DNA from: Isosphaeraceae bacterium
GTDB taxonomy: Bacteria > Planctomycetota > Planctomycetia > Isosphaerales > Isosphaeraceae
Length of the DNA stretch: 51,324 nt
Direction of reading: 5' to 3'
Assembly: GCA_025356475.1 (NCBI GenBank)
Contig: JANXSX010000211.1
Span: 1-51,324 of the forward strand
Part shown: piece after piece, positions 1-51,324 of the stretch
Layout: each line of letters opens with the position of its first letter
Position numbering within the stretch: the stretch's first letter is position 1
The notes under the pieces: model-generated
Database searches by the model: none
Told to the model about the DNA's origin: nothing
Seen by the model: only the letters and a program-made list of their open reading frames with translations
Program-made: the position numbers and the translations under genes

Positions 1-184
1 TCAGTTGAATACGAAGCCAAGCCATGGTGTACGTCCGTGCGATGCGAAACCAGTTGTATCAACATCCCTACCGCTAATATCACAAATGTACCACAAACGT
101 CCGGAGCAGGAAAGTCTCATCCAGTTCCGCGCGGAGTATAACGACAGTCCGAACTTGAGCCAGGCGGCCAGCTTGGGAGGGGGC

Positions 185-1774
185 CTAGTCGATGATGATC
201 CACTTGACTTCGACCCGCCGATCCGCCTTCGGTCCCTTGCCGGTGGGTTCGGCGATGCCGACCCCTTCGGTCTGGATGCGCGACGGGTCGACCTTGTGCT
301 GGTCGACGAGGTATCGTCGAATCTCGGAGCATCGGTCTTTGCTGAGGCCCTTCAGGGTGATCATCCAGTCGGGGATCGATGCGGGATCGAACGCCTCCTG
401 CTCCTTCCTGCCGGAGCCATCGGCGTGGCCTCGGAGCAGGATCTTCGACCCCGGGCTGACGCGGAGGTAGCTGGCCACCTCTGCCAACTCCTTCCGGTTG
501 AATTCGGAGGTCATCTCGAGCTGCGCGACGTTGGGCTTGAATTGGAAGACTACGTTGCGCGTCGTGATGTCGATTGGCTCCGCGTTGCGCCTGTCAGAGG
601 GGATTGGTTTGATCGAGGCGGTCTGGGTCGCGAATCGGGAGATCGATCCTAGAACCTTGAGGGGCGAGGCGTCGAGGAATTTCTCGCTGTCGGGCACAGC
701 CCCGATCAGCTTGGGGCCGTAAGCTTGTGCCGCGCGCTCGTAGATGTAGCCGTAGCTTCCGGCCGAGTCGATCTTGCCGTTGAAAAACGCCTGGTTCTCG
801 GCGTAGTTGGCGAGGTGGACTTTGGCCAACTGCGTCCGAACCTCCTCGGCGTCCCACTTGAAGACCTTGCCAATCAGGTCGAGATACTTGTCCGGCTGCT
901 CACGGATCATGGAGTTGCCGGTAATCAGTCCCTCGACGATCCCGTTCACCTTCTCGGGATTGGCTTGGGCGAACCCCTTGTTCAGGATCAGTACGTCGGC
1001 CACGATGAGGAGGTTGAGGCTGGTGGTCAGGAGCCGTGCTTTCCCCAGCGATTTCTCCACGACCTCGGTCGTCTTCGGTGCCCAGGTGACGCAGCCCGCC
1101 AGGCGGTTCTTCCCCTCGGCGAGTTCGCGGAGGAAGAGGTCGCCCGAGGCGAAGCCATCGGCACAGAAGACGAGGTTGAGCTTCTGCGGGTCGGGGCGTT
1201 CGTCGAGCGTGGCGAGCATGTTAACTTCCAGGCCGGCGACCTGGGCCAGGTAGCGGATGAAGAAATCCGCCTCGGTGAACTGCGCCGTGCTCAGGATCTT
1301 GCCTCGAAGGTCGTTGATCGACTTGAATTCTTTGCGGACCACGATCCCGTCGGCTCCTCGGGAGAATCCGATCAGGGCCGGGGCGACGACCTCGAATTGG
1401 TTGCCGTAGGCCGCCAACACGTCGACGGTGGTGGCGGAGCCAGCCATTTTCCCGCTGTTCAGCGCCGACCAGCTCTCTTCTTCGCTCAGGGTCAGCTTGA
1501 GTTTGAAGCCGAACTTCTTGAAGAAGGTCGAGTCCTCGCTCGGTTCGAGCCCGCCGTTGGCGACGATCAGACCCGAGTAGCCCGCGTACTCGCTCAACTC
1601 GATCTCGACGATGTTTCCGGCCGGCTTGTACGCGGCGGCGGGGGTGAGCTTGCGGACCTCCTTGAGGGTCTCGACAAGCTCGGCAACCGGCTTTTCTTGC
1701 GCGAACGTCGTCGCCGAGGCGCTCGATACGATTAACACCGCGAGCAACCCGGCATGCTTCCCAAGCTGACTCAT
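185..1774 (-). CDS. Periplasmic substrate-binding domain fused to OmpA-like domain
   Basis: A 529-residue exported protein. The first 25 residues form a signal peptide ending near TFAQ. Residues about 45-345 look like an NMT1/SsuA or phosphate-type ABC substrate-binding fold (phrases such as GLIVANGG, GSATTVDVLAAYG, GADGIVVRKEF, DLRGKILST). Residues about 400-529 are an OmpA C-terminal, peptidoglycan-binding domain (ILLRGHADGSG, LSKDRCSEIRRYL, PSRIQTEGVGIAEP, DRRVEV). It is the last gene of a minus-strand run after potD, with a 75-base gap. The domain pairing suggests a solute sensor or binding protein tethered to the cell wall; the ligand is unknown. The ATG at 1774 lies after a GGGGAGGGGCG-like ribosome site. 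Fusions of this kind are known in annotation as substrate-binding/OmpA proteins; a link to the polyamine transporter is inferred only from position. Confidence 0.8.
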   Translation of the reverse strand: MSQLGKHAGLLAVLIVSSASATTFAQEKPVAELVETLKEVRKLTPAAAYKPAGNIVEIELSEYAGYSGLIVANGGLEPSEDSTFFKKFGFKLKLTLSEEESWSALNSGKMAGSATTVDVLAAYGNQFEVVAPALIGFSRGADGIVVRKEFKSINDLRGKILSTAQFTEADFFIRYLAQVAGLEVNMLATLDERPDPQKLNLVFCADGFASGDLFLRELAEGKNRLAGCVTWAPKTTEVVEKSLGKARLLTTSLNLLIVADVLILNKGFAQANPEKVNGIVEGLITGNSMIREQPDKYLDLIGKVFKWDAEEVRTQLAKVHLANYAENQAFFNGKIDSAGSYGYIYERAAQAYGPKLIGAVPDSEKFLDASPLKVLGSISRFATQTASIKPIPSDRRNAEPIDITTRNVVFQFKPNVAQLEMTSEFNRKELAEVASYLRVSPGSKILLRGHADGSGRKEQEAFDPASIPDWMITLKGLSKDRCSEIRRYLVDQHKVDPSRIQTEGVGIAEPTGKGPKADRRVEVKWIIID

Positions 1775-1849
1775 CGCCCCTCCCCATAAGAGTAGGACTT
1801 GCGTTTCGGTGGTGAAATCCCGATCGAGGCGGCATGCGGCCGGTGGGCC

Positions 1850-2959
1850 TCACTTGATCTCGCGCCAGAGGCGCTCGATCTTGCTGATGTCCGCGCCGCG
1901 ATCTTCCAGCCATTGGCAGCGATCCAGGACGTCAGCCGGGGGATAGACGGCCGGATCGCTCCGGAGAGCAGGATCAACCTTGGCACGGGCGGCGGCGTTC
2001 GGCGTGGGATAGCGCACGAAATTGGCGTTTCGCGCGGCGACCTCGGGGCCGAGCAGGAAATCGATGAAGGCGTGGGCGAGCTTCGGCTGCTTCGCGCCCA
2101 CGGGGATCGCCATCGAGTCCGCCCAGATCATCGAGCCCGAGGACGGGACGATCACCCGCACCGAGGCTCGCTTCTCCCTCGCCTGGAGGATGTCGCCGCT
2201 CCAGCCCAGGGCGACCCAGGCGTCACCGGAGATGAGCTTGTCCTTGAACGCATCGGAGGTGTAGGCCTGGACGAGTGGCCTCTGGGCCTTCAGCACGGCC
2301 TTGACCTTGGCGAGATCCTCGTCCTTGGTCGAATTCATGGGCAGGTTCAGGGACAGGAGGACGATCGCCACCACGTTCTCGGGGTCGTCGAGCATGGTGA
2401 TGTGCCCGCTGTATTTCGGATCGAACAGAACCTTGAAATCCTTCGCATCCTTGTCCACCTTGTCGCTCTGGACGCCGACCGCCACGGTGCCCCAGAAGTA
2501 GGGGACCGAGTACCGGTTGCCGCGGTCGAAGCGCGCGTCGAGGAACTTGGGGTCGAGGTGCTTCATGCCGGGCAGAAGGGACTTGTCGAGAGGGGCGAGC
2601 AGCCCCTTCTTGACCAGAGGCGTCATGCTCCGATCCGAGGGGAAGATCACGTCGTACTCGCTGCCGCCGGCGAGCATCTTCGTCTCCAACTCCGCATCGC
2701 TGGCGAAATTGTCGTACTGGACCTTCGCCCCGGTCTGGGCCTCGAACTCCTTCAGCAGATCCGGGTCGATGTAGTCGCTCCAGTTGAATACGCGAAGGGT
2801 CTGCCCGGCGAACGGCCTGCTTGGATCGCTCGCCGCAGGCTCCTTGTCGTTCGCGTGGCCTCCGCACCCTGCCGCAAGTAAAACGAGGCTCGCGGCCAGC
2901 CAGGCCAGTCGCGCGGCGATTCGAGTACGGTCGACGTGTATTGTCGTAGGCACGTTCAT
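1850..2959 (-). CDS. potD: Spermidine/putrescine-type ABC transporter substrate-binding lipoprotein (PotD-like)
   Basis: A 369-residue extracytoplasmic solute-binding protein of the PotD/PotF family. It should capture a polyamine or similar cation and deliver it to PotBC. The N-terminus carries a lipoprotein signal with lipobox LAAGC near residue 31. Family features include FNWSDYIDPDLLKEFEAQTG, EYDVIFPSD, RYSVPYFWGT and the C-terminal AHAFIDFLL. The open frame continues upstream into potC, but I place the start at ATG 2959, preceded by GAGGAAA five bases before the start. An in-frame ATG at 2977 is less likely. It lies 82 bases after potC and 75 bases before the OmpA-fused protein. Substrate is inferred from family and operon; other small cations or amino-acid derivatives are possible. 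Confidence 0.88.
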   Translation of the reverse strand: MNVPTTIHVDRTRIAARLAWLAASLVLLAAGCGGHANDKEPAASDPSRPFAGQTLRVFNWSDYIDPDLLKEFEAQTGAKVQYDNFASDAELETKMLAGGSEYDVIFPSDRSMTPLVKKGLLAPLDKSLLPGMKHLDPKFLDARFDRGNRYSVPYFWGTVAVGVQSDKVDKDAKDFKVLFDPKYSGHITMLDDPENVVAIVLLSLNLPMNSTKDEDLAKVKAVLKAQRPLVQAYTSDAFKDKLISGDAWVALGWSGDILQAREKRASVRVIVPSSGSMIWADSMAIPVGAKQPKLAHAFIDFLLGPEVAARNANFVRYPTPNAAARAKVDPALRSDPAVYPPADVLDRCQWLEDRGADISKIERLWREIK

Positions 2960-3041
2960 CGGGGTTTCCTCGACCATCAAGGATCGGAGGTGGCCTGGCG
3001 TCCCGTCGCGATCATCGCGGCGGCTCGCAGAGCATTTGATC

Positions 3042-3881
3042 CTACCGCACCGGCGGGGGAAGAAAAACAGTTTTCTCGTTGTCCTGGGCGATCCGTGCCA
3101 GGCTCCGGCCACGATCGATGAGGCCGGCGAGGATGAGGCAGGCCAAGGTGGCCAGGAACAGCAGAACGAAGAGGGCATTCGTATCGGGGCCGACCCCAAA
3201 TCGCATCCGGGAGAAGACCTTGATTGGTAAGGTGTCGACGCCCGGCCCTTTCGTGAAGAACGTGATGAGGTAGTCGTCGAACGACAGACCGAACGACAGG
3301 AGCCAGGCCACGACCAGGCTGGGGGCCAGGATCGGGGCCGTGACCGAGAGGAACGCCTGGAGAGGCGTTGCCCCGCAGTCGAGGGCCGCGTCGAGCAACG
3401 ACTCATCGAGGTCTTCCACGGCGGCCGAAACGACCACGAACGCATACGAAAGCCCGAAGCTGACGTGGGCCAACACGACGGTCCAGTAACCCTGGCGCAC
3501 CCCGAGGGCGTGGAAGAAGATCCCTAGAGACACCGCCAGGATGATATCGGGCACGACCAGCGGCATGACCAGCAGCCCGGTGGCGATTCCTCGGGCTCGA
3601 GCCCGCCAGCGCGTCAACCCGAGAGCGGCGAGAGTGCCGAGGGCGACCGACGCCGTGCTCGCGACCAATCCCACCCGGAGGCTGGCTCGCAGGCACTCCC
3701 AGAGTTCGTCAACCTCGCCAGGGTTGAGCAGCTTTCGGTAGCCTCGGATCGAGACGCCGCCCCACACCGAGCCAACTCGCGACGAGTTGAACGAGTAGAT
3801 GAACGTCATGACCACGGGCGCATAGAGAGCAGCCACCGCGATCGCGAGGAACAGCCGCCCAACCCACGCGCGAGTTCTCAT
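3042..3881 (-). CDS. potC: Polyamine-type ABC transporter permease (PotC-like)
   Basis: A 279-residue inner-membrane permease with about six hydrophobic segments. The family EAA-type loop that contacts the ATPase is visible as DAALDCGATPLQAFLSVTAP, about 185 residues from the start, and the C-terminal part FGLSFDDYLITFFTKGPGVD is typical of PotC. The start is ATG 3881, which overlaps the potB stop as ATGA, indicating translational coupling. An upstream extension in the same frame is the shadow of potB. Together with potB it should form the channel of the importer encoded here. Confidence 0.9.
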   Translation of the reverse strand: MRTRAWVGRLFLAIAVAALYAPVVMTFIYSFNSSRVGSVWGGVSIRGYRKLLNPGEVDELWECLRASLRVGLVASTASVALGTLAALGLTRWRARARGIATGLLVMPLVVPDIILAVSLGIFFHALGVRQGYWTVVLAHVSFGLSYAFVVVSAAVEDLDESLLDAALDCGATPLQAFLSVTAPILAPSLVVAWLLSFGLSFDDYLITFFTKGPGVDTLPIKVFSRMRFGVGPDTNALFVLLFLATLACLILAGLIDRGRSLARIAQDNEKTVFLPPPVR

Positions 3882-4672
3882 TCGCTGGCTCCGCCCGGTC
3901 TCGCCCTTGGCCCCTTGCCCGAGAGGCGGATCGAGACCGCCGCCGGGACCACGATCACGATCAGGAGGACCATGGCCGCCGCAGAGGCGAACGGCCAATT
4001 GCGTCTTTCCATGAACTCCTCCACGATCATGGTTCCCAGGACCGTCACCTTCCCCTCGCCGATGAAGTGCGGGATCAGGTATTCGCCCGCCGCCGGGATG
4101 AAGACCAATGAGCAGCCAGCGATGGCACCGGGGCGGGTCAGGGGCCAGGTCACGCGATGGAAGGCTTGCCAGGGCGTTGCCCCAAGGTCCAGGGCGGCCA
4201 GCCGAACGTCCGGATCGACCCTCTCACAGGCACGAAGCAAGGGGAGAAGCATGAACGGCAGATAGGCGGCCGCCATCACCAGCCCGACGCCCCATGTGGT
4301 TCCGCGTAACGACAACGGCAATAGATTTAACCAGCCGAAGATCCGAAGGAGTTGAGATGTGACGAGCGGGAACGAGAGCAGGACGACCCAGGCACGCCTC
4401 TGGCCCTTTGGTTGCCGGGCCAGAACCATGGCGCACGGATACCCAAGAACCAGGCACGCCGCTGTGACCGCGCCGGCCAACGCGAGGGAACGCCCGAGGA
4501 TCGGCATCGAATAGGAGCCGGTCGCCTCTCGCCACCCTTCGACCGAGGCCTCGGCCCGGATGTGGCCGGAGAAGTCGCGGGCGCGAAGCGAATAGCTTGC
4601 GACCAGGCAGGTCGGCACGAGGAAGAACGCGACGAGGTAGATGAGCGGCGGCCAGGCGGCGGGTCCCTTCAT
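3878..4672 (-). CDS. potB: Polyamine-type ABC transporter permease (PotB-like)
   Basis: A 264-residue inner-membrane permease with about six transmembrane segments, beginning with a hydrophobic helix at residues 7-27. The coupling-helix motif DLGATPWQAFHRVTWPLTRP is visible at about residue 175, followed by FIPAAGEYLIPHFIGEG, typical of PotB. The start is ATG 4672, overlapping the potA stop in an ATGA junction; the longer open frame upstream is a shadow of potA. It pairs with the PotC-like permease encoded next. Confidence 0.9.
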   Translation of the reverse strand: MKGPAAWPPLIYLVAFFLVPTCLVASYSLRARDFSGHIRAEASVEGWREATGSYSMPILGRSLALAGAVTAACLVLGYPCAMVLARQPKGQRRAWVVLLSFPLVTSQLLRIFGWLNLLPLSLRGTTWGVGLVMAAAYLPFMLLPLLRACERVDPDVRLAALDLGATPWQAFHRVTWPLTRPGAIAGCSLVFIPAAGEYLIPHFIGEGKVTVLGTMIVEEFMERRNWPFASAAAMVLLIVIVVPAAVSIRLSGKGPRARPGGASE

Positions 4673-5742
4673 GGGGCGACTCCGAAGATGTGAGCCTCCT
4701 CGGGCGACCAGGACACACGCACGTCCGTGCCGACAGGAGGCGTTTCGACATCGGCCCGAAGCTCGGCCGTGAGGGGCACTCCGAGTTCGGACATCAACCT
4801 CAAGGAGACCGAAGTTCCCGAGAATTGACGGCCGACGATCCGCGCACCGAGGAAGCCTTCGAGGCCGAGCCAGAGATCCTGCGGCCGGACCCCCAGAAGC
4901 AGTTTGGGTCCAGCCGGAAGCGTGCGGCTGGTCGTTGGAACTCTCGGGCCGCCGGACAACTCGACCCATCCGTCCCCTTGCTCCGATCTCTCGCCGCTCA
5001 GCCAGTTGATCGGGCCGATGAAGGAGGCGACGAACGGGCTCACGGGTCGGCGGTAGATCTCTTCGGGAGGGCCGACCTGCTCCAGTCGCCCCTGGTTCAG
5101 CACTCCCACGCGATGCGCTGCTCGCAGGGCTTCCTCGCGGTCGTGCGTGACGTAAAGATAAGCCACCTTGAGCCGCTCCTGGATGTCCTGGAGCAGCTCG
5201 AGCGTCTGGGTTCTCAGGTGGGGGTCGAGCGCGGACAGTGGCTCATCGAGCAAGACCGCCTCGGACTCGCTGACCAGCGCCCGCGCCAGTGCCACCCTCT
5301 GGCGTTCCCCCCCCGACAGAGCCTCGACTCGGCGACTCGCGAACGGCCCCAACTCCACCCAGTCCAGGGCCTGCGCCACGCGAGCCGACCTGGTCCGGCG
5401 GTCCACCCCGGCCATCCGGAGCGGGAATCCCACGTTGCCGGCGACATCGAGATGCGGGAACAAAGCGTAATTCTGGAACACCGTGTGGACGCGGCGGCGG
5501 TACGGAGGCTGCTCGGTCACGTCCTGCCCCGAGAGCAGAACACGGCCCGAATCGGGCGATTCGATGCCCGAGACTAGCTTCAAGAGTGTGCTCTTCCCGC
5601 TTCCGCTCGGGCCGATCAGCGCCAGGAACTCCCCACGACCGACGGTCAGGCTCGTGCCGTCGATGACCGCTCGGCCGCCGAATCGCTTCGAGACTTCGCG
5701 AAGCTCGATTGCTGGACCATCCGCGCGATCGCTCGATCCCAT
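4669..5742 (-). CDS. potA: Polyamine-type ABC transporter ATP-binding protein (PotA-like)
   Basis: A 357-residue cytoplasmic ATPase that powers the importer. It has Walker A GPSGSGKST at residues 44-52, Q-loop glutamine at about 90, signature LSGGERQR at 142-149, Walker B VLLDEP at 163-168 with the D-loop SALD after it, and the switch histidine in VTHDREEAL. The C-terminal roughly 120 residues fit a TOBE regulatory domain (LLLGVRPQDLWL). Length is normal for PotA/FbpC-type subunits. It is first in the potABCD-OmpA run and starts 145 bases after the vWA gene, so it may have its own promoter or be read through from the large upstream operon. Iron- or thiamine-type substrate cannot be excluded from this subunit alone. 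Confidence 0.92.
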   Translation of the reverse strand: MGSSDRADGPAIELREVSKRFGGRAVIDGTSLTVGRGEFLALIGPSGSGKSTLLKLVSGIESPDSGRVLLSGQDVTEQPPYRRRVHTVFQNYALFPHLDVAGNVGFPLRMAGVDRRTRSARVAQALDWVELGPFASRRVEALSGGERQRVALARALVSESEAVLLDEPLSALDPHLRTQTLELLQDIQERLKVAYLYVTHDREEALRAAHRVGVLNQGRLEQVGPPEEIYRRPVSPFVASFIGPINWLSGERSEQGDGWVELSGGPRVPTTSRTLPAGPKLLLGVRPQDLWLGLEGFLGARIVGRQFSGTSVSLRLMSELGVPLTAELRADVETPPVGTDVRVSWSPEEAHIFGVAP

Positions 5743-5887
5743 GTCGGCTGGACTCGACTCAAAAGAAGGCCATCTTCGGCGCGGACCGTACTCGCTCGTT
5801 AGTCGTCACGCATTCTGGCCTTGAGATCATGCCGAAAACAAGGGTTCCCGTCGATCATCGAGCTGGGACCGAATCCTCGGAAGGAGA

Positions 5888-8206
5888 TCAGGGAAGCTCT
5901 TCGTCCAGATCAACCCACCACCAGGCGTCCGACCCGTCGCCGATGCGAAAGAATCGGGAGCCAGCCGGCGCAATCCGGGAGGATGGAGCGCTGGAGACGA
6001 GCGTGGCGAGCCTCTTGGCTCGGGTGCGGATCGCCTTGATCTCGGTCTTCGCGAACGATTCGGGCACGCTGCGGGGCGGACGTTGCAGGAGAGCCGAGTT
6101 CGCCGGGAGTCCCAGGGGCCGAAGCAGCTTCTCCTCGAACGATCCCCCGTCCTTCAGGTTGGGGTGGGAGCGAAGGGCTTCCAGCGCCTGGGTGTCGCTC
6201 GCGGCGGAGACGATCGGCGCGAGGCGGTCGAGCAGCGATCGGGCCTCGCGCACCGAGACGAGCGTGCGGAGGCGCATCTGCGGGAGCCCCTTGTCCTCGC
6301 CTTCCGGGGCGTGGCCGGGTGCCCACCTCCACACGTATCCCTCGCGCCCGACTCGTGCGCCGGCCCTCTTGCGAAGCTCTTCGATCGGCACGTCTCGCTC
6401 GGCCAGGAGGTCGATGAACTCGGTTCCGACCTTGGTGTGGAACTCCCGGGCTTGAAGGTCCCTGAGCCTGTCTAGAAGATCCTTGTGGCGACGACTCAGT
6501 TCTTCGAACTTTTTATTAAGGATCCCAGACAAGTCGGCGACCCGCTCGACCATCGAGTAACTATCGGGAGCAACCCCGGAATCGCCCAGGCGATCTTTGA
6601 GCATCGACCCGATCGTCTTGGACTGGGTTCGGAAGGCCTTTACCGCCGACTTGAACTCCGGGTTCTCCCAGTTCGCATCCGGATCGAGAACCTGCACCGC
6701 GACGAAGAGGATCGGTGCCTCGCCGGGGCGCAGCAACTTCTCCACAATCTCCCTCTCGTGAGGGTGGCTCGCCTCACCCTCGTCGGATTTATCCCCGCAG
6801 TCGCCGATCATGATCACCATCTTCTGGGCGTGCGGCCGAAACTTGGCGTCTTCGATGGCCTTCACGAGACCGATAAAGCCGTTCTCGCGATAATCTTGAC
6901 CGCCCCCGTAGATCTGGTGGGACCGCACGGCCGCGGCGATCTCGGCCCCTTTGGTCCGTGCGTCCGCCAGCCTGCTCGTCCGTTGCCCCGGAGGGGGAGT
7001 TTTCTCGTCGTTGTAGTAAGCTACGGCGACCTCGACGGCCCGGCTTGGGTTGCGTTTACCCTCGACGAGGATCGCCTCAACGGTATCCCCCACCTTGGGG
7101 ATCTGTGCTTGCATGCTTCCGGTGTCGTCGATCACGAAGAGGATCTGTAAGCCCTCGCCGAGCTGGGCCTGGAGTTCGGCCACCTGCTTCTGCAACCTCT
7201 CGGATTCACCGCGATTCCGGGCGACTTCGCCGTCGGTCAGGAATCCCCCCAACGCCGCGACTCTCAGGAGCTGGTTGCCCGTATTCGGGTCAGTTTCGGG
7301 ATACTCGGCATCATCGGGGTAGGGGAGGAGAGGAAATCGCGTCGTGGTCGACCCGAAGGGTAGAGTCACGCCCTGATCGTCGGCCTGCTCCTCGAAGAGT
7401 GTTCGGATCGCGAGGGGTTCCTTCCCGGCAGCGTATGCGTCGCTCCGATTCCGGTAGACCGCTCCTTTAGGGGCTCGGCGAAGGGCGGTCCCGGGCCGGG
7501 TCGATAGCTCGTCCCACTCGATGGCGAGCCGGCCATCGAACGGGATCGTGAGTGATGCGTCAACCCAGCCGAGGACGCAGGACTTGGGCGGGTTCTCAAC
7601 ATCAATCACAGGAGACTCGCCGATCAGGACTTGCCCGTCGGCCTCGCCGTAGCGAAAGTAGATCCCCAGCATGACGGCCTGCCGGTCAGCGATCGGCCCC
7701 TTGGTGTCCGGCGAAAGGTGGGGTGTGATCGTGCCGATCTGGCCCATCTTGGCTTTGCGCAGTGAGGCCGTGGTGTCGACGAGGATCACCTTGCGCGGCA
7801 CGTTGGCAACGGGGGCGATCTCCGCCCCGTCGCGGACAACGAGCCCTTCGGCGCGGACCCAACCGAGTAGTTGACCAACCGACCGCCGGTCGGGTGCCGA
7901 TCGGGCGAGCAGGAGAAAAGCCGATCCATCCGCCGCGATGCTTCGGTCTGCGTAGTAGAGTTCCTGCATGAACTTCAAGGGTGGCGACCCGGAAGCGGGT
8001 GGGGCATCGGAGACCGGGCGGCTGCGGGGGCGTTCCCCCTCGATCGCTGCCCAGACCATGCGTGCGGTGGACCCCTCGACGACTAGTCGAGTCGGCAGTC
8101 GTTGCCCGAGCTTGGCCGGCTGGACGGCCTCCTCCGGCGTTGCTGCGGGGGCATCCGCGAACTGCACAGAGAGGGCCGCGATCCATGCGATGAGCATGCT
8201 GGTCAT
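5888..8206 (-). CDS. Exported von Willebrand factor A (vWA) domain protein
   Basis: A 772-residue protein with a signal peptide (residues 1 to about 20, cleavage near ADA) so probably periplasmic. Residues about 335-350 may form a short coiled coil (SERLQKQVAELQAQLGEG). It is followed at about 354-560 by a vWA domain whose MIDAS begins FVIDDTGSM, a DxTxS variant of the usual DxSxS metal site; the downstream MVIMIGDCGDKS also fits. The C-terminal 210 residues are helical and unassigned. vWA domains usually mediate metal-dependent protein contacts. The gene is the last of a nine-gene run, and its ATG at 8206 overlaps the previous stop by four bases, implying co-translation. A role as the periplasmic contact module of the machine encoded upstream is inference. 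Confidence 0.8.
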   Translation of the reverse strand: MTSMLIAWIAALSVQFADAPAATPEEAVQPAKLGQRLPTRLVVEGSTARMVWAAIEGERPRSRPVSDAPPASGSPPLKFMQELYYADRSIAADGSAFLLLARSAPDRRSVGQLLGWVRAEGLVVRDGAEIAPVANVPRKVILVDTTASLRKAKMGQIGTITPHLSPDTKGPIADRQAVMLGIYFRYGEADGQVLIGESPVIDVENPPKSCVLGWVDASLTIPFDGRLAIEWDELSTRPGTALRRAPKGAVYRNRSDAYAAGKEPLAIRTLFEEQADDQGVTLPFGSTTTRFPLLPYPDDAEYPETDPNTGNQLLRVAALGGFLTDGEVARNRGESERLQKQVAELQAQLGEGLQILFVIDDTGSMQAQIPKVGDTVEAILVEGKRNPSRAVEVAVAYYNDEKTPPPGQRTSRLADARTKGAEIAAAVRSHQIYGGGQDYRENGFIGLVKAIEDAKFRPHAQKMVIMIGDCGDKSDEGEASHPHEREIVEKLLRPGEAPILFVAVQVLDPDANWENPEFKSAVKAFRTQSKTIGSMLKDRLGDSGVAPDSYSMVERVADLSGILNKKFEELSRRHKDLLDRLRDLQAREFHTKVGTEFIDLLAERDVPIEELRKRAGARVGREGYVWRWAPGHAPEGEDKGLPQMRLRTLVSVREARSLLDRLAPIVSAASDTQALEALRSHPNLKDGGSFEEKLLRPLGLPANSALLQRPPRSVPESFAKTEIKAIRTRAKRLATLVSSAPSSRIAPAGSRFFRIGDGSDAWWWVDLDEELP

Positions 8207-8727
8207 AGGGATTCCTGTTCCGTCTTGCTTCTGGTGGTGTCCGGTGCCTTGCCAGCATCGGCTGGCTTCGCTGGCGGCTTGTTCTCGGGAACGGGTTTGC
8301 CAGGTGTAACCTCCTCGGTCTTCTGAGCTTGCGCGGGTGGTCGAGGCTGGGCGGGATTCCTCCCCACGGTGGGCGGCGGAGCTGCTTTCGAGTCTCCGGG
8401 GGAGCCTTCGTCTGATTTCTTAGACGCATCGTCCAATCGAGTCGACGTACCGGACGCGGTTTCGAGTTGCCTCAAAACCGTCTCAAGGCGCTGAGCCATC
8501 GGGCCAGCGTGAGCCTCGCTCTCGTGTTGGTCAAGGGCTCGCCACTGCTTCAGGACCAACATCAAGAGCACCACCTGGACGATGCTCGTCAAGAGGACCG
8601 GGGCGTATGCCAGGGCCGCCGCGACGCGCGCAGATGGGAATCGCTTCCGGCCCGTATCAGGGGTTTGGGCGAGGTCGTCGATATCGGATTTGGTGGGTTC
8701 GGGAGAGACGATCCTGGGTTCTGGCAT
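8203..8727 (-). CDS. Small single-pass membrane protein with Pro-rich tail
   Basis: A 174-residue protein of unknown family. One hydrophobic segment lies at about residues 34-62 (ALAYAPVLLTSIVQVVLLML), followed by a short helical stretch and a long Pro/Lys/Ala-rich tail of low complexity, which would be periplasmic if the N-terminus is inside. The single-pass layout next to a MotA/TolQ-like gene loosely recalls TolR/ExbD or MotB partners, but I see no conserved aspartate motif to support that. I prefer ATG 8727 with GGAG eight bases upstream; a TTG at 8748 that directly abuts the previous stop is the alternative. The stop overlaps the vWA gene start. Confidence 0.65.
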   Translation of the reverse strand: MPEPRIVSPEPTKSDIDDLAQTPDTGRKRFPSARVAAALAYAPVLLTSIVQVVLLMLVLKQWRALDQHESEAHAGPMAQRLETVLRQLETASGTSTRLDDASKKSDEGSPGDSKAAPPPTVGRNPAQPRPPAQAQKTEEVTPGKPVPENKPPAKPADAGKAPDTTRSKTEQESL

Positions 8728-8748
8728 CCGGGGGCTCCGAGATTCCAA

Positions 8749-10500
8749 CTAGCGGCCGGTCAGCTTCATAAGGTTCCCAATCGCATTCCGAAGGACATTT
8801 CGCGACGGATCGGCGATGCGGTGATACCGGCGGTTTTTCGCATCATCGGGCGGAAACCTGAGGGCGAGGATCTTGGCCAAATCACCTTCCTCACCGATGA
8901 AGAAGAGGTGCCATCGGTAGTCCTTCGGCGGCGTCCGATATTCGTCCTCGGCGAAGGTGCTCGGGTCACGATCGCTGGCGTCGCGCCAGACAATGAAGGC
9001 GGAGCGGGCGGGGCTGGCCACTCGACTTCCGAACTGGCGAGCGACGCCCTTGTAGGCGGCCCCCAGGATCGTCTCGAATCGTGCTTTATCCGGGAAGGGC
9101 TTGGCCCCCTTGGGGATCCCCTTGGACGGATCGAAGCGGCGGATCGTCCCGGGGCCTTCGGCGTCGAGGAGGTAGATGCTCCTCCCCACCAGATCCTCCT
9201 TCGAGGTCTCGGCGAGGGCGGCAACTTCGCCCAGCGTCGCCGCCCAGTCGCGCATCAGGGTCTCGGTCAGGACGACCAGGACAAGGCCTTTTCCGGAGAG
9301 GGCTTCCTCGTCCGTCGTCGTCAGCGTAAGCGGCCCAGGGAGGTCTTTGCCCGAGGCGACCTCGGCCGGCTCGACCTCCAGGCATTCGAGGCGGAGCTTA
9401 AGCGGTGGGCCACCCACCACATCGCTCCCACGGACCAGGAAGTCTACTTCCCGCGAGATTCCCTCGGTACCGCGGCCGGGGGGCAGCGTGACAACCCCGA
9501 TATTCTCGGCGAGGAAGTATCCGGCGGGGGCTGCGAATTCAACCCCTGGGTCGACCGCGATGCGATATCGGAGCGTCACCGTGTCGCTGCGAGGCTTGCT
9601 CAGAGCGACCTTGATGTGGACGGATTTGTCCTCGGTCCGACGCACGGACCCCTCCGAAAGCGACCAGGAGAGCTTCGCCGCAGGGTCGGGCACACGGATC
9701 TTGACTTGGCTCGGCGACCCCGCCGCGAACGAATCCATGGTCCGGAACGAGACGATGGCCCAACGATCCCCTTTCCCTCGGTTCGAATCGTCTTCGACCC
9801 GTTTCAGGGTGATTGACCGCCGTGTGACGCCCACGTCGAACACCAGGAAGTCGGTCGAGGGGCGGGACTGGATTTGGTAGTCGCGATCGCTCGCGTCGCC
9901 GCCGAGCGTGAAGGCAACCTCAAGCGGATAGGTCAGCTTGCGATCGAGGTCGAAGTCGATGGTGATGAGTGGATCCTTGTCGCTGAACTCTCTAGCCGTG
10001 CTGCTGACACGAACCTTCGGGAGCGATTCCTGGGGAGTCACAGTGCGCACCCGCAAGGCGAGCTCGACGGCACTTTTGGTTATATCGGCCACGTAGCCCT
10101 CACCGTCCAGGAGGCGTACCTTGACGATGCGGATTTCCTCGTGGACCGATTCGCCCGGGCGGGTCTTGGGCAAAGGCCGGGGACGGAGGACCAGCTTCGC
10201 CTCGCGCTCGCCCGGGCGGATGACGACTCCTCCCGGGGCCTCAACGATCTCATATTGCGGACCCTGCTCGGCCGTTCCCCCCAACTCGAATTGTATCGGG
10301 ATCGGCCGCGGTGCAAGGTTACGCCGCCGAAAGGTGACGGTCAGGAGACGCTCTCCGTCGAACGCCGACCGGTCCGCGAGGATCTCAACCGCTGGTGGCT
10401 CGGTCCGGGGCCAATAGCGGTACGACCCGGCCGTGATGCCGGACAACGTGAGTACCCAGGCCGTCCAGAGGGATAGAACCTTGAGCTCGGGGTCTCTCAT
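8749..10500 (-). CDS. Membrane-anchored protein with Calx-beta-like repeats
   Basis: A 583-residue protein anchored by one N-terminal hydrophobic segment (about residues 10-28), the rest probably periplasmic. Residues about 35-140, 160-275 and 275-400 read as three beta-rich modules resembling Calx-beta domains (FELGGTAEQGPQYEI, FTLGGDASDRDYQI, and a third with RYRIAVDPG), usually calcium-linked adhesion or scaffold modules. The last 180 residues (GLVLVVLTETLMRDW onward) look like a separate alpha/beta domain, perhaps a degenerate vWA fold. The start is ATG 10500 with GGAGG eight bases upstream; a GTG at 10515 overlaps that ribosome site and is unlikely. Function is unknown; context points to an envelope complex. 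Confidence 0.68.
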   Translation of the reverse strand: MRDPELKVLSLWTAWVLTLSGITAGSYRYWPRTEPPAVEILADRSAFDGERLLTVTFRRRNLAPRPIPIQFELGGTAEQGPQYEIVEAPGGVVIRPGEREAKLVLRPRPLPKTRPGESVHEEIRIVKVRLLDGEGYVADITKSAVELALRVRTVTPQESLPKVRVSSTAREFSDKDPLITIDFDLDRKLTYPLEVAFTLGGDASDRDYQIQSRPSTDFLVFDVGVTRRSITLKRVEDDSNRGKGDRWAIVSFRTMDSFAAGSPSQVKIRVPDPAAKLSWSLSEGSVRRTEDKSVHIKVALSKPRSDTVTLRYRIAVDPGVEFAAPAGYFLAENIGVVTLPPGRGTEGISREVDFLVRGSDVVGGPPLKLRLECLEVEPAEVASGKDLPGPLTLTTTDEEALSGKGLVLVVLTETLMRDWAATLGEVAALAETSKEDLVGRSIYLLDAEGPGTIRRFDPSKGIPKGAKPFPDKARFETILGAAYKGVARQFGSRVASPARSAFIVWRDASDRDPSTFAEDEYRTPPKDYRWHLFFIGEEGDLAKILALRFPPDDAKNRRYHRIADPSRNVLRNAIGNLMKLTGR

Positions 10501-10535
10501 AGCGCGGACCTCCACGGTCGGTCAATCGGGAAAGG

Positions 10536-11399
10536 TCACGAGCCAGCGTCTAGGTAGGTACCGCCGCTGCGACGCTTGCCTCGGTCGATGTCTTTCTTCA
10601 GTGGAGTCGGGCTTGTGGGCGTCACCGGCGGCTTGGGATCGGGCTGACTCAACGGCACCTTACGCTCGAGATCGCGGTCGACGACTGTGAGGATCTCCTC
10701 GGAGCCCGGCTCGTCGTCCAGTTCCTCGTCGGGCTGATCGAGAAGGCCGTCGGGTAGTTGGGAGGTCGAGAGCCCCTCGGCCGCGAGTCTCCATCGCATC
10801 AGGGCCGACCGGGCGTCGCGGGCGACCCAGGTTGCCAGCAGGATCACCAGCGCCGATTCGCCGGTGGCGAGAACCAGCGGCATGCCGACCTCGGACCAGG
10901 GCACCACGTTCGAGACCATACGGAGGTTCAGCAAGGAGAGAAGACAGCCCAGAACCGGGATGACGAAGGCCAGGTCGCGGGGCCACCGCCACCGCCGGGC
11001 CAGATCGCGCTCCAGAGTGGCGCGAACTTCCTCGATGGCGGCCTGGCGCTCCTCGTGCGAGGGCCTCTTGCGGAGGAGGCGGGTCGAGAGGTCCAGCGCG
11101 CGCGTGACCCAGTTCGGGCTGGCCGGCGAGCCTTCACCAGGGTGCTCGTAGCTCCGGAGGGTGGCGGCCCACGCGGACAGAGAAAACCTCTCGACGAGAA
11201 GCGCGACCACGGCAAGTGCGGTGAGCGCATGCACGACCGTGGCGAGGCGGCCCGACGTTCCCCATTGACCGCTCGGCAGGAATCCCCGCATTCCGGCGGC
11301 ATAGTACCCACCGGCAGTCACGACGGCAGCGATCAGCCCAGTCCAAGGCGGGGATCGCCTCGGCAGGATGTCCGCCTCTGGTGCGGCTGACTTGGTCAT
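10536..11399 (-). CDS. Multi-pass membrane protein, possibly MotA/TolQ/ExbB-like
   Basis: A 287-residue protein with hydrophobic segments at about 20-38, 50-68, 142-160 and 175-195. Between the second and third lies a basic cytoplasmic helix region (about 85-140). The segment FVIPVLGCLLSLL followed by LATGESALVILLATWVA resembles the last two helices of MotA/TolQ/ExbB proton-channel proteins, but the match is loose and the usual threonine and glycine positions are only partly kept. The last 70 residues are charged and proline-rich. It starts seven bases after the 1180-residue gene and 35 bases before the Calx-beta-like gene. The proton-channel idea is a hypothesis; a plain membrane scaffold is equally possible. 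Confidence 0.62.
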   Translation of the reverse strand: MTKSAAPEADILPRRSPPWTGLIAAVVTAGGYYAAGMRGFLPSGQWGTSGRLATVVHALTALAVVALLVERFSLSAWAATLRSYEHPGEGSPASPNWVTRALDLSTRLLRKRPSHEERQAAIEEVRATLERDLARRWRWPRDLAFVIPVLGCLLSLLNLRMVSNVVPWSEVGMPLVLATGESALVILLATWVARDARSALMRWRLAAEGLSTSQLPDGLLDQPDEELDDEPGSEEILTVVDRDLERKVPLSQPDPKPPVTPTSPTPLKKDIDRGKRRSGGTYLDAGS

Positions 11400-11406
11400 T
11401 GGGGTA

Positions 11407-14400
11407 TCACTCCAACTCAACGTTAGCGGGGAAGCACAGGCCATCTGAGTCGTGAATCAGGCCCGGGCGGAGAACCTTTGAGACCTTACCGCGGCTGCCC
11501 GGCCCGCGGACCTTGATCGCGATGTGGTTGCTCGGATGCTCGTCGATCGAGCGCGGGCGGAACGCTCGCAACTGAAACCCATCCGCTAGGAGCGTTTCCA
11601 GGGTCCGGGCGACCGGATCGACCTCTTCGGTCCTCTCGCCGCCGACCCCGGCCCAGAATGTGTCGAAGAAGTGCTTGGCGGCCAGGGCCAAGGCGTCGGG
11701 GCCTTCGCGGGCGGCGGTGGGCCAGTCCACCAAGGCGAGACTCAGGCGGTGGGCCGACGTGAGGCCCGAGCGACCCAGCCGCTCCACCAGGTCGTCGTAC
11801 CCTTGCGGCGATTTGCCCGCCGAGACGAATGTCGAGGGCGCGCGGTGGATCGTGCCGCTGGCCCTCGTCTCCTTCAGACCGAGCGATCGCAACCCAACCT
11901 GCTCGCTCGGGATCGACGCCGAGAACTCGGACGGTGGCATGCCAGTGGACCCGAGCGTCGGGTCCGTTCGCTGGCGCGTGAAGCTCCACCAATCCGGGAG
12001 TACCTCCAGGCCCTGCCGACTACACCAGAGACGCAGACCGGCGAGGACACGTTCGAGGGCCTGTGGAGGCGATGCATCCGAGCACCCGGGCAGGTGATCG
12101 ATGAGCGGCATGACCAGGTCGTGGGCGCAGGCCTCGGACTGGAACCCCAGTTTAACGTCGAGGGAGGCGGCGTGCAAGGCGCGAGCTGCAGGGCCGATTG
12201 CTCTCTCCAACTGCGGGTCGGCACTCACCGCCTCGACGACGGCTTCGGCGTGCTGGAGAGTACCTTCGACCTTGGATCCAAGGCTGAACGTTCCGGTCAG
12301 CAGCGCCAGACGGGGGACGTAGCGGACCGTGCCGCCGATCGCCTCGCCCTGCCGGACGCGATCCTCCCACGACCAGGCCACAAGCGGTGCTTCCGATGTT
12401 GCCCGCCCCTTTGGCCAGGCAGGGCGGATGCCTCCGCAGTGAGGGGGCATACACTCGCACCATCCCTCAGAGGCCAAGGCGTTTAGCCAGGTGTCTGCTG
12501 CTCCGTTTGGCTCCCGGATCGCGCGGCGGACCAGCGCATCGAACCAGGAGAGACCCAGTGGGGTCTCTACCCAGTCCACGTACCGATCGCGGAAGGCTTG
12601 AGCCGATTCGGCTCGGTCGTTGCGCGCCAAGAACGCCAGGCCGTTCGCCAGGCGATGCCAATCGCGGAGCGGGAACACCGCACCGACCGGAATTTGCGCG
12701 CAATCCGGCGGTTCCGGCAGCCCGAGCCAGGGCGCGACACCTTCGGGAACCTCGCGGCCCATCGAGACCCGAATCTCGGCGGGGGACGAGCCCACACCGA
12801 ACCGGACGACTTCCAGAATTTCGCCGAAGGGTTCCTCGCTTCGCTCCCATCGAACGATGGTCCCATCGGCGATCGGTGCCTTGAGCCGCGATGGTCGCCA
12901 GGTCGCCTCGTCGAGCTTGGGAATGACCGGCTCGCCCATCGCTTCTAGCGCTTTGTAGAGCCGGCCGGCGAGATCGCGGTATTGAGGTCCGGGGGGATGG
13001 TTCTGCTGTCCTCGCCGGTACACGGCCTCGAACGCTCCTCGAGCGATCTCCGGGTTGAGCTGATCGGCGATACCCGATGGCCGGTACGCCAGGTCCCAGA
13101 CCAGCTCGTTGTAAGGCGGCCACCCCTCCCATGCCGGATCCTTCTGTCGGATGAGGTCCAGGGTTTCCTCGGCACCGACCAGGGCGCGGACCATCGGGTG
13201 GCCGCCGCGTTCCGACGGCAACGAGAGGCAGACATCAGGCGAAATCGACCTCTCATCACCGGGGAGAATGAGTTCAAGCTTGACCCCGGAACCGGTCGCG
13301 AACGCTTCGCCCGCCGGGCGATCCGAAGCGACTCGCCATGGGCCGGTGCTTGGCGAGTGATTGGTCATTGGAACCAGCCGGAACCCGGCATCGGCGAAGG
13401 CGTCCAGCGCGAGGATCGCGGAGTTCGCAAGGCCGGGCTCGGCTGAAATGAGCGAAGCCAGCTCTTGGAGGAGTTTCCAGAGGCTGCGGCGATCGACCTC
13501 GGCCTTTCGCTCTCCCCACCAACCGGCCAGGTCACGGTATCCGGCCATCTTGTCGATGAGGGTGCGAGCCCGTCTCACGAGATCCTCGCGATGGCCGGGC
13601 GCGAGGCCCCCCATGACCTCCAGGAGTCGTCTCGCCGCCTCGGGCAGCGACTTCGAGCGCTCGCAGCGTCCTCGCAGGATCACGAACGCGGCCCGCCCCA
13701 GCTCGCATGGATCGAACAGGATGGCTGTCTCGCGGACCAGGGGCTGGCTGCCGACTTCGAGCCGCTCGTCCACATCGAAGACTTCGGGGGTCGCGACCGG
13801 ATTGCGCGCGAAGCAAACGGCCGCCCCGGCGTGACGGAGGAGCCGAGCGGAGGCCGTCTCGACTTCGGCCCACGCGCGAGTTGCGGAGTCCGAAGTGAGT
13901 GCTTCCGACGCTTCATCCACCGCCCTGGCCACGGCAGCGACCAGCCGTAATCGGGCCTCATGCGAGTTCGGCGGGATCGCGACGGCTTTCGCTCGCGACA
14001 GGATCGCGCCGAGGTTCTGAGCGTCGATCTCGCGAAGCCTTGCCTGAAAGCTAGCGAGAACACGGGGCGGCCAGTCTTCGGGCACCTGCGCGAGGACCGC
14101 GTCAAGGCGGTCGATCAGCGCCCGCCGCTCAATCAGGTTTTCCTCTTCGGGGGCGGCCTGGCCCGATTTGAGGAACTCCGTGATCGCCGTTTCACACGCC
14201 ACGAGCTGCTCGGTAGCACGACCAAGTGCTTCGCCTTGGACTGCCGCCATGGGGAAGGAAGCCGACCCCCTCCGAAACTCCTCGCCCCAGGCGGCGACCT
14301 CGCAGCACTCCCTTGCCAGGCGTTGGAGCTGGATCAATCGTCGATCGTGCTCGCCCCGCCTCCCGGCCGCCTCGCGGAGCCGCGACCAGGCGTCGAGGGC

Positions 14401-14949
14401 CGTCGCTTGGCCGATCCAGAGGGCAGACCGCGCGGAAGCCGCCAAGTCCAGGGCCTCCAAGGTCGGGACCGCGAGATCCGGCGAGGGCAGCGGGCCTAGT
14501 TCGACCCGTGCGGGGTCGCGGAATGCTCCCTCAAGCTGCTTGAGCAGCGCATCGCGGTGGGCCTCAATTTCGGATCCAACGACCGAGCGACCCGGCCACC
14601 GACTCCGGTAGTTGCTCTGGAAATCCGCAACTTTGAGGTCGCTGAACGCGATGTGCTTTGTGGCCTTCCAATTCGTGGCGAGCTTTCGGAGGAGTTCACC
14701 CGCACCGGGTAGCCAGTCGCCTTTCATGGATGTAATGAGTACGTCGTTGTGGATTGTCTCCGCTAGCGACGAGGCGGCTCCGCCTCGGCGTTCCAGAGCT
14801 AATGCGAGCCGTTCCCAGAGCATCCCCAGGCGGAGTTGCCGGAATCCCTCGTCGACCCAATCCTCGTCGCACCCGGCGCTCGGGGCGGTGAGCGCGGGTG
14901 TCGAGGTCGGCTTTGCGGGCGTTGCCTTTGAGGTGATGGGGCGGCTCAT
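11407..14949 (-). CDS. 1180-residue orphan protein, probably cytoplasmic
   Basis: I do not recognise this protein. It has no signal peptide or membrane segment. The first 480 residues are mostly helical with many Ala, Arg, Glu and Leu; residues about 500-800 appear mixed alpha/beta, and there is a Cys/His cluster near residue 840 (CECMPPHC) that might bind metal. No P-loop, protease or nuclease motif was found. Its ATG overlaps the stop of the Hsp70-like ATPase gene by four bases (ATGA), and the membrane-protein gene begins seven bases after its stop, so it is firmly inside the operon. Position after a GTPase and an actin-fold ATPase suggests a client, adaptor or structural subunit; it might correspond to a SrfA-type component by position, which is a guess. 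Confidence 0.72.
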   Translation of the reverse strand: MSRPITSKATPAKPTSTPALTAPSAGCDEDWVDEGFRQLRLGMLWERLALALERRGGAASSLAETIHNDVLITSMKGDWLPGAGELLRKLATNWKATKHIAFSDLKVADFQSNYRSRWPGRSVVGSEIEAHRDALLKQLEGAFRDPARVELGPLPSPDLAVPTLEALDLAASARSALWIGQATALDAWSRLREAAGRRGEHDRRLIQLQRLARECCEVAAWGEEFRRGSASFPMAAVQGEALGRATEQLVACETAITEFLKSGQAAPEEENLIERRALIDRLDAVLAQVPEDWPPRVLASFQARLREIDAQNLGAILSRAKAVAIPPNSHEARLRLVAAVARAVDEASEALTSDSATRAWAEVETASARLLRHAGAAVCFARNPVATPEVFDVDERLEVGSQPLVRETAILFDPCELGRAAFVILRGRCERSKSLPEAARRLLEVMGGLAPGHREDLVRRARTLIDKMAGYRDLAGWWGERKAEVDRRSLWKLLQELASLISAEPGLANSAILALDAFADAGFRLVPMTNHSPSTGPWRVASDRPAGEAFATGSGVKLELILPGDERSISPDVCLSLPSERGGHPMVRALVGAEETLDLIRQKDPAWEGWPPYNELVWDLAYRPSGIADQLNPEIARGAFEAVYRRGQQNHPPGPQYRDLAGRLYKALEAMGEPVIPKLDEATWRPSRLKAPIADGTIVRWERSEEPFGEILEVVRFGVGSSPAEIRVSMGREVPEGVAPWLGLPEPPDCAQIPVGAVFPLRDWHRLANGLAFLARNDRAESAQAFRDRYVDWVETPLGLSWFDALVRRAIREPNGAADTWLNALASEGWCECMPPHCGGIRPAWPKGRATSEAPLVAWSWEDRVRQGEAIGGTVRYVPRLALLTGTFSLGSKVEGTLQHAEAVVEAVSADPQLERAIGPAARALHAASLDVKLGFQSEACAHDLVMPLIDHLPGCSDASPPQALERVLAGLRLWCSRQGLEVLPDWWSFTRQRTDPTLGSTGMPPSEFSASIPSEQVGLRSLGLKETRASGTIHRAPSTFVSAGKSPQGYDDLVERLGRSGLTSAHRLSLALVDWPTAAREGPDALALAAKHFFDTFWAGVGGERTEEVDPVARTLETLLADGFQLRAFRPRSIDEHPSNHIAIKVRGPGSRGKVSKVLRPGLIHDSDGLCFPANVELE

Positions 14950-17351
14950 AGCAGTCCGCTCTGGACGGGTGCCCGGAATGCGGCCTTCTGGAACTCCTCG
15001 CCAGCGACCTCCTCGCCCGAAGTCTCGTCCCTCATGAAGAAACGGAATTGATCGCGTTCGTACCAGACCGTGAGCGGACCCGTAATGGCTTCCTTGAACG
15101 GGAATTTGAGATAGTCCGCCGGTTTGGGGTCGCCGGGCCAGCGGCGGCCGAGGTAGACGATGCCGAAGTGCGGGCCTTGCGCATCGCGCGACGGTTCGGG
15201 GACGGGGATGCGACGCTCGGTGAGATCGTTGTAGGACTCATGCTCGCGGTAGAGCGACCGGACCCGGCCTTCGGCCCGGTCGGTGAAAGTGATCTCGAAG
15301 GGGATCTTGTCGGCGAGTTGGGAGTCAAACCGGATGCCGAGGGTGTCCTGACGGTCTTGGGACTGGAGGGCGAATACCGCCCCCTTGGCGACCGAGTCCT
15401 TAAGGTCGCCGCCATGCACCTCGCCGAGCTTCTGGTCGATGAATGGGACTCGGAGCTTGGACCGGATCATCTCGGCGATCAGCGGATACTTCGAGGCGTT
15501 CCCCACGACATAGGCGCAGTGGACCTCTCCGGGGCCGCTGGCTGCGCTACGCCCGAGCTTCGCCCCGATCATCTGGTTGGCGTAGTCCAAGCATCGATCC
15601 AGGTCGCTGTGGATCAGGGCGTCGATCTCGCGACGGTCCATCTCGACGGAGTTAACCGCGTTGCGGTTCTTGGTCTCATCGGGGCTGAGCCGAGATAGGA
15701 AATAGCTCTGGGCGTCGCCATGCTTGGCCTTGACTCGGCCCTCGTGCTGCCCGGTCTCGATCTTGAACCGCTCGGCCCACTTCCATAGCCAATTGGTGGC
15801 GTCGCGGCGGGCCGCCTGCCCGTCGAGCGAGAGGTTCTCGGGGTGGTGGTTCGTAGGCACGATCTGGTCGATCTCCCTCGCCTTGGAGGCGAGGAAGGAT
15901 TTGAGCTCGCTGGGCGTATCTGGGAACCTCAGACGCCCAGGGCTGAGCTTCTCGGCGAGGCGGGCCTTGAGGATGCGATAGGCGGCGACCGTGATGTCGT
16001 CGCCCCCGAAGTTTCGGTTCCCGGTCCGCCCCAGGACTTCGATTTCGATCCACGCGGTCTTCCCGCCGTTCTGGGGCCTTGCTGTGGGTGGCCCTGCGAC
16101 TCGGGCCTGAATGAGGGCGATGTCGGTCGTGCCGCCGCCACAGTCGAAGACCAGGAGGTTCAACCCGTCGGGGTACAGGTACTTCATCACGTCCGGTCCG
16201 CCGGGCTGGTCTGCGAAGTCACGCCAGAGGAAGTACATCGCGGCGGCCGACGCCTCGTCGATCACCATCGCGGGGATCGGTTTCTTGATGTTCTTGCACT
16301 CGTCGTTGGACTTCGCCGGCAGCTCGGCCGCGTTCGACCTTCGCCAGCCCCGCAGGAACGCCTGTCGGAGCTGGTCGACCTCCCGGCTCGAGAACGTAGT
16401 CGGGTGCGTGATCGCGATGCTCATCGGCACGTTGAACTTGCGCTCGTGGAACGATCGAAACAGCTTGCACACAAAGAGTTCAGCGGCGAATTCCTTCGAG
16501 ACCGAGCGCCTCTGGCCGTCGACCGTGAACACCAGCCGAGCCTCGGGATCGGCGTCGGCCAAGAGGCGCTTGGCCCCAAGGATCAGATCCCCGCCCTGGC
16601 CCTCAACGAGAGCTTCTTCCCCGACGAGCCAGGTCGCCTCGTCCATCAGCTCGGGATCCTCCGACGGGCTGAACCGGAGGATACGGACCGCGGAGGCGAC
16701 CGGCTTGGCGTCGGTGCCGAGTTCAACGCGGACGACCTCGATGTCATCGGCGCTGCTGTGGCCACTGGCTGCGAGACAGACGAGCGTGCTGTTGGTGTTG
16801 CCAAGGTCCAGGGCGACGTACCCGTCATACCTCGCCATCATGCGCGCCGGCGCGAGCGCCAGGTAGATCACTCCGTGGGCCGGCGCGGACGGCGCGTCGG
16901 GGATGGCGTAGACTTCGATCTCCCGCACGAACGCCTGGCCAGCGACCTCGGCATCGTCGGCGTCGTCCAGGAACTGCACGGCGTCGGTATCGACCATGAA
17001 CTCCAGAGAGATCACGTCGCCCGGCGCGACATCGGCGATCAGCAGGTGGTTGCGGCGCTTGAGGATCGCCGCCGGGATCGCGTCGGTCGGCAGGTTGCGT
17101 GCAGCGATCATCCGGCGGGCCGAATCGAGTGTATCAAGGAAAAGCGCCGGCTCCGCGCCAACGGCCGCCTCGGCCGCCGTCTTCCGTTTTGCTTGGACGT
17201 TTAGGTAGTGATAGGGCCGCGAATCCGGCCATGAGAGTACCAGGGTCAAGGGCACGTCCGCTAGAGCGCCGACCAAACCGTTGATTCCCGTGTTAACCTG
17301 CCAGACGCGCGTGCCGACGCGCTGCCAGATGTTCGGAATGCTGATATCCAT
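14946..17351 (-). CDS. Hsp70/actin-fold ATPase, SrfB-like
   Basis: An 801-residue protein with an extra N-terminal beta-rich region (about 1-170), then an actin/Hsp70 ATPase core. Phosphate-1 motif ALDLGNTNSTL is at about 179-189, phosphate-2 LLVFDCGGGTTD at about 399-410 with the preceding VIDEASAAAMYFL connect segment, and the adenosine motif YVVGNASKYPLI near 640. There is no canonical DnaK substrate-binding domain, so this is not a housekeeping chaperone. With the GTPase gene immediately upstream it recalls the SrfB-SrfC pair of the enterobacterial srfABC locus; that relation is inference. I start it at ATG 17351, eight bases after GGAGAGAGG. A GTG at 17402 forming a GTGA overlap with the GTPase stop is a real alternative and adds 17 residues. 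Confidence 0.8.
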   Translation of the reverse strand: MDISIPNIWQRVGTRVWQVNTGINGLVGALADVPLTLVLSWPDSRPYHYLNVQAKRKTAAEAAVGAEPALFLDTLDSARRMIAARNLPTDAIPAAILKRRNHLLIADVAPGDVISLEFMVDTDAVQFLDDADDAEVAGQAFVREIEVYAIPDAPSAPAHGVIYLALAPARMMARYDGYVALDLGNTNSTLVCLAASGHSSADDIEVVRVELGTDAKPVASAVRILRFSPSEDPELMDEATWLVGEEALVEGQGGDLILGAKRLLADADPEARLVFTVDGQRRSVSKEFAAELFVCKLFRSFHERKFNVPMSIAITHPTTFSSREVDQLRQAFLRGWRRSNAAELPAKSNDECKNIKKPIPAMVIDEASAAAMYFLWRDFADQPGGPDVMKYLYPDGLNLLVFDCGGGTTDIALIQARVAGPPTARPQNGGKTAWIEIEVLGRTGNRNFGGDDITVAAYRILKARLAEKLSPGRLRFPDTPSELKSFLASKAREIDQIVPTNHHPENLSLDGQAARRDATNWLWKWAERFKIETGQHEGRVKAKHGDAQSYFLSRLSPDETKNRNAVNSVEMDRREIDALIHSDLDRCLDYANQMIGAKLGRSAASGPGEVHCAYVVGNASKYPLIAEMIRSKLRVPFIDQKLGEVHGGDLKDSVAKGAVFALQSQDRQDTLGIRFDSQLADKIPFEITFTDRAEGRVRSLYREHESYNDLTERRIPVPEPSRDAQGPHFGIVYLGRRWPGDPKPADYLKFPFKEAITGPLTVWYERDQFRFFMRDETSGEEVAGEEFQKAAFRAPVQSGLL

Positions 17352-17398
17352 CGCGTACGCCTCTCTCCGTTCGCAGACCCGAACTGCTTTCGCCGCGA

Positions 17399-19441
17399 TC
17401 ACTCCAGGCTGCCGAGAACTTCGTCGTAGGGGGCTGTGTCCGCCGCGTCGAGGTGCCCCTCGGCATTCTTGAGGAATGTTAGTCCCTCGATCATCTCATT
17501 CAGGTGCCCGCGCACCCTCTGGCCGACGACGAAGGCCACCCGGTGGGAGATCAAGCGGATCTTCCGCGGCATCAACGCCCGGTATTGGTTGGCGTCCAGA
17601 GGGGCTGGCTCGGCCCCCGGGAAAAGGAGGGGCAACTTGAACCCTGCCCCGGAGGCCGTCAGGCAGACCAGGGATTGCTCGTCGGCGAGCCGGCGGTCCT
17701 CCCAAACCTCGGTGGGGCTGGCGCGGTCTTCGAGCCGCACTTTGCCGTGCTGCGCCTCAAGGGTTCTGAGGCGGTCCGAAACCCTGTCGTGAACCTGGGG
17801 CAGGAACGTCGACTTGCACTCGTGTCGGAGAGTCTTCTCCAGCACGATCACGTAGTCGTTGTGGGCCGCTCGCAGCTTCTCGACTTCGATCTTGAGCCGG
17901 GCGGGGCATGTCGCCTCGAACTTTTTGGACAGAACCTCGGCCATCGCGGTGGCCGGAGCCTCCAGCATCGCGCGATCCTCGTCCAGGTCCTGAATCACCA
18001 TCTGGAGGCCAACCTTCCAGTCCACGGCCGTCTCGAACGAGCCGTCGTTCATCTGCGCCGCGTCGCGGGCCGAGCTCACCAGCTTCGCCAGCCGATTGCG
18101 GATCGACTTCAGCCGCCCCTCCACCTCGTCCCGCACCTCTCCCTCGACCGCCTCGGCAAGGCGCTCGCCGATGACCTCGCGTAGGCGACCGATCCCGCCG
18201 TCGCACATGACTTCTTGGAACGCCGAGAGTAGTTCCGGATACTTCGCGAAACCTGAGGGTAGGACGGGCTGGCCTGAGTCGTCTCGGGCTAAATTCAGGC
18301 GCTCGCATACCAACGACGGATCGGGGAGGCCGCCCGGTTCCCCGTCCGGCCCCAGGCTCCGACGATGGAACTCGTTCGCCACCATTAGAACCTGCGACAG
18401 GGGTACTCGCTTATCATTCATCGTCTTGGCGATATGGTCGAAGATCGTCGTCTCGGACCCATATCCGTAGTGGGCGCTTGAGAGCGTGTCCATTTTGGTC
18501 ACGACCATCCAGACCCGGCCTCGCATCCTAGGGTAGAGTTCGCTCAACTTCGTGAGGAGATCGTACGCTTCCTTCGATTGGACCTGCCCACTACCCTGGA
18601 AAATCAGGGCCCCGTCGAGCTCGGCCAGGAACCCCTCGGTCAGCATGTCGTCAGAGCGCATCCGAGCCCCGAGCCCGGGTAGGTCGATCAACTCGATCTT
18701 CTCCGAGATCGCAGAAGTCAGGTAGGCAATCTCGACCTGGCGTAGGAGCCCATGTTTCCAGGGACCGTCGCTCTCGGGGTGGTTAGTATACTCGACTCGA
18801 CGATTGAATTCGGCCCGCTCCTCCCACGCAGGCTCGCGTACCACCTCTTTCCCGTAGGTGCCATAGCTGCGTAGGAAGCGGCGGAAAAAGCGGAAATCCT
18901 GGATCTTATCACCAGCGGAGACTTGCCTCGGACCGTAGTCCTCCTCGGGGGCGCTTTCGGCCTTGGCGATCAAGGCATCGAGTTCGACAAGGATTCGGTC
19001 ATCGGTCTCGTCGTCACTAAAGCCTAGCGTGCTGCAAAGGCCACCTCGGCGTTGCTGGAATTGCTCCGGCGTGAGGTATCGCAGGTGGCAGCCGTGCCCG
19101 CCGACCTCAGGCTCCATCTGGCGGTAGATCCGCGTGGCGCTGCTCGTGGCTGGCGCGCCTTGACCGCTCGTGCATGGCTCCTCGCCGGGTCTTGGGCGGA
19201 GGACGCTGTTAAGAGTCGTCGACTTCCCGGCCTGCGAGGGGCCAAGGAACCCGACGTAGTACCGGGATCGCTCCATCTTCGGCCGCAACGACTCCAGCTC
19301 GGTTCGCAGCTTGCGCAGATCGTCGCGTTCCGCCAGGTGCGGCAGGAGGTTCTTGACGCGCGCAAACTGAGCTTCCAGGTGGTCGTAGTCCCGGATCAGG
19401 CCCTCGGTCATCAACTTACAGAGCGAGCGATTGAGCGGCAT
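17399..19441 (-). CDS. Large dynamin-like GTPase, SrfC-like
   Basis: A 680-residue cytoplasmic GTPase. A helical N-terminus (1-60) precedes G1 GPSQAGKST at 67-75; G3 DLPGLG is at 253-258 and G4 TKMD at 315-318. The last 300 residues are helical with coiled-coil character (EGRLKSIRNRLAKLV onward), as in dynamin-like proteins. The phrase FLGPSQAGKST and the size resemble the putative virulence factor SrfC family, which normally sits next to a SrfB actin-fold ATPase, as it does here; this assignment is a hypothesis. The start is taken at ATG 19441 with GGAGAGG about 12 bases upstream; a GTG at 19489 would add 16 residues. The next gene follows by 47 bases or overlaps, depending on its start. Confidence 0.78.
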   Translation of the reverse strand: MPLNRSLCKLMTEGLIRDYDHLEAQFARVKNLLPHLAERDDLRKLRTELESLRPKMERSRYYVGFLGPSQAGKSTTLNSVLRPRPGEEPCTSGQGAPATSSATRIYRQMEPEVGGHGCHLRYLTPEQFQQRRGGLCSTLGFSDDETDDRILVELDALIAKAESAPEEDYGPRQVSAGDKIQDFRFFRRFLRSYGTYGKEVVREPAWEERAEFNRRVEYTNHPESDGPWKHGLLRQVEIAYLTSAISEKIELIDLPGLGARMRSDDMLTEGFLAELDGALIFQGSGQVQSKEAYDLLTKLSELYPRMRGRVWMVVTKMDTLSSAHYGYGSETTIFDHIAKTMNDKRVPLSQVLMVANEFHRRSLGPDGEPGGLPDPSLVCERLNLARDDSGQPVLPSGFAKYPELLSAFQEVMCDGGIGRLREVIGERLAEAVEGEVRDEVEGRLKSIRNRLAKLVSSARDAAQMNDGSFETAVDWKVGLQMVIQDLDEDRAMLEAPATAMAEVLSKKFEATCPARLKIEVEKLRAAHNDYVIVLEKTLRHECKSTFLPQVHDRVSDRLRTLEAQHGKVRLEDRASPTEVWEDRRLADEQSLVCLTASGAGFKLPLLFPGAEPAPLDANQYRALMPRKIRLISHRVAFVVGQRVRGHLNEMIEGLTFLKNAEGHLDAADTAPYDEVLGSLE

Positions 19442-19547
19442 AGTGCTCGACGACCTCTCCTCAATCTCGGATGCAAATCGGGGCGACACGTATTACGAGC
19501 GGCGGCACGGCAACAAGGTGCCATCGAGCTTCGGGGTCGAGCGTCCG

Positions 19548-20918
19548 CTATTTCCCCGCGCTGCGGAGGCCAACCGGCCAGCTCAGGACTTGCTCGGAGC
19601 GGACCGGGTACTTGGCCTTGGACTTGCTCTTCGGGTCGGAGGAAAGATAGGCCTGCTTCCCACCTGCTAGCGGATCGAGCTCGTAGACGATGAGCTGCCA
19701 GGGGGCGTCCTTGGAGATCTCCTTCCAGGTCTCGATCCGGTCGATCGTGAACGTCCGCTCGAAGCTCAGACCGTCTTTCGACGTGGGGATCTCGTACCAG
19801 TATCCCGACTTGCTCCCCGACTCGCGGGGGACGAGTCGGCCGTCCGGCGTGGCCATCAGCGGCTTCTCCTCGCGGATCTGCTTCGGCATCTCGAACTGAT
19901 CGAAGTCCTTGCGGTACTGGGCCAACTCCGCTGCGGCCTCCTCGGAGGTCAGAGGAAACTTCATCCAGACTCGGTTCGCCTTCGAGCCGGGCGGTCGGGT
20001 GAAGCGGAACGTGGCGTTGCTGCCCACGATTGTGACATCGACCAGCGAGTCGATGATAGCCAGGCTCCCGAGAACCAACTTCCGGGCCGATACCTTCTTG
20101 CTCACGAGAGGGCTGGCGAACATCTCGGGGTCGGCGAGGGCCTCGAAGAGCGCCATGTGGTCCGATTCGTCGAACCCGCTGAGGGTGATCATCCAGTGAG
20201 ACTTCTCGGCGGGGATGTCCAGGACGATAGGCTCCATCGCCTTCAGACCGTCGCTCGGGTGGACTGTGAACTGGGAGGGGCGCAGGTCGGCGTCCTTGGT
20301 ATCCTTCTTGGTCACGCCATCGACGATGTACCGGCCAAGAGCCTTCATTCGATAACGGCCCCCGGTCGCGCCCTCGACATCGGGCTTGAACTCCTCGGAT
20401 GTCTTCTCGCCGGTCTTGGAGTTCTCGTATTGGACCACGAGCTTGCTCAACGAGTATGGCCCGCCCAGGTCGAGAACCCAGCTCCCGCCCCGGTCGGGTC
20501 GCAGGCCGACCTTCGCCGCCTCGCCTCGGTCGGGCAACGGTCCCCCCAAGATGAACTGCGACAGCCGCTCGAAGTCCTCGCGGGGCAACTCCTCGACGAC
20601 CACGTTTTTCTCGGGGAACGACTCCTTGTCTCCAAGAGCCTTCTTCCTTCTAAGCACGATCGACGCCCCAAGGACGACCTGGGCGCGGACCGTCTTCTCC
20701 TTGGAGTCCGGCTCGCCGTCGGCCACGATCACCAGGGTGCCGCTCTTGTCCCCCGACGCGGCGGGCGGGACGGACCCGGTGTCGACGGTTGGTTCCTTGG
20801 GCTTTTTGGCGTCCTGACCTTGCACGAGGGGCGTCGCGGCGAGAAGCAGGAACATCCCGATCAGTGAGATTTTCGCTACGCGAGCTCGCCGACCAGTTTG
20901 AGAAGTTGCGTCAACCAC
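19548..20918 (-). CDS. Exported protein of unknown family
   Basis: A 456-residue protein with a basic N-terminus (GRRARVAK) and a hydrophobic stretch ending near VQGQ, fitting a signal peptide of about 35 residues. The mature part is beta-rich with segments such as WVLDLGGPYSLSKLVVQYEN, which resembles a discoidin-like carbohydrate-binding strand pattern, and HWMITLSGFDESDHM. I cannot name a family. The GTG start at 20918 makes the gene overlap the end of the kinase-like gene by 43 bases, so the two are probably translationally coupled. An ATG 21 codons downstream would remove the basic part of the signal and is less likely. A gap of 106 bases separates it from the GTPase gene. Confidence 0.66.
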   Translation of the reverse strand: MVDATSQTGRRARVAKISLIGMFLLLAATPLVQGQDAKKPKEPTVDTGSVPPAASGDKSGTLVIVADGEPDSKEKTVRAQVVLGASIVLRRKKALGDKESFPEKNVVVEELPREDFERLSQFILGGPLPDRGEAAKVGLRPDRGGSWVLDLGGPYSLSKLVVQYENSKTGEKTSEEFKPDVEGATGGRYRMKALGRYIVDGVTKKDTKDADLRPSQFTVHPSDGLKAMEPIVLDIPAEKSHWMITLSGFDESDHMALFEALADPEMFASPLVSKKVSARKLVLGSLAIIDSLVDVTIVGSNATFRFTRPPGSKANRVWMKFPLTSEEAAAELAQYRKDFDQFEMPKQIREEKPLMATPDGRLVPRESGSKSGYWYEIPTSKDGLSFERTFTIDRIETWKEISKDAPWQLIVYELDPLAGGKQAYLSSDPKSKSKAKYPVRSEQVLSWPVGLRSAGK

Positions 20919-22300
20919 GGTGGATACTCCGAGTCAGGGTTGGGTTTGCGGTGATTCTCGAGCGCGAACAAGGTGGCGAATGTCGCCTCCAGGCCGCGGG
21001 CTTCTTTGCCGTCTCGGATCGGGTTCGGGGCGCGATAGGCCCTGTCGCGGAGCGCGACGGAGGCGGTCTCGAGTCGCGAGATCGTCATCTTTCGGATCGT
21101 GTCCCTGCACTCGCGCTCGGGCTCGCCAGCCCCCTGGGCCGCATAAGTCTTGGAGTCGTACATCCGTTCGACGATCGCAACCTCGCGAACGGGGTCGCCC
21201 TTCGCCGCCAGATACTCATCGAGCAGGTGGTAGAGGGGCGAGGTCTCCAAGCAGCGCTCACACAACTCGTGCGCTCGGGGCGGCACGACCTTTCGGACAA
21301 AGAACCAATATCCTGCGAAGCTCCCTGTCAGGAGCAAGACGACCAGCAGCAGTCCGGCCCATCTCCGGCGCGGGGGAGTGAGATCGGGAGGGGCGACTTG
21401 CTCATGAAAATGGTGGCTGGGCAACGTCTGAGGCCGCTCCTCCAGACGGGCGCGGAACTCGGGTGCCGAGCTGATTTCCCCCGACAGGACATCGGACAGG
21501 ACCGTCCACACCTCGGCCTTGGCCCACGAGGCCCGGTCGCGGGTCGGGATGGTTTTGCGGACCTTGCCATCGGGCGATAGCAGCCAGGCAAAGAGCCGAG
21601 CCGCCGTGCGAAGGTCCACGTTCGGGTCGAACTCCTCGTCGGCCCGTCCCCCTTTTGAGGTATCCGGGAACTTCCTCGCGAGCTTCGGGTGGATGCGGCG
21701 ATCAACGGCTCGTTCGTTCATCTCCTGGGGCTCGTAGTCCCAGAGCCCCGCGAACGCCTGCTTCTCCACCTTGACCTCGCCGTTCCGCAGCCACTGCGGC
21801 ACGATCCCACGGAAGTAGACGAACCCAACGTCGGGGAGCAAAAGCCGCGAGACCGCACCGGAGGGCTCGACATCCACCAAGACGTTCGACGGCTGGAGGA
21901 GCCCCGCGCCCAAACCGAGGGCGTGCAGCGCCTCGATGGCTGCGAGGAGCTTGAGGAACGCCTCATCCATGGTCCTCAGATCGCGCTCCCGAGGCGGGGT
22001 CGCGCTACTCTTCCTCGCCGAGTGCAAGGCTCGGCGGAGATCGTCGAGCGAGATCGGAGGAGGGGCTTCCTCGTCGCCGAGGTCCAACTCGTATCGTCCC
22101 TCGACGGGCCGCGTCCAGACGGGGAAGGGCAGGGGCCGACCCGCCTTCGCCGCCACGTCCCCGAGGACGTATTCCACGCCCGATTCCACCTCGCGGATGA
22201 GCCCTTCGCGATCGTCTCGGCTACGGAGCGGCCCGGTGGTAGTCCGGCCCACAACGCCCCAAGACGGTTCTGTCGGCCCCGGCCGGGTCTCCAACTTCAT
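20876..22300 (-). CDS. Membrane-anchored degenerate Ser/Thr protein kinase (pseudokinase)
   Basis: A 474-residue protein whose residues about 60-290 keep the outline of a protein-kinase C-lobe. The catalytic-loop equivalent reads GAGLLQPSNVLVD (about 131-143): the PxNVLVD part is kept, but the HRD histidine, arginine and catalytic aspartate are absent. The DFG equivalent is PDVG at about 156-159. No glycine loop or VAIK lysine is obvious. One transmembrane helix lies at about 314-335, followed by a 140-residue outer domain. This suggests a non-catalytic sensor or scaffold. It is first in the nine-gene run. I start it at ATG 22300, ten bases after TGGAG; the longer open frame upstream has no such support. 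Confidence 0.72.
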   Translation of the reverse strand: MKLETRPGPTEPSWGVVGRTTTGPLRSRDDREGLIREVESGVEYVLGDVAAKAGRPLPFPVWTRPVEGRYELDLGDEEAPPPISLDDLRRALHSARKSSATPPRERDLRTMDEAFLKLLAAIEALHALGLGAGLLQPSNVLVDVEPSGAVSRLLLPDVGFVYFRGIVPQWLRNGEVKVEKQAFAGLWDYEPQEMNERAVDRRIHPKLARKFPDTSKGGRADEEFDPNVDLRTAARLFAWLLSPDGKVRKTIPTRDRASWAKAEVWTVLSDVLSGEISSAPEFRARLEERPQTLPSHHFHEQVAPPDLTPPRRRWAGLLLVVLLLTGSFAGYWFFVRKVVPPRAHELCERCLETSPLYHLLDEYLAAKGDPVREVAIVERMYDSKTYAAQGAGEPERECRDTIRKMTISRLETASVALRDRAYRAPNPIRDGKEARGLEATFATLFALENHRKPNPDSEYPPWLTQLLKLVGELA

Positions 22301-22509
22301 CGCGAACGCTCCACTCCAGGGATGGGTTGAATCGAGGAGCCCGAACCACGCGATGATCCCACGCCAGCTAGCACAGCTGCAGAGATCGTTCACGTCGCCC
22401 CGGCCTTCGAGAGCGTTCTCGTCGCATACTATTTCGACCACGACGGTATCAAGTATGAGAAATCAACGGTTGCGGCCGGTCAAGAATATTTCGTGGAATT
22501 CGTCCGGAT
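22301..22509 (-). promoter_or_regulatory. Presumed upstream control region of the nine-gene operon
   Basis: No gene seen between the kinase-like start and the insertion sequence. On the minus strand a TTGACC (about 22483-22478) with CATACT 20 bases beyond is a poor promoter match, so the promoter is only presumed here. The IS1-like element begins about 210 bases upstream of the operon and may have separated it from its original control region. Confidence 0.25.
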
Positions 22510-22520
22510 AGGCGAATCGG
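22510..22520 (+). repeat. Left 11-bp direct repeat of IS1-like element
   Basis: The 11 bases AGGCGAATCGG occur here and again at 23751-23761, bracketing 1230 bases that contain one transposase gene. This is what a target-site duplication looks like, although IS1-type elements usually make 8-9 bp. Confidence 0.7.
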
Positions 22521-23750
22521 CCTTGTGGCCTGACACTATTGCATGATCCCGCTCCGTTTGTGTATCCCAAGGGAATGACGCAATCGCCATCCGGCCTTGG
22601 GGATCGCACCGGCGGAGCCGCACCATGGACGACCTCTCTCGCTTCTGCTGCCTGAATTTCGACTGCCCCGAGCATGGCAAGCGGGGGGCCGGAAATCTGA
22701 CCGTGACCAGCCGATACGGCTCTGATCAGCAGCGGCGCATGCTCCGCTGCTCTGCCTGCAAGGCCCGATTCTCCGAGCGCAAGGGCACACCCCTGTTCGA
22801 CTCGCGGCTGCCGCCCTCGAAGGTCGAGTCGGTCCTCGAGCACATCGCCGAGGGGTGCGGCGTCCGCCAGACCGGCCGGCTCTGCCGGGTGAATCGGGGC
22901 ACCGTCGGCCGCCTGAGCAAGATCGCCGGCGAGCACGCCCGCGACCTCCACGACGAGTTGGTCGGGCTTTCCCCCCCGGACCCGCGAGGTCCAGTTCGAT
23001 GAGAAGTGGTCCTTCGTGGCCAAGAAGGAGAAGAACTGCGACCCCGACGACCCGGCCGATGATCGCAAGGGCGACACCTGGGACCACGTCGCCATCCTCG
23101 CCGAGAGCCGGTTGGTCGTCGGCGTCGTGCCCGGCGAGCGGACGGCTGGGAGCGTCGTCGCGGTGGTCGAGGACTTCAAGCGCCGCACCGGCGGCCGGCT
23201 GATGGACCTGATCACCACCGACGGCTACCCGGCCTACGAGGAGGCGATCCTGCAGGCGTATGGGGAGACAGTCACGCCGCCCCGGACCGGCAAGCGCGGG
23301 TGTCCGAGGGCCTCCTACAAGGTCGCCCCGGAGGGGCTGACCTACGCCGTGGTGGAGAAGGCGCGGGAGAAGGGGCGGGTGGTGTCGATCGCCACGCGGG
23401 TGGTCTTCGGGACGATGGCGGCGGTGATCGCGGCGTTGGGGATGTCGAAGGCGAGTCGGGCGATCAACACGTCGTTCGTGGAGCGCCAGAACGGGACCGA
23501 TCGGCACCGCAACGCGAGGAAGGCCCGCAAGACGTACCGCTTCAGCAAGGATTGGCGGTATCACGAGTCGGTGACCTACCTGACGATGTACGTCTACAAC
23601 TTCTGCTGGCCGGTGAGGACGCTGCGGATCAAGGACGATCAGGGTCGCTGGCGGAGGCGAAGCCCGGCGATGGCGGCCGGGCTGGCGGATCACGTCTGGT
23701 CGATCCCCGAATGGCTGGCGTTCCCATCAGTACGACGCTCGTAGGCCACG
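22521..23750 (+). mobile_element. IS1-like insertion sequence, about 1.23 kb
   Basis: The element is bounded by an 11-bp direct repeat. Near its ends the 7-mer GTGGCCT (left, 22525-22531) appears inverted as AGGCCAC (right, 23743-23749), a short terminal inverted repeat core. It contains a single transposase gene broken into two frames. It lies between the nine-gene operon and the secreted hydrolase gene. Exact ends are uncertain by a few bases because the inverted repeats are imperfect. Confidence 0.68.
22625..23744 (+). pseudogene. IS1-like DDE transposase, frameshifted at a C7 run
   Basis: Frame one (22625-23002) encodes a zinc-ribbon and helix-turn-helix N-terminus with paired cysteines (CSACKARFSE) as in IS1 InsA. 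Frame two, open from before 22968 to 23744, encodes the DDE domain: FDEKWSFVAKK (first Asp), TTDGYPAYEEA (second Asp) and SFVERQN (Glu), then RKTYRFSKDWRYHES, which is typical of IS1. The frames are joined at TTT plus seven C (22968-22977); removing one C gives the continuous reading LSPRTREVQFDEKW. The shift is +1, unlike the -1 programmed shift of classical IS1, so a mutation or sequencing slip in the homopolymer is most likely, with programmed frameshifting possible. Confidence 0.78.
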
Positions 23751-23761
23751 AGGCGAATCGG
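23751..23761 (+). repeat. Right 11-bp direct repeat of IS1-like element
   Basis: Identical to 22510-22520 (AGGCGAATCGG), directly after the right end of the element. Read together the pair supports insertion of one discrete unit. Confidence 0.7.
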
Positions 23762-23902
23762 AATCGACTCGGAATATACTTGCATCCCTCCGGATAACAC
23801 TGGGAGAATACGGCCCGGGGTCGATGTCGATCCCCGTTACCTCGAGCGAGTCCGTCGGGATAACGGAATCCGCTGAGTCCAGTTTCCGATCGCGAGGGAA
23901 CC

Positions 23903-25171
23903 ATGAGAAAGTTGCCGATTGCCTTCGTCTGCCTTGCCTTGACGGCCTCGGGGGCCACGGCCGGCAACGACCTGGCCGTGTTCGTCGTCCACGGCACCTA
24001 CGACGCCACTGGGGAGTGGCCCCTGCAGGTCGCGGGGAAAGCGACCTTCGCGTCGGAGCTGGCCCGGGGCACGCGCTGGACGGTCGAGCCATTCCTGTGG
24101 CGGACTTCCGTTCATCACGAACGTCGCGTCGAGGCAGCGAAGGATCTCGCCGCGCAGATCGATCGCCATCGGGCCAAGAGGATCGCCATCGTAGGGCACA
24201 GCCACGGCGGCAACGTCGCCATCCTCGCGGCGGAGTATTGCAAGCGCGACATCGAGACGATCGTGTGCCTCGCGACCCCGCACGTCTATCTGTTGGTCAA
24301 GGGATCGGATGGCAAGCCCATGCCCCTCTCTGTCTACTGCACGCCGTCAGCCCGAAAACGGATCGGACGTGTGGTCAGCGTCACATCCGCGAGCGACACC
24401 GTCGTGAAGACTTACGCCGATTTCCGAAAGGGGATCAGCGAGCAGCAAGCGATTATCGGCACGGAGGAATGGCGTAAGCAACACAAGCAACCGAGGATAT
24501 GGGATGATGGAGGCCCCGTCCGCGAACTGTTCGAGGACCTGTTCGGTACGCCGGCGACGACCAACCTCCTGATCCACCCGCACCTTCTCCAGGCAGACCT
24601 GAACCTGACGATCGGCACTTTGGGTGACGGTATCAACGCTCACCGGATGATGCACGGCCGAAGGATGGGGTGGATGGTGGGCCGCCTCCTCGAAACCGAA
24701 GGCGGGCGCGGGGAATCCCTGGCTTCGCTCTATCTGGCGAACGTCGAGGACGACGGCGAGCCCATCGAGTCGGCCCTCCACGAACGATGGCTCGACGAGA
24801 ATCGAGGACAACTCGAGTTCAGTGGGTGGATGCTGACCGACCTGCGAGTGACGAGCAAGAGCCTCGTTAAGCCATCCGGGAAGAACTGGGACTTAGACGG
24901 CTCCCCCCCCGACCTGTTCTACAAGGTTCGCTCCACCGGCCGTGCGGATGTGCCGGCTGGCGACTCGACCCTCGATGTGAAGTTCGCCTCCTGGAGGCCG
25001 TTCATCCACGCCCTCGCAACCGGGGAAGTGTCGATCGAGATCTGGGACCAAGATCTCTTCGGTGGCCACGATCACATGGGAACAATCGCGGTTGTCCCCA
25101 AGGCGGGCCGTTCGACGGTGGAGCACGATCAATTCACGGCCGAGATGACATGGACGAATGCACACCGCTGA
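23903..25171 (+). CDS. Secreted alpha/beta hydrolase with C2-like C-terminus
   Basis: A 422-residue exported protein. The signal peptide covers about residues 1-20 (cleavage near ATA). The hydrolase part starts VFVVHGTYDATGEWP and carries the nucleophile elbow GHSHGG with Ser100; this fits a lipase/esterase-type alpha/beta hydrolase, with the oxyanion HG at 30-31. Residues about 310-420 (TDLRVTSKSL, DLFYKVRS, IEIWDQDLFGGHDHMG) look like a C2-type beta sandwich with acidic loop residues that could bind calcium and lipid. A phospholipase or triacylglycerol-lipase role at membranes is inferred. The ATG follows GAGGGAACC. It is the only intact gene among insertion-sequence debris, so it may be mobile cargo. 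Confidence 0.8.
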   Translation: MRKLPIAFVCLALTASGATAGNDLAVFVVHGTYDATGEWPLQVAGKATFASELARGTRWTVEPFLWRTSVHHERRVEAAKDLAAQIDRHRAKRIAIVGHSHGGNVAILAAEYCKRDIETIVCLATPHVYLLVKGSDGKPMPLSVYCTPSARKRIGRVVSVTSASDTVVKTYADFRKGISEQQAIIGTEEWRKQHKQPRIWDDGGPVRELFEDLFGTPATTNLLIHPHLLQADLNLTIGTLGDGINAHRMMHGRRMGWMVGRLLETEGGRGESLASLYLANVEDDGEPIESALHERWLDENRGQLEFSGWMLTDLRVTSKSLVKPSGKNWDLDGSPPDLFYKVRSTGRADVPAGDSTLDVKFASWRPFIHALATGEVSIEIWDQDLFGGHDHMGTIAVVPKAGRSTVEHDQFTAEMTWTNAHR

Positions 25172-25356
25172 ATGTCTGCATTCGCTTATCCGGCGACTCG
25201 ACAGCATCCATGCCCTCTTCGACGTCGCCTTTCTCTACCTGCCTCAAGAACTTTCGGCTCAAGCTGGTTAAGTGGTGACGAATAAGTTTGGCGCACCGCC
25301 CCGGATTCGAGGATACTCCAAAGTCTTCCCGGTCGTCGCCCCCGTGAGATCCCGTC

Positions 25357-26158
25357 ATGGACTTTCCCATCGCCAACCTGATGGATGAGGATGCCTGTTA
25401 TACGGCCCTGGTCGCCTGGTTGCACCCCGGCGGCTTCGCATGCCCGCGCTGCCATCGCCCCGATAAGATCCTCGCCCATCGTCGTCACCGCGCCCCCGTC
25501 CTCGATCACCGCTGCGGCCATTGCGGCCGCGTCTTTAACGCCTTCACCGGTACCGTCCTTCATGGCATCCGCCGCCGGCCCAGCGAGTTGGTCCTGATCC
25601 TCCGAGGATTCGCCCAGGGCGTCCCCACCGCGCAGCTGGCCCGCGAACTCGACCGCGATCGCACAGAGCTGCTCGCGTTGCGGCATCGGCTCGGGGAGCG
25701 GGCCTTCGAGGGCCGCGACCGGACGCCACTCGACGACACCGTGCTGGAAGCCGACGAGGCCTATCAGAATTCGGTGGGAAAAAGGCGTACCGCACCGCGA
25801 CCCCGCCGACCCGCCGCGTCGCCGGGCCAACAAGGTGCGAGGCCACGGCACCTGGGACGGTGATCGGCCGCCGGTCTGCGGGGTGGTGGGCCGCGAGAGC
25901 GGCCAGATCCGTCTCACGGTGGTGCGAAACTCCGACGGAGCCACGCTGCAGAAAGTGGTGCGGAAGGCGAGTTGGCCGATGGTCACGGTGAACACCGATG
26001 AGTGGCGAGGATATGATGGCCTACCGAAGATGGGCCGGACCCGCAAGGCAGTGTGCCATGCCGACGGCGAATGGGCGCGGGATGACGACGGCGATGGTGT
26101 CCGCGAGGTGCATTGCAATACCCTGGAGGGGGTATGGACGGGGCTGCGGAATTGTTCT
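25357..26158 (+). pseudogene. IS1595-like (ISXO2) transposase, frameshifted and 3'-truncated
   Basis: Frame one (from ATG 25357) gives the zinc-ribbon CPRCHRPDKI with RCGHCG and a helix-turn-helix, then the first catalytic Asp in VLEADEAYQ. The reading frame breaks in the A5 run at 25779-25783. After removing one base it continues GVPHRDPADP and, in the next frame, RGHGTWDGDRPP, NTDEWRGY (second Asp) and CHADGEWARDDDGDG ... EVHCNTLEGVW with the Glu. The usual last 40 residues are missing: similarity stops at about 26155, where IS3-like sequence begins. It is doubly broken and should be inactive. Confidence 0.78.
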
Positions 26159-26222
26159 GCTTCAGACGGAAATGGAAGAACGCCAAGTCCGAGTTATATA
26201 CTACTCGGCAGGAGTTCCTCCC

Positions 26223-26381
26223 ATGCGAAAGCGACGCAAGAACTACACGCCAGCAGAGAAAGTCGCCATCCTGAGGCGCCATCTGATCGACAAAGTCCCG
26301 GTTTCCGACCTCTGCGACGAGCTCCAACTCCAGCCCACCCAGTTGGGGTCACGCCTCGGAACGGACAAAATTGCACGCTAA
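26223..26381 (+). pseudogene. IS3/IS911 OrfA-like transposase N-terminus, truncated
   Basis: A 52-codon frame beginning MRKRRKNYTPAEKVAILRRH, the helix-turn-helix start of IS3-family OrfA proteins. The match stops after LQLQPTQ, where the usual FYRWQ segment should follow; the remaining codons are unrelated. Sequence just before it contains CCGAGT and ACTCGG as a small inverted repeat. It abuts the truncated IS1595 transposase, so one insertion or deletion event may have destroyed both. Confidence 0.65.
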
Positions 26382-26452
26382 GGGTATCCGTTCGGCGAAG
26401 GACACGCTTGATGCGGAGGGCGGCGTGAGTTTTTCTCAGCCGAGATCGTTAC

Positions 26453-26719
26453 TTATGGCCTGGCGTGGATGCTTCTCACTTTGGCTCGCCCAATTCCCAC
26501 TCTTCGCGCAGGTTTCGCGTGGCTCATTTGCTTGGCCTTCAGCCGCATCACCTCGTCGGACTTCAACCATGCCGTTCGCGGCCGACCGCGCGGGCGACCT
26601 TCCTCTCTCCCTTGGGCTATGCCAGCGCAGACTCGCTCACACACGATCTTTCGTTCAAACTCCACGAAGATCGCCAGCATTCCCGCCTTCGCTTGGCCGG
26701 TGGATGTGACAATTAATTC
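26453..26719 (-). pseudogene. Serine resolvase/invertase C-terminal fragment
   Basis: The translated segment reads TSTGQAKAGMLAIFVEFERK, then ERVCAGIAQGREEGRPRGRP and RVGIGRAKVRSI. This is the long E-helix and C-terminal helix-turn-helix of resolvase-type serine recombinases. The catalytic N-terminal domain with the active serine is missing; codons before 26719 are unrelated. It lies just downstream of the helicase-methylase stop and is a decayed remnant. Confidence 0.7.
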
Positions 26720-26738
26720 AGTACATTGGTGAGGCGGA

Positions 26739-29700
26739 TTATGCCCGTCCGAGTCCAAGACCTGGGGCGAACGAGCCTCGAATTCGCTCAACCTGGCGCC
26801 CCTCCGGGGCGTCCGGCCCCCCGGACAGAATCGAGGGTGAGTTCAAGCGTTCTCCGGTTTCCATCCGCTCGCGGATGCGGGCGGTGACCGGCCGCTCGGC
26901 CGTTACCGCCTGAGTCGGTCTCCGCTCGGGAGGCGGGGCCTCGACAACCCGCACATCCAGGAGCAAACGGATCCGTTCCGCCAGCTCATGGCTCGGTCGT
27001 TCGGGAACCGCATCGGTTCTGGCCTGTCCCGGAACCGGCTCGGCCAAGGCGATTCGAAGAGCATCACGCAGTTCGGTCAATTCGCCTCGTCGGGCCTCAT
27101 GCGGGAACACCCGCCCCAGGCGATCCTGATAGTCGGCCAGTCGCCCCCTCGCCATGTCCAGCTCGCGACGGACCTCGTCGCACGCCGCCTCGGCACCGTC
27201 GAGCAGGCGATTGACCGCGTTGATCACGGCGCGCGGCCCGTGGGCCTCGCGTGACAGGGTCACGCGCCGAGTGGCAACCCCTTCGAGGTAAACATCGGGC
27301 GAGCCGCGCGGGTGCATCACGATGCCGAATTCCAGCCCCCGCGCCCGTCCCAACTCAAACCGCCGGGTCGCGAGAACCAGCTCAGGAATCGCCTCAAGGC
27401 GGTCGCCGAGCACGCCCATAACTTCCTCGCGGCGGCAACGCCGACCGCCGATCGCGATCGGATCGTCGGCATGGTCCTGGGCCGTGATCAGGTCGGCCGT
27501 CAAGCGTTCCAGGCGCTCTTCGCGATCGGCGATCATCTCGGGCAATTCGCGGATGTTGCGGCGGGCCAGGAACTGCTCGTCGGCGTGGCCTCTTGCCAGG
27601 ATCGCCAGCCTCTGCAATTCGGCGTCGGCTTCGGCCAGGGTCAGTACCGCCGGGTTCCCCGACGCGATCGCCTTGACCTCGGCGTAGGACAGCTCCTGGC
27701 CCCCGACGTCCTCGGCACGACGCACCGCCACGTCACCCGTCATGACCTGTGCGATGAACCGCGCCTTGGTCTCCAAAGCCTGCCACATGTAGGCGTCGAA
27801 TGAACCCTCAGTGACGTAGCGATAGATGGCCACTTCATCATTCGTGTTGCCTTGCCGCAGGATCCGCCCTTCACGCTGTTCGACCTCCGCCGGCTTCCAG
27901 GGGGCATCGAGGTGGTGCAAGGCCACGAGCCGCTTCTGGACGTTGGTGCCGGTGCCCATCTTCTGGGTGCTTCCCAGCAGCACCCGCACCGAACCGCTGC
28001 GGACCTTGTCGAACAGCGCCTGCTTCTTGGCGTCGGTGTCGGCCTCGCCGACCGTGGCGATCTGGTCGCGGGGTACGCCCTGCTGCGCGAGTTTGGCCGT
28101 GACCTCGTCGTAGGCCGAGTAGCCCCAGGGAGTGGGGTTAATTCCCATATCGCAGAAGATCAACTGCACGCCTCGTGTCGCTGTTGTCCGGCTCCAGATC
28201 GCGGCAACGTTGGCGACCAGGGCGTTGACCTTGGAGCCGGGGTGGTCCGGTGCGGTGGCGGCCAGCATCCGGGCATCGAGTGCCAACTTGCGGCCGTCGG
28301 TGGTGATTGCCAGGGCGTTGTCCTCGCGGGGATCGACCTTCTCGGAGCGAATCCGCTCATAGCGGTCGATCAGGCCGCGTTGCAGCACTGCCTGCTCGTC
28401 GGACATCGGGCAAGCGACCACGAATGGCTTGCCCCCTTGCAAGGCTGGCCGGGGCAGGTCGAGTTTCTCGGCCGTCTGGACGTCGGAGAACGCCCGGAAC
28501 ATGGCCTGGAGTTCGGGGATGTTGGTGAACTTGGCGAACCGGCTGCGAGGCCGCAAGCTGGCCCCGTCGGGGGAGATTTCCATCGCGTCCACGACCTCGC
28601 CGAAGGTGGCGGCCCAGGCGTCGAAGTGTTCGAGGCCGCGCGACGCCAGCCCCTCGGGGTCGAGGAACTTCTGCATCGTGAACATCTCGACCATCGTGTT
28701 CGAGATCGGCGTGCCGGTGGCGAACGTGACGCCGTGGCCGGGGTGACGCTCACCGAGATAGCGGGCTTTCATATAGAGGTCGAAGGCCCGCTCGCTGCCG
28801 CCGGTCTGGATCCCCGCGACCCGATCCATCTTGGTCGGGGTTTCGAGGTTCTTGAAGTAGTGCGCCTCGTCCACGAACAGGTGATCGACGCCCAACTCGT
28901 CGAACACCAAACCGTCGTCCTTCTTGGCCTCGGCCAATAAATCGTGGAGCCGCTCTTCGCGTCTGGCCTTCTGCTTCTCGATCGTCTTGATGAGGTTTCG
29001 CTGCGTCCCCGTGCGGTCGCCGGAGCGGGCCGACTCGACGAGCAACGACTCGTACTCGGCGACTTGCTCGCGGAGGAACCGGGCCTGGTAGTCGCGACTC
29101 ATGCCAATCCGCTCGAATGAGCTGTGAGTCGTGACGATCCCGTCCCATTCGCCGCCGGCGATCTTGGCGGTGAGCGACTTCCGCCGCTCCCGGGTCATGT
29201 CCTCCTTGGAGGCGACCAACAACCGAGCATCGGGATAAAGCTGCACGAACTCCCTGGAGAACTGTTCGAGCATATGATTGGGCACGACGAACAGCGGCTT
29301 GCGGATCAGCCCCGCCTGCTTCATCTTCATGCCCGAGGCCGCCATCGTGAACGTCTTGCCCGCGCCCACGGCGTGGGCCAGGAGCGTGTTGCCGCCGCTC
29401 ATCGAGCGCCAGATCGCGTCCTTCTGGTGGGGCCGCAATTCGATCGCACGGTTGAGGCCGGGGAATTCCAGGTGCGAGCCGTCAAAGAGCCGGGGCCGGA
29501 GGTTGTTGTAGGTGTCGTTGTAGACCCGAACTAAGCGTTCGGCCCGCTCCGGTTCGGCGAAGACCCAGGAGCGGAACCGTTCCTTGATCCGCTTCTGCTT
29601 CTCCTTGGCGGCCAGAGTCTCTTCTGGGTTCACGACCCGCTCCTCGCGGCCGCCGCCGCTCAAGACGGTGTCGTAGATCGCGGGCGTCTTGAGGTTCAAG

Positions 29701-31787
29701 GCCTGGTCGAGCAGGGTCACGCCGTTGGCGCGGGCCGTGCCGTAGTCGGCCGTGGCGGCGACCGACTGAACAGCGGCGTAGCCCGCCTCCAGGGTCCAGA
29801 CGGCGTCCTTCTTGAGGTGGCCGACAGCGATCGCCGAAGCCGGCACTCCGAACAAGTCGCCGGCGAAGGCGGCGATATCCGACTCGGGGATCCAGGGGGC
29901 ACCCAGGTTGGCGTCGATGTCGCCGGGGAGCACGTCCTCGGGCTGGACGGCCTGTAAGGACACGATGTTTCGCGCATACTCTGGTCCGGCCCGTTCGGCG
30001 GCGGCCAGCTTGGCCCGGACATTGCCCGACAAGTACGCATCGGCGGTCTCCCAGGCCCCGGTGGCCGGGTCGCGATAAATGAGGTCGCCCAGTTCTCGGA
30101 GAATCTGGGCCTCGTCGCGGCCGTAGAGGGCCGCGATGTAGGGGAGATCAACGGCTCCGCGTTGATCGAGCGAGGCGAGCAAGCCCGCCTCGGCGCTGGT
30201 CACCTCGGTGAGTGGTGGCGGCCGGCCGACCACATCGCGGAGCAAGATCGCCGCCTTGGTCGCCTTGCCCGAAGTTTCGTCGTAGTCTTCCAGGGCCATG
30301 ACCAGCATGGCGTCGGGGTCTTCGCGGAACTTGACCAGGTTGGGCATGCGGCGAATCGTCCCTCCCTGCTGCGTCGCGGTGAAGGTTGTCTTGTTGATTG
30401 GGCCGTGGGCCGCGACGAAGCGGTCGTAGGCCCGGTTGAGGTTGCGGCGGGCCTCGTCGCGATCCGCGTCGGGCCAGTCCTCGTTCTGGGACTGCAAGAC
30501 CCGGCGCGCCAGGTCGCGTAAGCCGATCAGCGAGGCGAACCGGCGAGCATTGGCGGTGCCGTCGGCCCGTAGGGTCGTGCCCCAGTAGATGACGGGCTCA
30601 GGACGGCCGGCCGTGACCTGATAGAGGACACGATCCTCGCCGACGAAGAAGCCGCCTTCGGTCACCAGCCGCTCGGACGGGGGCGGAGTGAAGGTCGAGA
30701 TCGGTTTGGATTTTGCGACGACGGCCGTCGTCGGAGCCCACTCAGGCAAGCGACGGATTGCGGCGTCGAGCAACGCGGCCAGGTCGCCGTGGCTCGTGAG
30801 GCTATAGCCGCCCTCGCCACCGTAGAGCCGATCCTGGCGGCTCCAGGTGCCCAGCACCTGTTCGGGATGGTTGAGGAAGTAGCGGTTGATCGCCACCTCG
30901 ACGCCTTCGATGGTCAGCGGCCCGGTGGCAAGCCAGGCGGGATCGGCGTGGTTCGGTTCCTGTCCAGAGGCACGCTTGCGGAGGATCAGGATGTCGGTGA
31001 CGACCGCCGTGCCTTCACGTTTGAAGGCGTCGGAGGGGAGGCGAATCGCCGCCTCGAAATCGGCCCGTGCGCCGAGGAATTCGCGGACGGCGGCGTTCTG
31101 CTTGTCGAGCGTGAAGTGGCTCGTGACCAGGGCCAGGACGCCACCGGGCTTCAAGGCATCAAGCGACTTGGCCAGGAAGAAGTCATGCAACGGCATCCGC
31201 AGGCCTTGATAGTCAAACTTGACGTCGGCAAAGGGGGGGTTGCCGATCACGGCGTCGAGGCCCCCCTCGGGCAAGCGGGTGTCGCGGAACGATTCGATGC
31301 GGATGTCATAGGCGGGGTAGAGCACGCGGGCGATGCGGCCCGAGATCGCGTCCAGTTCGATCCCGATGAATTTCATGTCGGGCGCGGCCTGAGCCAGGAA
31401 ATTCCCGCTCCCGCACCCGGGCTCCAAGACGGTCGCATTGCGGGGCACGCCGAGCCGTTGTAGGGCGGCGTGCATCGCCGCGACGACCACGGGCGAGGTG
31501 TAGAAGGCGTTGAAGACGGTCTTCTTGGCGCTGGCGTATTCGTCGGCGGTGAGGACCTCTTGCAGGGCCTCACCCAGCGCTTGCCAGGTCGCGTCCTTGT
31601 ACGTTCCCGTGACCGGGTCGGGGAACAGGACCAGGGCCACGGGTCCGAACCCGGAAAACCGTCGCAGGGCGTCGCGTTCCTCCTCTGTGGCGGCCCTACC
31701 CTCGGCCTCGATCCGCTTCAGGGTGCGGATCGCGTTGAGGATGTCGCGGGCTTTGCCCTTCTCGCCCGATGAGATCGGCGGCGACAT
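26739..31787 (-). CDS. Giant N6-adenine methylase / SNF2-type helicase protein
   Basis: About 1682 residues. The N-terminal part has an adenine-N6 methyltransferase core: SAM motif LEPGCGSGNF at 121-130 and catalytic NPPF at 182-185. A superfamily 2 helicase follows: Walker A GAGKT at about 807, DEAH box LFVDEAHYFKNL at about 970, motif III ATGTPISNT, and motif VI QREGRILRQGN near 1307. A coiled-coil region follows. Such proteins are common on plasmids and conjugative elements and are thought to modify or protect entering DNA; the precise role is not settled. The frame is open back to 32345, but that extension runs through the well-formed small gene at 31922-32233, so I use ATG 31787. No good ribosome site is seen there, and residues just before it have coding-like GC3, so the true start could be a little upstream. 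Confidence 0.82.
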   Translation of the reverse strand: MSPPISSGEKGKARDILNAIRTLKRIEAEGRAATEEERDALRRFSGFGPVALVLFPDPVTGTYKDATWQALGEALQEVLTADEYASAKKTVFNAFYTSPVVVAAMHAALQRLGVPRNATVLEPGCGSGNFLAQAAPDMKFIGIELDAISGRIARVLYPAYDIRIESFRDTRLPEGGLDAVIGNPPFADVKFDYQGLRMPLHDFFLAKSLDALKPGGVLALVTSHFTLDKQNAAVREFLGARADFEAAIRLPSDAFKREGTAVVTDILILRKRASGQEPNHADPAWLATGPLTIEGVEVAINRYFLNHPEQVLGTWSRQDRLYGGEGGYSLTSHGDLAALLDAAIRRLPEWAPTTAVVAKSKPISTFTPPPSERLVTEGGFFVGEDRVLYQVTAGRPEPVIYWGTTLRADGTANARRFASLIGLRDLARRVLQSQNEDWPDADRDEARRNLNRAYDRFVAAHGPINKTTFTATQQGGTIRRMPNLVKFREDPDAMLVMALEDYDETSGKATKAAILLRDVVGRPPPLTEVTSAEAGLLASLDQRGAVDLPYIAALYGRDEAQILRELGDLIYRDPATGAWETADAYLSGNVRAKLAAAERAGPEYARNIVSLQAVQPEDVLPGDIDANLGAPWIPESDIAAFAGDLFGVPASAIAVGHLKKDAVWTLEAGYAAVQSVAATADYGTARANGVTLLDQALNLKTPAIYDTVLSGGGREERVVNPEETLAAKEKQKRIKERFRSWVFAEPERAERLVRVYNDTYNNLRPRLFDGSHLEFPGLNRAIELRPHQKDAIWRSMSGGNTLLAHAVGAGKTFTMAASGMKMKQAGLIRKPLFVVPNHMLEQFSREFVQLYPDARLLVASKEDMTRERRKSLTAKIAGGEWDGIVTTHSSFERIGMSRDYQARFLREQVAEYESLLVESARSGDRTGTQRNLIKTIEKQKARREERLHDLLAEAKKDDGLVFDELGVDHLFVDEAHYFKNLETPTKMDRVAGIQTGGSERAFDLYMKARYLGERHPGHGVTFATGTPISNTMVEMFTMQKFLDPEGLASRGLEHFDAWAATFGEVVDAMEISPDGASLRPRSRFAKFTNIPELQAMFRAFSDVQTAEKLDLPRPALQGGKPFVVACPMSDEQAVLQRGLIDRYERIRSEKVDPREDNALAITTDGRKLALDARMLAATAPDHPGSKVNALVANVAAIWSRTTATRGVQLIFCDMGINPTPWGYSAYDEVTAKLAQQGVPRDQIATVGEADTDAKKQALFDKVRSGSVRVLLGSTQKMGTGTNVQKRLVALHHLDAPWKPAEVEQREGRILRQGNTNDEVAIYRYVTEGSFDAYMWQALETKARFIAQVMTGDVAVRRAEDVGGQELSYAEVKAIASGNPAVLTLAEADAELQRLAILARGHADEQFLARRNIRELPEMIADREERLERLTADLITAQDHADDPIAIGGRRCRREEVMGVLGDRLEAIPELVLATRRFELGRARGLEFGIVMHPRGSPDVYLEGVATRRVTLSREAHGPRAVINAVNRLLDGAEAACDEVRRELDMARGRLADYQDRLGRVFPHEARRGELTELRDALRIALAEPVPGQARTDAVPERPSHELAERIRLLLDVRVVEAPPPERRPTQAVTAERPVTARIRERMETGERLNSPSILSGGPDAPEGRQVERIRGSFAPGLGLGRA

Positions 31788-31921
31788 GACGGGCGGTGCC
31801 CGGGTGTCGCTGGGGAGCTGCGGGGCCGGTCCGGGACGTCGTTCCGGGATCGGGACCGGTGGTTGGTCGCCGGGGCGAGACTCGCGGAACGCCAGGAACC
31901 CATGCCCCGCGGACCGTGTGG

Positions 31922-32233
31922 CTACCCGCGCGGCGTGTGCATCTTGAGGAACGCCATCGCGGCGTCGAGGTTCGGCAAGTCCTCGGTCGCCTCGGCTGCG
32001 GAGGAAGCGCTCGACAAATCCGTCCGTAGGTCGCGGATCGCCAACTCCAGCGCCTCCGCTGTTTGTTGCTCGGGCGAACTCTCCGGCCTCGACCGTTGGA
32101 TCTCGGCCATCCACGATTCGTGGGCCGCCTTCAGGAGCGTCGTCTGTCGCTCCAGATCGTGTAACGTCGGCCGGCCCGTCGCCGGGTCGTAGTGTTCCTT
32201 GAGCAGTTCCAGGGTGATCGTCTTGTAGAGCAT
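31922..32233 (-). CDS. Small helical protein upstream of the helicase-methylase
   Basis: A 103-residue soluble, mostly helical protein starting MLYKTITLELLKEHYD. I do not know its function; proteins with this opening often precede large helicase-methylase genes on mobile elements. ATG 32233 is preceded by AAGGAGG five bases away, the best ribosome site in this region; this decides against ATG 32266 and against reading the helicase frame through this stretch. Third codon positions are strongly GC, as in real genes here. It ends 134 bases before the helicase-methylase start and is probably co-transcribed. Confidence 0.7.
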   Translation of the reverse strand: MLYKTITLELLKEHYDPATGRPTLHDLERQTTLLKAAHESWMAEIQRSRPESSPEQQTAEALELAIRDLRTDLSSASSAAEATEDLPNLDAAMAFLKMHTPRG

Positions 32234-32659
32234 TCGGGCCTCCTTCGGGGCGAGTTTCACGGCCATCGCCCACCGTCGTCCGGGGATTCCGGTCGTCGAG
32301 GAATCCCGGTAGGAACGGGGTCGGAGTTTTCGGGCCTCGGGGCATCGCGCGGCGGTTGTTTCTTTCGTTGGTGGATTCGCAATCTCACATACCTATATCA
32401 TGACGCGAACGCCGTCGCAACCGTTTCGGACGAGGATCCTGCGCTCGCTTCCATGGCGGATCATCACAGCAGGAGTCGCAGCGCATGAACGCCGGCTAGA
32501 AACAGTCGCATCCATGAGCCCGATGCACTGCAACGCTTGTCTCCTGAATCGTAGGATCGAACGGCACGTCGTTGACGTTTCATGGAATCCGCATGTCACG
32601 TGAGAGCCCCGGGACCGACGCGGAGCCCTCTGGGTATCTCGGTCAGGCGGGCTCGAGAA
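32234..32659. other. 426-bp intergenic stretch without a gene
   Basis: No convincing ORF on either strand. It holds a perfect 8-bp inverted repeat (32283-32290 GGGATTCC and 32300-32307 GGAATCCC) with a 9-base loop about 50 bases before the small gene, possibly an operator. A short AT-rich patch (about 32385-32402) could hold a promoter. Nothing else seen. Confidence 0.4.
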
Positions 32660-33649
32660 TTAGCCTGGGCCCTTCCTCACCGGCAGGAGCAGATATTTTC
32701 CGCCCTTGTTGTCCAAGCCGGACAGGTTCTTGCCATCGAGTGAGAAGCGGTAACTCACGCCCGAGCCTTTCATCTTGATGATGAGGCCGCTGGGAGTCGT
32801 GGCGTCGGGCATGATCCATCCCTGGAGCGAGGTCTTCTTGACCGCTTCCTTGATGGGGTACATTTGGGCGATGACGCCGTCCTCGTCATCGGGATCGGGC
32901 TGAAAGACAACGGCGACCGCTTCCTTGGCCCCCTTAACCGTGATGGCACTACCCTCAAACCGCTGTGATCCCTTGGCAATGGCGCGCATGGCCGCTGCCA
33001 GGTCCGGTCCTCCCCCATCGGATTTCCCGGGCGCGGCGGACTCGGCCGACTTGGCGGAGATCGGCTCCTTGAGCGTGATGATGAACGGCGGGAACTCGTT
33101 ATGCACGGTCATCTGGAGATTCGTCTCGTCGGTCGCCAGGAAGATTTTGAACTTCGTCGTGGGCTTCTTCGGCGCGTCGAATTCCATCCAGAATCGGGTC
33201 TTCGTACCCGCCGGGAAGGTGACATTTTGTGCCCAATGCACCTCGGGCAGGATGTCCCGGTCGAGGGGCTTGTAGGACTCGGCGTCCGGATCGATCATGT
33301 ACGATCGCTCGAAATTCATATTTATCTTTTCATCTTGATCCGAGTTATTTCGCATCGCGAAATGGACCCGCATCCTGCCGTTCGTGTAGAGGGTGACGTT
33401 CTCGACGACCGGGACGATGGCCGGGTGTCGTGACGCTCGGAATCCGGCGAAGTCGAGTTTCCAGACCCTGTCCGGTTTCGCCTCCGTCTCACCGGGGACG
33501 ACGGCGACGCCCTTCGCGGCCTCCTTCGGCTTGGCGTAGTCGAAGCCGGTCGGGGGTTTCGCCTCCTGTGCGGAGATGGTCCCGCCCAGGAGCGAGAGGA
33601 GGAAGATGGTCAGCACGGGCAGGCGGGGGGTCGCGAAGGTCGGTGGCAT
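32660..33649 (-). CDS. Exported protein of unknown function in the mobilisation region
   Basis: A 329-residue protein with a signal peptide (about 1-27, cleavage at SAQ). The mature part is beta-rich (VTLYTNGRMRVHFAMRNNSD, FRFSLDGKNLSGL-type strands) with a Gly/Ala/Ser linker near residue 205. I do not recognise the family. The ATG follows GGAGCTTCACC. It begins 15 bases after the T4CP stop, so it is very likely in the same transcript. A role at the cell surface during transfer is possible but is only inferred from position. Confidence 0.68.
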   Translation of the reverse strand: MPPTFATPRLPVLTIFLLSLLGGTISAQEAKPPTGFDYAKPKEAAKGVAVVPGETEAKPDRVWKLDFAGFRASRHPAIVPVVENVTLYTNGRMRVHFAMRNNSDQDEKINMNFERSYMIDPDAESYKPLDRDILPEVHWAQNVTFPAGTKTRFWMEFDAPKKPTTKFKIFLATDETNLQMTVHNEFPPFIITLKEPISAKSAESAAPGKSDGGGPDLAAAMRAIAKGSQRFEGSAITVKGAKEAVAVVFQPDPDDEDGVIAQMYPIKEAVKKTSLQGWIMPDATTPSGLIIKMKGSGVSYRFSLDGKNLSGLDNKGGKYLLLPVRKGPG

Positions 33650-33664
33650 GGTGAAGCTCCGTGG

Positions 33665-35824
33665 TCATCGGTCTAGGGGCACGACGAAGACCCCGCCGCA
33701 CTTCGGGCAGGTCAGTTCCTCGCCGTCGTAATCCGAGGGCAGAGAGTCCGTGTTCTGGCATTTGGGGCAGACCGCATGCGTGGGGCGGGCCTTGACCGGC
33801 GGCGGGGCGTGCCCCCGTCCCGCGACGGGCATTCGGCCGGAAGGTTGAGGCGGCGGAACCTGCCGGGTGGGTGTGGGAGCCTGCGAGTTGGTGAAAGATT
33901 GGGTGTTCCAAGCTCCGGGTCTCGGTGGGTCGGCAGGAATCCGGGCGAACCATGCGCCGGGCCGCACATGCTGGCCCGCGAAGTTGAGGCAAATCACGAC
34001 GCCGACGGCGGCGAAGAGATACGAAACCAGCGAGGTCGGGCGGGGCGTGGATGCCGCCAATCCCGGGTCGAGGTCGGCATCCTCGTAGTAGGTGAGCCGC
34101 GAGCCCAGGATGGGGCTGCGGCCCTGCTGGAGGATGAAGACGCCATTGCGTTCCCGGAGGACTTCCTCCGGCTTGATTAATTCGCGCTGGATCGGCCCGT
34201 GGCTCACCCCGCGCGACGTGCCGGTCGACCGGCTGACCCTCTCCGCGAAGCTGGTCCCCGAGTTGAAGCCGCTCTGATAATTGGGGGCGGCGACGGTCTG
34301 CGTTCCTATATATTTCGAGATATAAGTCGCCGTATCGATGTCGGACACGCCGAAGAATTGCTGGATGCCGCAATTGGAGAGGATCACCTTGGCCCTGGGC
34401 CCTGGGAATGCCACTTCGAGTTGTGCCAGGGATTGGACGATGAACCAGAGCCGGAGGCCGAAGCCCCTCAAGAGGGTGATGGCGTGCTCCAGACTCTGGA
34501 TTTCCCCGAGCTGGGCCACCTCGTCCAGCATGAGCAGGATCTCATTTTCCTCGCTCGCCCCCGCCTGCTTGACCACGAGCAGGAACGAGTTGATCCACAG
34601 GAGCATTAAGCGTGAATGGCTGAAGATGTATTGCGCCGGGAGGATCAGGTAGACCGAAGTCGGCGTCTTGGCGATCGACCGGATCGGGAACGAGGTCGCA
34701 GCCGTGTTGGCGCGGATCAGGGGAGAATCCAGGAAATTCGTGTGCCGATTCGCGGACGAGAGGACCGACCCGAACTCCTTCTCCGGCATGGAGAGGATGG
34801 TCCCCGCCGCGCGGGCCAGCATGCCATCGAGGGCATCGGACCCCTTCATGAATTCGAGGGCGGCCTGTAGCTCCTCCTGGTCGCTCAAGGTGAGGCGGAC
34901 CTTGTCGAGCGTGCGTTCCTCCCCTTTGCACTCGACGACGACCAGGAGGATGACCGCGTAGAGCAGGTTGCTCGCCGATTCGTTCCAGTGGGGGTCCGTG
35001 TCCTTCGCGGTGCGGATGACGAGTGCGTCCGCCATTGAGCGGACGTCTTCCATCAGCGTCGGGCTATCGACGGCGATGAGATCGAGGGGGTTCAGGGTCG
35101 AGGATGTCTTGCCGCTGATCCCGAAAGGATCGAGGACGACGATGCGCTGGCCGTTCGCCTTGCGATGTTCCGCCGTGAGCTTGAAGTTCTCCCCTTTTAC
35201 GTCGGTGACGACCACCGAGTTGGGATAGTTCAGGAGGTTGGGCACGACCGTGCCGACCCCCTTGCCCGCCCCCGCCGGTGCCACGGTGATGATGTTCACA
35301 TATTGCCGGGGCGGCACGCGGATGAGCGGGCCTCCGCTCGAACGCGAAAGATTGATCCGACCGCCCGTGATCGCGGTGATGAATCCCCGGCAGATGGAGT
35401 CGGAGTCGGCGAGCGATCCCGTGATGAGTTGAGTTAGGGCCTCGAAGAAGCTCGACTTGTGTTCTCGGTATCGGCCGAGCAAGAGTCCTTCGGCCCCGAA
35501 GAAGCCGTCCGCCTGGAGTTCCGTCGCCTTGGCCCATCGGGCGGAGCCATGCACCGTGCCGAACCGGAATCGGCCGCGATTCCAGCACCAGAGCAGGGTG
35601 AAGGCGATGGCGACCTGATAGATCATCGACAGGTTATAGAGCCAGAATCCCCCGTAGACGAATCCGCCGACGATGGTGATCCGCGCAAAAATCGGGATGA
35701 CATTGCCGTTGAGGAGCCAAGGCGCGACCTCGTTGACCCGTTCTTTGAATCGAGCATTCACAATACAGTATTCCCCCATGTCTATCGGTGAAGAAGGCCC
35801 GACATTGTCATCGCTCGTGCTCAT
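33665..35824 (-). CDS. traG: Type IV coupling protein (TraG/VirD4-like) with C-terminal zinc ribbon
   Basis: A 719-residue inner-membrane ATPase that would bring the relaxase-DNA complex to a secretion channel. Two hydrophobic segments lie at about 43-62 and 68-82. Walker A VAPAGAGKGVGTVVPNLL is at 181-198 and Walker B LLMLDEVAQLG at 430-440, both diagnostic for coupling proteins. Beyond the normal end there is another hydrophobic segment near 610-625, a Pro-rich linker, and a zinc-ribbon tail with CPKC and CPKCGG (about 690-712), which is unusual for the family. No VirB-type channel genes are in the window. ATG 35824 overlaps the preceding gene by 17 bases; an ATG at 35779 is possible. Confidence 0.9.
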   Translation of the reverse strand: MSTSDDNVGPSSPIDMGEYCIVNARFKERVNEVAPWLLNGNVIPIFARITIVGGFVYGGFWLYNLSMIYQVAIAFTLLWCWNRGRFRFGTVHGSARWAKATELQADGFFGAEGLLLGRYREHKSSFFEALTQLITGSLADSDSICRGFITAITGGRINLSRSSGGPLIRVPPRQYVNIITVAPAGAGKGVGTVVPNLLNYPNSVVVTDVKGENFKLTAEHRKANGQRIVVLDPFGISGKTSSTLNPLDLIAVDSPTLMEDVRSMADALVIRTAKDTDPHWNESASNLLYAVILLVVVECKGEERTLDKVRLTLSDQEELQAALEFMKGSDALDGMLARAAGTILSMPEKEFGSVLSSANRHTNFLDSPLIRANTAATSFPIRSIAKTPTSVYLILPAQYIFSHSRLMLLWINSFLLVVKQAGASEENEILLMLDEVAQLGEIQSLEHAITLLRGFGLRLWFIVQSLAQLEVAFPGPRAKVILSNCGIQQFFGVSDIDTATYISKYIGTQTVAAPNYQSGFNSGTSFAERVSRSTGTSRGVSHGPIQRELIKPEEVLRERNGVFILQQGRSPILGSRLTYYEDADLDPGLAASTPRPTSLVSYLFAAVGVVICLNFAGQHVRPGAWFARIPADPPRPGAWNTQSFTNSQAPTPTRQVPPPQPSGRMPVAGRGHAPPPVKARPTHAVCPKCQNTDSLPSDYDGEELTCPKCGGVFVVPLDR

Positions 35825-36335
35825 GGGATTTTGCCGATTGCCGATCGGAAGCCTTGGCCTTTGCGGAGTTCGCCTTCTCGGCCGTTGATTCCTCGTTGTG
35901 CTCGCCTCGGGGTTCGTTGCCTTTCCCGCGATCCACCCACCCTGCCTTGCTTGGGGAGGCGGCGGGCGTCGCGTTTTCTTGGCTCCCAGGCGTGGCTGGT
36001 GCCTTCGAGCGGTCGTCGGGGGAGGCCGCGGTGCCCTCCTGGGTCTGGCTTGTATCGCTTCTCTCGTCGCTTCGGGCGAGCTGGGCTTTCAGCCGGTTGC
36101 CCCAGGACGTATGGCCCTGCCGTATGACCTCTGGCTGGTTGTCCTTCTCGACCGTCAGGTCGCGAGCCCTGCCGCGTGCCGACCAGCCTTCCTCGGTGTG
36201 GGAAGGCGTGCTTCTAGGCTTGACGTTGGTCGGCTCGCGTAGTTCGACACCACTCTGACCGAGGGCCGCCGCGGCTTGATGGAACTGGCTCTTGTCTTCG
36301 TCTGAGAATTCCTGCGTGAGGGGGGCCTTGGCCAT
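35808..36335 (-). CDS. Small charged, low-complexity protein before the coupling protein
   Basis: A 175-residue soluble protein. The N-terminal 60 residues look structured (DKSQFHQAAAALGQSGVEL, PSHTEEGWSARGRARDL); the rest is rich in Ser, Lys, Glu, Ala and Pro and probably disordered. I do not recognise it. ATG 36335 is preceded by GGAG nine bases upstream. It overlaps the T4CP gene by 17 bases, so translation is likely coupled. An accessory role in mobilisation is inferred only from this arrangement. Confidence 0.6.
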   Translation of the reverse strand: MAKAPLTQEFSDEDKSQFHQAAAALGQSGVELREPTNVKPRSTPSHTEEGWSARGRARDLTVEKDNQPEVIRQGHTSWGNRLKAQLARSDERSDTSQTQEGTAASPDDRSKAPATPGSQENATPAASPSKAGWVDRGKGNEPRGEHNEESTAEKANSAKAKASDRQSAKSHEHER

Positions 36336-36368
36336 GAAGAACGCTCCGGGGTCGAGGCGTGACCCCTA

Positions 36369-36527
36369 CTAGCGACGCAAGCCATCGAGGTCGTTTTGAT
36401 CGATCGGCTTGGCCAGCGTTTCTTGGTCGATCCCCTGATGCACCGGGTCGGTATCGCAGCCGGCGCAGAAGACGGCGACCAACGTGACGAGAACGGCCAG
36501 AGCGGAGCGGGTGAGTGCCTTCTTCAT
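36369..36527 (-). CDS. 52-residue lipoprotein
   Basis: A short gene: MKKALTRSALAVLVTLVAVF followed by the lipobox FCAGC (Cys24) and a 28-residue hydrophilic tail. Such tiny lipoproteins recall the entry-exclusion or lysis-type lipoproteins found in conjugation and mobilisation regions, but the match is only in form. ATG 36527 has GGAG nine bases upstream. It sits 33 bases before the small charged protein and 60 bases after the secreted protein gene, on the same strand, and fits an operon leading to traG. Confidence 0.62.
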   Translation of the reverse strand: MKKALTRSALAVLVTLVAVFCAGCDTDPVHQGIDQETLAKPIDQNDLDGLRR

Positions 36528-36587
36528 GATCGGTTCTCCAACCTAGTAGGTCTTCCCGGGGTGTGAACAACTGCTCACCGTGAAAGG

Positions 36588-37472
36588 TCAATCGGCGGGG
36601 TTCAGGACTGTTATATGAATTTCATTTCCATGCGTCTCGATCTTCACGCCGTCGTTTTTTGGGAGGTCGACCTCAACGGACCTGCCTTTGAGTTCGAAGT
36701 GCCGGACTCGCACCGAGGAGCCCCTCCGTTGTTCGCGGATGATGAGGCGCTCAATCCCAGGAATCGCTTTTGGCTCGATGGAAAGGCCGGTGCCGGGGAT
36801 GCTGAACTTCGGCTTGATATCGAAGCCCAGAAGGTCGATTTTTCCTAGACTCGGCATTGAGTATGTGACCGTCCATGACACGGGTTGCTTCTTCACTGTC
36901 CGCCTACGGACCCGAGCGGCTAAGCCGCTTTGGGCCTCATCCAGATCGAGCACCTTCTCATAGGTGCGCTTCGCATTGGGCGAGTCGATCTTGTCGCGGT
37001 CTGTGATTCGGCCCGCGGCCTCCACGAGTTCGAGAACCGCTTTGTGGTGCTCCGCGAACTCGTTTGGCACGACCATTTCGGTGAGGGGCTCCCGGCCGGG
37101 CAAGAGCTTCGGATTGGAGGCGGCGACGCTCCGAAGTTGGCGAAGCATATCCAGGGCCACTTCATTCGCCTTCTCACGAGCCAGCACGAATTGTTGCTTG
37201 GCGAGTGCGTCGGCCGGCTCCGAGGCGGCCTCCAGACGGTTCCAAAGGATTTTGGCCTTCGCGGCGTAGAGGCCCGCGTCCGTGATGGCGACCGCCTCGG
37301 AGCCGTAGACGCCCCAGTAACCAGCCTCCTCTGCGTCCAGGCGATCCGGGTCGATTTCGCCTCTCGTTAGAGGCGGGCGCTCCGCCGTCGACTGCGGCGC
37401 GGCCTCGGACGCACGGGGCGAGGCGAGAGTCGCGGTGACGATCAAAGACCAAGCCAGGAATGACGTCCGCAT
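36588..37472 (-). CDS. Exported protein of unknown family
   Basis: A 294-residue protein with a signal peptide (MRTSFLAWSLIVTATLAS, cleavage near SEA). The first 150 mature residues are helical, and the C-terminal 100 residues alternate in a beta pattern (KIDLLGFDIKPKFSIPG, VRHFELKGRSVEVDLP). Family not recognised. The longer open frame upstream lacks codon character, so the start is set at ATG 37472 after an AGAGAGA purine tract. It is the first gene of the minus-strand run that leads through the lipoprotein to traG. Confidence 0.66.
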   Translation of the reverse strand: MRTSFLAWSLIVTATLASPRASEAAPQSTAERPPLTRGEIDPDRLDAEEAGYWGVYGSEAVAITDAGLYAAKAKILWNRLEAASEPADALAKQQFVLAREKANEVALDMLRQLRSVAASNPKLLPGREPLTEMVVPNEFAEHHKAVLELVEAAGRITDRDKIDSPNAKRTYEKVLDLDEAQSGLAARVRRRTVKKQPVSWTVTYSMPSLGKIDLLGFDIKPKFSIPGTGLSIEPKAIPGIERLIIREQRRGSSVRVRHFELKGRSVEVDLPKNDGVKIETHGNEIHITVLNPAD

Positions 37473-37810
37473 GGGCTTTCTCTCTCTTGGTTGGCGAAGC
37501 TGCCGTTGTTCTGCACCCTGTTGAAGGACATCGTCGCCGAAGTCGGTGCAGCTAGCAGACGCGATCGCCTCAGCCACGCACTCGCAAACTTGTTGCATGT
37601 CTCCGCGAATCGAGCTGACAAGCGTGACGGCGGGGAGGGACTGCTCGATCAGTCGGGGTACACTGGAGCGCCGTCGTTTCACGGCGGTGCTCCCCCTCCC
37701 CAAGAGCGTGCGTTTTCCTCCCTACCTGAGTAAACTTACGCGGGGTCCAAAACTCATTCGACCCCACGATGAGACAGTTAGGGACAGAGACCAAGCGCGG
37801 AGACTTGAGT
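37473..37810. other. Divergent intergenic region
   Basis: No gene found. It separates the minus-strand secreted-protein gene from the plus-strand XRE gene, so both promoters should lie here, but I see no clear -35/-10 pair. A small inverted repeat CGCCGT/ACGGCG lies near 37670-37688. Confidence 0.35.
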
Positions 37811-38494
37811 ATGGCTGGTTCCAAAACAGGTCGCATCAAGTCGAGCACGCACGCCGTCGATGGGGAGGCTTTGAAGCGGTTTCAACTTCAACAGGGCTGG
37901 AGCAACGAAGAACTTTCCACAAAGGCCCGCATTCATGTCAAAACGATTAATCGAGCCAGAAATGGCCAGAGGATTGAACTCTTTGCAATCAAAAAGATAG
38001 CATTATCTTTAGGACTTGAACACACAAGATTGTTCTTGAGCGAGAAACCTGTAAAACTTATAGGAGACCCACAATCAGATGATTATATCGAGGTGCCAAT
38101 AAGTTATGAAAAACGTAAAGATGTTATAATTACAGTGATAGTGCCATTTGCTGAATTCAACCAAACAAACACAAAATCATTTTTCATAGGCAACTTGAAG
38201 CAAGTTATACACAGTTCCGAAAAGATCAATATCGTTGCCGTAAAAAACGACGACGCGTCGGCCGCAATAGTAAGTGGCACTGTCGTAAGACTGGAAATGA
38301 GCACCCAGGATATCCTACGACTCCTGGCAGCCAAGATCGACGGAACTCTCGACGATATCAAAATCACAAACATTTCTTTATCGGATTATTCGTGGCTTAA
38401 TCGCATGATCGCTCGTTTAAGCAAAGTGGCCACTCCGACCGACGCCGACGATGAGACCTGGAGTGATATGTTAAATTATAATATGGTACAATAA
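37811..38494 (+). CDS. XRE-type helix-turn-helix regulator with extra C-terminal module
   Basis: A 227-residue protein. Residues about 20-75 are an XRE/Cro helix-turn-helix (LKRFQLQQGWSNEELSTKA, then VKTINRARNG). Residues about 105-200 are a separate alpha/beta module (IITVIVPFAEFNQTN, LKQVIHSSEKINIVAVKND, GTVVRLEMSTQDILRLLAAK, GTLDDIKITNISL). I recall this pattern as a small ligand- or partner-binding domain at the ends of various multidomain signalling proteins; that recall is not checked. The ATG at 37811 has GGAG eight bases upstream. The gene is clearly AT-richer than its neighbours, a sign of separate acquisition. It is followed by a winged-helix gene on the same strand. Confidence 0.7.
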   Translation: MAGSKTGRIKSSTHAVDGEALKRFQLQQGWSNEELSTKARIHVKTINRARNGQRIELFAIKKIALSLGLEHTRLFLSEKPVKLIGDPQSDDYIEVPISYEKRKDVIITVIVPFAEFNQTNTKSFFIGNLKQVIHSSEKINIVAVKNDDASAAIVSGTVVRLEMSTQDILRLLAAKIDGTLDDIKITNISLSDYSWLNRMIARLSKVATPTDADDETWSDMLNYNMVQ

Positions 38495-38561
38495 TAATGT
38501 ACAATTGATTAAATTTAATATTCCATTATAATTGCCTCTCGTACATAGAGGGGCAAACGGG

Positions 38562-39017
38562 ATGACGCTGTCATTTAGGACGAAGATCAGGGAAGTTACC
38601 GCGGTTGCAATTCTGGACTTCCTTAAAGCCCAAGGACCTTCTACGGCAGCCGACCTGCAGATGCTATTAGAAGTTCCCAGGGGAAGTGGCGTTCAAACCG
38701 TTTTGCCGGAGTTGGAACAATCTGGTCTCATCATACGCCAACAGGATCCCACCCTTGGCATGGGCAAAGCGAAGCCCTATTCCATAACTCCGGAAGGTGA
38801 AAGGTATCTGGAAACAGCGAAGCAAAAGACTCTGACTTTAGGTGCCGATGGAGGGCTGGGCTGGGCGGCAAGGGGGCGCGACCCGGAGCTGCACCAGGCC
38901 ATCGTGGATTTACTCGTTCGAAATTCTCTACTTGGCAAAGAGAATGAACCTAGTCTCCATCGTCTTGCCAGCGACATCATCGACGTAGTGGAACGCAACA
39001 ACAAACGGCAGCGGTAA
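38562..39017 (+). CDS. Winged-helix DNA-binding protein
   Basis: A 151-residue protein. Residues about 8-85 form a winged helix (VAILDFLKAQGPSTAADLQ, SGVQTVLPELEQSGLIIRQ, YSITPEGERYL), in the PadR/MarR style. The C-terminal 60 residues are helical and unassigned. ATG 38562 lies eight bases after GAGGGG; a TTG at 38532 is less likely. It follows the XRE gene by 67 AT-rich bases and converges on the parB gene 23 bases away. Its target is unknown; a local regulator of the element is inferred. Confidence 0.66.
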   Translation: MTLSFRTKIREVTAVAILDFLKAQGPSTAADLQMLLEVPRGSGVQTVLPELEQSGLIIRQQDPTLGMGKAKPYSITPEGERYLETAKQKTLTLGADGGLGWAARGRDPELHQAIVDLLVRNSLLGKENEPSLHRLASDIIDVVERNNKRQR

Positions 39018-39040
39018 CCTTCCACCGATCCTCGACCATA

Positions 39041-39958
39041 TCAATGCTGGGTGTTGGCATCCTGGCCGGTAAGGGGCAACGCTGAATCGCCGTTTTGGAG
39101 CTTTTCCTTAGCCATATCCTCTCGAAGCTTTTGAAGGAGTATTTCGAGGGCTTTCAACATGTGCTCTTGAGTACGTGGCGTTCCTGAATTCGTCGATACA
39201 AGGGTCAGCTTCTTGGGCGACACTACGGCCTCGAAACCAGACAAGTTCTTGTAGGTGAATTTGTCTTTGGACTTCGGCCTGCCTTTCTTCACCTTCGGAC
39301 TCAGCATCCGGCGGACCAATTTCTGGGTCTGCTCGGAGTTCAAACCTTCCGCCTTCACCCTCTCCCAAGCGGCGAGTTGAGCAGCCACGTCGGGAAGACG
39401 GACCAGTTCACGGGCAACCCCCGGACTGAGCTTGCCGGCGCGAATGTCGGCCTTCAGGTCATTCGGGAGGGCGAGTAGCGAGATCGCTCGAGTGATCGTC
39501 GTGTGAGAAACATGGATGTGGCCGGCAAGCTCGGTGGCATTCCAGCCGTGGAGATCCATCACCTTCGCGTATGCCTGGGCCTGATCGATGGCGTCGAGAT
39601 CTTCCCGTTGCTGGTCAATCGTCAGTTGCACGAGAGCGATCTGCGCCGGGGTCGGCTTGAAGGAGAAGACCAGAGCATCGAGTGAAGGGTATTGTGCCAG
39701 TTTCGCGGCGCGGAATCGCCGCTCGCCGTCGATGATGACGTGCTTGCCGCGCTCCTTGTCGTAATAGACCATAATGGGGACGATCTGGCCGGTGCCCTTC
39801 AACGACTCCGCGAGGCTCGCCAGTGCCCCTTCCTCGAAGTTGGCGCGGATTTGGTCGTCGGCGTAGATGTCCTCGAGCCGCAAGTCCATGAGCGTCGCGG
39901 CCGGCCCGTCGGTCCCGCCGTTTGCGAGTGAAGTGGGGCTAAAACGTATGACGTTCAT
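39041..39958 (-). CDS. parB: ParB/Spo0J-family partition protein
   Basis: A 305-residue protein. The N-terminal ParB/sulfiredoxin-like CTPase domain has IVPIMVYYDKERGKHVIIDG then GERRFRAAKL (about 75-90), the box used for nucleotide binding. A helix-turn-helix follows (WNATELAGHIHVSHTTITRA, about 137-156). The C-terminal 90 residues are basic, then helical. The start ATG 39958 has a perfect GGAGGA ribosome site. No parA is adjacent: the only ParA gene lies 4 kb away with its own ribbon-helix-helix partner. It may therefore act as a regulator or with a chromosomal ParA. No standard parS palindrome was spotted. Confidence 0.87.
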   Translation of the reverse strand: MNVIRFSPTSLANGGTDGPAATLMDLRLEDIYADDQIRANFEEGALASLAESLKGTGQIVPIMVYYDKERGKHVIIDGERRFRAAKLAQYPSLDALVFSFKPTPAQIALVQLTIDQQREDLDAIDQAQAYAKVMDLHGWNATELAGHIHVSHTTITRAISLLALPNDLKADIRAGKLSPGVARELVRLPDVAAQLAAWERVKAEGLNSEQTQKLVRRMLSPKVKKGRPKSKDKFTYKNLSGFEAVVSPKKLTLVSTNSGTPRTQEHMLKALEILLQKLREDMAKEKLQNGDSALPLTGQDANTQH

Positions 39959-39999
39959 GGATTCCTCCTCTCTGGGTATCTCGTCGGCCCGGGCGGTGC

Positions 40000-40061
40000 G
40001 TGCCACTGGCACAATTCAAAAAAGCGAGTCTCATCGATTCCCCAAAGCTACGCTTCGGGGA
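40000..40061. promoter_or_regulatory. Palindromes between divergent parB and relaxase genes
   Basis: GTGCCA-C-TGGCAC is a perfect palindrome at 40000-40012. A hairpin TCCCC-A-AAGC/GCTT-C-GGGGA with one mismatch and a three-base loop lies at 40039-40061. The position between divergent parB and relaxase genes fits an operator, or part of the transfer origin used by the relaxase; no nic site was recognised. Confidence 0.4.
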
Positions 40062-40116
40062 GATGTCTGTCAAATTTTATCTTGTCTTCGAGGACTGCCC
40101 TGATATCGTGGGATTT

Positions 40117-42925
40117 ATGCTACGGATTACCACGATGCGGCATTCGGGACAAGCAAAAAGCTACTACACGCAGGCGTTGGCTTGCGAGGACGGCGTGAGC
40201 CGCGAGGGCTACTATTCGGAGGGGCAGGAATCCGTCGGGGTGTGGGGCGGGAGAGGGGCCGCAAGGCTTGGGCTCTCCGGGGTCGTGGAGCAGCGGCAAT
40301 TCGACGATCTTTGCGACAACAAGAATCCCAACTCCCCCTCCGGCGAACATCTCACGCCTCGGACTAAGACCGCTCGGCGGGTCGGGTACGACATCAATTT
40401 CCACTGCCCCAAGAGCGTGAGCCTCTATTTCGAAATGACCAACGACGGCCGGGTCCTCGCCGCATTCCAGGATGCGGTCCAGGAGACCATGCGCGAGCTT
40501 GAGGTCGAGACCCGGACACGCATCCGCCTCGACGGCCAGGACTCGACCCGGAAGACATCGGAACTCATCTGGAGCACGTTTATCCACCACACCGCGAGGC
40601 CCGTGGGCGGGGTTCCCGATCCCCACACCCACGCCCACATCGTCTGCTTCAATGGGACGTATGATGCGGTCGAGGGCCGATGGAAGGCGATCGACATTTC
40701 CGACATCAAACGGGATGCGACTTACTACGAGGCCGCGTTCCACGCGAGGCTCGCGGGGACGCTCCAGTCCGCCGGGTTCGCCATCGAGAAGACCGCCGGG
40801 CGTTGGGAGCTGGCCGGCATCGGCGCGGAGACGCTCGGCAAGTTCCAGGAGCGGACCCAGCTCATCGAGCGGATGGCCGAAGAATTCGGCATCACCGACG
40901 ACGCCGAGAAGGATGCCCTCGGGGCGAAGACCCGAGAGGCGAAGATCAAGGATCTGACCCGACCCGAGCTGCGCGAGGTCTGGCAGCGGCGGATGACGCC
41001 GGGCGAGCAAGCCGCCCTCGAAGCCGTCGGCCGGGGAGAAGTCACGAGCCCCACACCCGCGACGTCGGCCCGTCAATCGCTCGACTATGCCAAGCTCCAC
41101 GGATTCGAGCGGGAGAGCGTGATTTCCGAGAAGCGGTTAATGGCCCACGCCCTCCGTCATGGCGTCGGCTCGGTCTCGGTCGAGGAGGTCCATCGCGAGA
41201 TCGAGCGGCCCGGCAATGGGCTGATAACCCGCGACGTGGGCGGTCAGAGGCTCACGACCTTGCCCGCGATCCTCGCCGAAGAAAAACGGATGCTCGCCTT
41301 CGCCCGCGAGGGCCGGGGCACCTGCAACCGGCTGGCGGCGGGCCGGGAGATCGCGGGCACACTGCTCTCGGCCGAGCAACGGGCGGCCGTGCGTCACGTC
41401 TGGGATTCGCGCGACAGGGTCATGCTGGTCCGCGGCGGGGCCGGGGTCGGCAAGACGACACTCATGAAGGAAGTCGTGGCCGGGATCGAGGAGCACGGGA
41501 CGAAGGTTTTCGCGTTCGCCCCCTCGGCCAGCGCCTCCCGGGGGACGCTCCGCGAGGAGGGCTTCGCCGGGGCCGACACCCTGGCCTCCTTGCTCCAGGG
41601 TCGCGAAGCCCGGGAGCGGGTCAAGGGCGGGGTGATCTGGGTCGATGAGGCCGGGCAGATCGGCACGCGCGACCTCGCCAGGTTGTTCGAGATCACCGAG
41701 GCCGCCGAGGCCCGCGTGCTGCTGACTGGGGACGTCCGCCAGCATGGCCCGGTGGCCCGGGGGGACGCGATGCGGCTCCTCCAGGAGCGATCGGGCTGCC
41801 ACGTCGCCGAAGTCCTGGAGATCCGGCGTCAAGCCGGGGCCTACCGCGAGGCGGTCAAGGCCCTCGCGCGCGGGGACGTCGAGGCGGGATTCCGCAAGCT
41901 CGACGAACTCGGCTTCATCCGGGAGGTCGAAGGAGAGGAACGCCATCGGCGGATGGCGGCCGATTACCTCGCGGCCCTCAAGGGGCACAAGGAGAACAAG
42001 AACGAGGCCCTGTGCATCGCCCCGACCCATCGCGAGGGGGCGGCCCTCACGGCGGAGATCCGCCGGGGCCTCAAGGAGCAGGAACGTCTCGGCGACGGCG
42101 AACGCAAGTTCGCCCGGTACACCAATCGTTCGCTCACCGAGGCCGAGCGGGGGGATGCCGTCCATTACGAGGCGGGCGACACGGTCCAGCTCGTCCAGAA
42201 CGTGAAGGGCTTCGCCCGAGGGGAGCGCCTCACGGTCGCGGGGCGCGACGAGTCGGGGGGCGTCTTGGTCGCCCGGCCGGGGGGTGCGGTCGTGTCGCTC
42301 CCCCTGGGCCAGGCCGGGCGACTCCAGGTCTACCGGACGGGGGAGCTGCCGATCGCCCCGGGGGAGTGCCTCCGCGTGACCCAGAACGGCTACTCCAAGC
42401 CCGGCTTCCTCGGCCGTAAGCACCGGCTCAACAATGGCGACCTCTTCACCGTCAAGGGGTTCACCGCCGACGGAGACCTCAAGCTCACAAACGGCTGGGT
42501 CGTCGCCAAGGACTTCGGGCACTGGGATCACGGCTACTGCCAGACGAGCTATGCCAGCCAGTCGCGAACCGTCAAACGGGTCTTCGGAGGAGAGCTTGCC
42601 GGCGACCGACCTGCGGGCCTTCTACGTGTCGGTGAGCCGGGGGAAGGCCGAGTGTCGGATCTACTCCGACTCGAAGGAGGCCCTCTTCGAGCGGGTTCGC
42701 CGCAGCGACGAGCGGCTCTCGGCCGTGGAGTTGCTCGCCGGGGAATCGCGCGGCGGCTCGCCGCGGCTCGCGCGGCTCCGCGAGCTGGCCGAGCAGAACG
42801 CCCGCCTCAAGGCCCGCGAGGGGGCCTGGGCAGGGCGTCCGGTTGACGGCCCGAGAGGATTCGATCGCCCGGCGGGCGTGCCTGTGAAGGAAGAGGCGAA
42901 TCGGGGGCCGGCGTATGAGCGATGA
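40117..42925 (+). CDS. MobF (TrwC/TraI-type) relaxase-helicase, frameshifted near the C-terminus
   Basis: A conjugative relaxase. Tyr16-Tyr17 near the start are the nicking tyrosines, and HTHAH (His170, 172, 174) is the metal triad. A RecD-like helicase follows: Walker A GGAGVGKTT at 440-448, Walker B VIWVDEAGQIG at 506-516, then LLTGDVRQHGPV. The reading frame breaks at GG 42586-42587, just after ASQSRTVKRV; removing one G restores EESLPATDLRAFYVSVSRGK, the expected helicase motif VI end, and the frame continues to 42925 (about 935 residues). Unrepaired, the first frame ends at 42846 with unrelated residues. If real, the break would remove the last helicase motif but leave nicking intact. 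ATG 40117 is chosen because TrwC proteins start at this point. Confidence 0.85.
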
Positions 42926-43319
42926 GCCGAAGCGGACATGGTCCGCGATCAAGGGCGAACGGAAACCCGAGCAGGCCGCCCCCCCCTCCCCCGCCGCCGG
43001 GGAGGAGGCGTTCTCGACGCGGAATGCGGCCCCGCGCCAGGAGCAAGTCTCGCTCGATCTGCGCTTCAAGGACGGGTCGTGCCTGGGGCTCTCCTATGCC
43101 TACCTCACCGCGCGGCGATTCGATCCCTCCGGGGGGATCACCCTGGAGATGGCCGGTTACAAGGTCGTCATCCAAGGCATCCACCTCGACGACCTCTATC
43201 GGCGGCTGCTCCTCAACGCGGTCGCCAGCATCCAGGAGGTGGACGAGTTCGAGGATGGGGCCGGGGACTCGAACCCGAAGGCGACGGCGGTATTTGTCAT
43301 CCGGGCGGAGCAGGTTTGA
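42915..43319 (+). CDS. Small protein following the relaxase
   Basis: A 134-residue soluble protein. The first 45 residues are low complexity (Ala/Pro/Glu); the rest is a compact alpha/beta unit (VSLDLRFKDGSCLGLSYAYL, LEMAGYKVVIQGIHLDDLYR). I do not recognise the family. ATG 42915 overlaps the end of the corrected relaxase frame by 11 bases, so it is probably translated with it. An accessory role in mobilisation is inferred from that coupling. A strong hairpin follows the stop by 17 bases. Confidence 0.65.
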   Translation: MSDEPKRTWSAIKGERKPEQAAPPSPAAGEEAFSTRNAAPRQEQVSLDLRFKDGSCLGLSYAYLTARRFDPSGGITLEMAGYKVVIQGIHLDDLYRRLLLNAVASIQEVDEFEDGAGDSNPKATAVFVIRAEQV

Positions 43320-43336
43320 AGGCAGTTTGGCTCGGC

Positions 43337-43378
43337 ATGCCGCAAGCCCAGAAAGCCAGCTTTCTGGGCTTGCGGCAT
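43337..43378. terminator. Perfect 19-bp hairpin after the relaxase operon
   Basis: Two perfect 19-base arms (outer part ATGCCGC, inner part AAGCCCAGAAAG) enclose the loop CCAG. It begins 17 bases after the stop of the plus-strand gene. There is no T-run, so it may be a bidirectional terminator, a DNA-binding site, or both. The inner core is shared with the hairpin at 43554-43601. Confidence 0.65.
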
Positions 43379-43553
43379 CAAGTCATCGGTTCGGATGGGG
43401 TTCGATATGGCGAAAGCCGGTCCGTCCGCCCCTTGGAGCCGTTGGAGAGGGATGGCGCATGCCTTTCGTGCCGGCTGGGAAGACCCGATATTTACGGCCC
43501 CTCCTGGGCGGGGCCTCCGCCCACCCGCTCCGCCGAAGGCGGTCATCTCCGCT

Positions 43554-43601
43554 CGAAAGCCATAAGCCCAGAAAGCCGGCTGTCTGGGCTTATGGCTTTC
43601 G
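43554..43601. terminator. 22-bp hairpin after the ribbon-helix-helix gene
   Basis: Arms of 22 bases with one mismatch (G at 43582 in place of T) around the loop CCGG. The outer stem (CGAAAGCCAT) differs from the first hairpin, but the inner AAGCCCAGAAAGCC core is the same. It starts five bases past the stop of the minus-strand gene at 43606, mirroring the first hairpin's position relative to the plus-strand gene. Confidence 0.65.
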
Positions 43602-43605
43602 GCGA

Positions 43606-43983
43606 TTACTTCCGATGGGTTTCGATGTAGTAGCGGACCGCCCTCTCGACATATTCGCCGGGCTGGATCATCTCGGCATAGGCCAGCCGGTAGAACTGAT
43701 CCCGGAGCGTCTCCTCGATCGAAAGGGTGACTTTCGTCTTCTCCCCTTTCGAGGCAATCGCTTCCTCCTTCTTGGCCCTCGGCCGACCCTTGATGCCTCC
43801 GACCTTCTTCGGGGTGTTGGTCCCTTCTCTGGGCGTTTCTGACGGGTCCGACTGGCGCTCGACCTGGGCCGGGATCGCGGGGGCGGACTGTGTCGGTTCG
43901 GCCGGTCGTTCCTTGCGTTCCTGATCGCGCGAGACGAGGTCGCCCAGGACCCCGCGAACCCCTTCTCCCTTTTTATTTGCCAT
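43606..43983 (-). CDS. Ribbon-helix-helix DNA-binding protein, ParA partner
   Basis: A 125-residue protein. The first 80 residues are disordered and charged; residues about 82-125 form a ribbon-helix-helix domain (KTKVTLSIEETLRDQFYRLA, then GEYVERAVRYYIE). The gene overlaps the 3' end of parA by 11 bases. The layout (small ParA followed by a ribbon-helix-helix protein with a flexible basic N-terminus) matches type Ib partition systems such as ParF-ParG, where the second protein binds the centromere and stimulates the ATPase. The repeats and hairpins around it are candidate binding sites. Confidence 0.75.
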   Translation of the reverse strand: MANKKGEGVRGVLGDLVSRDQERKERPAEPTQSAPAIPAQVERQSDPSETPREGTNTPKKVGGIKGRPRAKKEEAIASKGEKTKVTLSIEETLRDQFYRLAYAEMIQPGEYVERAVRYYIETHRK

Positions 43984-44716
43984 CGATGACTCCTTTCAAT
44001 TTATCGAGGACGGCCCGATAGTCTTCCATGGCGTTGGACCGCTTCAGACTCAAAATATTCCCATCTGTCGTTGCATACATCAAATCCGCCTCGGCCCGCA
44101 CGCGACCGAGTACGGGATAGTGGCGGCTCACTTCCTGGTCCACCTGGTCGTTGATCCTCCGGCGGTGCTGGCAGTTGGTGAGGATGACGCCTGCAACCGC
44201 TAGCGTGGGGTTTACCTCCAGCTCTCTCAATTGCTCCAACACCTCGATGAACCGGGCGAGTGCCCTCATCTCGTACCCGCCCGGATGCAGGACGATCACG
44301 ACGTGGGACGCGGCGGCCAGCGTGTTGGTCGAGAGCACGCCTAGCGACGGTGGGCTATCGACGAGGATGAGGGTGCCTGGTGGAAGCGGCGTCTTCTGGA
44401 GGCAAGCCCGCAACAGGTTTTCCCTCCCGGGTTGGGAGACGAAACGCTGCTCGCCGCTCGCGAGGTCGATGCTCGACGGCGAGAGCGTGAGGTGGTCGGT
44501 GATTTCGACGATCGGGAGTGGCCCCCGTGTCGCCAACGCTTGGTAGAGTTGCCCGCCCGGGTCTTCTTTCCCGAACGTGCTCGTGAGGCTCGCTTGCGGG
44601 TCCATGTCGATGAGATGGACCCCCCTGCCCTGCTGGCTAAGCAACGTCCCGAGGGCCGCGACGGTGGTCGTCTTCCCGACCCCGCCTTTCTGGTTGGCGA
44701 TCACGATTACCGGCAT
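43973..44716 (-). CDS. parA: ParA-type partition ATPase
   Basis: A 247-residue ATPase of the small ParA/ParF class, without the N-terminal helix-turn-helix of long ParA. The deviant Walker A KGGVGKTT is at residues 10-17, HLIDMDPQAS at about 34-43 is Walker A', and LILVDSPPSLG near 116-126 is Walker B. It would form ATP-dependent patches or filaments on DNA to segregate the plasmid. The ATG 44716 has AAGGAG 11 bases upstream. The 245-bp divergent region before it contains several CCCAGAAAG-type repeats. Confidence 0.92.
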   Translation of the reverse strand: MPVIVIANQKGGVGKTTTVAALGTLLSQQGRGVHLIDMDPQASLTSTFGKEDPGGQLYQALATRGPLPIVEITDHLTLSPSSIDLASGEQRFVSQPGRENLLRACLQKTPLPPGTLILVDSPPSLGVLSTNTLAAASHVVIVLHPGGYEMRALARFIEVLEQLRELEVNPTLAVAGVILTNCQHRRRINDQVDQEVSRHYPVLGRVRAEADLMYATTDGNILSLKRSNAMEDYRAVLDKLKGVIDGK

Positions 44717-44960
44717 GCGATCCTAACTCCTTTCATGATGACGCCATGCAAATACCATATCGCTTCCATTCTGTAAAGCTGGCTTTATTCCTTTGATAGG
44801 TTATTGCTTTACGGATTTATGTAATCCCAGAAAGATGGTATTTTATCCGTCGTTCAAGGCTGGCCCCGTGTTTGTCCGATGAGTAAAAGGCGGCCTGGTG
44901 GCGTGGGCGTGCAGACGCTATTACGCCCGGACGGTTAGGGCGAACGATGGGGGGATGGCG
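44717..44960. promoter_or_regulatory. Divergent control region of parA and ribbon-helix-helix gene; candidate centromere
   Basis: AT-richer than its flanks. It carries AAATACCAT (44750-44758), the near-palindrome AAAGCTGGCTTT (44775-44786) and the long repeat at 44823-44843. All are versions of a CCCAGAAAG-TGGTATTT pattern found elsewhere in the partition region. Confidence 0.55.
44823..44843 (+). repeat. 21-bp repeat, copy 1 (upstream of ribbon-helix-helix gene)
   Basis: Contains CCCAGAAAG then ATGGTATTT. It matches 45196-45216 at 20 of 21 positions. Confidence 0.7.
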
Positions 44961-45233
44961 ATGAGTCTCGATGAAATCGGCGGTGCCGCCGCCAAGACGC
45001 GGAGGCGGGCAAACTCCAAGGCGGCGGACCTTCATTCCGCCAAGCGGCTGAAATGCACCATCTCCCTCTCCCCCCAGGCTTCTCAACGTCTGGGCGTCCA
45101 TGCCTCGATGACGGGGAAGGATCGATCGGAGGTGGTGGAGACGCTCATCAATCAGCACCTCCGCCGTTACGTGGTCAGCGACCGGGGATCGCCCGAATCC
45201 CAGAAAGCTGGTATTTCAGAAAGCGAAGAGTAG
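44961..45233 (+). CDS. Small ribbon-helix-helix (CopG-like) DNA-binding protein
   Basis: A 90-residue protein. Residues about 25-75 form a ribbon-helix-helix domain (RLKCTISLSPQASQRLG, then GKDRSEVVETLINQHLRRYV). It is divergent from parA and probably regulates this region or binds the centromere. Two nearly identical 21-bp repeats flank it, the second lying inside its last codons. I use ATG 44961 because GGGG lies six bases before it; ATG 44955 is also possible. The two ribbon-helix-helix proteins at this locus are not alike outside the fold. Confidence 0.72.
   Translation: MSLDEIGGAAAKTRRRANSKAADLHSAKRLKCTISLSPQASQRLGVHASMTGKDRSEVVETLINQHLRRYVVSDRGSPESQKAGISESEE
45196..45216 (+). repeat. 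21-bp repeat, copy 2 (within the 3' end of the ribbon-helix-helix gene)
   Basis: One mismatch to 44823-44843 (C for A at the tenth base of the CCCAGAAAG-TGG part). It overlaps the last codons of the gene, so coding and site functions may coexist. Confidence 0.7.
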
Positions 45234-45278
45234 TTCGCGCAGCCTGGACGGCGGGGCAGGGGGGGCCTCGCAGTAAAA

Positions 45279-45295
45279 CCCCGAAAGCCATATTT
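45279..45295 (+). repeat. Degenerate copy of the partition-region repeat
   Basis: CCCCGAAAGCCATATTT resembles the repeat core with one base missing and GG-T changed. It lies 46 bases after the ribbon-helix-helix stop. Confidence 0.4.
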
Positions 45296-45378
45296 ATTTC
45301 TTTCTGTAAATCCATAATTATGGTTTTATTGCTTTTGACCTTTCCCGCCGTTGGCGACCCGGCGATTGGCCCGGGGCC

Positions 45379-45705
45379 TCAAGCCTCGCCGGGAGCAACC
45401 GCCTCGGCCGGGTCGCCCTTCTCGTCGGGGACGAGGAGGGTCATCTTCCCCGACACGGGGAGGCTCGTGAGGGTGACGTTGAGGCCCGCCCCGCTCTTCG
45501 TCCGGAACGCGACGCCGATGCGATTCCAGTAGGTCTTGTCGCCCCGCTCGGCTTCCGGGCGACCAACGGAAGCCCCCCCTAAACCGCAAAACCCCCTTTT
45601 CCTTTTTCCCCCGTATCCCCGCCGGGGACGGAAGGGGGACGAACACGGGCGCGGCGAAGCCGCTTCCGCTCGGAACAACCGGCCATTTCTGCCCCCCACA
45701 GGCAT
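45379..45705 (-). CDS. Small conserved-type protein, start uncertain
   Basis: The last 55 residues (DKTYWNRIGVAFRTKSG, LNVTLTSLPVSGKMTLLVP) match a pattern I recall from short plasmid proteins of unknown function, roughly YWxRxGxAF followed by VxLxxLPxxGxxxL. Codons before about 45560 look non-coding, and the ATG at 45705 lies inside a hairpin, so the true start is probably internal (a TTG at 45678 or another weak start), or the gene is 5'-truncated. Function unknown. Confidence 0.45.
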   Translation of the reverse strand: MPVGGRNGRLFRAEAASPRPCSSPFRPRRGYGGKRKRGFCGLGGASVGRPEAERGDKTYWNRIGVAFRTKSGAGLNVTLTSLPVSGKMTLLVPDEKGDPAEAVAPGEA

Positions 45706-45720
45706 TTGGGGGCAGAAATG
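45684..45720. terminator. 13-bp perfect inverted repeat downstream of rep
   Basis: CATTTCTGCCCCC (45684-45696) and GGGGGCAGAAATG (45708-45720) enclose an 11-base loop. It lies about 240 bases past the rep stop and could end that transcript, or act as a binding site near the replication region. Confidence 0.5.
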
Positions 45721-45960
45721 AGCCGGAACACACAGCGGCGGGAGCGCAGCGACCCTCCGTCAGGCGACGGAGTAGCGAACCCTCATGAACGACGCATGTC
45801 GGGCATGGGGTTCGCCCGTCACCGGCTCTCGCACCAGTTTGCCGGGAGGGCGGCGAAGCCGGTCGCGAAGCGACGGGAGCGAAGCGGACCCCGGGAGGGA
45901 AACGGTGCCGCATGGCGGCAGGTGCCCAAAGCACAAGGACCGGCAGGTCATCGTCACGGG
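45706..45960. other. Non-coding spacer after rep with short hairpins
   Basis: No supported gene. It contains CTCCGTC/GACGGAG (four-base loop, near 45755-45772), TCGCGAAGCGA and TGCCGC/GCGGCA (near 45910). Recurring GGGAGCGNAGCG words suggest a structured or repetitive spacer. Confidence 0.35.
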
Positions 45961-47409
45961 CTAGGCGACGGGTGGGCGATCTCGGGTGGCGAGGATGTTT
46001 CGGATGAACTCTTGCCTGCGGAGCGTCCGGGCCAGGCTCCTGAACGCCCCGGTCTCCATCGCCAGGGTGGCGGGGTCGGCTTGGGCTCGCGCGGCCGAAT
46101 CAAGCGCCTCCTGCTGTTCCGGGCTCAGGGAAGCCCAATAAGCTTCGATGGCCCCCCGCTCGGTCTTCTCGCGGGCCTTTTCTTCGCATTCCTTGCGACG
46201 ATCTTCGGCCACCTTTCGTTCCCTAGCTTGCTTGGCTTCCTTTTGCTGCTGGCGCTCGGCCGCGGAAACGAAGCCCTTCGGGGCCTTGTAGTCGTCGATG
46301 ATGGATTTGACGAGATACCCCTCCGGACTCCGGGCGACCCGCTTATCCTGCTTCTCCAGGAGCCAATCGAACACGTCGATTTTCGCCTCGATCTTCGCGG
46401 CGGGGTGCTTGCCGACCAATTCGGCTGCCGTCTTGCCCGTGACTCCTCGCTTGGTGAGTTCGATCACGAGGGCAGGGCGGTCGGCCTCGGGGGTCTCCTG
46501 TCGCGGATCGCTCGTCGATTCGACGACACCGGCGGAATTCAGGATCAGTCGGATTTTCCACCCCTTGCCGTCTTTAGGAAACCGTTTGGAGTCCGGCAAT
46601 CGCGTGAGGAACCCGATCGATTCAAGCTCGCTGATGGCCGGTTGCAATTTCCGCTTCAGGTGGGCAGGGCCGTCGTAATTGCGGCCCAGGCCGATATGCT
46701 CGCAAGCGAACTCTTTGAGGGGGAAGGTCCAATCCGCCCGATGATGGAACCGCTTGTCGAGGAAGCGATACATCCTCTTCGCGGTGGAATTGCTCAGTCC
46801 CATGCACAAATCGTAATCCAGGGGTTTCAAGTACCCGGCCTGGAAGCTCTCGAAGATGACTTCGTTCCACACGATGAATGAAGGCATCAGATCGAGTTGG
46901 GCGTCGTCGGCCCGGAAGTCGTTCAGCTCGAATCGATCGAGGATGTGGAACCCGGCAGATTTCCAGGATTTCGTGCGATTATCTCGCCAAGCATTCTCAT
47001 ATTTCAAATAAACGCTCGTCCATCGATCCAATGCGGTGGCGATCCTCTCATAGCTCGCCCCGCCCATGCTCCATCTCAACAACTGAACCAGTTCATAACG
47101 ACTGAATTCGAGCCTTCTTTGGGTGAAGTTGTTTTTCTTCTTGGTGAGTTGAATTAAAGATAAGATGACTTCATCATCCAAGGCCGTGGTGAGGCCGTGG
47201 TTCCCGGCCGTGATCGTCAGTTTCCGCGTTAGGGTGAGCCCGCTTCGCTCGTCGTGAATTTCATCCTGATAGATAGCCTCTTGCTGGTTTTTGGGCACGC
47301 GGTCCGTCAGGAGGGCGATGGGGAACTCGGCGAGGTTCATCTCGTCGCGCCCAAGCAGCGCGAGAGCTTTGTGTGGCAGGTTCGGGCGGATGTCGTCGGT
47401 TGATTTCAT
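45961..47409 (-). CDS. repA: Plasmid replication initiator (RepA/RPA family)
   Basis: A 482-residue initiator. Features typical of the replication initiator A family include KNQQEAIYQDEIHDE, the helix-turn-helix-rich RRLEFSRYELVQLLRWS and the second winged-helix region YRFLDKRFHHRADWTFPLKE, LKRKLQPAISELESIGFLTR. A C-terminal extension contains a coiled coil (AERQQQKEAKQARERKVAED). It would bind iterons at the origin and load the replication machinery. ATG 47409 has AAGGAGA 11 bases upstream. Repeats directly upstream (47538-47633) are the presumed origin. The presence of this gene marks the region as a plasmid or an integrated plasmid. Confidence 0.87.
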   Translation of the reverse strand: MKSTDDIRPNLPHKALALLGRDEMNLAEFPIALLTDRVPKNQQEAIYQDEIHDERSGLTLTRKLTITAGNHGLTTALDDEVILSLIQLTKKKNNFTQRRLEFSRYELVQLLRWSMGGASYERIATALDRWTSVYLKYENAWRDNRTKSWKSAGFHILDRFELNDFRADDAQLDLMPSFIVWNEVIFESFQAGYLKPLDYDLCMGLSNSTAKRMYRFLDKRFHHRADWTFPLKEFACEHIGLGRNYDGPAHLKRKLQPAISELESIGFLTRLPDSKRFPKDGKGWKIRLILNSAGVVESTSDPRQETPEADRPALVIELTKRGVTGKTAAELVGKHPAAKIEAKIDVFDWLLEKQDKRVARSPEGYLVKSIIDDYKAPKGFVSAAERQQQKEAKQARERKVAEDRRKECEEKAREKTERGAIEAYWASLSPEQQEALDSAARAQADPATLAMETGAFRSLARTLRRQEFIRNILATRDRPPVA

Positions 47410-47506
47410 GCAATCACTCTCCTTCCAAAATGAGCAACGACGATTTTCTGCCCGAGTTGTTGTTTACTAGCAAGGTTATAAGTTTAAGAGGTTACCGCAA
47501 AAAAGA

Positions 47507-47523
47507 TCCTTACGCAATAAGGA
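47507..47523. promoter_or_regulatory. Inverted repeat upstream of rep, candidate operator
   Basis: TCCTTA-CGCAA-TAAGGA in an AT-rich stretch (about 47455-47530) about 100 bases before the rep start. It could be an autoregulatory site for the initiator or part of the melting region. Confidence 0.45.
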
Positions 47524-47537
47524 CTTATGGCGTTTTT

Positions 47538-47633
47538 CCGGCCCCGGATGACAATAGGACCGGCCCCGGATGACAATAGGACCGGCCTCATCTGACGAAC
47601 CGGGCGGGCAACCGGCCTCGGATAACAAGTCTG
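47538..47633. repeat. Iteron-like repeats, presumed oriV
   Basis: Two perfect tandem 22-bp units (47538-47559 and 47560-47581), each starting CCGGCC and containing TGACAATAGG, are followed by degraded copies starting at 47582 and 47612. They lie beside an AT-rich stretch and immediately upstream of rep, the classical layout of an iteron-type replication origin. Confidence 0.68.
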
Positions 47634-47671
47634 CCGGTGTCGAGAGTGATCGAAAAACCGAACCCGGGCGG

Positions 47672-48091
47672 TCAGATGCGCCAATTCATGAGGATCAGGG
47701 GATGGCCGAGTTGCTGAATCCGCTGGAAGTGGGTGGTGTTGCCTGTGGCCAGTTCCAGGCCGTGATGGAGGGCGATGGCGGCGATCATCGGATCGGCGAT
47801 GCCGATCGGCTGGCCGGTACGGTCCAGCTCGCCGGCGATGCGGCCGGCCAGTTCGGCGGCGGGCTGGTCGAATTCAAGAACTTCCTGGCCCGCGATCGAG
47901 GCGAGGAAGGCGTTGAGGCGGAACGGGTTATTCGCCCGCTGGTGGCCCCGCACGATCTCCGTGACGCTGATGACCGAGAGCGTGTAACGGCCGAAGGCAC
48001 GCCGATAGGTGGTGGCGTTGGCCGCGACGGTTGGGTTGATGCCTTTGCCGATCTCGGAGATGATGTCGGTGTCGAGCAGGGCCTTATTCAA
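47672..48091 (-). CDS. vapC: VapC-type PIN-domain toxin
   Basis: A 139-residue PIN ribonuclease. The acidic pocket is visible as LLDTDI (Asp7), SVTEIVRG (Glu near 45) and IGIADPMIA (Asp near 99); the last position reads TGNTTHF, with Asn where many family members have Asp, a common variant. It would cleave RNA unless bound by the antitoxin. It overlaps the antitoxin gene by eight bases, with the antitoxin first. This toxin-antitoxin pair beside the origin fits plasmid addiction. Confidence 0.85.
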   Translation of the reverse strand: MNKALLDTDIISEIGKGINPTVAANATTYRRAFGRYTLSVISVTEIVRGHQRANNPFRLNAFLASIAGQEVLEFDQPAAELAGRIAGELDRTGQPIGIADPMIAAIALHHGLELATGNTTHFQRIQQLGHPLILMNWRI

Positions 48092-48344
48092 GGTCGAGTT
48101 CCCGCCACTTGTCTTCCCGGCGGTTGCGGTAGGCGTCGGCGACGATTTGGTCCATGTCGTCGGCGTAGTCTCGCATCGAGCCGAGCAGGAGGTCGGGGCC
48201 GGGATCGGTGGTCGGCTGCGGGCGGTGGCGGCTCAGAAGCAGGCGGACGGCTTCGGCCATCGCGTCGTCAAGCGTGGGGAAGTGGCCGCTAGATACCTCG
48301 GCACGGAGGGAGGATTCCAGGTCGTTGGGTAGATGTATGGTCAT
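48084..48344 (-). CDS. vapB: VapB-type ribbon-helix-helix antitoxin
   Basis: An 86-residue protein. The N-terminal ribbon-helix-helix part (MTIHLPNDLESSLRAEV, LDDAMAEAVRLLLS) should bind the operon's operator, and the acidic C-terminal half should wrap the toxin. ATG 48344 is preceded by GAGGAGG. It is the first gene of the pair and likely represses it together with the toxin. Confidence 0.8.
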   Translation of the reverse strand: MTIHLPNDLESSLRAEVSSGHFPTLDDAMAEAVRLLLSRHRPQPTTDPGPDLLLGSMRDYADDMDQIVADAYRNRREDKWRELDLE

Positions 48345-48838
48345 AAAAAAATCCTCCTCTGGTAGAGTTTATCACATCGGATCAAAACTGCCAAGCTATC
48401 ATATTGATGAAATTATGTTATAAGAAATTTTTGATGACCTGGTAAGGCGGGCGGGCAAATCCAGCCGTGGCATCCGTCAGACCCGGATGTCGGTAGGTCG
48501 GAACCCCTCCAAAGGCATGACGGTGGGCAAGCTGGATGCAACGACCAACCAATTTCCAAGGACGGGCTGGCAGTCGCTATAAAATTTACATAAACTGATT
48601 TCCAGTAAAGACTTGTGGCTATTGGTTGGTTGGGCGTTGTGCGAAATGGCTGGTTGCTGACGCGAATTCCGTCGGAATCGAGTTGATTTTGCCCTCCAGG
48701 GAAGCGATAATAACTGACGAAGCACTTAGCGGATGGTAGCCGTATCCAACCGGCTAGGTAACTCAAATCGACCATTCCGTGACAAGGTTCGGAACCCATC
48801 AACGAGTGGGATGCGGGCTGAGTGCGAACAATCCATGA
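48345..48838. other. 494-bp stretch without a supported gene; possible structured RNA on the plus strand
   Basis: No good ORF. Read as plus-strand RNA it contains ATTCCG-T-CGGAAT (48666-48678), TAGCCG/CGGCTA with an eight-base loop (48737-48756) and GGTTC-G-GAACC (48786-48796). A TATAAA-type box lies near 48579-48585. It runs straight into a strong intrinsic terminator. Confidence 0.4.
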
Positions 48839-48872
48839 GGCGGCCGACATTCGTGTCGGCCGCCTTTTTTTT
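48839..48872 (+). terminator. Strong intrinsic terminator, plus strand
   Basis: An 11-bp perfect stem GGCGGCCGACA/TGTCGGCCGCC around a TTCG loop, followed by eight T. The T-run is only on the plus strand, so it ends plus-strand transcripts; no plus-strand gene lies immediately upstream. The stop codon of the DUF3800 gene sits in the same T-run. Confidence 0.9.
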
Positions 48873-49509
48873 ATTCCCGCACCGTTTCGATGCCGATGGC
48901 TTTGCCTCTAAAAGAATCAAAGTATGAATTGTCGCCGTCAAGATGTCGGCATGTTGCACTACAAATCATGTCTGCAAGTTGAATGCGGAGGTCTGACTTG
49001 GACTTTCCTGGTTTGACGCTTTTGATGAACTTCCGCGTCTCTTCGGAGTGGGATGAGATGCTGTTAAATGCAGACTGCAATGAAGATGTGTATTTTTTAT
49101 CATTGCATTCGTCGTAGATAACCCTTTCGCTCACTTTATTTCCGCTCCTGGCGAATTCCAGGTAGTGGCCGGTCAGGAGACGAACCATGCCCTCGATCGT
49201 GGACGCGATAATCCGCTCCTTATCAAGAAAGTCTCTGTTGAACTGATCCTTGTCGAAGTTCTGGAAGGCGAAGCGAAATGGCAATTCAGCAACGGCTTCA
49301 TAGAACCGAAGACGTTGGGGGTGACTGATCTTCGCAAAATGAAATTCAAAATCCTGGGATATGTTCATCTGAACTTTAAGATCGCCGATTTTGGCGATAT
49401 ACTGCTCAACATCCTCCATCGAGCTGAACCATACGGCAACCAGTCGGAAGTGCCGTGCCGATTTCACGCCGGGACCTGAGTCCCCGGACTCGTCGATGAA
49501 CGTTGGCAT
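48871..49509 (-). CDS. DUF3800-like protein
   Basis: A 212-residue protein starting MPTFIDESGDSG, the signature opening of DUF3800, an RNase-H-like fold family of unsettled function often found in accessory and defence regions. Further acidic residues are in VIYDECNDKK and QLADMICSA, which could complete a metal site. The open frame extends 54 codons upstream without family support, so I start at ATG 49509. Codon use is AT-richer than in the plasmid backbone. It converges with the plus-strand terminator at its 3' end. Confidence 0.8.
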   Translation of the reverse strand: MPTFIDESGDSGPGVKSARHFRLVAVWFSSMEDVEQYIAKIGDLKVQMNISQDFEFHFAKISHPQRLRFYEAVAELPFRFAFQNFDKDQFNRDFLDKERIIASTIEGMVRLLTGHYLEFARSGNKVSERVIYDECNDKKYTSSLQSAFNSISSHSEETRKFIKSVKPGKSKSDLRIQLADMICSATCRHLDGDNSYFDSFRGKAIGIETVRE

Positions 49510-49695
49510 GAGGCGATGGTTTCCCAGGCTCCATCGCCTCGCTCCTTGATCGAGGTGAATTCCGTTCGACGGCCGCTTAAATTCTTGAGCTGTCCAAGGC
49601 CGGACCTCAGCTATTGTCCTCTGCGGCCCAGCGAAAAACAATCCTCGGTGTTGATGGAATAATGCAGCCACGCATGTTTGTGTGCATCTTGGTCT

Positions 49696-49729
49696 CTAGG
49701 CGGAAATAATCCCCTTTATTTCCGCCTAG
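49696..49729. repeat. 34-bp lox/dif-like palindrome before the recombinase
   Basis: Perfect 14-base arms (CTAGGCGGAAATAA and its complement) flank a six-base centre TCCCCT. It lies 47 bases upstream of the tyrosine recombinase start. Arm and spacer sizes resemble XerCD/dif or Cre/lox sites, so it is a candidate crossover site; a transcriptional operator is the alternative. Confidence 0.6.
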
Positions 49730-49776
49730 GGGCGTGGTACTGTTCCGGCGAACACAATCCGCCCCGGATGATACTC

Positions 49777-50757
49777 ATGTCCACCGAAATCGTCCCGATC
49801 ACCGGCCAAGCCGTCGTCGCATCCAACGGTGTGAACGCTTTGCCGTCGCTGGTGGAGCAGGGGGGCAACGCGGCCCGCTTCGCATGGGACGAATTCTTTT
49901 ATGCCGAGCATCACAACCCGCACACGCAAAAGGCGTACATGGCGGCGGTGAAGAAGTTCCTCGCCTGGTGCGAAGGGCAGGGGCTGGAGCTACTGACGAT
50001 CACGCCCGGCCTGGTGGGGCAATACCTCGTCGGCCTGGGCGGCTCGGCCGCCAAGCGGAACCTGCACCTGGCGGCGTTACGCGGCTTCTTCGATCGCCTG
50101 GTGCAACGGCACGTGGTCATCCTCAACCCGGCCGCGTCGGTGCGGGGCGTGAAGGATACCGTGATGGAAGGCAAGACGCCGGAGATCACGATCGATCAGG
50201 CCCGCACGCTGCTGGCCTCGATCGATACCAGCCATCTCCTTGGTTTGCGGGATCGGGCCGTGCTCGCCACGCTGGCCTACACCGCCTGCCGCGGCGGGGC
50301 GGTGGCCAAGCTGCGGTTGCAGGATTTCCAGAGCGACGGCAGCCAATACGTGCTGCGGTTCCAGGAGAAGGGCGGCAAGAGCCGCGAAATCCCGGTACGG
50401 CATGACCTGGAAGGCTTCATCCGAGCTTATCTCGATGCGGCGAAAATCGAGATGGAGGGCAAGGATTCACCGCTGTTCCGGGCAGGCAACGGCCGGACGA
50501 AGCGGCTGACCGGCAACGCGATGTCGAGCAAGGTAATCTGCGAGCTGGTCAAGCGGCGGCTGAAGGATGCGGGCCTGCCGTCGCGGCTATCGCCGCACAG
50601 CTTCCGCGTGACGGCGATCACCGACTTATTGACTCAGGGTGTGCCACTGGAGGACGTTCAATACCTCGCCGGGCACGCGGAGCCGCGTACCACCGGGCTT
50701 TACGACCGGCGACAGAAGAAGGTGACGCGGAACATCGTCGAGCGGATTTCAATCTAA
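49777..50757 (+). CDS. Tyrosine recombinase (XerC/D-type integrase)
   Basis: A 326-residue recombinase. The N-terminal SAM-like core-binding domain (about 45-125) includes HTQKAYMAAVKKFLAWCEGQ. Catalytic residues are Arg172 in YTACRGGAV, a Lys in QEKGGKSRE near 198-202, His274 and Arg277 in SPHSFRVT, His300 in AGHAEPRTT and Tyr309 in LYDRR. All are intact. A role in plasmid dimer resolution or integration is likely. ATG 49777 is used, with GGA about nine bases upstream; ATG 49768 is equally possible. The 34-bp palindrome just upstream is a candidate site. Confidence 0.88.
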   Translation: MSTEIVPITGQAVVASNGVNALPSLVEQGGNAARFAWDEFFYAEHHNPHTQKAYMAAVKKFLAWCEGQGLELLTITPGLVGQYLVGLGGSAAKRNLHLAALRGFFDRLVQRHVVILNPAASVRGVKDTVMEGKTPEITIDQARTLLASIDTSHLLGLRDRAVLATLAYTACRGGAVAKLRLQDFQSDGSQYVLRFQEKGGKSREIPVRHDLEGFIRAYLDAAKIEMEGKDSPLFRAGNGRTKRLTGNAMSSKVICELVKRRLKDAGLPSRLSPHSFRVTAITDLLTQGVPLEDVQYLAGHAEPRTTGLYDRRQKKVTRNIVERISI

Positions 50758-50801
50758 CTTAAAAGTATGCACATTAGGATACCGTGACGGAGTTCCTGCC
50801 G

Positions 50802-50906
50802 ATGTCGAAGAAAAAGCCGAAGAATGATGAACCGCCGAAGGAGGTACCCGACTTCAAAAAGATTTGGCTCATGATGGATTCCGGGGTGGTGCCAATAAGA
50901 GGCTGA
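50802..50906 (+). pseudogene. Possible 5' fragment of a small gene cut by an IS1595 remnant
   Basis: A 34-codon frame starting MSKKKPKNDEPPKEVPDFKK, with GGAG nine bases before the ATG at 50802. The first 26 codons look like a genuine basic N-terminus, but the frame then enters the end of the IS1595 remnant and stops. It is probably a gene truncated by insertion; a chance ORF is possible. Confidence 0.3.
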
Positions 50907-51195
50907 TTAGCGCTCCCAATAGCCTCTTGCCCCGAGCCCGGATGTTGTGAACGAACTCGAAGAACCCCAGGTACAGCGGCAGGCTCTCCTGAGGGATCCC
51001 GCGGTGGGGACGCAGCCACGAACGAAGCAGCGACCAGAACCCTTCCCGCGTGTTGACGTGGACCTCGCAGAAGCCATCGCCGTCGTCATCACGGGCGTAT
51101 TCGCCCGCCGCATGACACACCGTCTCGTGGCCGTAGCCCCATTCCTCCAGGCGGCTGTAGATGTCATATTCATCGGTGTAAATGGGGTCCGACAA
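50869..51195 (-). pseudogene. IS1595-like transposase C-terminal fragment
   Basis: The translation keeps the second half of an ISXO2-type DDE domain: YTDEYDIYSRLEEWGYGHE (second Asp), HAAGEYARDDDGDGFCEVHV, then SWLRPHRGIPQESLPLYLGF. The zinc ribbon and first catalytic Asp are absent: similarity begins at about 51186. It ends near 50869, where the IS end should be. A different copy from the one at 25357, and closer to the usual family C-terminus. A 7-bp inverted repeat (51186-51192/51199-51205) lies at the break. Confidence 0.78.
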
Positions 51196-51324
51196 TCATC
51201 GGACCAGAAAGTCGGGATAAGGTCCAAATTCCTGGTAGGTCGATCTTTACAACGAGCGTTTCATGCTTGTGCCTAGATCGATAGCCTCAGGTAGCCTCCC
51301 TGTGATAAGAGAAAGTTATACGAT

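Follow-up and report, generated by a model that had tools for sequence, protein, structure and literature searches.

Type Ib ParABS loci in which a ribbon-helix-helix (RHH) protein acts on short phased repeats are a known class, as in the heptads of pSM19035 and in TP228 parH. The parH boxes are of the ACTC type, differing from the 8-bp units (octads) described here, and a 4-bp box followed by a 4-bp spacer gives them a pitch of 8 bp. The repeat of pCXC100 is 9 bp in length and direct only, unlike these octads. At the met box, RHH dimers of MetJ occupy units of 8 bp, and the strand that faces the DNA contains a K-x-T motif; MetJ is, unlike the system studied here, a chromosomal repressor with SAM as co-repressor and no ParA. 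A met box consensus is cited in PMC13379313. In pSM19035, one RHH ParB dimer binds per 7-bp repeat, and ParA is activated only by four or more contiguous repeats (PMC9499535).

The stretch of DNA analyzed here (the window) is a whole contig of 51,324 bases from a planctomycete assembly. As in the delta/omega parS system of pSM19035, several arrays of short, contiguous, non-palindromic repeats in either orientation surround the par genes, which here encode a small, putative RHH ParB and a ParA without an HTH (PMC9499535, PMC5016525). The two differ in that pSM19035 has 7-bp WATCACW units and the window a degenerate 8-bp unit (protein homology was compared for ParA only). Degenerate short boxes with spacers and an RHH protein (putative in the window) with a flexible N-terminus encoded after the ATPase are shared with TP228 parFGH and its ParG (PMC7308502), although in the window further arrays lie downstream of parB and on both sides of a second RHH gene. 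The ParB/parS system of pCXC100 is similar in that its RHH ParB acts on short direct repeats that are contiguous (PMC5016525). The par locus of pSINAC03 (NC_019895.1) from Singulisphaera acidiphila, a species placed in the same family as the assembly (Isosphaeraceae), has a ParA 58% identical to that of the window, homologous rhh2 and rhh1 genes, and phased GGAAWGCC octads in three arrays. These arrays are longer and more perfect than those of the window (20 and 12 units), and the database record does not describe a centromere. No description of such arrays, or of any centromere, in planctomycetes was found in the literature. What looks new is a family-wide constant 8-bp pitch with plasmid-specific sequence in planctomycetes; the pitch itself may be common to TP228 parH.

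Organization of the par locus

The genes of the locus and its surroundings are as follows.

40000-42846: MobF relaxase
42915-43319: small gene
43606..43983, minus strand: rhh2 (parB), putative RHH centromere-binding protein, 125 amino acids (alignment; AF2 two-helix C-terminus; weak structural matches)
43973..44716, minus strand: parA, Walker ATPase, 247 amino acids, KGGVGKTT at the N-terminus (Pfam AAA_31, 3.9e-32; ParA structures)
44961..45233, plus strand (start at 44955 or 44961): rhh1, second RHH protein (weak Pfam RHH_1; family matches)
45961..47409, minus strand: repA, replication initiator, a neighbor outside the centromere (Pfam RPA, 2.6e-12)
47672-48091: VapC-like PIN-domain reading frame adjoining repA (recognized by eye)

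A vapC gene also occurs on pSINAC03. ParA has no N-terminal HTH extension, and repeat arrays comprising 39 phased octads lie beside the par operon, both in agreement with type Ib ParABS. The rhh2 gene overlaps the 3' end of parA by 11 bp. Pfam gives no match above cut-off for RHH2, RHH included. An AF2 prediction run with two sequences has two confident helices after a KTKVTLSI stretch, and the structural matches, while weak (best Z 3.8), are nearly all to RHH proteins (CopG, Arc, PutA). The N-terminal segment of RHH2 contains a short conserved motif in which R10 and G14 are invariant in the alignment, making it a plausible contact for ParA by comparison with ParG (PMC5016525). For RHH1, the homologue on pPALBO2 passes the Pfam RHH_1 cut-off. 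Besides the window, relatives of RHH2 occur only in pSINAC03 and in two further loci (L039 and L041) among 45 family genomes, 392 phylum genomes, and PLSDB; no relatives of ParA were found in viral contigs. The sequence GGGCAGGGGGG occurs both inside parA (44620-44630, minus strand) and just after rhh1 (45254-45264, plus strand).

Phased octads in the window and its relatives

The original prediction proposed a centromere from a 9-mer, CCCAGAAAG, which has five exact sites in the window (43347(+), 43360(-), 43567(+), 44826(+), and 45199(+)). All lie within 43347-45207, around ParA and the two small proteins as had been proposed, and none elsewhere in the 51,324 bases; the scattering over the replicon that would have spoken against a centromere was not seen. 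The concentration is far above chance (0.44 sites expected per window; five sites reached in 0 of 100 shuffles), and in the complete 5.9-Mb assembly there are 61 sites, ~1 per 97 kb. Also borne out are a pair of copies identical at 20 of 21 bases (44823/45196), a degenerate copy near 45279 (CCCCGAAAG), and the location of two copies within long hairpins, formed by inverted repeats of 20+2+20 bp (43337-43378) and 24+24 bp (43554-43601). Repeats were also predicted in related par loci, and these carry homologous octad arrays, but CCCAGAAAG itself is absent from the par loci of L039, pSINAC03, and L041 and was rejected as the repeat unit. The 9-mer captures only part of a phased series of degenerate octads, most of which a search with a 9-mer does not show; the original prediction had missed that the sites belong to such a series. 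Two "related sites" proposed at 44750 and 44775 are units of a 12-octad array (44749-44844).

The octads have the consensus RGAAWGCC on either strand, and ~39 units form five arrays flanking rhh2-parA and rhh1, none with an assigned strand.

43334..43381: array 1, 6 units, 23.6 bits (other pitches ≤12.4; 0/1000 shuffles); contains the perfect 20-bp inverted repeat
43554..43609: array 2, 7 units, 35.9 bits (other pitches ≤11.8); immediately downstream of rhh2 and including the 24-bp inverted repeat
44749..44844: array 3, 12 units, 55.8 bits, the top run of the window; divergent parA/rhh1 intergenic region
45186..45225: array 4, 5 units, 29.2 bits; within the 3' coding end of rhh1; L039 counterpart at 5485-5524
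45274..45345: array 5, 9 units, 42.0 bits (other pitches ≤18.8); between rhh1 and repA

The scores are from an EM model, [GA]GAA[AT]GCC, trained on L039, pSINAC03 (L040), and L041 alone; the window itself was held out, although its sequence had already been read when the training arrays were selected by eye. With this model, the five arrays are the top five in-phase runs of the 51 kb (23.6-55.8 bits), compared with 19.3 bits for the next-best run and a maximum of 20.6 bits in 60 Markov null windows. That next-best run, a lone series of three octads near the relaxase gene (38607-38630), is at chance level. Pitches of 5-7 and 9-12 reach at most 18.8 bits as against 55.8 for pitch 8, whose score was reached in 0/1000 shuffles per region. 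The heptad pitch of pSM19035 parS was not found in the window arrays (pitch 7, ≤10.2 bits). In the pooled self-match of the five arrays, peaks occur at lags of 8 (z 5.8) and 16 (z 5.4), all other lags from 3 to 19 being at or below 2.8. Nearly every array, whether from the window or from its relatives, has lag 8 as its top lag or one of its top lags. Arrays 4 and 5, whose starts are 88 bp apart, share a common 8-bp phase. In both the window (45186-45233) and L039, octad DNA codes for the conserved tail at the C-terminus of RHH1 (PES-KAGI), and therefore a single stretch is coding sequence and putative binding site.

The locus L039 (CAJCII010000184.1) has a ParA 80% identical to that of the window and the same gene order; in L041, ParA is 56% identical. 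Both, as well as pSINAC03, have 8-bp words in fixed phase, head-to-tail or inverted, exemplified in pSINAC03 by GGAAAGCC GGAAAGGA GTAACGCC GGAAAGCC. The window arrays are more degenerate than those of pSINAC03, and a model is needed for a full view of them. The arrays belong to the par module and do not follow the type of RepA, because L039 keeps the par genes and octads with a different RepA (27% identical), while loci with a RepA 50-64% identical to that of the window or pSINAC03 but without such a parA-rhh2 pair have no octads of the window type. The L039 contig is labelled Bacteroidetes yet carries a planctomycete-type plasmid, and the label is probably a binning error.

Octad arrays across Isosphaeraceae plasmids

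We scanned 84 loci around repA or rhh1 homologues in the family Isosphaeraceae for periodicity, without regard to sequence. At lag 8, z exceeded 6 in 28 of the 84 loci, and no locus exceeded this value at lags 5, 7, 10, 13, or 14; the signals at lags 6, 9, and 12 are due to codons. Lag 11 appeared in 17 loci, and the strongest of these, when read, are 22-bp direct repeats. Such repeats, with GGAGGA or GGGGAGGAA cores, lie near repA in L103, L113, L105, L102, L106, and L131, and are probably RepA iterons. Of 51 loci with an RHH gene, 37 have 8-bp phasing, as compared with 2 of 32 loci without one (p ~1e-9). Several of the 14 RHH loci without octads are cut by contig ends, and when four contigs were joined where an array was expected across the join, the lag-8 signal appeared in three (z 8.0, 5.8, and 5.6). 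In L086, L095, and L096, which lack octads, the gene after parA encodes a protein that is large, does not resemble the small RHH ParBs, and has no RHH match. A restriction of octads to parA-rhh2 of the window type was rejected, as the scan turned up arrays with different sequences in many plasmids of the family. In the family loci, the 10-mer GGGCAGGGGG outnumbers its reversed control ~15-fold (122 as against 8), resembling a Chi/KOPS-type motif.

Per-locus EM indicated a constant pitch and an octad sequence that differs between plasmid groups (GGAAAGCC, CTAG, GTAC, CCTTGG, and CGATATCG). Octads are centered on CTAG in pPALBO2 (L079) and have GTAC in L080, CGATATCG in L084 and L085, and GGAAAACC in L148; CCTTGG/CCAAGG octads characterize a group of ~15 plasmids, the clearest of which have 25-36 units. 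Runs of 45-64 octads occur in L135 and L147 (up to 64 in the latter). Held-out scores of arrays under their own models were 4.9 bits per octad for the window, 4.8-4.9 for the P. borealis pair, 4.4 for L080, and 4.3-9.6 for the G034 pair, and 1.0-3.4 for the weaker arrays of L093, L082, L091, and L122. Models from co-resident plasmids gave at most 1.8 bits per octad, and the octads of one plasmid are not matched by the models of other plasmids in the same genome.

A candidate RHH-bound centromere and its alternatives

That the repeats are centromere or operator DNA, as first proposed, is the best-supported reading, although with a degenerate 8-bp unit in place of the 9-mer. We favor it for RHH partition proteins because the sites are confined to the par locus, the arrays of relatives are homologous, and the arrays track the par module. 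More specifically, we put at about 75% the probability that the sites are the parS centromere and operator of a type Ib ParABS locus on which RHH dimers would stack every 8 bp, by analogy with the pSM19035 heptads. An RHH protein, most likely RHH2, which is encoded directly after parA, would bind as side-by-side dimers, each on one octad whatever its orientation. An unbroken spiral of protein would thus cover the five arrays, and with 8 bp corresponding to ~274° of twist the stack would be left-handed. Once coated, the arrays may recruit ParA on the nucleoid and activate it, probably by way of the N-terminal segment of RHH2, such that plasmids are pulled apart. Array 3 spans the divergent parA/rhh1 promoter region, and the same complex should therefore repress its own genes.

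An autoregulatory role for the octads as mere operators of parA/rhh2 and rhh1, with no part in a centromere, is distinctly improbable: array 3 does fill the divergent intergenic region, and RHH proteins are often autorepressors (PMC5016525), but arrays 1, 2, 4, and 5 are not at promoters, being located downstream of genes or within the end of a coding region, and the 45-64 consecutive octads of L135 and L147 are far beyond the needs of an operator. Replication iterons bound by RepA, suggested by the position of array 5 between rhh1 and repA, are very improbable and were rejected, as the octads track parA-rhh2 and do not co-vary with the replication initiator; several family plasmids with homologous RepA carry the 22-bp direct repeats (lag 11/22) instead. 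It is hardly credible that the hairpins act as terminators of transcription or as REP-type elements, with the remaining 9-mers coincidental. Both hairpins directly follow stop codons of convergent genes, but neither has a T-tract, and no intrinsic terminator (a GC-rich hairpin followed by a T run) was scored at either one; terminators and RNA elements were rejected, none having been found at the locus. The exact 14-mers occur nowhere else in the genome. Both long inverted repeats consist of octads head to head (AGAAAGCC/GGCTTTCT), with halves that keep the octad phase, and at the pSINAC03 site corresponding to the post-rhh2 hairpin the octads are direct. Given this direct counterpart and the missing T-tract terminators, the hairpins are an incidental by-product of inverted octads.

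It is unlikely, but less so than these alternatives, that RHH1 reads the octads as its operators, with RHH2 serving only as a link to ParA or binding at other sites. In the window, L039, and L079, rhh1 is flanked by arrays, RHH1-like proteins adjoin arrays in most loci, and L148 has a single 21-octad array over an rhh1-like gene with no parA in the stretches read. Against this, L079 and L080 have in common the RHH1 strand KVKATIHLS but differ in their octads (CTAG and GTAC) and in their ParB strands (KITSTYL and VQCSVYL), and the CCTTGG class has one RHH gene listed per locus, ~1 kb from the arrays and possibly the gene after parA. From these two comparisons we infer that RHH2 is the probable reader.

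On the RHH-centromere reading, likely planctomycete centromeres are identified by phase rather than by sequence, a signature overlooked by motif searches. Isosphaeraceae plasmids might then share one centromere architecture of invariant 8-bp pitch, with mutually unreadable octads letting many plasmids coexist per cell and with octad sequence and DNA-facing RHH strand diverging together as natural orthogonal RHH-centromere pairs, a proposal we hold tentatively, at slightly less than even odds. Co-resident plasmids may escape confusion through their sequence differences, and with the pitch constant and the sequence specific to plasmid groups, recognition of their own centromeres by RHH proteins and partition incompatibility become directly testable. 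A comparative-genomics study suggested that ParA and ParB of Paludisphaera borealis are located on different plasmids (PMC5352709). Against this suggestion, genes for both a ParA and an RHH-like ParB are present on pPALBO2 itself.

Follow-up and report, generated by a model that had tools for sequence, protein, structure and literature searches.

The window, that is, the whole stretch of DNA analysed here (51,324 bases), is an entire contig, C4, of a 5.9 Mb genome in 232 contigs. It contains a perfect palindrome followed by a gene for a tyrosine recombinase, among the following features:

33665–35824, minus strand: type IV coupling protein (T4CP; TraG/VirD4)
39041–40012, minus strand: ParB
40000–42846, plus strand: TrwC/MobF (MOBF) relaxase with a helicase domain
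43973–44716, minus strand: ParA-like partition ATPase
45961–47409, minus strand: replication initiator protein A (RPA), RepA-type
49696–49729, plus strand: 34-bp perfect palindrome, proposed crossover site, CTAGGCGGAAATAA-TCCCCT-TTATTTCCGCCTAG, format 14-6-14
49699–49726, plus strand: inner 28 bp of the site, GGCGGAAATAA-TCCCCT-TTATTTCCGCC, dif format 11-6-11
49710–49715, plus strand: asymmetric 6-bp centre TCCCCT, proposed overlap region
49777–50757, plus strand: tyrosine recombinase, 326 aa, Xer-like

Taken together, the genes for RepA, ParA, ParB, the relaxase and the coupling protein indicate that the contig represents all or much of a plasmid of the conjugative type. As the contig end adjoins an IS1595 transposase fragment, the contig may be less than the whole replicon; in the subset of window proteins scanned with Pfam, this fragment was the only transposase match and no Tn3-family transposase was found.

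By its sequence, the enzyme is a member of the tyrosine recombinases (phage integrase family), with Pfam matches to Phage_integrase (PF00589, E = 6.7e-21) and to a SAM-like N-terminal domain (2.5e-6). The preliminary description had reported a recombinase with all catalytic residues present, and we indeed found the gene intact and its R-K-H-R-H-Y set complete: R172, K198, H274, R277, H300 and Y309, the residues that form the catalytic set in tyrosine recombinases, are invariant in 14 aligned homologs and again in 36. The nearest curated families among the NCBIfam profiles are XerC and XerD, at scores of about one third of their equivalog cut-offs (114.3 of 335.15 and 111 of 329.6 bits), and the nearest solved structures by sequence are archaeal Xer (4a8e, 3.5e-13) and XerD (1a0p, 4.8e-11); Cre was not matched in this PDB sequence search at E 1e-3. 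An AlphaFold2 model (36 alignment rows, mean pLDDT 87, pTM 0.64) compared with the Cre-loxP chains gave, in the best alignment, Z = 19.9 and an rmsd of 5.0 over 268 residues, followed by archaeal Xer (Z = 19.5, rmsd 8.7, 251 residues) and XerH-difH (Z = 17.5, rmsd 4.5, 261 residues). A modest pTM, together with high rmsd values, suggests uncertainty in how the model places its two domains relative to each other. Other contigs of the same genome encode two proteins distantly related to the enzyme (34% and 31%), plus a third match that is shorter.

The palindrome lies where the preliminary description had put it: perfect 14-bp arms and a six-base centre at 49696–49729, separated by 47 bases from the ATG of the recombinase gene (49777), could all be confirmed. 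The bases just outside the arms, T and G, are unpaired. Markov shuffling of the window, repeated 60 times, never produced a perfect palindrome having arms of 14 bp and a loop of 0–12 bases; the 28-bp pattern, searched with its centre left free, is present once in the window and in 0 of 100 shuffles. With its 28 bp, 11-6-11 arrangement and TAA/TTA borders, the window site has the format of dif-type sites; instead of the near-terminus chromosomal location of such sites, its contig carries RepA, ParAB and relaxase genes. Because arm symmetry across the family stops ~13 bp from the centre, the 14th base pair is private to the window copy, and the natural unit of the site is the 28-bp 11-6-11 core. 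By analogy with Xer and Cre, we infer that the TCCCCT centre would be the overlap region that sets direction. A lone exact 12-bp half-site, CTTTATTTCCGC, is located at 49134–49145 (plus strand) within a DUF3800 gene; it could be an accessory site or have arisen by chance (0.16 matches expected in shuffles, one mismatch allowed).

We then asked how widely such a site accompanies related recombinases, using 108 loci: the best 80 of 547 relatives on genome contigs, 18 from 392 genomes of the phylum (window included) and 10 picked among 45 listed plasmid or phage matches, a set that may hold duplicates between the genome-contig and phylum-genome sources. Under the strict criterion, a site had to be bordered by TAA/TTA and to show symmetry at 7 or more of its 11 arm positions. 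Such sites were present within 800 bp upstream of the gene in 51 of the 108 loci, as compared to 9 of 2160 shuffled upstream regions, within 830 bp downstream in 3 of 107 loci, and never inside the gene. The palindrome, on whose conservation near related recombinases the preliminary description had made its proposal depend, is thus conserved. To look at the arms free of selection, we used a criterion blind to them, the exact string ATAA-NNNCCT-TTAT on either strand, which returned 63 sites in 62 of the 108 loci, 62 of them upstream and one downstream of the gene, at a median distance of 130 bp. At the seven outer arm positions left unselected, mirror symmetry reached 59–94% depending on position (27–59% expected from composition), and 75–94% (27–40% expected) at the four positions adjoining the core; it falls to 32% at the 14th position. 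The family format is about 11-6-11 to 13-6-13. The centres were CGTCCT (41 sites), TCCCCT (6), CATCCT (5), CGCCCT (4), TGTCCT (4) and three others seen once each; the asymmetry of the centre, already pointed out for the window, recurs as the conserved NNNCCT throughout the family. Judging from record titles, the site-bearing loci belong to Planctomycetota, Acidobacteriota, Verrucomicrobiota, Armatimonadota, Pseudomonadota and Myxococcota.

Among close relatives of the enzyme (75–84% identical) with enough upstream DNA, all six (L024, L025, L026, L035, L036 and L038) have a site, with arms related to those of the window in five; L037, for which 76 bp of upstream sequence were available, is not among the six. 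On the Aquisphaera plasmid pOJF2_1 the site reads GGCGGAAATAA-TCCCCT-TTATTTCCGTC and lies 588 bp upstream of the gene. In L036, L038 and the Paludisphaera plasmid PALBO1, the centre TCCCCT is framed by altered arms (ACGGGAA, GCAGGAA and GGGGGAA) that are still fully or almost symmetric, and PALBO2 combines the arm GCGGTAA with the centre CGCCCT. The sole site of L035, whose enzyme is 84% identical, is 1.8 kb upstream with the arm GTATCCG, and may belong to another enzyme. Beyond the recombinase family, a search for the exact core ATAATCCCCTTTAT yielded little: 11 matches in 10 of 384 phylum genomes (control, 3), with full arm symmetry only in the window's own copy and 5/7 in one other. In viral contigs it occurred in at least 120 stretches, and none of the 80 inspected exceeded 5/7, so these sequences gave no sign of the TCCCCT variant travelling on known viral contigs.

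Site and enzyme are also inherited together. On a tree of 119 distinct proteins (identical ones, those with a stop and those below 270 aa excluded), 80 homologs have a site under relaxed criteria applied without a shuffle control, and 39 have none in the available upstream flank. The enzyme tree requires 8 changes of the arm base next to ATAA and 11 of the third centre base; the corresponding minima over 100 shuffles were 25 and 17. Part of this signal would be expected from linked inheritance alone. That each changed arm is still mirror-symmetric, however, points to selection by one dimeric DNA-binding partner, which suggests a cognate site bound by one recombinase; the proposed pairing of a lox/dif-like site with the recombinase is thus supported by both its retention near relatives and the co-inheritance of arms and enzyme. 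On the 43.9-kb contig G419:C41, two recombinases each have their own, different site with 7/7 symmetry. Covariation between residues and arms gave clade-level signals only (e.g., residues 36, 111 and 289 with arm position 7); the data were partly read in reversed orientation, and no specificity code was drawn from them.

Within the 5.9 Mb genome, the second copy that the preliminary description had proposed to look for was not found: allowing up to 3 arm mismatches, there is a single site, which lies on the replicon beside its recombinase. We also scanned 506 kb of complete plasmids or large parts of them, window included, in which four rounds of shuffling gave one match overall. PALBO1, pSINAC03, pPL17-1 and pSM-4 have one site each, adjoining the enzyme gene; pSINAC01 (50 of 54.7 kb) has its own site, with a score of 16, and another match of equal score; PALBO2 and pOJF2_1 have two each; and pEP7_03, which also carries a phage terminase gene, has only a weak site and none at threshold. 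In PALBO2 (L025), the two dif-like sites (19326 and 21908) differ in their arms, share the centre CGCCCT, are in direct orientation and flank the recombinase gene in a cassette-like manner. Four plasmid-size contigs of another genome (G418; contigs C3, C5, C6 and C7, loci L331–L335) carry near-identical ACCGGACATAA-CGCCCT-TTATGTC sites, reminiscent of pdif modules. The idea that co-resident plasmids always differ in their centres was dropped, as it holds for the P. borealis pair and is false for G418, where CGCCCT is common to all four.

Many relatives of the enzyme are encoded on plasmids. A plasmid collection gave 1504 matching records, and in 430 of them the match covered 80% or more of the query. 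The best matches were PALBO1, PALBO2 and pOJF2_1 (77–79% identity), followed by Isosphaeraceae EP7, Frigoriglobus and many plasmids of proteobacteria; Singulisphaera ranked lower. Of 45 genomes from the taxonomic family of the source genome, 19 contain ATAANNCCCTTTAT, with 40 occurrences in all as compared to 8 of the reversed pattern, and 19 of the 30 matches whose arms were inspected have at least 5/7 symmetric outer positions. All core matches in the genomes assigned to Aquisphaera and Singulisphaera fall on the plasmid contig and none on the chromosome. Homologs on chromosome-sized contigs (L009, L010, L038, L064, L067 and L080) are unexpected under a plasmid-only role and speak against it, as does a broken relative of the enzyme on the Singulisphaera chromosome. 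A phage record, Aphanizomenon phage Yong-DA (L033, ON073792.1), encodes a relative of the enzyme at 36%; with O-antigen genes around a plasmid-type recombinase and site, this record looks more like a plasmid or phage-plasmid.

Based on these observations, the palindrome is probably the crossover site of the adjoining recombinase, and the pair a self-contained dimer-resolution unit of a conjugative-type plasmid; its best reading, by analogy, is a unit that would work like Cre/loxP with Xer-like parts. The evidence is by sequence: the site, the enzyme, their upstream linkage, mirror-symmetric co-variation and a single copy in the genome. Dimer resolution agrees with the presence of one enzyme, a partition system and a lone symmetric site in one copy per replicon, because a second site arises only in a dimer, where recombination would give monomers. 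Two copies of the enzyme would bind the two mirror-image arms of the site; when homologous recombination or replication produces a plasmid dimer with two directly repeated sites, four protomers would synapse both. Y309 would then cleave the DNA where the asymmetric 6-bp centre meets the arms, and strand exchange via a Holliday junction would release two monomers, which ParA/ParB would partition.

Plasmid fusion is a serious rival, although we consider it unlikely: the enzyme might mainly fuse and separate co-resident plasmids with matching sites, as does IntA of Rhizobium etli between p42a and the symbiotic plasmid. IntA, a tyrosine recombinase encoded on a plasmid, uses a palindromic att site of 23 bp, and its integration and excision in vivo have been reported (PMC4928290). 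On p42a, a one-base variant of this att site lies ~108 bp upstream of an integrase gene (1339–2487), which we infer from the att-like site beside it to be intA; as in the window, a single plasmid-borne recombinase thus follows a palindromic site, and the inner arm TCCGATAA is common to the IntA site and that of pSINAC03. The near-identical sites of G418 would likewise suit cointegration, and these, together with the second sites of PALBO2 and pOJF2_1, would also permit fusion or cassette exchange. On the other hand, the genome studied here has one site only, the co-resident P. borealis plasmids differ in centre (TCCCCT and CGCCCT), and the IntA-like enzyme is just 28% identical over 201 residues (E = 7e-9), in the catalytic part only. 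The IntA site, moreover, is 8-7-8 rather than 11-6-11, with a different centre, and its described role is cointegration.

That the enzyme is an integrase inserting the plasmid into the chromosome is highly improbable. Some homologs and sites do lie on chromosome-size contigs, but the genome has no second site within 3 mismatches, the Aquisphaera and Singulisphaera chromosomes lack core matches and that of Paludisphaera has a single one, with poor symmetry (4/7); chromosomal integration was therefore rejected as the main role. Equally hard to believe is a purely regulatory palindrome, an operator or promoter element for autoregulation of the recombinase gene, with recombination taking place elsewhere; a promoter element alone was the alternative named in the preliminary description. 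Almost all sites precede the gene, 37 of the 62 upstream ones within 200 bp, and binding may have a regulatory role alongside recombination. Distances, however, range from 7 to 1915 bp, sometimes with genes in between, upstream sites have their asymmetric centre in the minus (42) or the plus (20) orientation, no sigma-70-like promoter was found at the site, and a conserved, asymmetric 6-bp centre is needless for an operator spacer. Least credible is an invertible switch, in which the site and an inverted copy would flip the DNA between them: the format permits it and G418 contig C5 has two similar sites in opposite orientation, but no second copy exists in the window or genome in either orientation within 3 mismatches, and inversion was rejected for this genome as assembled. 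Of the two roles first put forward, dimer resolution or inversion, the former thus appears better supported, with one cognate site, a plasmid backbone and no chromosomal copy, and the latter falls away for want of a second site.

Among known systems, Cre/loxP of P1 combines one enzyme with one site per replicon near its gene and resolves dimers. The window pair resembles it in this arrangement and in predicted fold; loxP has the format 13-8-13, unlike the 14-6-14 of the window and the shorter formats of its family. The dif site of XerCD is 28 bp long, laid out 11-6-11 with TAA...TTA inner borders, a format that the window site shares, and the window enzyme matches the XerC/XerD profiles best; unlike XerCD/dif, the window pair appears to involve one enzyme and symmetric arms, and the scores of its enzyme are far under the equivalog cut-offs. 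As in XerS/difSL and XerH/difH, a single Xer-like enzyme is present, yet those pairs are chromosomal, whereas the pair described here is mostly on plasmids and its arms diversify between plasmids. Linkage of site and gene is as in XerS, whose site is reported to be genetically linked to its gene (PMC5357621).

This is a known kind of system in an apparently undescribed family. Four 14-mers representing the family's core sequences were not found in the running text of the papers searched, none of the titles and abstract beginnings returned by literature searches pointed to this recombinase-site family, and no recombination experiment on it was found there. We tentatively suggest, as a possibility short of an even chance, a cross-phylum family of plasmid resolvases with a fixed ATAA-NNNCCT-TTAT core and freely evolving mirror-symmetric 7-bp arms, which would give plasmids recombination identities insulated from one another. 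If so, its enzymes and sites would form a natural library of orthogonal pairs, a source for reading out the code by which tyrosine recombinases recognise DNA, and plasmids of shared identity, as in G418, could exchange or fuse. Tyrosine recombinases are common on plasmids and mostly without an assigned role; a clustering study found no further support for a plasmid-resolution role among the recombinases it compared with Cre (PMC3414803). A candidate site can now be paired with the enzyme by sequence for about two thirds of the distinct homologs under the relaxed criteria and for 51/108 loci under the strict, controlled ones, so that a large group of 'integrase' annotations gains a concrete, testable function. 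Such enzyme/site pairs could be used to test orthogonal recombination and to stabilise vectors for planctomycetes.

Other parts of the window also deserve mention. A run of large minus-strand genes at 8749–23693 may be an unknown system; among those scanned, none had Pfam or PADLOC matches except a dynamin-like GTPase at 17399–19489. At 26739–32345, an 1868-aa fusion joins an N6 methyltransferase part to a helicase part of the SNF2 type; defence models of DISARM, BREX and mad2 match it weakly. Near RepA, a 22-bp unit is present in two perfect tandem copies (47538–47581). Between the relaxase and ParA genes lie two long near-perfect palindromes (43337–43378 and 43554–43601), both containing AAGCCCAGAAAG, and related motifs recur at 44823 and 45196.
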